A stretch of 28,981 nucleotides of DNA from a virus. The notes beneath the pieces are model-generated. The model saw only the letters and a list, made by a program, of their open reading frames with translations, was not told the DNA's origin and ran no database searches. Below, one piece after another: positions 1 to 28,981 of the stretch. The position numbers and the translations under genes were made by a program. Position 1 is the stretch's first letter. Each line of letters opens with the position of its first letter. Location of the stretch: positions 1-28,981 of the IMG/VR virus record IMGVR_UViG_3300017697_000071; one strand, given 5' to 3'.

Positions 1-1341
1 ATAGGAGCCGACAACAGCCAACAAGCACTGGTCGTCTCGCAAATCAAAGACGCTACAAAGGGAACGAGATACCGTTTAGAGAACCTCAAAGGTCGCAGTC
101 TCAATGAAATAGGCTTCACCGACAAAGCCATCCATTTTGCTCAAAAAGTGGGCGTGGGTTTGCGAACATCCGATTTGGCCGCTCGTGTTGCAAAAGCCAA
201 CACCAGTTCTATCAACGGTGTGAGGGCAAGAGCACCCAGTGTTACATTCTTGGCTCAAGACTTCTATGGGGTTGAGGCTTATACTGCACTACGCCACTTG
301 TCAAAGCATGACGGCTACAGTCCGAGAACAGACCGATTCGGTAATGTCTGCTATTTCCCTCAAAACCAAATCGAAAGGGAATACTTTGTAGGTGAAAACC
401 GTGTATTAGGAGGCTCTCTTGATGAATCCAATGAGAACACTCCGAACAGAGTAGTAGTAAGAGGCGAATCTATTGCTTTGAACCATGATAACACTGTCCA
501 AGTAGATGACTTTGGTCGTCAATCAAACGGCGTGAACGAGATACCGGGAGGTATACATGCCCCAACTGCAATAACAAAGGCGAGTGCTAAGTCGATAGGG
601 CGTAAAATGCTTAGAATGGCTAAGAACGCAACTGGTAGTCGCAAGTTGAAGGATGTAGTATCGGCCAGTAACATGCACCCCGGCGACTTGGTTTCTTACC
701 AAACAAGAACAGACAACGAGCGTTATGTTTTACTCGGTAGTAACATTGATGTCAATGCGAGAACTGCTGAACTTCATGTCAATTCGGTAGATGTAACACT
801 TGAGGATGTATTACAAAGGTTTCAAGAAACTGATGTAAGCGGTAACTTACAAGTCAATGAAGAAAGGAATAGGCAGTTCTCTGTCGAAGAGTTCAGCACC
901 TCTTTTGGCTTTAAGTTCAAAGTTACTTGGCAGATTTCACAGAGAGCGGACATGAACAGAGGAGTAGGCTTCAATCTCGGATTAAGTCGTAGAAACACTA
1001 TCAACGGCTCGTTAAGGTTGAAAAGCACAGGAGTCCTCATCAATAACGGTTCGGGCTATGCTATAGGGACTACTTCTTTTACAGTCGACGGGACATCGGC
1101 ATCGAGCACATTCGGAACTGATAACCAAGCCGTTTACACCTCAAGCGGTAATAAATTAGGACACATACATCTCGCATCTATAGGCTCGACTACAGTTGTC
1201 ATCAAATCAGCAAGTGTGCATCCTGTAGAAGACAATGAAGAGTTGTTCATACTCTCCACTGACAGTTTCCCCGAAGCCCGTAATAACCACCTAAAAATTG
1301 GCTTGGTTCACAGTAACTATTCAAGGAGAAGGAGAGGATGA
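1..1341 (+). CDS. Putative tail/baseplate hub-like virion protein (5' truncated)
   Basis: The reading frame is open from base 1, so the gene begins outside the window; 446 residues are visible up to the TGA at 1339-1341. The middle part (frame positions about 400-720) reads like phage late-control-D/tail-hub proteins: a segment with VVVRGESIAL, then an acidic stretch, an Ala/Lys-rich helix, and a beta turn HPGDLVSYQ close to the usual 'l-x-PGd' element. The C-terminal third is rich in Ser, Thr, Gly and Asn, as in beta-structured virion proteins. The next gene starts 1 nt after the stop, and two more virion-like genes follow, so this is probably the end of a structural operon. The tail-hub reading is an inference from sequence style. 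It could be another baseplate or adhesin subunit. I am confident it is a real gene but not of its function. Confidence 0.6.
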   Translation: MGADNSQQALVVSQIKDATKGTRYRLENLKGRSLNEIGFTDKAIHFAQKVGVGLRTSDLAARVAKANTSSINGVRARAPSVTFLAQDFYGVEAYTALRHLSKHDGYSPRTDRFGNVCYFPQNQIEREYFVGENRVLGGSLDESNENTPNRVVVRGESIALNHDNTVQVDDFGRQSNGVNEIPGGIHAPTAITKASAKSIGRKMLRMAKNATGSRKLKDVVSASNMHPGDLVSYQTRTDNERYVLLGSNIDVNARTAELHVNSVDVTLEDVLQRFQETDVSGNLQVNEERNRQFSVEEFSTSFGFKFKVTWQISQRADMNRGVGFNLGLSRRNTINGSLRLKSTGVLINNGSGYAIGTTSFTVDGTSASSTFGTDNQAVYTSSGNKLGHIHLASIGSTTVVIKSASVHPVEDNEELFILSTDSFPEARNNHLKIGLVHSNYSRRRRG

Positions 1342-1342
1342 T

Positions 1343-1699
1343 ATGCCATTATTAAACGAAGGAACGAGATTTTTAATTGACACGCTAAAGAGCCGAATTA
1401 ACGAGGTAGTCTTTGGGTTTGACGGAACGATTGCCACCCAACAAGACGGTGGCATAGGTAATCCTGCTGTAGTCGTCACACCTACAGTAAGAGTCGTCGA
1501 TGACAACTCGCTGGTAGTGGAGGCTAAACTTGCTCTCGATGTAGCATTTAATCGCCCTTTGAAAGAAGTCGTTATACGGTATAAGAATCCAAGCGACTCT
1601 ACTGATACTACCGATTTCATGAGATACACCTATAACGCAATCGAGAAAGGCAGTAACAACGAGATACAATTTTCAGCATTGATTGAGGTGACAGTATGA
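1343..1699 (+). CDS. Small putative tail/baseplate protein, 118 aa
   Basis: I place the start at the ATG at 1343 (MPLLNEGTRF) rather than the upstream ATG at 1298, because a strong purine-rich ribosome-binding site (AAGGAGAAGGAGAGG) lies just before 1343 and overlaps the end of the preceding gene. The protein is mostly alternating hydrophobic/polar residues with many Val and Thr, which suggests beta-sandwich structure, and it ends in a strand (QFSALIEVTV). No cysteine pairs, signal peptide or membrane segment is visible. It shares the ATGA junction at 1696 with the next gene. Position between a hub-like protein and a fibre-like protein suggests a tail or baseplate component. I do not recognise the family. 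Confidence 0.6.
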   Translation: MPLLNEGTRFLIDTLKSRINEVVFGFDGTIATQQDGGIGNPAVVVTPTVRVVDDNSLVVEAKLALDVAFNRPLKEVVIRYKNPSDSTDTTDFMRYTYNAIEKGSNNEIQFSALIEVTV

Positions 1700-2895
1700 C
1701 GAATCCAACAGCAGGGCACACGAGCGCAACAGGTATGGGTGCTAATGCCCAAGGTTTGAGAGACGGAGACGGACTTACAAGTCCAAGTCTTACCAATGTA
1801 TACTCAGCCTTACATGGTAACGGCATCATGAGACTGGGTGATGGAGCAAGAGGAGACTCGCTAAGAAACAGTATCATCCCCAACACACCGGGATTCATCG
1901 AAGTAGGTAGTAGCACCGGTCAACTGCAAGTCTACGGAGGCTATTGCGTAATCGACGGAGCAATGTATAAATTCGCAGGAGGCCCCGGTTCAAGTGAAAC
2001 CTTCACTGTCGGAACCACAGGAGGCGGTGCTAATCACAGTGGCGACCTTCCCAGTGTTCCCAGTTCAACCAGCGATGTGTTTGTGGTTGTCTACCTTGTA
2101 GGTAGAAACACTCCGGAGGCTCACCTCATGTATGAGATGGGGACACCGGCATCACCTGCCAGTGGCACTCCGCTCCTGCCAAACCGATTCTTGTCGACGC
2201 CGAGTATCACAGGTAACACTGATGCTAATCACCAACATACAGTCATAGCGGTAGTTCGATACTCAATGACAGGTGGAGCGGCTAATGTAACTGCTTCGCT
2301 GAACGCCGCGCCTACATTCCACGACAGAAGAACATACATCCGAACATCCCCTTTATACCTCACACCAATGACAAAGGGCGCAATTGGCAATGTGGTTACA
2401 TCAAACGCTCTTACTGACTTAGACGCTTTCTTTGCCAGTCCCGAAGACGGAGACTTTGGTGGTAGTACCTTCGGAGCAATATGGCAAAGTCATAGAGAAG
2501 ACAAGGCAGGTGCGAAGCATGGAGTCATCTATGCCTCAACCCCTAAGAATCTCAACACTACGCCTGTAACTGACACGCATGTGCTTGGTCCTAATCGACT
2601 TGAAGTCATAACAACAGGTGCCGATGTAACCTTCACCTTCGACCAAGGTAACATATGGATTGTTACGACTGATGCCCACAGGAAAATAAATCCAACAGGT
2701 ACATTCCCAGCAGGTCATGTTGTCGAGATATACCATAAGGCTGGCTCTCACACACTCCACTTTGATTCTACCAGCGGTGGGCACAGCACGAGCACCAAAA
2801 TAAATGTAGAAGTATCACTCAACGACTACGGTAAGTTTGTCTATGATGGTGCCAATTGGCATAAACTGGACCTACATGCGGTGGCTACCTCATGA
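1696..2895 (+). CDS. Putative tail fibre/virion surface protein, 399 aa
   Basis: Translationally coupled to the preceding gene (ATGA overlap) and to the next one (ATGA at 2892). The sequence is rich in Gly, Thr, Ser, Asn and His and poor in Lys and Cys. The N-terminus (GHTSATGMGANAQGLRDGDG) is low-complexity and glycine-rich. It is followed by beta-rich stretches (GQLQVYGGYCVIDGAMYKF, HVVEIYHKAGSHTLHF). Such composition is typical of phage fibres and collar or baseplate surface proteins. Near the C-terminus the pattern of short strands separated by Gly/Asp/Asn turns could be a receptor-binding domain. No catalytic motif is seen. Role in virion attachment is inferred from composition and neighbours only. 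Confidence 0.55.
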   Translation: MTNPTAGHTSATGMGANAQGLRDGDGLTSPSLTNVYSALHGNGIMRLGDGARGDSLRNSIIPNTPGFIEVGSSTGQLQVYGGYCVIDGAMYKFAGGPGSSETFTVGTTGGGANHSGDLPSVPSSTSDVFVVVYLVGRNTPEAHLMYEMGTPASPASGTPLLPNRFLSTPSITGNTDANHQHTVIAVVRYSMTGGAANVTASLNAAPTFHDRRTYIRTSPLYLTPMTKGAIGNVVTSNALTDLDAFFASPEDGDFGGSTFGAIWQSHREDKAGAKHGVIYASTPKNLNTTPVTDTHVLGPNRLEVITTGADVTFTFDQGNIWIVTTDAHRKINPTGTFPAGHVVEIYHKAGSHTLHFDSTSGGHSTSTKINVEVSLNDYGKFVYDGANWHKLDLHAVATS

Positions 2896-3149
2896 GCAAG
2901 TTTGTTGATGCGCTTAAAGACAAGTGCGAGAACTGTAATCGTCTCGTTTTGCCGCTCACTATTGCTGGTAACTACATCAGTGGCGAGAAGGCGGTCATAC
3001 ACCAGTGCCCGTTCTGCAACTACTTGCGTTTACACGGTCAACTCGGATTCAAGGGCGAACGCAAGCGCAAGGCCAAGCCTGTTGCTAAAATTACAGGCGG
3101 TCGCTTGTCTCGCTATCTACGCAAAAAGGCTGAGAAACTCAAGCAGTAA
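2892..3149 (+). CDS. Small zinc-ribbon protein, 85 aa
   Basis: Starts at the ATG in the ATGA overlap with the fibre-like gene. It carries two CxxC knuckles about 30 residues apart (CENC near residue 12 and CPFC near residue 40), the classic four-cysteine zinc-ribbon layout. A very basic tail follows (GERKRKAKPVAK...RYLRKKAEKLK) that could bind nucleic acid. It ends the rightward operon and overlaps, tail to tail, the leftward gene ending at 3139. A regulatory or nucleic-acid-binding role is likely, but the precise function is unknown. Confidence 0.65.
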   Translation: MSKFVDALKDKCENCNRLVLPLTIAGNYISGEKAVIHQCPFCNYLRLHGQLGFKGERKRKAKPVAKITGGRLSRYLRKKAEKLKQ

Positions 3150-3627
3150 TTTCTTGCTTCATTATACCGCCACCCGGATATTCACCGGATAGCGTAGCAG
3201 TTGGGTTTTCTTTGCACATTTTCATCAGTGTAATCAAGGCGTTTACATTATTGACTAAACATGGTTGAATGTTGACCTCCCCACTGTCCCCGGAGAAGGT
3301 GTCGCTTTCTCTATTATTTATTACGGCTTGGATTGCTTGGGCAGTATCGGATAAAGTATACACTAAGTTTGATATTTCCGGCTTGAAAAATGCACTCGCA
3401 ATGCGTATGTATTCGCCATAATAGCACCCTTCGTCGATTTCACCATGTCCTTCTGCAACCAGTAATTCTTCGTTCAAAACTTCAATAAAATCATTTAACT
3501 GTTCTTGCTGTTGCTGTTTGACAGTCATACTAAAGTATGTTCTCTCTTCATCCGGGGATGGAATTGACTTTACAATCATTCCATGTATATTTCGGGTATT
3601 CTTTTCTTTAGGCTGTTCTCTTTCCAT
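3139..3627 (-). CDS. Hypothetical acidic protein, 162 aa
   Basis: No family recognised. The frame also allows an ATG at 3642 (five residues earlier). I prefer 3627 because GGAG sits 9 nt upstream of it, while the ATG at 3642 has no properly spaced ribosome-binding site. The N-terminus is charged and Gln/Glu-rich, with a run of Gln (KQQQQEQLNDFIEVLNEEL) that should be helical. The remainder looks alpha-helical with amphipathic segments (SNLVYTLSDTAQAIQAVINN, NNVNALITLMKMC) and a Gly-rich end. No membrane segment or Cys cluster is visible. Its last 11 bases overlap the convergent zinc-ribbon gene. It is the last gene of the leftward block and lies downstream of the tRNA, with an inverted-repeat region in its leader. 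Confidence 0.55.
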   Translation of the reverse strand: MEREQPKEKNTRNIHGMIVKSIPSPDEERTYFSMTVKQQQQEQLNDFIEVLNEELLVAEGHGEIDEGCYYGEYIRIASAFFKPEISNLVYTLSDTAQAIQAVINNRESDTFSGDSGEVNIQPCLVNNVNALITLMKMCKENPTATLSGEYPGGGIMKQEITA

Positions 3628-3638
3628 GGGTTCTCTCT

Positions 3639-3666
3639 CCATACCTTTCCGTATGGTGTCCCATAC
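3639..3666. promoter_or_regulatory. Alternating inverted half-sites in the leader of the 162-aa gene
   Basis: Three 6-bp half-sites alternate in orientation: CCATAC (3639-3644), GTATGG (3651-3656), CCATAC (3661-3666). The middle copy can pair with either neighbour (loops of 6 and 4 nt), giving two mutually exclusive hairpins in the leftward transcript. One of these would cover the GGAG ribosome-binding site at 3637-3640. The same sites could be an operator for a dimeric repressor. The arrangement is seen directly; the function is inferred. Confidence 0.4.
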
Positions 3667-3716
3667 TTAAGGATGACATAGAGTAAAAAGAGCATAGCGC
3701 ACTATATTTGAGTAAA

Positions 3717-3788
3717 CGGGCATAACAGGAGTCGAACCCGTATCACCGGCTTAGAAGGCCAGTATGCTATCCATTACACCATATGCCC
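3717..3788 (-). tRNA. tRNA-Arg (anticodon UCU)
   Basis: Read on the minus strand, a full cloverleaf folds by eye. The 7-bp acceptor is GGGCATA/TATGCCC. The D arm carries the GG pair in AATGGATA. The anticodon stem is CTGGC/GCCGG with loop CTTCTAA, giving anticodon TCT. The variable loop is 4 nt. The T arm is ACGGG/CCTGT with loop TTCGACT. The discriminator base is G and no CCA is encoded (TTT follows), as is common in archaea. No intron is seen. It begins 8 bases after the thermosome stop codon, so it is probably cut out of the same transcript. It would read AGA codons, which are common in this window. Confidence 0.92.
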
Positions 3789-3796
3789 AGTGAATA

Positions 3797-5293
3797 TCAC
3801 TCGGTTTTCTTGCCGATGATGTCATCAATGCGAAGAATACTGATTGATACCTCGCTTGCGGACTGAATCGCTTGCTTAACCAAGCCAAGAGGCTCGTAAA
3901 CCGACTGAGATAGCATAGAACAAGCCCCGCCGTTCTCAATGTCCGGTCCACTGTCGGTATTACCCGATTTATGCTCGTTTCTAAGCGTTAAAATGGTATC
4001 GAGGGGGTCATGGCCTGCGTTTTCCGCAATAGTAGCAGGGATAGACTCCAATGCGTCAGCGAAAGCGTCAATTGCCATCTGTTCACGACCTCCTGCCTCT
4101 GCCGCTCGTGAGCGGAGATGGAGTGCGGCGTTGAGATAGGATGAGCCGCCACCTGCTACGACCTTACCACTGTTATGAGCGAGACAGACGACACCGAGAG
4201 CGTCTTCAAAGCCACGCTCAGTCTCATCGAGGGTTTGCTTGGTAGCACCTCTTAGTATAAGAGTAGTAACCTCACCTTTACCTTTGACGACGACATATTT
4301 CATGTCGCCTATCTGTTTGCATTCAACATCACAAGCAACTGCCTCAGTGAGGTCGTCGGGACTATGACATACAGCAGTGCCAAGTAACTTGGACAGAGCA
4401 GTCATGTCGCTTTCCGGTATACGGTGAACGAGTGATATGTTTTGTCGTGCAAGTGTAGCCGCAACAACTTCGTTGACGGTATCTCTTACAAAGACAACAC
4501 CGCCTTCGGGGAGTAGATTGATTACCGCTTCGGCTTTTTCGACCCATTGCTCACGGCCCGACTGACGCTTGTATTGCTGGTATTCATTCGCAGACGACAA
4601 ACTCAATTGGATATTGTCATCGCTTTTGCTGTCGCTGAGGTCGGTGTTGAGTAGAATTGCCTTACCTACAGGCTTGAGTGGCATTGCAGGGAGCGTGAAC
4701 TCCTTATGCAATACTACACCGGAGAAGCAAGACGAGTCGTCTAAACTACCACCGGGTTGACAAAGAACACGGATGCGCTCATACTCGCCACCGGCAGTCT
4801 TGACTGCTTCGACGCATAGTTCGCTGACATGCTCGATGCTGGATTCTAACGCTTTGCCTGTAATTGATGTCTTGGCGACATTAGCGAGGTGTTCCTTCGC
4901 TTCTATAGACAGTGATTCGATGTGCTCAGTTGCCCATCTCGATGCCTTGCGGTAACCTCTACAGATGATATTAGCATGTAGTCCTTTGTTAAACAGGAGT
5001 TCGCTGTTACCCAGTAGTTCTCCTGCCAGCACCACTGTGCTTGTCGTTCCATCGTAGCACATGTTCTCTTGAGTGTTTGCCGCTTCGACGACCATTTTCG
5101 CCGCAGGGTGAGTGATGTCTAATTCTTGAAGAATAGTTGCACCATCGTTTGTTACGATGACATTACCTCCACCATCGACCATCATTTTGTCCATACCCAT
5201 AGGTCCAAGGGTCGTTTTAACTGTGTTTACTGCTCGCTTGGCCGCTCGTATGTTATGCACTACTGCCGCCGTGTTACCTTCATTTTCATTCAT
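3797..5293 (-). CDS. Thermosome subunit (group II chaperonin), virus-encoded
   Basis: ATP-dependent ring chaperonin of the archaeal thermosome/CCT family, acting in the cytoplasm to fold proteins. Recognisable elements in order: TLGPMGMDKM (residues 28-37), NDGATIL (49-55), DGTTSTVVLAGELL (81-94) with the catalytic Asp, apical-domain phrases near the middle (LHKEFTLPAMPLKPVGKAILL), VVAGGGSSYLNAAL, AENAGHDPLD, and the family-ending ILRIDDII. At 498 residues it is about 40-50 shorter than cellular thermosomes (roughly 540-550), lacking part of the N-terminal arm and the GGM-type tail. In the nucleotide loop the usual GDGTT reads YDGTT, a Gly-to-Tyr change next to the conserved Asp. It could form homomeric rings or join host rings. 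A purine-rich ribosome-binding site precedes the ATG. The family call is secure. Confidence 0.95.
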   Translation of the reverse strand: MNENEGNTAAVVHNIRAAKRAVNTVKTTLGPMGMDKMMVDGGGNVIVTNDGATILQELDITHPAAKMVVEAANTQENMCYDGTTSTVVLAGELLGNSELLFNKGLHANIICRGYRKASRWATEHIESLSIEAKEHLANVAKTSITGKALESSIEHVSELCVEAVKTAGGEYERIRVLCQPGGSLDDSSCFSGVVLHKEFTLPAMPLKPVGKAILLNTDLSDSKSDDNIQLSLSSANEYQQYKRQSGREQWVEKAEAVINLLPEGGVVFVRDTVNEVVAATLARQNISLVHRIPESDMTALSKLLGTAVCHSPDDLTEAVACDVECKQIGDMKYVVVKGKGEVTTLILRGATKQTLDETERGFEDALGVVCLAHNSGKVVAGGGSSYLNAALHLRSRAAEAGGREQMAIDAFADALESIPATIAENAGHDPLDTILTLRNEHKSGNTDSGPDIENGGACSMLSQSVYEPLGLVKQAIQSASEVSISILRIDDIIGKKTE

Positions 5294-5305
5294 ATCTCTC
5301 TCTCC

Positions 5306-5914
5306 TCACCAGTCTACTTCAAACTCTTTCACATCGCCTGTATGTCGACATCTCGCTTTCACAAAGCCTTCATTCATACCATGTTCCCATAGTTCATATA
5401 CCAGTTGAGCGTCTTTTAGGCAGTATTCTGCCACTTTGTCATGATTACCTTTACGCCATTCAATGGGCGCATCATGGCTGTTCATGAGTTTTCCTTTGTT
5501 AAGAGTGTGAAAGCATGCATCCGAAAGGGGAACTGCATGACCTATAATGGACTTGAGTAAGGCGGAGGTGTCAAAGACCTGCTCTTCGGACTTTGCCATA
5601 ATGTCTCCGGCTGTCCAGCAATCTAATGCGTCTCGGATAATAGGTAAGTCAAACATTTTGAGATTATGACCGAGAACCATACCGCCATCGGACACATGCT
5701 TAGCCAAGTCTTCACCGATTGTTTTAGGATGAAGAGGCTTGACATTGGTTCCTTCGGGTAGATACTTTGACACGCTTTCGTTAGCGTAAACAACCCCTTC
5801 TTCGCCGTCCCATGTGGCTACAACAGTAGGCTCAAACAAATGCGTTTGTCCAAACCCACCTATTTCATGAGACATGTTTTTGGTTTCTATATCCAGTGCT
5901 AACATTTTCTTCAT
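5306..5914 (-). CDS. Stand-alone DEDD-family 3'-5' exonuclease, 202 aa
   Basis: RNase H-like (DnaQ/PolB-exo type) 3'-5' exonuclease. All three motifs are visible: Exo I D8-I-E10 in MLALDIETK; Exo II GHNLKMFDLP with N84 and D89; Exo III YCLKDAQL with Y164 and D168. These supply the four acidic metal ligands, and the spacing and length match a bare exonuclease domain without polymerase. It would remove 3' ends, either as a trans-acting proofreader for the viral polymerase or in recombination and end trimming. It overlaps the upstream 49-aa gene by ATGA (5911-5914) and ends 12 nt before the thermosome ATG. The exonuclease fold is confident; DNA versus RNA as substrate is not visible from the sequence. 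Confidence 0.85.
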   Translation of the reverse strand: MKKMLALDIETKNMSHEIGGFGQTHLFEPTVVATWDGEEGVVYANESVSKYLPEGTNVKPLHPKTIGEDLAKHVSDGGMVLGHNLKMFDLPIIRDALDCWTAGDIMAKSEEQVFDTSALLKSIIGHAVPLSDACFHTLNKGKLMNSHDAPIEWRKGNHDKVAEYCLKDAQLVYELWEHGMNEGFVKARCRHTGDVKEFEVDW

Positions 5915-6060
5915 TTAATATAAGCCTCCATCATAAACTTGCATCCGTCGCATAAGCAGACCATTTTATTCAAATGCTGACCCACTATGAAACCTCCGAT
6001 GTCTTTGCCTAATTCGCTTTTACATATTACACATTCGGTATACCAAAACGATTCTTTCAC
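5911..6060 (-). CDS. Tiny zinc-finger protein, 49 aa (GTG start)
   Basis: Short gene filling what would otherwise be a gap. It starts at GTG 6060 inside a GTGA overlap with the upstream ATPase stop (6057-6059) and ends in an ATGA overlap with the exonuclease start, so both ends are translationally coupled. The product has two cysteine pairs, CVIC (residues 10-13) and CLCDGC (35-40), separated by a Gly-rich stretch, consistent with one zinc ribbon. Precise junctions on both sides and the paired cysteines are the reasons I regard it as real. Function is unknown; a nucleic-acid-binding or adaptor role is a guess. Confidence 0.75.
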   Translation of the reverse strand: MKESFWYTECVICKSELGKDIGGFIVGQHLNKMVCLCDGCKFMMEAYIK

Positions 6061-7484
6061 GCCTTACCACCCTTCTTCTTGAAATCATCATTGATTCGGA
6101 TAAAGACTCTCGTCCCTTCTCTTGTATCACTGAACATCTCTGTGCCGTAAGTATTGTATTTGTCGTTGACTGACGCATAACTGCTGTAGTTTGCCAGTTT
6201 TCCAAAGTTATTCATTACTTCTTTCTTCTTTGCCCAACCAAAACCACGAGTGTCATCGAAGTCAAACAGTTCAGCCTTTTTGTAAGCATCATGCCAAAAG
6301 CCTTGCATTTTGTTACGCTCGCTGGCTCCAGCACCGATATTGACTTCGGATTCAAGCCACTGAACGAGGTTTTTATACAGGTCGAAGAGTATTTCTTTAG
6401 CCATGTCGATATGGTCTCCACGGACAACCCATGTGCCTTCTATGATAGCGAGGTGGTGAGCGAGGATATTGGTGTAGTTCTGTAATCCCATGATAAACGA
6501 GGAACAAATACCTTGTTTGTCGGGACTCATGGTCTCTACTACGCTGTAGTATTCGTCAATCGCTGAAATCAATGCAGGTTTGTATGACTCATCGGGTCGG
6601 AACATTTGACGCATGAGTCCCATGACTACAGTCTCTTGGTCGTCTTCGTGCATTTCGTCCCATTCGATAGGAGCGATACCGCTCATATCCAAGACTCGTC
6701 GTTTGAGTGTCTTTTGAACATCCTTGAAGAAGTCGGTAATGTCGTCAAACGGAACATCAAACTGAACATCACTGTAAACTGCCTCTGCTAATTCATGGTT
6801 GATAGCCTGTTTCATTTCAAGCGTCCAGTGCCTCCAGTATGTAAGAACTCGCTGAAAAATACCTTTGTCCAATACATGCTCTTTGATACCCTTTGGAGGA
6901 TAAGTGGTAATCCAAAGGGACACTTCGGATTTGATAGTGAATGTGTCTCTTGCCATGTTCTTGGTGATACGATTTCTACCTGTCCCTGCTGAGTTCAAAG
7001 CGGACTGCAAGAACAAAGTCGTGCTTTCGTTGTATTGACCCGTCTTGAGGATAACGCTACCTTCGTCAAAGTTGAGTCCTTTTCTACCGGCGAGAATACC
7101 TTCTCTTACTATTTGAGGGGCATCTCTTGGGGCCCCATCATGGTCGGGGTCGGGAATAAGAGTACCTATGAGTGCGGCATCGTTACCGCTGTTATAATCC
7201 ATAGTGTTTAGGTCGGAGCCTTCAAGCACTTTCTCAATGACTTGATACGCCGCTGACTTACCTGTTCGGGTGTCTTGAATCCAAAACATGTTTACTCTTG
7301 GGTCAAGGTTACTACCGCCCACAGGTATTCTTACATACGGTATCACTGCTTGACCGAGTATGTAAAAGAATGATATTAAGCCCGGTATTTCGTTGTTCTT
7401 ACTCACCTCATTGAAGTGCTCAAGGTAACCCTTGAGAATCGGGTATTTATGCACGCACTCGTAATTATCCGCTCTGTGTTCCAT
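6057..7484 (-). CDS. P-loop ATPase, probable AAA+ replicative helicase (MCM/DUF3987-like)
   Basis: 475-residue NTPase. A Walker A-like loop reads QDTRTGKSAAY (about residues 69-79), with Gln replacing the usual first Gly but GKS intact. Walker B is GLNFDEG with the Asp-Glu pair. A sensor-1-like strand reads SLWITTYPP, and GIFQRVLTYWR may supply the arginine finger. An alpha-helical region and a small basic domain (KKKEVMNNFGKLA...) follow, possibly a winged helix. It sits between the XPF-like nuclease and the DEDD exonuclease, near the primase, and no other replicative helicase candidate occurs in the window. It is therefore the best candidate for the virus's replication-fork helicase. The ATPase call is solid; the MCM-like assignment is inference. 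Confidence 0.7.
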   Translation of the reverse strand: MEHRADNYECVHKYPILKGYLEHFNEVSKNNEIPGLISFFYILGQAVIPYVRIPVGGSNLDPRVNMFWIQDTRTGKSAAYQVIEKVLEGSDLNTMDYNSGNDAALIGTLIPDPDHDGAPRDAPQIVREGILAGRKGLNFDEGSVILKTGQYNESTTLFLQSALNSAGTGRNRITKNMARDTFTIKSEVSLWITTYPPKGIKEHVLDKGIFQRVLTYWRHWTLEMKQAINHELAEAVYSDVQFDVPFDDITDFFKDVQKTLKRRVLDMSGIAPIEWDEMHEDDQETVVMGLMRQMFRPDESYKPALISAIDEYYSVVETMSPDKQGICSSFIMGLQNYTNILAHHLAIIEGTWVVRGDHIDMAKEILFDLYKNLVQWLESEVNIGAGASERNKMQGFWHDAYKKAELFDFDDTRGFGWAKKKEVMNNFGKLANYSSYASVNDKYNTYGTEMFSDTREGTRVFIRINDDFKKKGGKA

Positions 7485-8190
7485 TGTTTTCTCTCCTCTT
7501 GTATGTCTTTTGGACTGCGATAGGCTCTTCGGAGGTCAAGACCTCAATTAAGCGTTGTCTTAGTTTTGGCCCCATACCTCTTACTTGCTTAAGTGATTCG
7601 GGGTATAGCATCTCTTCTACAGAGCCGCATGTTTCCAGCAGTTTTGCTACCATTTCGGGACCGAATCCGGGGATTGCAAGAAGCATGTCTGCTCTTACAT
7701 CGTTGGTGCTCGTTCTTGTTACGGCCTTTGCACCATGACGACTTGCAGGCTTATGCATTTTACTGTGTAACTTAGCGATAAATATAGCGGCCTCGTTGTA
7801 ATCCTTGGCTCTGTAGATATGGCAATCGAAGTCGGCTGTCAATCGAGCGAATATACCCAGCATGAGGTCGAGGACCTTAGCATATGAAGTAGGTCGTTCT
7901 TGGTTTCTGCACATGGCGACATACTTAGCAACATCACCGTGAACGACAAGAACTACTCGCTCACAGTTCGCATCGAGGTTTTCGATTTGCCGCTGTAAGT
8001 GGCCTTTGAATGTAGATTGGATGAGGTCGGATATGCTCTTGCATTCTATACTGGCATTACCGGCTTTGTAATCACCCATCCCTTGCAGGTGGGCTTTTTT
8101 AATGGTGATATTTTCACGACCTGCCGCTCGTATAACAGCGTCGTGAAGTGGACCTCTTTCATTGCTATCAATTATCAAGTCCGGCTTCAT
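7465..8190 (-). CDS. XPF/Hef-like (ERCC4) endonuclease with HhH domain
   Basis: Structure-specific nuclease of the ERCC4/Mus81/Hef family. The N-terminal nuclease domain has IIDSNERG (D8, E11), GMGDYKAG (39-44) and IECKSISDL (E49, K51, D55). These correspond to the family's D-x-R-E, GDY and ERKxxxD motifs, with Arg-to-Asn and Arg-to-Cys substitutions that leave the acidic and Lys residues intact. Two helix-hairpin-helix motifs follow (IPGFGPEMVAKLL and VRGMGPKLRQRLI), as in XPF and archaeal Hef. Length (241) matches the short crenarchaeal-type XPF without helicase. Likely role: cutting branched or flap structures at forks or recombination intermediates. It overlaps both neighbours by about 20 nt. 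Confidence 0.9.
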   Translation of the reverse strand: MKPDLIIDSNERGPLHDAVIRAAGRENITIKKAHLQGMGDYKAGNASIECKSISDLIQSTFKGHLQRQIENLDANCERVVLVVHGDVAKYVAMCRNQERPTSYAKVLDLMLGIFARLTADFDCHIYRAKDYNEAAIFIAKLHSKMHKPASRHGAKAVTRTSTNDVRADMLLAIPGFGPEMVAKLLETCGSVEEMLYPESLKQVRGMGPKLRQRLIEVLTSEEPIAVQKTYKRRENNGTQSG

Positions 8191-8467
8191 TTGCCAACCC
8201 CCAAATTGCTAAATTATAACTACCGGATAAGGTTGATTGGGCCTTTTCTTTACCTATTTCGACAAACTCACGACTCTTGGCTAATATGTTTCCAAGTCGA
8301 GGCATACTTGGACACCATCGAGGCCAAGTTTCATGTAGATGAGCATGTATCTCTCGTGTATTTTTATTACCCTCTTCAAGTAGTTTGATAATTCTATTGA
8401 TAGTATTGATATTCCTTCTCTTTTTAGGCTTAATTTTATCGTCGTATGCGTCGAATATATTGCTCAT
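8168..8467 (-). CDS. Small helix-turn-helix-like protein, 99 aa
   Basis: Basic N-terminal stretch (KIKPKKRRNINTINRIIKLLEEGNKNTREIHAHL) followed by a helix and a recognition-helix-like segment (SMPRLGNILAKSREFVEIG). This is the layout of a small winged-helix DNA-binding protein with a strand reading FVEIGKEK after the recognition helix. The start has a strong GGAGGAG site, 3 nt after the primase stop. The end overlaps the ERCC4-like gene by 23 nt. Family not recognised; a DNA-binding role next to primase and nuclease is plausible. Confidence 0.55.
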   Translation of the reverse strand: MSNIFDAYDDKIKPKKRRNINTINRIIKLLEEGNKNTREIHAHLHETWPRWCPSMPRLGNILAKSREFVEIGKEKAQSTLSGSYNLAIWGLANEAGLDN

Positions 8468-8469
8468 AA

Positions 8470-9570
8470 CTACTCCTCCTCTATTGCGCCTGTTTTATCC
8501 CAGTATTTACATTTACCAAGGCACATCCCTTTCTTATGTAACATTGAGCATGTCTGTGGGTATTCGGTGCCTATGATAGTTCCTACTTGATACCTTGTCG
8601 TTTCTTCGTTGAAATCTGCCCATTCTAATGAGTGTATGAATCGCACTATTGTTTCAGTGTGTTCTGCTAATTTGTCCCTGTCAATCCTTTCTACAGGAAT
8701 GAAGTTTCTCATCCGTTTTGATAAGTATTTGACAAGTTGAACTCTTTCGTCATGGCTTGGATTGCTACCGACTCTACACGCCGCTGAGTTGAGACAGGGT
8801 AGTATGATTACTCCCTCCATAGAGATAGTAGGTAGGTCGATGGGTTTTGAATTAGGGTTGAATACCTTACCTCTGCTCTTACCTTTGATTATTTTGAGTT
8901 CTAACCCTTTCTCCCCATAAGGTATCATACCTCTACCGGGGTCAAGTGCCTTTTCAGTGATGTATTCAATCCCTTTCTCAAGGTCTCCTGTGCTTAGAGG
9001 TATAGACCATAGCCCTCTTTTTGAGTTGTAAGAATTAGGAATGCGAATCATACCGCTGGTATCGAAAGGAACGGCTGGGTCGGAGCAGTAAAGGTTCATT
9101 GTATGAATCCAGTCACTGACGACCTTCATACCTGCTTCTTTGATGTCGGAGAGTGTGTCCCCGTTACTCGGTATATACGGTTTATCTAAACCGACCCATA
9201 TATGAAAGCCTCCTCCGCTATACCATACGCAGTGTGTGATGTTCTCTTGTAGAAGAAAGTCATGTAGTCGCTTCGTTTGCTCAAGCGGGGCCGAAGTATC
9301 AACTCCTCCTCCACCTTTACTGCGAAAGTCCTTCGGGTCGAAGTCCATTACAAAATGTCGTATAATGGGTGTCTCTAAGTCAACTCTCCTGTTATGAGGC
9401 TGAACTGTTCCTCTGTAACCATAGACTGTCATGTAGGCGTTTGACACACCGTTCTTGCCAGTCCAGTAGCGTTCTAAGTCGTTGTTGTTTCTTACAATTT
9501 TCCTATAGCCTCTGCCTCTTTCGGGACTGAGTTCCATAACTTCTCTCGGAAAATCAAAAACAATTTGCAT
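8470..9570 (-). CDS. Fused archaeo-eukaryotic primase (PriS catalytic + PriL Fe-S domain)
   Basis: Makes primers for replication. Residues here are counted from a possible GTG start at 9579, three codons earlier; I prefer the ATG at 9570. The catalytic AEP core shows VMDFDP (D79, D81), YSGGGFHIWV (S121 to H126) and RIPNSYNSKRGLWSIPL near 179-195. The C-terminal part matches the PriL [4Fe-4S] domain: PCLNSAAC (C262), SHDERVQLVKYL, TTRYQVGTI, and PQTC...GMC...C (C344, C353, C357). The 82-residue gap between C262 and C344 is very close to that in eukaryotic PriL. So small and large subunit functions appear joined in 366 residues, with the PriL N-terminal domain reduced or missing. Flanked by nuclease and HTH genes. 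The primase call is very secure and the fusion call is strong. Confidence 0.9.
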   Translation of the reverse strand: MQIVFDFPREVMELSPERGRGYRKIVRNNNDLERYWTGKNGVSNAYMTVYGYRGTVQPHNRRVDLETPIIRHFVMDFDPKDFRSKGGGGVDTSAPLEQTKRLHDFLLQENITHCVWYSGGGFHIWVGLDKPYIPSNGDTLSDIKEAGMKVVSDWIHTMNLYCSDPAVPFDTSGMIRIPNSYNSKRGLWSIPLSTGDLEKGIEYITEKALDPGRGMIPYGEKGLELKIIKGKSRGKVFNPNSKPIDLPTISMEGVIILPCLNSAACRVGSNPSHDERVQLVKYLSKRMRNFIPVERIDRDKLAEHTETIVRFIHSLEWADFNEETTRYQVGTIIGTEYPQTCSMLHKKGMCLGKCKYWDKTGAIEEE

Positions 9571-9571
9571 T

Positions 9572-9841
9572 CTAATCACTACGGCTATACTTATTTGCTA
9601 TTTCTTCAAACACTTCATCAATCAATTTTCCATCCTGTAACAGTGTAACATTGAGTGTGATATACATCGGTCCTAAAGGACCATCCTCTTCGGAAAACTC
9701 ATACAGAGTAGTCTGTATTGCTACGCTGTATCGCTTTTCTTTACCCAAATGGGAAAAGGTTACTTCTACTGGTCTACCTACAATCGGAGACATTTGTCTT
9801 TCTATATATCGTGCACATTCGTGTTTATTTTCTATTTTCAT
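9572..9841 (-). CDS. Hypothetical protein, 89 aa
   Basis: Starts at the ATG of an ATGA overlap with the Cas4-like gene, with AGGAGGAA just upstream. It ends 2 nt before the primase ATG. The protein has an N-terminal helix with one Cys (HECARYIERQM), a central beta-rich segment (RPVEVTFSHLGKEKRYSVAIQTTLYEF, MYITLNVTLLQDG) and a C-terminal helix (LIDEVFEEIANKY). It resembles a small alpha/beta accessory protein. No family was recognised. Coupling to primase and nuclease genes suggests a replication accessory role, but nothing in the sequence proves it. Confidence 0.6.
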   Translation of the reverse strand: MKIENKHECARYIERQMSPIVGRPVEVTFSHLGKEKRYSVAIQTTLYEFSEEDGPLGPMYITLNVTLLQDGKLIDEVFEEIANKYSRSD

Positions 9842-10839
9842 TTCTGTTCCTCCTTGTAATTATCAAGGTATTCTTGCGGATTATCGCTCCCCTCCCATGA
9901 CGGACAAATCGCCTTAAAGTTGCAATATGCACACTTTCCTGCGCTGGCCTTGGTGGGGAAATCCTCTGTAAAGTAAGCGGTCAGCAATGCTGTTATCAAT
10001 TTGTCTATGCGCTTACTAAATGTAGTCCATGTGCGACCAGTGGCTGGCTCATAAGTAATTTTATTGATGCCTCTTTGCTCGTAGCCCCATTTACTATATT
10101 TGTCTATTTTAGTTGCCGCACCGGACGGGTAAACCCATCCCCAATGAGACACTTCTTGATACGGGTGATTAGCCCATTGTAGTAGTCTTTTGTAAAAAGC
10201 CATCTCTGTTCTCATTGATTCCAGTTTATACTTAGAGTCGTTCCACTCATCATGTTTATTCTTTGACTGCACCCACTTACCTGTCTTTAACTCCATGAGT
10301 GAAAATGTGCCTTCGTCCGCTACATATCCACGGTCAATGCTCCCAGCAAAATGGATAGGAACTGTGTGGACTTCGCCATTAAACTCAAACTCATGTTCGA
10401 TGAATGCGTGCACCTCCAGTTCGTTAATGATAGGTAGGTAGTCTTCTTTACCTGCGCCAAGTAATCTCTCTAAATCCCACTTGATGCGCTGTTCTATAGA
10501 AGGTTCTTCACCGAGAGTGTAGTCTTGTTCGGGTATCACACTGAGGGCCAATTCCAACGCTTCTTCTCGCTTACCTCTTTGCATAAGGGTGAAGAGTTTG
10601 TCAACTACGGGAGGGACATGGATGTAGTATTTTTCAATAGCATCGTGAACATTGTTCCCTTTCATCATAGCGTCACTGCTCGGCTCCGGTAGTTTATGCA
10701 GGCGTTTGTATTCGTATTGCTTTGGGCAATAATCGAAGTCCGATGTAAGGCTTGATTTTGTCATTCGCAGGTATTTATCGCTGTCTTTATTCCACTGGTA
10801 AGTGGACTTTGCATATGCACTCCAATCTCTATCACTCAT
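9838..10839 (-). CDS. Cas4/RecB-like PD-(D/E)XK nuclease with Fe-S cysteines
   Basis: Exonuclease of the PD-(D/E)XK superfamily, RecB/Cas4 branch. Motifs: an early cysteine in DYCPKQYEYKR (C38), GNNVHDAIEKY (H65), AGSIDRG (D169), LMELKTGKW (E183, K185), a downstream EMAFYKRLL helix in place of the usual QxxxY, and a C-terminal CAYCNFKAIC cluster (C303, C306, C312). C38 plus the last three would hold a [4Fe-4S] cluster as in Cas4 and AddB. At 333 residues it is larger than CRISPR Cas4 (about 200), with a helical insertion near 70-140. No cas1, cas2 or repeats are nearby, so it is more likely an end-resection nuclease for viral recombination. ATGA overlaps tie it to both neighbours. Confidence 0.9.
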   Translation of the reverse strand: MSDRDWSAYAKSTYQWNKDSDKYLRMTKSSLTSDFDYCPKQYEYKRLHKLPEPSSDAMMKGNNVHDAIEKYYIHVPPVVDKLFTLMQRGKREEALELALSVIPEQDYTLGEEPSIEQRIKWDLERLLGAGKEDYLPIINELEVHAFIEHEFEFNGEVHTVPIHFAGSIDRGYVADEGTFSLMELKTGKWVQSKNKHDEWNDSKYKLESMRTEMAFYKRLLQWANHPYQEVSHWGWVYPSGAATKIDKYSKWGYEQRGINKITYEPATGRTWTTFSKRIDKLITALLTAYFTEDFPTKASAGKCAYCNFKAICPSWEGSDNPQEYLDNYKEEQK

Positions 10840-11117
10840 TCTTTCACCTCCATGACCTTGTTTGCAAAATTAAGAAATGAACTTGTCGCTTCTTCGGGAC
10901 TTATTAAAGGTAATATAGCCAAGAAAATATTAGCGGTTTCATAAGAAACCCATTTACCTTTCCGTTGTTTCATATCTTCGTCATGCCACTTTTCATTCTT
11001 TTTCCATTCATAATTGAGATATTCACCGATACTTCCGTATTCCTTCCAATTAGTATTCGGGTTTATTTCTAAGAGGTGTAATCCGTTTAGGTATTTCATG
11101 ACAATTTCATCCATCAT
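10836..11117 (-). CDS. Hypothetical protein, 93 aa
   Basis: Both ends are ATGA overlaps, with a strong GGAGGTG ribosome-binding site before the start. The product is acidic/basic mixed and helical, with an aromatic-rich middle (NYEWKKNEKWHDEDMKQRKGKWVSYETANIFLAILPLI) and no cysteines or signal sequence. The stretch NIFLAILPLI is hydrophobic but too short and interrupted to call a membrane segment. Not recognised. It lies between the MazG-like small protein and the Cas4-like nuclease. Confidence 0.55.
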   Translation of the reverse strand: MMDEIVMKYLNGLHLLEINPNTNWKEYGSIGEYLNYEWKKNEKWHDEDMKQRKGKWVSYETANIFLAILPLISPEEATSSFLNFANKVMEVKE

Positions 11118-11299
11118 GCCACCTCCATTTCAATTAGTTTCTGTAGATACACAGCCAAGTCCATCGCTTCTTCTTGAGCGTGGATGAGCCATTCAAGGCG
11201 GGAGATAGGTGAGGTTTCCATTGTAACCCCGTACTTCGCTTTGCCTACTTCTGCTCGCTGTGCAATTTTCTTGCATACTTCGTCTTCGATTCTGCTCAT
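11114..11299 (-). CDS. Small MazG-like/nucleotide-pyrophosphohydrolase-type protein, 61 aa
   Basis: I place the start at ATG 11299 (MSRIEDEV), in a TGATG junction with the upstream gene and directly after a GGTG. An in-frame TTG two codons earlier is less likely. The core reads KYGVTMETSPISRLEWLIHAQEEAMDLAVYLQKLI. This pattern (KYG, a Trp in the EWL helix, EExxD, then YL and a final helix) is common in small phage proteins related to the MazG/dNTP pyrophosphohydrolase helical bundle. Only one EExxD acidic motif is present, so catalysis would need dimerisation or may be absent. If active it would hydrolyse nucleotides in the viral dNTP pool. Family resemblance is moderate. Confidence 0.55.
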   Translation of the reverse strand: MSRIEDEVCKKIAQRAEVGKAKYGVTMETSPISRLEWLIHAQEEAMDLAVYLQKLIEMEVA

Positions 11300-11490
11300 C
11301 ACCAATCATCCTCTTCTTCTTCAAGTTTATTTGATTCATCATATAGAATACGGGCTTCATCTCGGAGTTGAGCCAAGTGCTTGATAATGTCCCCTATTTC
11401 CATCCCGTTCATGTGGCACTGTATCGCCGCTACTACGGCGTTCCGCATGGCCTCAAAATATCCTAAATCATAATCTATACTTTCTGTCAT
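11299..11490 (-). CDS. Hypothetical acidic protein, 63 aa
   Basis: Coupled by ATGA to the upstream Cys-rich gene and by TGATG to the downstream MazG-like gene. It is wholly helical in appearance, with a first amphipathic helix (GYFEAMRNAVVAAIQCHM), a second (IGDIIKHLAQLRDEARILYDESNKL) and a very acidic tail ending EEEEDDW. No enzymatic motif is present. The operon position is the main support that it is expressed. It could be a small helical-bundle adaptor. Confidence 0.5.
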   Translation of the reverse strand: MTESIDYDLGYFEAMRNAVVAAIQCHMNGMEIGDIIKHLAQLRDEARILYDESNKLEEEEDDW

Positions 11491-11924
11491 TCTTCTTCAC
11501 CTCTACATTTGATACAGGAGGCGCAATTCTCTCCGTCTGTCCATAGGTCATCCCAAGTAACATAATCCGAATGACCGCCACATCCTGCACAATCGGTGTA
11601 GTCTTCGTAACTACCCCATTCGTTGTATGTTTGATGTGTCTTACCGACCAAACCATGTTCTCGGTTCTTTTCGTTATCTACAAACTTTTTAGTGCAACCC
11701 GGAGAGCCGGTGTTCCTGTAAGTTTTCCAGTCTTCAAAGACAGTCCTTTTGGTTACATTGTCCCAGTTTATTTTTCCACCTTCTTGTTTCACCAAGTCCA
11801 GTTCTTCATCTACGCAGTGCTGACATGCCGCCATCGGAACATACTTATTGATACATTCCGGCCCGACACCTCGTTTGACGCTTTTCTTCGCAGTTAATTT
11901 TGCATTACAGTATTTACATTTCAT
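11487..11924 (-). CDS. Cys-rich zinc-binding protein, 145 aa
   Basis: Starts with MKCKYCNAKLTAKKSVKRGVGPEC, the recognisable form of a small zinc ribbon common in phage and actinobacterial proteins (DUF6011-like: CxxC-x-L-S-x-RGxGPxC). Further cysteine pairs follow: CQHC near 34, then C76 alone, then CAGC (about 112-115) and CASCIKC near the C-terminus, so two or three zinc sites are likely. The middle is charged and Trp/Tyr-rich without an obvious fold. It lies 5 nt after the DNA polymerase stop codon and would be co-translated with it. It may bind DNA or replication proteins; that is inference. Confidence 0.65.
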   Translation of the reverse strand: MKCKYCNAKLTAKKSVKRGVGPECINKYVPMAACQHCVDEELDLVKQEGGKINWDNVTKRTVFEDWKTYRNTGSPGCTKKFVDNEKNREHGLVGKTHQTYNEWGSYEDYTDCAGCGGHSDYVTWDDLWTDGENCASCIKCRGEEE

Positions 11925-11928
11925 ATTA

Positions 11929-14277
11929 TTACCATCCGTATACTTTGGGCATAGCCGCCCCGCTCGCTCTTTCTAAGTCCCAGTCAAGGGCTTTGAATAT
12001 AGGCTTAATTTTAGCCTTGATAAGTTTGTCAACCATGAAGTCATAGTTTAAGGAAAAGCCCTGTAAGTCGCTTTCTTTCTCATAAGCAACTACATCTGTC
12101 GCAGGTAAACCATCGGGAGACTTGTCGACATAGACATGATTCACACTACTACCTTCTCCAAGTAGGGGGCCGTCAGTGATATGCTCATTGTAGTAAATGG
12201 CCGCTTTCACTCCGCCTCCTATCACCGCATACTTATCAGTAGATTTCGATAGTCGAGTCGTTTGAGTAACCTCACCCAAAGTTACATCGCCTCGCTTGAT
12301 ACGCTTAGACAACGGCCTCACCAGCCCAATGACTTCTTCTTCGTCAGCACCTGTGCATATTGCAGTGAGAACATCGTTCTCAAGGTTCTTTGAGATAGGA
12401 GCCAGCGTGCTGATTTTACCCCATCGTGCACTCTTGACCTTACCTTCGTCTTCGGGAGGGTATGAACATATACCGTAGTAGAGGTTCTTACCACCAGTAA
12501 TCCAGTAGGGCATGTAAGCCTCAAACTCAACGATGAGATGGCTGGCATCATGCTCACGCTGAACAGTCTCAGTGAGATGCTTAGCGAGAGCCTTAGCCTC
12601 GTCAAAGGGGACTTGGACAAACGCCGAATCAGTGTGCCCGTAGAGGGCACTGTAGCCTTGATTCTGCGACTCCTCCATTAGGAATCGGATAGCCTGCCGT
12701 CCGCAGGCGGTGATAGCCGAAGCGATGTCAAAGTCACACCAGCCCCAGTAGGAACTGGCAGTCATACCGTATAGGCTCGCCATGACTCGCTTAACTGCAA
12801 GTTGTAATGTGTTCCAGCCGTTTCTCTCATTTTCAGTAGAGGCTTCACGCATTCTTCTTTTGTATTCATCACGGAGTTCAAACATCTCCGTAACCATACT
12901 TGGTAGGAGTGCAGGTACTCCTTGTTGCCAACAGGTGCCATCGGGTAACTGTCGAACATTCTCTTCGTCTGCCCTGCTTGCAGGGACTTGAGTTTCCCAC
13001 GACAGGTTATGCGACAGGATGAGTGATGGGTAGAGACCCTTGTAGTCAACGCACCCTACGCCCTTATAACGACCCGGCTTAGGAGGAGGTATGAAAGCCC
13101 CCTCGTATTCTTGCTTTTCTTGGTCTGTCTTTGTAGGTGCTTTCCACTCAGTTCTACGCTGTAGTAGCCCTCGTGCAAATCTCGTAACATTATGACAGGA
13201 GGAGAACCTCACGCCACACAGTCGCTGTAGCGACAAAAAGAAATTGAGGACATGGTTATTCTCATCTATTTTCTTGAGAAGCAAAGTGTCTTGCATACAG
13301 TAGTCGACATAATCATCGAACCGCTCAGTCCAACCAGTGAACACATCCATCTCAAACTTACCACCCAAGTTACAAGCCTCTGCGATAGTCTGTAATTTGA
13401 GGTTCTTCAATTGAGGGTTACCGCTGTCTTTCCATACACGCTCAAAGCCACTACCGCTCCTTACAGGAGAGGCTGTGTCGAAGCATAGTCTGCCGATGAT
13501 AGGCTGGTCGACATAATCATACGAGCCCTTGCTCGGTCGCAATACTCTACCGAGGGGGCTGAGCCTGCGAAAGTTCTTGAGGCGGTCAATCAAGTGTGGT
13601 AAGTCAGCCCACATGATAGCGTGAGCGACAAATACATCGGGGTTACATTCATCCATGTAACTAAGGAAAGCGTCGTGCATCTCATACTCCGAGCCGTAGA
13701 GATGACGCTCATAGGTGAACTTAGTCGGAACACCGTTGACTTCATACTCTACTTCTCTCTCTTCTTCATAGTAGTCCATATCATAGAGACCGTTCGGGTT
13801 ATGCTTTTTCCAACAGAAAGAGACATAACGATTGTTGTAGTTGTCAATGACAGCCATGACTGTTGTCTGCTTGGACTTCGTGCACCATTCAAGGTCGAAG
13901 TGCCAAACCCTTGGTTTCCATTCGGGCATCTCTTTTACATTGTCTATGAGATACCTGTCCTCTAAACTGAGGTCAGCCTCCCATGTCTTAAGGAAACGCC
14001 TTGCGATGTCCTTGATGTCTCGCTGTCTGTATGCGTATACCTTGACGAGTGTCTCTCCAGTTCTCAACGCTTCTGCTGTATCATTCCAATCAACGGATGA
14101 CCCATAGAAGTCCCCAAGGACACGCTCCATGTATCGGTGGCTGGTGCTTGCAGGCACCCAAAAGTAGGGTCGAAAGTCCGATACCGTCTCTTCAATGAGA
14201 TTGCCCTCAGCATCACGCCACCTCTTGTAGATGTGGTCGGGACCTTCGGGGTCGGGACGGTATGTGTCGACAATCAT
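11929..14277 (-). CDS. Family B DNA polymerase
   Basis: Replicative DNA polymerase with a 3'-5' exonuclease domain, 782 residues. I start it at ATG 14277 (MIVDTYRPDPEG): AAGAGGAGGAAT lies just upstream, and the longer frame (from 14340) would overrun a coupled 25-aa gene. Exonuclease motifs: HFDLEW (D128, E130), VAHAIMWADLP (D225; the usual Asn five residues before it is Ala) and YCMQD (Y326, D330). Polymerase motifs: A, VDYKGLYPSLIL (D411); B, KRVMASLYG (K496, with Ala in place of the usual Asn); C, YGHTDSAF (D550 kept, first Asp of DTD replaced by His). The metal-binding aspartates D411 and D550 are both present, so it is probably active. It pairs with PCNA just upstream in the same operon. 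Confidence 0.95.
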   Translation of the reverse strand: MIVDTYRPDPEGPDHIYKRWRDAEGNLIEETVSDFRPYFWVPASTSHRYMERVLGDFYGSSVDWNDTAEALRTGETLVKVYAYRQRDIKDIARRFLKTWEADLSLEDRYLIDNVKEMPEWKPRVWHFDLEWCTKSKQTTVMAVIDNYNNRYVSFCWKKHNPNGLYDMDYYEEEREVEYEVNGVPTKFTYERHLYGSEYEMHDAFLSYMDECNPDVFVAHAIMWADLPHLIDRLKNFRRLSPLGRVLRPSKGSYDYVDQPIIGRLCFDTASPVRSGSGFERVWKDSGNPQLKNLKLQTIAEACNLGGKFEMDVFTGWTERFDDYVDYCMQDTLLLKKIDENNHVLNFFLSLQRLCGVRFSSCHNVTRFARGLLQRRTEWKAPTKTDQEKQEYEGAFIPPPKPGRYKGVGCVDYKGLYPSLILSHNLSWETQVPASRADEENVRQLPDGTCWQQGVPALLPSMVTEMFELRDEYKRRMREASTENERNGWNTLQLAVKRVMASLYGMTASSYWGWCDFDIASAITACGRQAIRFLMEESQNQGYSALYGHTDSAFVQVPFDEAKALAKHLTETVQREHDASHLIVEFEAYMPYWITGGKNLYYGICSYPPEDEGKVKSARWGKISTLAPISKNLENDVLTAICTGADEEEVIGLVRPLSKRIKRGDVTLGEVTQTTRLSKSTDKYAVIGGGVKAAIYYNEHITDGPLLGEGSSVNHVYVDKSPDGLPATDVVAYEKESDLQGFSLNYDFMVDKLIKAKIKPIFKALDWDLERASGAAMPKVYGW

Positions 14278-14279
14278 TT

Positions 14280-14357
14280 TTATTCCTCCTCTTGACACAC
14301 CATTGAATGTTCGATGGGTAGTACTACCTTCGCTCCGCATCTCTTACAGTATACCAT
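14280..14357 (-). CDS. 25-aa CxxC mini-protein between PCNA and DNA polymerase
   Basis: Very short reading frame starting 2 nt after the PCNA stop, with GAGGAGGA upstream, and ending TAA 2 nt before the polymerase ATG. The peptide begins MVYCKRCGAK and has C4, C7, H17 and C21, enough ligands for a single CCHC zinc knuckle. It ends QEEE, and its last codons (GAGGAGGAA) form the ribosome-binding site of the polymerase. The gene may be a real micro-zinc-finger or mainly a leader that couples polymerase translation to PCNA. The cysteine spacing favours a real product. Confidence 0.55.
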   Translation of the reverse strand: MVYCKRCGAKVVLPIEHSMVCQEEE

Positions 14358-14359
14358 GT

Positions 14360-15121
14360 TCAGTCCTCCTCGTATACTTGGTCTATGACGACCATGAGAA
14401 AGTCAGTTTCCGGTTGCTCAAGAATAAGAACTGTCTCATCACCAGTGTGCAACTCAAGGTTACCTACCGGCAAGTTGTTGATAAGTTCCGGTAGCCACTT
14501 GTCAAATGCTGACCTTACAGGTATTCCTGTGGCTTCTACTTGAGTGAGTGGTGCTTTAACAAACATTTTACCCGTAGCACTTTTACCACCACGGATGATG
14601 AACTGCTCGCCATCTATGTCGAACTCAGTCTTACATGCGAACTTGTCACCCAACACCTTCTTGAATCCGGTTGCGGGTTTCAGCGATTCTGCTGAGACTT
14701 GGGCGTGGTGGGTCAACGGTTTGTTGAACCATGTCCGCCACATACTTTCTCTTGATTGCTCAATGGTCTTAGCCATGAGTCCGACCTTTGTCTGCGACTC
14801 AATGTGAGAGGTAGTAGGTAGTTGTAGACTTGAGTTGCCGGAGCGAATGTGTAGTGTCCCGGTCTTACCTTCTTGAGTGAAGTTAAGTTCCGGTGTTTTG
14901 TCCGTAGACAGAAAAGACCTCACCTTTGGTATGTCCGATATGTAGAGACTACCGGTGCTTGTAGTGTCGCAGTTTGTCTTTCTATAGATGTAGTGTGTGC
15001 TCTTAGCAACAGCGGCATGTATAGATTCACTCGACACAGCGATGGCGATGTCTGCCAAGTCCTTTCCGAAACTGGAGAGGAATGCTCCGAACTTATCTCT
15101 GTTAATCGTAAACTGTGTCAT
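14360..15121 (-). CDS. Sliding clamp (PCNA-like)
   Basis: 253-residue PCNA-family processivity factor that would encircle DNA as a trimer and tether the viral polymerase. Length is the family norm (about 245-260). The N-terminus (TINRDKFGAFLSSFGKDLADIAIAVSSESIHAAVA) matches the first PCNA helix-strand unit. The C-terminal strand region (ETVLILEQPETDFLMVVIDQVYEED) matches the end of domain 2, including the acidic tail. Sequence identity to cellular PCNA appears low, so the call rests on layout, length and the RFC/PolB context. A good ribosome-binding site (CGGAGATATTATTATG) precedes the ATG. The repetitive 154-bp gap upstream probably carries its promoter. It is the first gene of the PCNA, mini-protein, polymerase and onward transcript. 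Confidence 0.8.
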   Translation of the reverse strand: MTQFTINRDKFGAFLSSFGKDLADIAIAVSSESIHAAVAKSTHYIYRKTNCDTTSTGSLYISDIPKVRSFLSTDKTPELNFTQEGKTGTLHIRSGNSSLQLPTTSHIESQTKVGLMAKTIEQSRESMWRTWFNKPLTHHAQVSAESLKPATGFKKVLGDKFACKTEFDIDGEQFIIRGGKSATGKMFVKAPLTQVEATGIPVRSAFDKWLPELINNLPVGNLELHTGDETVLILEQPETDFLMVVIDQVYEED

Positions 15122-15275
15122 AATAATATCTCCGTGAGTAACAGGTGGGGGGAAAAGGTTCGTAGGTGTAACCGATAAAAAGCCCCCCTAAAAAAGGATA
15201 AACTACTATCTCCGAAACAGAATGGATTTTCCTTTTATTACTGGATAAACCCCCATGTGAGTTACTGTTTGTTAT
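15122..15275. promoter_or_regulatory. 154-bp repetitive intergenic region, probable promoter/regulatory hub
   Basis: The largest gap in the leftward block; I see no credible ORF in it. It contains TATCTCCG twice (15127-15134, 15207-15214), GGATAAAC twice (15196-15203, 15243-15250), GTGAGTAACAG and GTGAGTTACTG (15134-15144, 15257-15267), and a G6 run (15147-15152) that can pair with a C6 run (15183-15188) around an inner GGTT/AACC pair. On the minus strand a T-run (CCTTTTTTA) could terminate the Sak4-like gene's transcript. CTTTTTATC (minus strand) could be the TATA element for PCNA. Confidence 0.5.
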
Positions 15276-15284
15276 TCAAATAAC
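15271..15284. repeat. Palindrome at the end of the Sak4-like gene
   Basis: GTTATTCAAATAAC is a perfect 6-bp inverted repeat with a 2-nt centre spanning the stop codon of the 350-aa ATPase gene. It could be an operator half of the adjacent regulatory region or part of transcript end formation. It is short, so chance is possible. Confidence 0.3.
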
Positions 15285-16328
15285 ACCGTCCCGTAGTTCG
15301 GGTAGACCATACCATTGGGCATCCTCTCCCTTCTTCGTGACAAAGTAAAGTCGCTCTTGGTTGAGTAGGTTCGGATTGGTCTTCTGCTTGAAGAACTCAG
15401 CCGTATACCTCACTTCTCCTGTGAGTGAACCGTCAGTGTTACGCACAGGCTTACCACTCACCCAAATGATTTGAAACATGTCTTTGTTACCGCTCTTTTC
15501 CCAAGCGAACTTCCAACCGTTATGACCGATTTTACCCTCTTTGTCCTCTTTGAGGTGGGTTTCCCAGTATACATCGACACCGAGTCGGTTCAACTTTTGA
15601 CAGATAGCAGTCAGTTGCTTGAAACGAGTAGAACGGATGTTCCAGTTCCAGCCAATCTCAGCGTTGAGTTTAGCGTGGCTCGCCTCGACAGCATCAGTAG
15701 CCTTCATGTCAAGGTCGTAGATTTTCATACATGTGATACACATCTCATCGAATTGGTCGACACCAGTGACGATGAATGACTTCAAGAGTCGCCCTTCAAA
15801 TCCGGGCTGTGCTTGACGCTCTGCATATTCCATAGCGAACTTACCAGTCTCCATTACACGGTTGTAACTTTCAAGGTAGTTGTAAGCGGTTTTGTCTTCT
15901 TGTTGCATCACCCACGGAGAGAATATCCGGAAGGAAGGGTCATCACGATAGTGAGCCTGCTTGCAGGACAGTCCGCCGTTGTCGTGGTCTACTACAATGG
16001 CAATGCCTTCGGGCCACTTATGCTTATGCGCATCGAATGCAAGGCCAGTCTTACCCGTTCCTTCGTGTCCGACCAGCGCACACATAACATGGCTTGGTTC
16101 GATGTCGGGCTTTTCGCCCTGTGAAACCATCTCTGCTTGAAGCATAGGGAAACGGCTGATAAAGTCCTTCGATGTAACTTGGACCTCTACAGGTTTCGCT
16201 ACTTCTGTGTTGACTGCGACAGGCGTTTCCACTACAGCGGCAGGTTGAGCCACCGGTATTTCGGGGACTCTCAAAGCCTCGTTGTTCTGCGTATCGTTCC
16301 CTTCTGCTAATGCGTCCCAGCCACTCAT
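15276..16328 (-). CDS. RecA/RadA-like P-loop ATPase (Sak4-like recombinase)
   Basis: 350-residue single-domain ATPase. Walker A is GHEGTGKT (residues 87-94); Walker B is the strand SFIVTGVDQFDEM with D191. A strand VVDHDNGG follows the first helix, and LGVDVYWETHLKED carries the histidine strand usual in RecA-fold proteins. The N-terminal 55 residues are Ala/Val/Pro/Glu-rich and probably disordered. This matches phage Sak4-type single-strand annealing/recombination ATPases and short RadA homologues. It overlaps the putative SSB gene by ATGA (16325-16328), and Sak4-type proteins usually work with a cognate SSB. Role: strand annealing or exchange during viral replication and repair. The RecA-like fold is certain; the Sak4 subfamily is likely. 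Confidence 0.8.
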   Translation of the reverse strand: MSGWDALAEGNDTQNNEALRVPEIPVAQPAAVVETPVAVNTEVAKPVEVQVTSKDFISRFPMLQAEMVSQGEKPDIEPSHVMCALVGHEGTGKTGLAFDAHKHKWPEGIAIVVDHDNGGLSCKQAHYRDDPSFRIFSPWVMQQEDKTAYNYLESYNRVMETGKFAMEYAERQAQPGFEGRLLKSFIVTGVDQFDEMCITCMKIYDLDMKATDAVEASHAKLNAEIGWNWNIRSTRFKQLTAICQKLNRLGVDVYWETHLKEDKEGKIGHNGWKFAWEKSGNKDMFQIIWVSGKPVRNTDGSLTGEVRYTAEFFKQKTNPNLLNQERLYFVTKKGEDAQWYGLPELRDGVI

Positions 16329-17575
16329 TGCCCATCACCCTTGAATTGATTCAAACTTGTATCACCGCTACCACCCGCAGGGCGAGCAGTTCGGTGAGGA
16401 ATGTAAACGCCGAGTGCTGACATACTGGCCTGCATCTCGTTGTTGTATGGACGCAACTTCAAGCGACCGACAACAATGACATTGGTCTTTTCATTGTAAG
16501 GGCGGAGATTACCGTTCGCATCTGTGTATTCAAACACTTTGTCTCGGTCATGCATAGTGCCCGAAACCCAAACGGTTACAGGGTCCACGCCTTGTCGGTA
16601 GATGTTGAGTCGGTAAGAGCGACCTGTAGGGTCATACTCGCTGTCCATTGGTTCCTTGTTGAGGAATGTGACATAGCCACTTGTTACTACAATTGGATTG
16701 AGTGTCATACCGCTCTTGGTCGTGATTTTACGCTCCGGATGTGCGTCGATGAGGCCACCGAGGTCAACATACTCGTTATGCATTTTAGTGTTGACAAGAA
16801 GTCGCTCAGCACTGAACGCTTTTCGGAGGTTTTCCGGTAGCCATTCGTCTGTATATTCGGCAGTCTCGTGAAAGTTGTTGTTCGTGTAAAGGATGTCTTG
16901 TCCTTTCTTGGTAGGCTCAATGACGCTGATTCGACATGCGGTCCAGTTCGTGTAGTTGGCCTCCATAGCCTTACCTTGTAGACTGACTTTCCACATTTGA
17001 ATGTCGCCGCCACCTTCTCTTGAACCCAAGAAGTAAACAGCCTTGCTGAAACTTGTAGGTGCAATTGGCTGACGCTTGCCGTCTCGTGTATTGAGTAGGC
17101 ACAGAATCATGTCGTCGTGTTCAAATCCAAACCAAGGTAACTCGCTACCGTTGACTCGTTCGTCTGTAGGCTCACCGTTGATGCACCATTTACCTTCTTT
17201 CGCAGTAAGGATTCCGACATGGCCTCCATCAATTGCTTGGTCTCGGTTGTTACGGAACATGTTCATTGCCTTGTCATGCGCTCCTTTTCGGTTGTCTCTT
17301 GGTTCGTCTTCTGTTCCTACAAACATACCTGTGTATTTCACTGTGTCACGCTGTCGTCCACTGCTTGCGTTTCTTGTTTCAATTACAAATTGCTCGGACC
17401 ATTGGCTCAAGTAAAACGGGTCTTCGTTCAGTGATTGTTCAACAAGGAACTCGGCCTTCAACCAAGCGTTAAACTGGTTTGCGGCCTCTCCTACATCAAT
17501 TCCCATTTTCTCTGCATACCCACTGAGCCTTTCGACTACATCTGCGGGATAACTTTTGTTTTCGTTTTCATTCAT
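16325..17575 (-). CDS. Putative single-stranded DNA-binding (RPA-like) protein, 416 aa
   Basis: No enzymatic motif is visible. The protein is beta-rich. The C-terminal third (NPIVVTSGYVTFLNKEP, GRSYRLNIYR, PVTVWVSGTM, NVIVVGRLKLRP) has the strand-turn pattern of an OB fold. The end is Gly/Asp-rich (GGSGDTSLNQFKGDGQ) like the flexible acidic tails of SSBs. An earlier block (HVGILTAKEGKWCINGEP, FGFEHDDMILCLLNTRDGKRQP) may be another OB domain. It sits between RFC and the Sak4-like ATPase and shares ATGA with the latter. That is where a viral SSB/RPA is often found, and no other SSB occurs in the window. The SSB role is inference; the gene itself is certain. Confidence 0.6.
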   Translation of the reverse strand: MNENENKSYPADVVERLSGYAEKMGIDVGEAANQFNAWLKAEFLVEQSLNEDPFYLSQWSEQFVIETRNASSGRQRDTVKYTGMFVGTEDEPRDNRKGAHDKAMNMFRNNRDQAIDGGHVGILTAKEGKWCINGEPTDERVNGSELPWFGFEHDDMILCLLNTRDGKRQPIAPTSFSKAVYFLGSREGGGDIQMWKVSLQGKAMEANYTNWTACRISVIEPTKKGQDILYTNNNFHETAEYTDEWLPENLRKAFSAERLLVNTKMHNEYVDLGGLIDAHPERKITTKSGMTLNPIVVTSGYVTFLNKEPMDSEYDPTGRSYRLNIYRQGVDPVTVWVSGTMHDRDKVFEYTDANGNLRPYNEKTNVIVVGRLKLRPYNNEMQASMSALGVYIPHRTARPAGGSGDTSLNQFKGDGQ

Positions 17576-17579
17576 TTTT

Positions 17580-18521
17580 TTATTCCTCCATATTTTTTCT
17601 TAGTCTTGCGACAAAATACTCAACAAATGACGCATCATCATCTACCCACTGAGGGGACAGGATGACAAATTCGCCATATGTGAGCATGAAATCATACCAA
17701 TCATCAGCACTCTCCATGAGAGGCTTGGCACGATAGCGGAGACCTTGTAGGACTCCGAAGCGTGTTTGACCGGACTCTAAGGCTTGGGTCAAAAACGCCG
17801 ATAGTTTGGGGAAATCATTCCCCATGAGATTGAGAGCGGCTTTGTTGAGATAACTTGTATCTCTCTTAATGCTCTCTTTGAGTGCGTCGGGTTCTGTTGG
17901 TAACCCGTCGATAATGTCAATGGCTTGTCTTAGCGAGCCACCTGTGAACTTGATAAGTTGCGGCAAGAACTGTTTCCACTCTTGCGGCAGTTGCTCTTGG
18001 TCTATGATATATTCAAGACGAGCAGTATTGTTATGGTCTATACCCTTGAAGAAGAATGTGAGACAGCGGTCTCTAATTGCAGTGTGGATGGGTGCTATGT
18101 CATTAGCGGTGAGGATGAACACAGTAGTAGAGTGGCTCTCCTCCATGGTTTGACGCAGTGCCTTTTGAGCAGGAGCAGTGAAACTTTCAAATTCATCCAA
18201 GAACTCTATGCGTCGACTGACACCGAGACCCTTCTGTTTACTGATACCTTTGAGTTCACGAGCCGAGTCGATTCCTCTGTCATCACTCGCATTGGTAACT
18301 CTAAAGTTCACAGGGTCGAAGAACTCACCGAGCATGTCCTTTGCCAATGCATATGCCGCACTGGTCTTACCGACACCCGGTGGACCGACGATGAGGATGT
18401 TTGAAGGGCATGTATCAATCGTCCAAGTCTTTGCTGACTTAGCGAAGTCTACACAGCCTACCAAATCATCTAAGGTAGTCGGTCGGTATTTCTCTCTCAA
18501 GTTCATAATTATCTGCTCCAT
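17580..18521 (-). CDS. Clamp loader ATPase (RFC small-subunit-like)
   Basis: AAA+ ATPase that would load PCNA. Motifs, numbered from the ATG at 18521: NLREKYRPTTLDDLVG (7-22, the RFC box), Walker A VGPPGVGKTSAA (45-56), NASDDRGID (77-85), Walker B RIEFLDEFE (104-112), sensor 1 FILTAND (135-141), IRDRC (149-153) in place of the canonical SRC arginine-finger motif, and GGSLRQAIDIIDG as sensor 2. At 313 residues it matches RFC small subunits. A second in-frame ATG at 18506 has GGAG 9 nt upstream and begins MNLREKYRP, closer to the usual RFC start. The ATG at 18521 lies inside the shared promoter element and would fit leaderless translation. No RFC large subunit is present in the window. Confidence 0.93.
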   Translation of the reverse strand: MEQIIMNLREKYRPTTLDDLVGCVDFAKSAKTWTIDTCPSNILIVGPPGVGKTSAAYALAKDMLGEFFDPVNFRVTNASDDRGIDSARELKGISKQKGLGVSRRIEFLDEFESFTAPAQKALRQTMEESHSTTVFILTANDIAPIHTAIRDRCLTFFFKGIDHNNTARLEYIIDQEQLPQEWKQFLPQLIKFTGGSLRQAIDIIDGLPTEPDALKESIKRDTSYLNKAALNLMGNDFPKLSAFLTQALESGQTRFGVLQGLRYRAKPLMESADDWYDFMLTYGEFVILSPQWVDDDASFVEYFVARLRKNMEE

Positions 18522-18549
18522 TTCCTTTATTGTCTTATTATAAGGGTTC
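18518..18549 (-). promoter_or_regulatory. Shared 32-bp promoter-like element, copy A (RFC gene)
   Basis: On the minus strand it contains the palindromic TATA core CTTATAATAAG preceded by GAACC (possible BRE) and followed by an A-rich tract ending GGAAATGG. It is identical over 32 bases to copy B and has one mismatch to copy C. It lies 4 nt downstream of the stop of the ligase-like gene and immediately before the RFC start. The distance from the TATA core places transcription start at or near the first ATG of RFC. Confidence 0.75.
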
Positions 18550-18553
18550 GCCC

Positions 18554-20005
18554 TTAGCCACTCATTTCTATGAGGTCTGTCAACTGTGATACATCGCTAT
18601 ATCCAAGTCCATCGTCAAGGTAGTGAACCTCTGCCTTTTGCAAGGACAGTTCGGTTAAGGAGAACTCGTTGAGTTCTACAACTACTACCATAGCATACTC
18701 GTCGACAGGTAACCAGTCCTGTCCAGCGAGTATACCTTGATGAGCGAGCCGCTGACGCATGTGCTGAGCAACGGTCACTGTTAATTGTTCCTGCCCTACC
18801 TCGTAGGTTTCAAACCCATCCAGTGCTGACAGGCGAACATGTGTCTCAAACTGCTCGTCTCGCTTGACAGCAGTGACGAGTAGGTTGATGTGGAATGCGT
18901 CTTTGAGTATAGCCCAGCCTCCGTCGCCTCCAAGTTTAATTGGACCGGCATCGACAAAGCGTAACTTCTCACCTTCATCCAGTGTCTCAAGCATATTGCT
19001 GAAATCTGTAGAGAGGGGTACAAACTTACCGGACTTGACCGGAACGGTCAACTGTAACTTACTAAGCGTATCAGCCCTTTCGCTGTAGTTCGACTTGTAA
19101 ATATCCCAGTCATCATCCAATGCGAATATGTCTGTGACATACTTCACTTGTATACCGTCTACCTCGACTTCAAGAATACATTCTTGTTCGATAGGTATGT
19201 TCAGTGCCTTACCCATCATCTGTTTATGGCGGTTGTAAAGCACTCCTTTGAAAGTCCCCTTTGGGAACTCGGTGATGTGTAGGTAACGCCTTGAGCCCGA
19301 CACTACATCTGCGTAGACATCGGCTGGCGTGGTGAGTTTGTCCCACGCTCTATAGACCGGGCCAAGGAAAGCCTGTCCCGGTTGCATAGTGCGCACCTCT
19401 ATGTCTTCTGTGTTGACAAATAACCGCTGAATTATTTCAGTCGGTGTCATCGTTTGGAGCATGATATTGATTGATTGGAGGCTCTGTGCTCTCCCTTCGG
19501 TAGCGTATGAAACGATTTGTAGGAAACGATTGACAGGCATCGGTGGCCTTTCATCAGTCGCTCTACCCCAAAACAAGAGTGCTTCTCTCTCATTCATTTT
19601 GCTGGCAATTTTGAAGAAGCCCTCGTCTCTTATCCTCGACATGAGATTGAGAGCCTGCTTGACTGTCATCCCTTCGCCTCCGTATTCGGATGACTCAAGT
19701 GCAAGCATAGGCACGATTGGCTTACCTGCTAATGACTCATCCCATACAAGGGGAGAGATGGATAGTTTGAGACAGACATCATCACGCAGTTCACGGAATG
19801 ATATGAGTTGCCTTGGGTATTTTGAATACTCCGGATAGAACATGTCAATCAGTTGACTGCTATCGTCAATGGAGTTCTTGACTCCCTCTCGGATGATGTC
19901 AACGATTTGCCTAAAATACTTGGAGCGTTCTTCGGCATCGGTCATGTAGTTCCGATACAGGTTACGCAACTTCTCTGCGATGGTTGCCGCCTCAGCCAGT
20001 AACAT
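18554..20005 (-). CDS. ATP-dependent DNA ligase-like protein lacking the catalytic lysine (tentative)
   Basis: 483 residues, the length of archaeal or viral ATP-dependent DNA ligases. The layout also resembles them. A helical N-terminal domain comes first (LISFRELRDDVCLKL, GEGMTVKQALNLMSRIRDEG, an EREALLFWGRA segment). A linker MQPGQAFLGPVYRAW then stands where ligases have a 'PG-x-P-x-PMLA' element. VYADVVSGSRRYLH follows where motif I (K-x-D-G-x-R) should be. YVTDIFALDDDW with a later SER is like motif IIIa, and DGGWAILKD is near motif IV. A beta-rich C-terminal part could be an OB domain. The nucleotide-accepting Lys is replaced (Val at about 234) and the motif IV Glu-Gly is lost. If the homology is real, this is a non-catalytic ligase fold. 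Otherwise it is an unrecognised replication-associated protein. It overlaps the PC4-like gene by 14 nt. Confidence 0.4.
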   Translation of the reverse strand: MLLAEAATIAEKLRNLYRNYMTDAEERSKYFRQIVDIIREGVKNSIDDSSQLIDMFYPEYSKYPRQLISFRELRDDVCLKLSISPLVWDESLAGKPIVPMLALESSEYGGEGMTVKQALNLMSRIRDEGFFKIASKMNEREALLFWGRATDERPPMPVNRFLQIVSYATEGRAQSLQSINIMLQTMTPTEIIQRLFVNTEDIEVRTMQPGQAFLGPVYRAWDKLTTPADVYADVVSGSRRYLHITEFPKGTFKGVLYNRHKQMMGKALNIPIEQECILEVEVDGIQVKYVTDIFALDDDWDIYKSNYSERADTLSKLQLTVPVKSGKFVPLSTDFSNMLETLDEGEKLRFVDAGPIKLGGDGGWAILKDAFHINLLVTAVKRDEQFETHVRLSALDGFETYEVGQEQLTVTVAQHMRQRLAHQGILAGQDWLPVDEYAMVVVVELNEFSLTELSLQKAEVHYLDDGLGYSDVSQLTDLIEMSG

Positions 20006-20267
20006 CTGTTTCCCTCAGTTCATCGAGGGCATGTTGGATTGCTTTGGCAAGTGTGCTCGCATCCTCAAGTGTAAGTCTCACGCCCTCTCTCGTGAAACCT
20101 TCTCCCTTGGGGTGTTCGATAGTGCGCCGTGTGCGTATGTCGATTTTGGCAGGAGCATTACCTACTGGTGTAGATACACTCATGACAACCTCGGCCTTAC
20201 CTTTCCACTTGGATGAGGTGTTGGGCACACGCCACTTGATTACTTGGTCGAAGCCTCGCATACTCAT
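19992..20267 (-). CDS. PC4-like ssDNA-binding/transcription coactivator-type protein, 91 aa
   Basis: I start it at ATG 20267 (MSMRGFDQVIKWRVP) in an ATGA overlap with the upstream gene; a longer in-frame extension to 20363 merely reads through the coding region of that gene. The protein has basic beta strands (KWKGKAEVVMSVS, AKIDIRTRRTIEHP) and then GFTREGVRLTLEDASTLAKAIQHALDEL. This resembles the PC4/YdbC pattern of 'vDIR...GxxLt-x-eq-x-L-x-x-ai' ending in a helix. Such proteins bind ssDNA as dimers and act in transcription or replication. Similarity is at motif level only. It could instead be an unrelated small DNA-binding protein. Confidence 0.5.
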   Translation of the reverse strand: MSMRGFDQVIKWRVPNTSSKWKGKAEVVMSVSTPVGNAPAKIDIRTRRTIEHPKGEGFTREGVRLTLEDASTLAKAIQHALDELRETDVTG

Positions 20268-21019
20268 TCCTCTTCTTGCGAAAGGTATGTCTCTTCGACC
20301 ATGACAACTGCCCCTCTTACATGAGGTGGTAGTAGATGACCGTTGAATATAGTGCCAGTGCAAAGTATATTGACATTAGTTGGGCTACCATTAACACCGT
20401 TGACGGCATCCATGTGCTCAATGATTTCGGGACGGCTCAGTGCAGTCAGCCTGTATTCATAGGCAGGGTCCGTAGCAGGGTCATCAGCGCATGTATAAAC
20501 AAGCATTGCATCGTCACCTGCAAGGAGTCCGTAGTCATAGGGTTCCAGCGGAATAGTCTTGTCACACACAGGGCATGATACAACAACAGACCACTGCTCG
20601 ACCATCTCCCTCTCTCCTGTGGGTAGAATCATTTCTTCATCACCGTCATGCGTCCACTTACCTTCTTCAAGCGGGAACGCCGACAGAGGTGTTTCGCATT
20701 CACATTTCCAATTCTGTGCCATCTCTTGGCGAAGCATCATCTCTTGCATGTGTTGTTCTTGAGGCGAGAGATGCTGAACATCCTTGAGTTGGACTTTGCT
20801 CTCGTCTACCTCCCAGCCTACACCTTCAATCAAGAGTCGCATACGGATTCTTGCTTGGGCACTGGTCGGGTTGTTCTCTTGAGAGATGAGAGACAGTTTG
20901 GTCTCTCCCTCTTTCACATACGAGAGACCAAGACCAGCCGGTTGCCAAAGGCCACCGTCTCGTAGTCGCTCAAGTATCATGCGTGCGCTTTCTTCGGGGT
21001 TCATTTCTTCTTCATTCAT
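20264..21019 (-). CDS. Cys-rich hypothetical protein, 251 aa
   Basis: No family recognised. The start lies in a coupled junction with a 40-aa gene; the end is ATGA-coupled to the PC4-like gene. The N-terminus is acidic (MNEEEMNPEESARMILERLRDGG). A long helix rich in Met and Gln follows (LSPQEQHMQEMMLRQEMAQNW). It leads into two cysteine pairs, CEC (about 124-126) and CPVC (about 161-164), that could make one zinc site. The C-terminal region has Cys near YTCADDPAT and NILCTGTIF. The product ends QEEE. Neighbours suggest a replication or transcription accessory. Confidence 0.6.
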   Translation of the reverse strand: MNEEEMNPEESARMILERLRDGGLWQPAGLGLSYVKEGETKLSLISQENNPTSAQARIRMRLLIEGVGWEVDESKVQLKDVQHLSPQEQHMQEMMLRQEMAQNWKCECETPLSAFPLEEGKWTHDGDEEMILPTGEREMVEQWSVVVSCPVCDKTIPLEPYDYGLLAGDDAMLVYTCADDPATDPAYEYRLTALSRPEIIEHMDAVNGVNGSPTNVNILCTGTIFNGHLLPPHVRGAVVMVEETYLSQEEE

Positions 21020-21134
21020 TTTTCTTCATCTCTTTTTCTTTTAGAAACCATTCATAGAACAAATCTATTCTTTCTCTTTGTGATTCACGGGTTATGATGT
21101 AGTATAATTCTCTATACATTCCTTCAAACTTCAT
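21012..21134 (-). CDS. Small charged helical protein, 40 aa
   Basis: Short gene filling the gap between the DUF932 gene and the 251-aa gene. GAGGTGA, overlapping the stop of the DUF932 gene, is its ribosome-binding site 7 nt before the ATG at 21134. Its TGA lies inside the first codons of the next gene. The product begins MKFEGMYRELYYIITRESQR and ends in Lys/Glu-rich helix. It has no cysteines or known motif. Gene-like features are the good ribosome-binding site and coupling on both sides. Confidence 0.6.
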   Translation of the reverse strand: MKFEGMYRELYYIITRESQRERIDLFYEWFLKEKEMKKNE

Positions 21135-21145
21135 TCTTCTTCACC

Positions 21146-22657
21146 TCAATGCAGGATTTGACTGAACATAGGGACATTGCTCAACTGTGCTTCGATGGAT
21201 AGTCCGGCTACGCTCTTCTCAGTGATACCGCCAAGTACCTTATGCACTTTGCCGAGTCGCTCTGTGAGAGTAGAGAAGTTGAGAGTTGAACCTTTGAGGG
21301 TCGTCTCGCCATCAGTCCATACCGGTTTATGCGTCATCGCTCCGGTGAGGATATTGTATACATGGTAGAGTGAGCCTTCGTCTTGTTGGTCGACTGCCAC
21401 CCAAGACTCGCTACGGTTTGTCCAACCTTGTCCCATGACTCGCCACATGTGCCCTCGTGTAATCGAAGCCACATTACCTGTGTCATCACGCTTGATGACC
21501 GGCTTAGTAATCAATCCTTTCTTCTCACAGATAGTCATGAGTTTTTCAAAGACATCACGGTTGACTTGAATGTCCTTCATGGATTCTGTTACGAGGATTT
21601 CCCGTGCCGCCGCTTCAATCACGCTCATGATTTGTCCTGCCAACTTGTCAAAGTCGAAGTTACCAAGGACACCCTTCGTGTGCTTGAGGCTCATGAGTTT
21701 CGCTGAGTCTCCCATGACTTGTCCGTTCTCGCAAACGAGGCGTTCTGCTACAGCCTGCACCTTGAATGCTGACGAGCCGTCAAGACTGTTGTAGATAGCG
21801 ATACCGATTCGGTAGTCGCCGTTGTTCTTGAAACCACGACGAGTCCAACCCTTACCAAGAGAGGACTCCGCTTGTTCCCAGTCAACATTGCTGGTGACAT
21901 CTACAAATAATGCTGAACGCTTTCCTTCATCCCAAGCAATCACTTGAGCAGGCCATCCTTTTTCAGCGGCCATGTTGAGAATTGGTCGGTAACCCTTTGC
22001 ATATGGCATAGGGTAGTAAGAGGAACTGAATGTCCCAAGGTAAGCCCCAGCGGGTCGCTTGTCATTTGCATACACTGGGTTGAATATGTGATACGCAACT
22101 GGCGAACCGGCATTGTCGTTGACTCGTGCTACTGTAGCACCAGCATTACCTTCTTCGTGCATGACAAAGGCAGGCTTACGCACTGGTTCAAAGTCCCAGT
22201 TGATGCTCTCGACTTTCTTACGGCCACCGGAGAACAGCATGTTGTCGAATGGTTCATCGGCCATGACAAACTCTTCTTGCCCGTCGTTGCCAACCACTGA
22301 TACAACTGGTGCTTGGATGTTGGGCTCAGTCCACATAGGCACTTCGTCCAATGCTTCTTCGACCAATCCGTTCGGTATGTCTTCGTTGTTTTCCAAAGCA
22401 CCAACGATGCTTAGGTGTTCATCTGTTACATGCAACGGTGCAAAGTTGACCGTCACGGTCCGATACAATGCCAGTCCTCTGTCGCTGTTATCTGTTCGCA
22501 CGAGTAGTGCTACTCTGTCGTTTGAGATGCGCTCAAATCGGGCCACCATTGTTCTTGGTAGTCGAATGCTGTTGACACCCATCAACGATGGGTATTCCAT
22601 TTCAACCAAGTTCGGTGTGCTCTGCGTTATTTTTCCTATCAATACTATGTCGTCCAT
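21146..22657 (-). CDS. DUF932 family protein, 503 aa
   Basis: Matches the phage/plasmid DUF932 family in its middle: PAGAYLGTFSSSYYPMPYAKGYRPILNM, DYRIGIAIYNSLDGSSAFKVQAV and AERLVCENGQVMG, the last being the family's conserved 'R-L-V-C-x-N-G' segment. A helical C-terminal half follows. The N-terminal 110 residues (MDDIVLIGKITQSTPNLVEMEYPSL...) look like a separate small beta domain joined by an acidic linker. The molecular role of DUF932 proteins is not established; they are frequent on mobile elements and in large phages. The gene is the second one after promoter copy B and starts 2 nt after the 60-aa gene's stop. Confidence 0.75.
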   Translation of the reverse strand: MDDIVLIGKITQSTPNLVEMEYPSLMGVNSIRLPRTMVARFERISNDRVALLVRTDNSDRGLALYRTVTVNFAPLHVTDEHLSIVGALENNEDIPNGLVEEALDEVPMWTEPNIQAPVVSVVGNDGQEEFVMADEPFDNMLFSGGRKKVESINWDFEPVRKPAFVMHEEGNAGATVARVNDNAGSPVAYHIFNPVYANDKRPAGAYLGTFSSSYYPMPYAKGYRPILNMAAEKGWPAQVIAWDEGKRSALFVDVTSNVDWEQAESSLGKGWTRRGFKNNGDYRIGIAIYNSLDGSSAFKVQAVAERLVCENGQVMGDSAKLMSLKHTKGVLGNFDFDKLAGQIMSVIEAAAREILVTESMKDIQVNRDVFEKLMTICEKKGLITKPVIKRDDTGNVASITRGHMWRVMGQGWTNRSESWVAVDQQDEGSLYHVYNILTGAMTHKPVWTDGETTLKGSTLNFSTLTERLGKVHKVLGGITEKSVAGLSIEAQLSNVPMFSQILH

Positions 22658-22659
22658 AT

Positions 22660-22842
22660 TTATTCCTGTCCTTTTTTCTTTTCTTTACTTAATGCTTCTA
22701 ATACTTCGTTGTTGTATTCTTCACTCAACGCTTCATAAACACCAGCGACCCTCATGATTGTTATCATAGGTATTTTCTCCAGTATTTCTAAAAGTTTAGC
22801 GTCAAACATTTCATCAGTTATCCATTTGTATTCTTCGTCCAT
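22660..22842 (-). CDS. Small hypothetical protein, 60 aa
   Basis: I start it at ATG 22842 (MDEEYKWITDEMFD), preceded by AAAGAGGAATAAAT. An upstream TTG frame extension covers only Lys/Asn/Gln-rich leader. The protein is helical and acidic (AKLLEILEKIPMITIMRVAGVYEALSEEYNNEVLEAL) with a basic end. The VYEALSEEYNNEVLE element occurs in small proteins of many phages and plasmids, but no function is known to me. First gene after promoter copy B, with an A-rich leader of about 55 nt. Confidence 0.6.
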   Translation of the reverse strand: MDEEYKWITDEMFDAKLLEILEKIPMITIMRVAGVYEALSEEYNNEVLEALSKEKKKGQE

Positions 22843-22896
22843 ATTTATTCCTCTTTGTTTGTTTTTATATTTGTTTTGCTTGTTTCCCAAAACCAG

Positions 22897-22928
22897 CCAT
22901 TTCCTTTATTGTCTTATTATAAGGGTTC
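22897..22928. promoter_or_regulatory. Shared 32-bp promoter-like element, copy B, probably bidirectional
   Basis: Identical over 32 bases to copy A. It lies between the leftward 60-aa gene and the rightward kinase-like gene. Its core CTTATAATAAG is nearly self-complementary, so TBP could recruit polymerase in both directions. On the plus strand the core at 22913-22923 would put a start near 22944, about 34 nt before the kinase ATG. Confidence 0.7.
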
Positions 22929-22953
22929 AGCCTCAGTCTAAGGAAAGTGATAT

Positions 22954-22973
22954 TACGCATCATGTTATGCGTA
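22954..22973 (+). promoter_or_regulatory. Hairpin just before the kinase-like gene start
   Basis: TACGCAT (22954-22960) and ATGCGTA (22967-22973) form a perfect 7-bp stem with a 6-nt loop, ending 4 nt before the ATG at 22978. A ribosome-binding-site-like AGGAAAGTGA (22941-22950) lies upstream, so folding would bring it near the start codon. It could also be a DNA operator. Confidence 0.55.
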
Positions 22974-22977
22974 GGGT

Positions 22978-23793
22978 ATGAGCGGAGCGTTTGAGCAAGC
23001 ATGGGTGCTACTCAAAGCATCCATGCCGCCGTTTGTCCCTCGTAAGGTAGACCAGCGAATAGGTAGTGGTGATTACCGTGTTGCGTTTGAGCAACCGGAC
23101 ACACACCATACTACCAAGTTCGGCACTGGTGAGAAGTTGGCTGATACATTAGTTCTCAACCAACTCGCTGAGTTATATCCCGAAGCATTTGTCGGTGAAG
23201 AACTCCATGCTCTGCCTGTGCATGAATCACAGTTGCCTGCGTTTGCCACGACAGGTAAGCATGGGCCTCTTGGTTACGACCAAGACTACTTCGATGGTTA
23301 CTTCGACTACGGTACAGGTGGTCGTCGTAAAGGTGAATACAATGTTATGCCGCTTACTTACACGCAAGAATTGGGCGAGCCAATTACAAGCAACGAGGAG
23401 ATGAAAACATTCCTCGCTCAAAAATTGTTACAGGACAAAATGCGTGCCAACTATCCTGTCGCTGGTGCACTTGGCCTTGGTGATGTGAAGCCCGAAAACT
23501 GGGCAGTGATGCAACAAGGAGGACTCGACCTCCCCGAATTAAGTGATAAACAAGTCAAACTCATTGACCCGATGTTCGATTACCCAAGGAGTCGCCCGTT
23601 TTACACAGGTGAGTTTTCAAGAGAAGCAAACCGTTTCCGACAAGACATGCCGGAACTAAGAGAGTTTGCTGAGCCTTGGTATAAGGGTCTCGACCAATAC
23701 GAAGACCCTGCACTCGGTCAGCAAATGTTGGACACCCTCATACAGGGTGAGCAACAGAACCTCGACAAAATCACTCAGCCTTTGACTCCTTGA
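22978..23793 (+). CDS. Protein-kinase-like protein, 271 aa
   Basis: The only rightward gene in the 25-kb leftward block. It has a reduced protein-kinase fold signature: a Gly-rich loop RIGSGDYRVAF (27-37), a lysine in HTTKFGTGE (K47), a helix with Glu (LVLNQLAELYPE, E65), a hinge-like YNVMPLTYTQELGEPI (121-136), a catalytic-loop-like LGDVKPENWAV (D169, K171, N174) and a metal-binding IDPMFD (D197). The catalytic-loop Asp, Lys and Asn and the second Asp are all present, so it may be active. The usual His-Arg before the loop Asp is Leu-Gly, as in some atypical kinases and phosphotransferases. A role in phosphorylating host or virion proteins is possible. The C-terminal 70 residues (Asp/Glu/Gln-rich) have no recognised domain. 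The end overlaps the convergent 116-aa gene by 23 nt. Confidence 0.65.
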   Translation: MSGAFEQAWVLLKASMPPFVPRKVDQRIGSGDYRVAFEQPDTHHTTKFGTGEKLADTLVLNQLAELYPEAFVGEELHALPVHESQLPAFATTGKHGPLGYDQDYFDGYFDYGTGGRRKGEYNVMPLTYTQELGEPITSNEEMKTFLAQKLLQDKMRANYPVAGALGLGDVKPENWAVMQQGGLDLPELSDKQVKLIDPMFDYPRSRPFYTGEFSREANRFRQDMPELREFAEPWYKGLDQYEDPALGQQMLDTLIQGEQQNLDKITQPLTP

Positions 23794-24121
23794 TGTCTTG
23801 CTCAAGTTCTTTGAGTCTCCACATCAAGTGTGAGAAACCGGGCTGACCTTTCCACTTAGGGAAACCTCCTGCCATGCCTTTCCACTCACTACCTTCGGTA
23901 ACGGTGTCAGCGTCAATGTTGTAGAGTACTGCGTGCATAATGAGTTTAGTGAGTGCTACTGAGAATGCTTCTTGGTTTGCCACCAGTGTATCGAAACTGC
24001 TTTGTTGACGGGGGCCGCTGAAAACACGGACAACCTCATCTATTTTGTTGATAAGTGCAAAGGCTGACTCATACGATTCGCTCAATACAAACTCGTCCAT
24101 CCAATCTATTTTTTCTTTCAT
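23771..24121 (-). CDS. Hypothetical protein, 116 aa
   Basis: I start it at ATG 24121 (MKEKIDWMDEF), which overlaps the preceding stop as ATGA and has GGAGG 9 nt upstream; two in-frame ATGs further up lie too close to or inside that signal. It is helical, with amphipathic segments (ESYESAFALINKIDEVVRVF, NQEAFSVALTKLIMHAVLYNI), a Gly/Trp/Lys-rich turn (EWKGMAGGFPKWKGQPGF) and a final charged helix. No family recognised. It is the last gene of the 25.3-kb promoter unit and converges on the kinase-like gene. Confidence 0.5.
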   Translation of the reverse strand: MKEKIDWMDEFVLSESYESAFALINKIDEVVRVFSGPRQQSSFDTLVANQEAFSVALTKLIMHAVLYNIDADTVTEGSEWKGMAGGFPKWKGQPGFSHLMWRLKELEQDIKESKAE

Positions 24122-24393
24122 TTCCATTCGCCTCCAAATAATGCAACACAAGGGACAGGTATTCCTCTGTCTCTATACTTGTCTTGCTTGAGTAGTATTC
24201 CTCTCGACCAAGGCTCACCTTGGTCGTTGCGAGAACTATCATCGTTCATTGCGATGATACCCTCGTCTAATATCGCCAACATATTGTCAAGCGTTTTGCT
24301 GTCGCTCGGAAAGAGTTGAGCGAACTTTGTTTGCATTGAGTCTATCTCAATAGTGTGTAGAACAATGTGTCCTGTGTCTCCAAAGTCAATCAT
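24118..24393 (-). CDS. Hypothetical protein, 91 aa
   Basis: Starts at ATG 24393, overlapping the preceding gene's end by 8 nt, and ends ATGA-coupled. The N-terminus has a beta pattern (GHIVLHTIEID); a helix follows (SKTLDNMLAILDEGIIAM) and an acidic, Asn-rich loop. The C-terminus carries a Gly/Trp pair typical of small folded domains. No motif was identified. Supported mainly by tight packing in the operon. Confidence 0.5.
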   Translation of the reverse strand: MIDFGDTGHIVLHTIEIDSMQTKFAQLFPSDSKTLDNMLAILDEGIIAMNDDSSRNDQGEPWSRGILLKQDKYRDRGIPVPCVALFGGEWK

Positions 24394-24799
24394 CCTTTTC
24401 CAACTCCCTTATTCGACTGTTGAGTTTGACAAGTTGTCGCTGAAACTTAGCGACTGCTTTATCAACAAAATCAGCCATCTCGACTTTGAGTTCTTCTCGC
24501 ACTGTTTCCTTTATGTCGGACAACCTACCTTCATATTGCTCAATGATAGGTTCAATGGTATGCTTAGCCGATACTTCGACAACCAGTTCAATGTTGCTGA
24601 ACTTGTCCTCCATGTCCGCTACACGCTTTTCTATAGACAGTATACTGTTTTGACTACTGCGATTTAGTTTACCCATGGCAACTGTGTTGCGTCGGTTACC
24701 GTAGCAACTGGAGCAAAGGTCTTGCCATGCCGCCGCTTGAGAAGAAGTAGGTGAGAACTCACTCTTGCATACTCCGCAGGTCTTCATCACTACCATCAT
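24386..24799 (-). CDS. Zinc-finger/coiled-coil protein, 137 aa
   Basis: Three nearby Met codons (24799, 24796, 24787) precede KTCGVCKSEF. The ATG at 24799 is coupled to the preceding stop by ATGA; the one at 24787 follows a GGTAGTG. The N-terminal 35 residues hold CGVC and CSSC about 20 residues apart, a zinc ribbon. From about residue 50 to the end the protein is a long charged helix with heptad-like hydrophobics (LSIEKRVADMEDKFSNIELVVEV, YEGRLSDIKETVREELKVEM, FQRQLVKLNSRIRELEKDD), indicating a coiled coil and probably a dimer. Such proteins are often DNA-binding or scaffolding. Function unknown. Confidence 0.6.
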   Translation of the reverse strand: MMVVMKTCGVCKSEFSPTSSQAAAWQDLCSSCYGNRRNTVAMGKLNRSSQNSILSIEKRVADMEDKFSNIELVVEVSAKHTIEPIIEQYEGRLSDIKETVREELKVEMADFVDKAVAKFQRQLVKLNSRIRELEKDD

Positions 24800-25317
24800 A
24801 CCAACTCTTTGAGTATAGTTTCAAGCGCAGGATATTTCTGTCGCAATTGATAAAGCGGTGTGTCGAACAACCAGTCTTCTATGACTGACATGATGTCGTC
24901 TCGTGTCGTTCCGTTGAACTCAAGGAGACTACCCAAGGGTATGTCTTCAAAGGTCGGCTTGTCTTTCTTGTTCGCATCTGCGAGTCGACCAGCGAAATCC
25001 AACGGTGGCTCCCATCGCTTATGCTTTATTCTTAACTTCTCTGCTATGTCCTTCGGGTCATAGAGAAGTTCCAGTCCCTTCGGTCCGTAGAGAGTTCTAC
25101 GCCTACCTGCACTGTCTTCTCCTTTCTTCTTGGAAAGGTTACCTTTTCTTACAGCATCGCTCAAGTTTGCTTGAAACGATTCCCAACCACTTATCGTAGT
25201 TGTTCGCTTATCTACAAGTTCATATGCTTCACTTGCACTGAGGAACTCACCGTGTTCGGCAATCAGTCTCGTTGCAAAGTCAGTTTTCTTTTCTCCGTTA
25301 TTCATTTTGTATTTCAT
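24796..25317 (-). CDS. Putative winged-helix protein, 173 aa
   Basis: First gene after promoter copy C, with GGAGG 8 nt before the ATG. The N-terminal 80 residues look like a winged helix: EFLSASEAYELVDKR, then ISGWESFQANLSDAVRKGNLSKKK, then a basic wing RRRTLYGPKGLELL. The rest is mixed helix (DPKDIAEKLRIKHKRWEPPLDFAGRLADANKK) and an acidic segment, ending in two short helices. It could regulate the operon it heads. The winged-helix call is by pattern only. Confidence 0.5.
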   Translation of the reverse strand: MKYKMNNGEKKTDFATRLIAEHGEFLSASEAYELVDKRTTTISGWESFQANLSDAVRKGNLSKKKGEDSAGRRRTLYGPKGLELLYDPKDIAEKLRIKHKRWEPPLDFAGRLADANKKDKPTFEDIPLGSLLEFNGTTRDDIMSVIEDWLFDTPLYQLRQKYPALETILKELV

Positions 25318-25327
25318 TTTCGGTCCT

Positions 25328-25359
25328 CCATTTTCTTTATTGTCTTATTATAAGGGTTC
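25328..25359 (-). promoter_or_regulatory. Shared 32-bp promoter-like element, copy C
   Basis: Differs from copies A and B at one position in the A-rich part; the CTTATAATAAG core and flanks are unchanged. It lies 4 nt past the stop codon of the upstream zinc-finger gene and about 11 nt before the ATG of the 173-aa gene. In this copy the built-in ATG would give only a five-codon ORF, so here it acts as leader, not start. Confidence 0.75.
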
Positions 25360-25363
25360 GGTT

Positions 25364-25624
25364 TCAGTCATCGTCTTTCAGCACTACGACTGCTTTACCT
25401 TTTGTCATTTGCTCTATAGTCCAAGCAAACATTTCATCATCGTCCCAGTCATACCGGAACTCTTTATCGTTGCAGTTCATACACCAGTCGGGGTCTTCTT
25501 TCGCAAGTAGTTCGTGACTGTATGTTGGCACTCCGCAGTTCTCACATAAGAAAGAGGCATCGCCCTTTTCGATTACGAGGCATCTCGTTGCCATTCCGTG
25601 TAGTTCTATCATTTGTATTCTCAT
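25364..25624 (-). CDS. Zinc-ribbon protein, 86 aa
   Basis: I start it at ATG 25624 (MRIQMIELHG), a TAATG overlap with the helicase stop with GGAGG 8 nt upstream. Two CxxC knuckles (CENC and CMNC, about 20 residues apart) make a zinc ribbon. The rest is acidic, ending KDDD, with a Trp-rich EFRYDWDDDEMFAWTIEQM segment. It may act with the SNF2-like helicase with which it is coupled. Function unknown. Confidence 0.6.
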   Translation of the reverse strand: MRIQMIELHGMATRCLVIEKGDASFLCENCGVPTYSHELLAKEDPDWCMNCNDKEFRYDWDDDEMFAWTIEQMTKGKAVVVLKDDD

Positions 25625-27732
25625 TACTTCGTCCTCCATTTTCTTTCTTCTTTGAGTCGCTTAACCAGTTCGCTGACTAAGCCTTTGCGTTGTTCGACAT
25701 TACCGCCGTCCAACACTGCCTTGACAACCGCTCGCTTCTCTTCGACCACACGGTCAAAGTGTTCGTCGATTGTCCCGACACATGATAAGTAAACTGCGTG
25801 CACATGCTGGCTCTCTTGACCTATGCGATACACACGGTCTTCTGCCTGCTCCTCGTCAGTGGGAGTCCATTCCCTTTCAATGAAGAGAACCGTGTCGGCT
25901 CTCGTGAGTGTGATACCTTCTTTGGCCGCAACGGTGTTACAGATGAGGACACTGATGTGCCCTGCTTGAAAGTCTTCGACAATCTCGTGTCGTCTCTTAG
26001 AAGGTGTGTCTCCGGAGATTGTCCTTGCGTTCTTAAACTTCTCAGCCAAACGCTTGAGAACATCTCGGTGATGTGTGAATACTACTATCGGTTTCCCTGT
26101 CTGTCCGATGTATTGGTTAATCCAGTCAGCCGCATAGTCCACCTTGATTTGCCCACAGATGTGGCGAAGGTCGCCAATCATGTTGAGCATGATACCCGGT
26201 GGCAATGACTCGCCGTTCAAGTAGTAGTCGTCAATTTTCCTGTCCCATTCCTCCTGTGCAAAGTCATAGGGGCTTCTTGTTTTCTTATCCAAATGGATAG
26301 GGAAGAAGGTGCGAGTCTTCGGTGGTAGTTCCGGTAGCACTTCGCTCTTGAGTCGACGGATGCACAGGTCTCGTGTCCGCTCATTCAGTTCCTTCGTGTG
26401 GCTTGCACCATCGAAGTTCCAACCGAACCCGTCGTTGTAAGGGTCGCAGTATCGCATTGCGAAGTCCCAAAAGGATGGGAACAAACTGGGCCGCATGAGA
26501 TTGAGTGTGTTGAAGAACTCCTTCGGTCTGCTTGAGATAGCAGTCCCCGATAGTGCAAGCACCTTCGGTGAATACTGGCACAGGTTTAGTGTGGCCTGTG
26601 TCCTTTGCACCGGCTTGTCTTTGCTACCGGAGTTCTTGATGTAATGGCTCTCGTCAAGTATTGTCATTTTCGGACACTTGGCAATGAGAGCGTCTTGGTA
26701 TTTCGCCATGAGGTCATAGTTGATAACGATGAAATCCGCATCGGGTATGTGAGTGTTGATATTGATACCTTGGCTTTCAAGGTATTCGATTGAACTCTTA
26801 CGAGTAACGGCTTGTTTGTCGGATGCACCTTTGTCAAGTGCCATCTGTTTAACATGCGTTGCTCTCATGTCATTCACTCCCGAAACAACAGTAACTGTCT
26901 CGTCGGGTAACCACTTGAGCAGTTCCTTTCTCCAATTGAACTTCACATTTGCAGGACAAACAACCACTACTGGTCGTGCTTCGGGGTGAATGACTGCATA
27001 GCCGATGGCGGAGATAGTCTTACCAATCCCCATCTCGTCACCAATGAGGCAACGACCTTCGCTCATCTCAGCGAAAGCAACTGCTACCTTTTGAAACGGA
27101 TAGAGGTCAAGTCCTTCGGGGAACTTACCTTCAAGTGCCTTATCTATGTCAGCCATTTTGCTGGCATTCAGTTCGGGGGCACTGCTTATTTCTACTCGGT
27201 CAATGCTCTGCTGAACCTGTTGCTTGACACCATCGTTCTCCAATATCGCTTCTGCAAGAGGAGCATAGATGTCCTCAAGCAATGCGTGTAGAGTAATGGC
27301 CTGTGCCGTAGGTATAGACCAGCACCTCTCCTCAGCGTGAAACTTTCTACCACTGATGCTCTTTACTGCGAATCGAACTTGGTCTCTCAAGAATGACTCT
27401 TCAAGCCAAGGCCAGTGTAAGTAGAGTCTCGTGCGCCTCACGATAGTCCAGCAGTCTTGGCTACCTCGTGTGTTTGAGGATTCGACTTGACTGTATGTGC
27501 GTATCATAGAAGTGTCATACCTACCTGTGTTGTCAAGTATATCACATGCGAGTTTAACGACATCGCTGTAACTTTGCACACTCCAAAACTTCTTCTCAGC
27601 ATCCCACTTGAACTTAGGGAAACCAAGCGAAGCCTTGAGAATAGCATTGGTGTCGGCGTTGTATTTGTATTTGAGTCCGATGCGCTCACCGAACCCATCC
27701 TTGTAAACCTCCATCGTTACTACTTCTGTCAT
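25624..27732 (-). CDS. SNF2-family helicase with HARP-like repeats (SMARCAL1-like)
   Basis: 702-residue SF2 ATPase. I start it at ATG 27732 (MTEVVTMEVY), ATGA-coupled to the preceding gene. The N-terminal part holds two repeats, FPKFKWDAEKKFWSV and GRKFHAEERCWSIP, which follow the HARP-domain pattern (basic, 'f-d-x-x-x-k-x-W-s-x-P') of SMARCAL1/ZRANB3. The ATPase core follows: GDEMGIGKT (Walker A, about 231-239), VCPANVKFNWRKE, ILDESHYIKN (DESH, about 360-363), LALSGTAISSRP, and the second lobe with VLICNTVAAKEGITLTRADT and EDRVYRIGQ. Proteins of this type anneal ssDNA coated with SSB and remodel stalled forks. In this virus it would repair or restart replication forks. The SNF2 call is certain; the HARP likeness is good. 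Confidence 0.92.
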   Translation of the reverse strand: MTEVVTMEVYKDGFGERIGLKYKYNADTNAILKASLGFPKFKWDAEKKFWSVQSYSDVVKLACDILDNTGRYDTSMIRTYSQVESSNTRGSQDCWTIVRRTRLYLHWPWLEESFLRDQVRFAVKSISGRKFHAEERCWSIPTAQAITLHALLEDIYAPLAEAILENDGVKQQVQQSIDRVEISSAPELNASKMADIDKALEGKFPEGLDLYPFQKVAVAFAEMSEGRCLIGDEMGIGKTISAIGYAVIHPEARPVVVVCPANVKFNWRKELLKWLPDETVTVVSGVNDMRATHVKQMALDKGASDKQAVTRKSSIEYLESQGININTHIPDADFIVINYDLMAKYQDALIAKCPKMTILDESHYIKNSGSKDKPVQRTQATLNLCQYSPKVLALSGTAISSRPKEFFNTLNLMRPSLFPSFWDFAMRYCDPYNDGFGWNFDGASHTKELNERTRDLCIRRLKSEVLPELPPKTRTFFPIHLDKKTRSPYDFAQEEWDRKIDDYYLNGESLPPGIMLNMIGDLRHICGQIKVDYAADWINQYIGQTGKPIVVFTHHRDVLKRLAEKFKNARTISGDTPSKRRHEIVEDFQAGHISVLICNTVAAKEGITLTRADTVLFIEREWTPTDEEQAEDRVYRIGQESQHVHAVYLSCVGTIDEHFDRVVEEKRAVVKAVLDGGNVEQRKGLVSELVKRLKEERKWRTK

Positions 27733-28061
27733 TCTTCTTCGCCCCAATTTTCCTGCCAGCATTCCTCAGCGTCTTCGTCAAACCACAGGCTGTACTGGTC
27801 CCGTAGCCACTGCATGGCGTGGGCTTCCCATTCGGGATTGATTGAATAATACCAGCCGTCGTGCTGTAAGTATTCCATATCCACCATCGGGTTACGCAGT
27901 TCCTTATGCCACGGTGCGCCGCATCGAATAGCCTCTTTCCAAGAACCCAACACTGCTCCTCGCAGTTGCCACAGGTCGTACTTGGTGTAGTTGAGTTCCT
28001 CCTCCAGTTCCTTGACTCGCTTCTTCATTTTACTCAGTTGAATGTATACGCTCATGTTCAT
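27729..28061 (-). CDS. Small protein with N-terminal coiled coil, 110 aa
   Basis: ATG 28061 is in an ATGA overlap with a 21-aa ORF, and its end overlaps the helicase start. Residues 5-30 (YIQLSKMKKRVKELEEELNYTK) form a heptad coiled coil; the rest is rich in Trp, Tyr and acidic residues (HDGWYYSINPEWEAHAMQWL...) ending GEEE. No catalytic motif. It may be a partner of the SNF2-like helicase. Unrecognised. Confidence 0.5.
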   Translation of the reverse strand: MNMSVYIQLSKMKKRVKELEEELNYTKYDLWQLRGAVLGSWKEAIRCGAPWHKELRNPMVDMEYLQHDGWYYSINPEWEAHAMQWLRDQYSLWFDEDAEECWQENWGEEE

Positions 28062-28123
28062 GCCTCTTCATACTCTTCGTAGATGTATTCGTCTGTCTCT
28101 ATTCTTATTTTCAATACGCTCAT
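28058..28123 (-). CDS. 21-aa leader-like ORF
   Basis: Reading frame starting at ATG 28123, with AGGAG 10 nt upstream, and ending TGA in an ATGA overlap with the next gene. The peptide (MSVLKIRIETDEYIYEEYEE plus Ala) is acidic with one beta strand. Too short to prove; precise coupling makes it a plausible micro-gene or translational leader. Confidence 0.4.
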   Translation of the reverse strand: MSVLKIRIETDEYIYEEYEEA

Positions 28124-28144
28124 TTCATTCAGTCTCCTGTAGTG

Positions 28145-28354
28145 TTAAACCCATTTGCGGGCCTCACGGCATTTGCACCAAACTCGGTCAAAGTATTGGT
28201 CGTGTTTGCTTAGGCATCGGGTACAAACTTGCACTCGTAGGCATTGCTTACACTTTTTGCATTTGATACTTGTCCCTTGCTCATTTTCATGATACCCTCT
28301 CTTTTCCCATTGTTCGGGGTCGTTAAAGTGCTTGCACTTTTTTGAAGTCGTCAT
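28145..28354 (-). CDS. Cys-rich zinc-finger protein, 69 aa
   Basis: ATGA-coupled to the 66-aa gene. Cysteines occur as CKKCKQC, CTRC and CKC plus one at position 7, with several His and many Lys/Arg. This allows two zinc sites in a compact basic domain, usually a sign of nucleic-acid binding. Family not recognised. It ends 21 nt before the 21-aa ORF. Confidence 0.6.
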   Translation of the reverse strand: MTTSKKCKHFNDPEQWEKRGYHENEQGTSIKCKKCKQCLRVQVCTRCLSKHDQYFDRVWCKCREARKWV

Positions 28355-28551
28355 TTCATTCCCTCCACTTGTTCTAACTCACCATGCTCATACACTTCTT
28401 CTCCAAGTAGTTCAATGATGTAACTCATCTCCCACTTCTGCATGTATTCAGTAAGCCATTCTATTGCTTGCTTACGAGTTAAGTTACTGTAAAGTAATTC
28501 ATTCAAACTCTTGCCAGTTGCTTCTATGTATTCGTGCATCTCATCGTTCAT
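28351..28551 (-). CDS. Small acidic protein, 66 aa
   Basis: ATGA-coupled on both sides. Helical, with a Trp/Tyr-containing central part (TRKQAIEWLTEYMQKWEMSYIIELL) and acidic ends. No cysteines and no known motif. Possibly a partner of the adjacent zinc-finger or HTH proteins. Confidence 0.5.
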   Translation of the reverse strand: MNDEMHEYIEATGKSLNELLYSNLTRKQAIEWLTEYMQKWEMSYIIELLGEEVYEHGELEQVEGMK

Positions 28552-28802
28552 TCTTCTTCAACTCCTTTGTATTTGAATAGTAATTCTCTACCTGTTCTTA
28601 TGGTAGTAAATTGAGGGTGAACCTTCATCCACATACACACCCTTGCTGTATGCGGTGTCCTTGAATGGCCTTCACCAACAAGTAACCCTGTCATCTGTCT
28701 CGCAGTGAACATACGGTCCCCTGTAAAGCGAACAGTCCTTCGGGCTATCTCGTCCATGCGTCGTTGAGTAGTCTGTTTGAGTGTTGTCGATTTATTGTTC
28801 AT
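28548..28802 (-). CDS. Helix-turn-helix-like protein, 84 aa
   Basis: Basic protein with the layout helix (STTLKQTTQRRMDEIARRTV), helix (MFTARQMTGLLVGEG), recognition-like helix (TPHTARVCMWMKVHPQF) and a wing (TTIRTGRELLFKYKG), i.e. a winged helix. The start has GAGGAATAA 2 nt upstream, supplied by the end of the preceding gene. It may be a transcription regulator. It is followed by the 66-aa gene through ATGA. Confidence 0.55.
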   Translation of the reverse strand: MNNKSTTLKQTTQRRMDEIARRTVRFTGDRMFTARQMTGLLVGEGHSRTPHTARVCMWMKVHPQFTTIRTGRELLFKYKGVEEE

Positions 28803-28804
28803 GC

Positions 28805-28981
28805 TTATTCCTCCGTGATTACTCCATCCTTTACATTGATATTTTTGATTACAATGTTTGGAGTCTCATGTTTAATCTCACTTACTTTTTCTATTGGTAG
28901 ATTTGGCATAGGTAAATATCGAATCTCTTGTTCTTTACTGTTCTTAAGTAGATTAGTATAGTCTTGAATGAACTTCAATGG
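28805..28981 (-). CDS. C-terminal part of a truncated protein (58 aa visible)
   Basis: Leftward frame open to the right edge of the window, ending TAA at 28805 two bases before the next ATG. The visible part begins PLKFIQDYTNLLKN, contains a Pro-rich turn (YLPMPNLPIEKV) and ends with beta strands (NIVIKNINVKDGVITEE). Too little to identify. The final GAGGAATAA acts as the ribosome-binding site for the next gene, as at other junctions here. Confidence 0.55.
   Translation of the reverse strand, partial: PLKFIQDYTNLLKNSKEQEIRYLPMPNLPIEKVSEIKHETPNIVIKNINVKDGVITEE

Follow-up and report, generated by a model that had tools for sequence, protein, structure and literature searches.

A repeated promoter-like element with genome-specific spelling ahead of replication-arm operons in magrovirus-like viruses

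Introduction

The tailed archaeal viruses HF1 and HF2 (Haloferacalesvirus) carry near-identical intergenic repeats, each class of which lies in one part of the genome, and these repeats are promoters that are active without other viral genes (PMC8707807). The class I repeats of HF2 are limited to the early-middle replication arm, where they head the PolB-containing transcript (PMC8707807). In SIRV2-type viruses, a virus-specific consensus around the TATA box and BRE is shared among early genes (PMC11065993), and a GTC element downstream of the TATA box has been described in SIRV1 and SIRV2, as far as the citing text conveys it (Kessler et al. 2004, as cited in PMC5569661).

For viruses of the Poseidoniales, we found no previous report of a regulatory element in the open-access literature, to which our search was confined. 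Poseidoniales are abundant surface-ocean archaea, and their magroviruses are, to our knowledge, so far known from metagenomes only. The order Magrovirales has been described as having its own PolB, primase, PD-(D/E)XK nuclease and further replication proteins, opposed replication and morphogenesis modules, and genomes of 90-110 kb (PMC12999244). Here, we analyzed a stretch of viral DNA of 28,981 bases (the window), which is a complete IMG/VR record and a linear fragment. A sequence-only reading of the window had noticed a 32-bp promoter-like element occurring three times. The replication gene content and the opposed modules agree with the published description of Magrovirales (PMC12999244), as do relatives of 92-105 kb; the window itself is a 29-kb fragment. 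By its gene content and organization, compared with the description of the order, the virus appears to be magrovirus-like, and its host is probably a member of the marine Group II archaea.

Results

The element GAACCCTTATAATAAGACAATAAAGGAAATGG is present on the minus strand of the window at positions 18518-18549 (copy 1) and 22897-22928 (copy 2), with identity at 32/32 positions. A third copy, also on the minus strand, is located at 25328-25359 and is identical at 31/32 positions, the single mismatch being GAAAATGG in place of GGAAATGG. Thus, the coordinates, identities and orientation reported by the sequence-only reading were exact. The element is the longest direct repeat within the window, 100 dinucleotide shuffles of the window gave an expectation of 0 chance matches, and no fourth copy was found in the 28,981 bases even with up to 12 mismatches allowed. 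In copy 1, read on the minus strand, a BRE-side hexamer GAACCC (18544-18549) is followed by the TATA box TTATAATA (18536-18543), a downstream stretch AATAAAG (18525-18531) and ATGG (18518-18521). The TATA boxes of copies 2 and 3 are at 22915-22922 and 25346-25353, respectively. The palindromic TATA core that had been noticed is real in the window, where the copies contain the 11-bp palindrome CTTATAATAAG, but it is not kept in the relatives, and the palindrome is incidental.

All three copies sit in short gaps ahead of leftward operons, as had been proposed. Copy 1, which has an orthologous counterpart in 16 of 18 genomes compared, is located in the gap between p18554 and the gene of an RFC-like clamp loader (17580-18506, minus strand; Pfam AAA and DNA_pol3_delta2 matches), which is the first gene after it. 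The listed RFC start codon (18519-18521) falls inside copy 1. However, in the alignment, the RFC proteins of relatives begin with MNLREKYRP or a close variant, at the next ATG, so the true RFC start is most likely at 18506 and copy 1 is most likely wholly non-coding. The corrected ATG lies 37 nt past the TATA start of copy 1. Further downstream, the rest of the replication module (3797-17575, minus strand), whose gene order is conserved in relatives, encodes p16325, Sak4-like, PCNA-like, PolB, PD-(D/E)XK nuclease, primase-like, ERCC4 nuclease, exonuclease and thermosome proteins, the PCNA-like label being based on position and length and not on an HMM match. Copy 2 precedes, on the minus strand, an operon of a 60-aa ORF (p22660, 22660-22842) and the DUF932 protein gene (21146-22657; Pfam E=3.8e-10), and shares its gap with a divergent gene at 22978-23793. 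Copy 3 lies directly after p25364 and ahead of an operon running from 25317 to 23771 on the minus strand, which comprises four small genes with no function assigned (p24796, p24386, p24118 and p23771). Of the targets that had been named for co-regulation, the RFC and DUF932 operons stand. The third target is the small operon 25317-23771; SNF2 lies upstream of copy 3 and is not a target. A tail-like module transcribed in the opposite direction (148-3149, plus strand; weak match to PHROG 1887, E=0.0012) has no copy of the element.

Through RFC and DUF932 homologues, we gathered 17 relatives from IMG/VR, and scanned the available sequence of each of the 18 genomes, the window included, with the genome's own element. 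Every genome contained one to seven copies, single copies occurring mostly in short or partial records; the total was 54, compared with zero or one match per genome for reversed-motif controls. As the genomes are related, these copy counts are not independent. The layout is shared: a variable BRE-side hexamer, a TATA box, usually an AATAAAG-like stretch, and a start codon usually about 36 nt past the TATA start. The letters, in turn, are those of each virus, for instance AACTGGTTATAAAGAAACAATAAAG (seven copies, G001), TTATAAAAGACCAATAAAGA (five, G002), TATATAAAGAACTAACAAAGG (seven, G006), AAGTCCTTATAAACTGACAATAAAGGAAATGG (five, G162), TTCTTTTATAAAGGTCCTAAG (two, G165) and TTCTCCTTATAAAGAATCAAAACAATAG (four, G013). 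The exact core of the window element had no match in IMG/VR. Hence the expectation that the 32-mer would be found in related viruses was borne out for architecture and position, but not for the exact letters, as the spelling differs from virus to virus.

The RFC site was occupied in 16/18 genomes and the DUF932 site in 12; no copy was found at RFC in G013 and G014, which are the most distant pair (RFC 52-54%). Additional copies head further small operons in the replication arm. The copies precede genes and are not scattered at random through coding regions. All of them are on the strand of the replication arm, and the morphogenesis arm is without any: in 16 genomes with arm limits set by hand, 46 copies fell in about 418 kb of the replication arm, and none in the remaining 400 kb or so. 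The weak extra copies are G008 c, G001 a and b, and the boundary copies of G013 and G014. A late-class label for the last two was rejected, as the G013 copy is at the arm boundary, that of G014 is near the contig end, and both face in the direction of the replication arm. Upstream of the morphogenesis genes, no repeated motif that could represent a late promoter class was seen by eye, and of two strings shared in these regions, neither occurs in more than two genomes. At the DUF932 site, the genes on either side of the copy are often divergent. A hairpin in the DUF932 leader was considered as a conserved feature and dismissed, being present in only part of the genomes. One G006 copy (g) heads an ArdC-like gene.

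The boundaries of the element are sharp. Averaged over within-genome pairs, identity was 0.68-1.00 from -6 to +19 relative to the TATA start, intermediate from +20 to +25, and peaked again at ATGG, while outside the element it fell to about 0.25-0.45 over all relatives. Within the element, it peaked at the BRE-side, TATA and AATAAAG positions, and the variable positions were -3, -1, +14 and +19 to +21. These values uphold two claims of the sequence-only reading, that the constraint reaches well beyond a TATA box and BRE, and that unconserved flanks speak against gene duplication. The sharp stop at the promoter edges, together with the dips at +14 and at +19 to +21, makes a conversion tract or a recent duplication unlikely, and selection on a bound site would explain the boundaries better than duplication or gene conversion.

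At most copies other than those at DUF932, the start codon lies 34-40 nt past the TATA start, and an SD-like GGAG or GGTG is present near +23 to +29. At DUF932, the distance between copy and start codon is larger, about 51-97 nt. Transcription in HF2 begins 26 nt past the TATA start (PMC8707807). Applied here by analogy, this spacing would give a leader of about 10 nt, with the SD-like motif at its very beginning or cut; transcription starting at the usual +26 to +30 would truncate an SD-like GGAG located near +24. Considering the position of the SD-like motif against the HF2 spacing, the start site can be predicted only to about +22 to +32.

Independent evolution of the RFC and DUF932 sites, each from an ancestral promoter, should have left orthologous copies more alike than copies within one genome. 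The opposite was found. Compared over a 28-nt stretch that includes the TATA box, the RFC and DUF932 copies of the same genome had a mean identity of 0.95, whereas RFC-RFC or DUF932-DUF932 copies of different genomes had a mean identity of 0.70, and none of 10,000 permutations of the pairing (9 genomes) reached the observed value. The BRE-side and post-TATA letters in particular are uniform within genomes and different between them. In two viruses whose RFC is 95% identical, G161 and G162, both sites of the former have TTTTAAAC, whereas the same two sites of the latter have TTATAAAC; the other copies of G162 have variant TATA boxes. By these letters, the pair shows a recent step of concerted spelling change.

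In 146 genomes belonging to the same order as the Poseidoniales genome G015, the pattern TTATAA-N5-CAATAAAG (up to one mismatch) was not enriched, with 54 matches versus about 150 for the reversed pattern (a total summed by hand); as a host comparison, this is good but not final. Likewise, no AATAAAG was found after TATA-like sites in sampled upstream regions of two Poseidoniales-order genomes with crude gene calling and TATA search. Among 2.9 million IMG/VR contigs, the strict pattern matched only these viruses; the loose pattern matched these viruses repeatedly and gave eight unrelated single matches, with nine for the reversed control.

On the basis of the uniform spelling within genomes and the lack of host-order enrichment, the whole element may be read by a specific factor, as had been proposed. 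A viral TFIIB was rejected for this role, as no TFIIB homologue was found to be encoded in 10 viral records, with control genomes positive. The small zinc-motif proteins p20264 and p25364 are conserved and encoded near the DUF932 gene. They were not retained as candidates either, since their AlphaFold models, of fair to good quality, had no convincing PDB relative. The comparison of protein and element divergence singled out no candidate: the correlation for p20264, 0.48, was little higher than the 0.35 for RFC, and the pairs are not independent.

Discussion

Very probably, the element serves as core promoter to a single class of viral replication-arm operons that are expressed together, and is read by host RNA polymerase with TBP and TFB. 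Recurrence in relatives, strand, position and near-constant spacing make the shared promoter class proposed by the sequence-only reading well supported as far as sequence comparison goes. Host archaeal RNA polymerase, TBP and TFB would recognize an element composed of the BRE-side hexamer, the TATA box, the AT-rich AATAAAG that follows it ahead of the start site, and an ATGG close to where transcription begins. The RFC-PCNA-PolB module, the DUF932 operon and the small-gene operon would then be switched on together, probably early or in the middle of infection. Selection for a single specificity of recognition, common to the operons, would keep the spelling uniform; this specificity could come from host TFB/TBP alone, or from these plus a host or viral DNA-binding protein. 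The transcription start at the element, its timing and the selection on its spelling are inferred.

With the repeated promoters of HF1/HF2 and SIRV2-type viruses as counterparts, the element belongs to an already known kind. Like HF1 and HF2, an archaeal tailed virus here has near-identical intergenic TATA repeats in one genome, confined, in the window and its relatives, to one arm and one direction, at positions conserved in relatives. However, the repeats of HF2 measure 58 or 29 bp, contain alpha, beta and gamma motifs and include a second, late class, whereas the element described here is about 30 bp long and no late class was found. Additionally, HF2 sequences are strongly conserved across the genus, in contrast to the divergence between genomes and near-uniformity within each that we observed. 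The element would thus represent the same kind of system as the HF2 repeats without being a member of the HF2 type. As in SIRV2-type viruses, each virus has its own consensus common to several of its genes. Yet those sequences mostly head small anti-defence genes of crenarchaeal viruses, and not core replication operons, and their variation lies in the outer parts, around a TATA/BRE core that stays similar, whereas here it extends to the BRE-side letters. The GTC element of SIRV1 and SIRV2, as far as it is known to us from the citing text, is likewise a virus-specific short motif after the TATA box, but with different letters from the AATAAAG-like stretch, which itself varies between viruses. 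The archaeal promoter-proximal (-10 region) element is an AT-rich stretch between the TATA box and the start site. It is defined by AT-richness, whereas the stretch in these viruses is a defined sequence, not enriched in the sampled Poseidoniales-order genomes.

Where the specificity would come from is less certain. The copies could be simply strong host-type promoters, each an optimum for the TBP/TFB of its own host, so that differences between viruses would be differences between hosts. The TATA box at a near-constant distance from the ATG, the AT-rich stretch before the start site, which is usual in archaea, and the HF2 precedent all fit this reading, which we regard as quite possible, if short of probable. 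It fits less well with the absence of AATAAAG after TATA-like sites in the upstream samples of the two host-order genomes, and with the lack of enrichment in the 146 genomes, which is not decisive. The same lack of enrichment of the bipartite pattern would be expected if an added virus-encoded or virus-recruited regulator bound the BRE-side and downstream parts, with the class responding as a block and the specificity drifting with the promoters. The non-TATA letters (the BRE-side hexamer and the post-TATA stretch), uniform within and different between genomes, point in this direction, as do the small zinc-motif proteins encoded in these very operons; but HF2 repeats function without any viral protein (PMC8707807), and the results obtained for TFIIB, for the structures of p20264 and p25364 and for divergence provide no such regulator, which makes its existence a tentative proposition. 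More speculative, and in our opinion rather unlikely, is the extension in which the promoters of each virus form a dialect and the factor that reads them, encoded or recruited by the virus, evolves fast, promoters and factor drifting together so that related viruses are transcriptionally insulated, and in which the DUF932 copy may also fire both ways.

The near-identity of copies in one genome could also have arisen if the element were a repeat without a regulatory role that recombination, duplication or gene conversion had dispersed through the genome. This seems very improbable: identity is low just beyond the element, the copies share one direction and one arm and lie ahead of genes, and their positions are kept in relatives although their letters change. 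Just as improbable is an RNA-level element (a 5' leader or ribosome-binding signal) or a replication signal instead of a promoter. Most copies are indeed close to start codons, but the distances at DUF932 indicate that closeness to the ATG is not needed, the TATA box keeps its near-constant distance, and the SD-like motifs lie just after the element and not inside it. As for a replication signal, multiple copies per genome speak against an origin.

What sets the element apart from these known systems is its spelling, its location at a conserved replication operon in tailed viruses whose hosts are probably marine archaea, and the concerted change in spelling at fixed positions. The element offers a simple sequence test of promoter-class membership in uncultured viruses, and marks genes that are likely co-expressed, including small genes without known function that may be anti-defence genes. 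Additionally, promoters that change their spelling in concert among related viruses provide a clean case in which the co-evolution of promoters and the factor that reads them becomes testable.

Surroundings of the DUF932 element

A divergent gene (window 22978-23793, plus strand), kept in six relatives, lies next to the DUF932 element, the copy of the TATA promoter-like sequence that precedes the DUF932 operon. In the closest relatives, the TATA of this element is located about 60 nt upstream and could serve as a promoter for both directions, that of the DUF932 operon and that of the divergent gene. A stem-loop directly 5' of the ATG of the divergent gene is often present among the window and its relatives. 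Its pairing is retained though the letters change between genomes (the window has the arms ACGCAT..ATGCGT, G162 has CACGC..GCGTG and G001 has CACATC..GATGTG). In front of it lies a stretch, GGAAAGTGATATTAC, that is conserved among the closest relatives.

The protein encoded by the divergent gene starts with MSGAFEQAWVLLK, similarly to its relatives, and had no Pfam match. It contains GDVKPENW and LIDP motifs, which are reminiscent of kinase loops. On the other side, in the DUF932 leader after the element (window 22842-22902), a CAAAACAAATA-like stretch is retained across relatives, and the leaders of G013 and G014 contain a strong hairpin, CCGGCTC/GAGCCGG.

Other gaps and gene starts

No element copy was found in the gap of about 150 bp 5' of the PCNA-like gene (window 15122-15275); G001 and G004 have comparable gaps of 118-121 bp 5' of its orthologue. 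Upstream of morphogenesis-arm genes, in larger gaps, two strings are each common to one pair of distant genomes: CACCCTAATCTTTTTG (L023:16837-16852, minus, and L038:4962-4977, plus) and CCCGCCTCCGATAGTC (L034:18544-18559, plus, and L121:685-700, minus). They are possible late-arm signals.

Several relatives have near-exact repeats of GTGGAGGTGACGGCATGA, apparently a ribosome-binding site with a start codon, at several sites within small-gene arrays (sequences L006, L004 and L018). The gene following element copy g of G006 (L032:14984-15943, minus) encodes ArdC N-terminal and zincin-like domains of the anti-restriction type, which agrees with early anti-defence genes.
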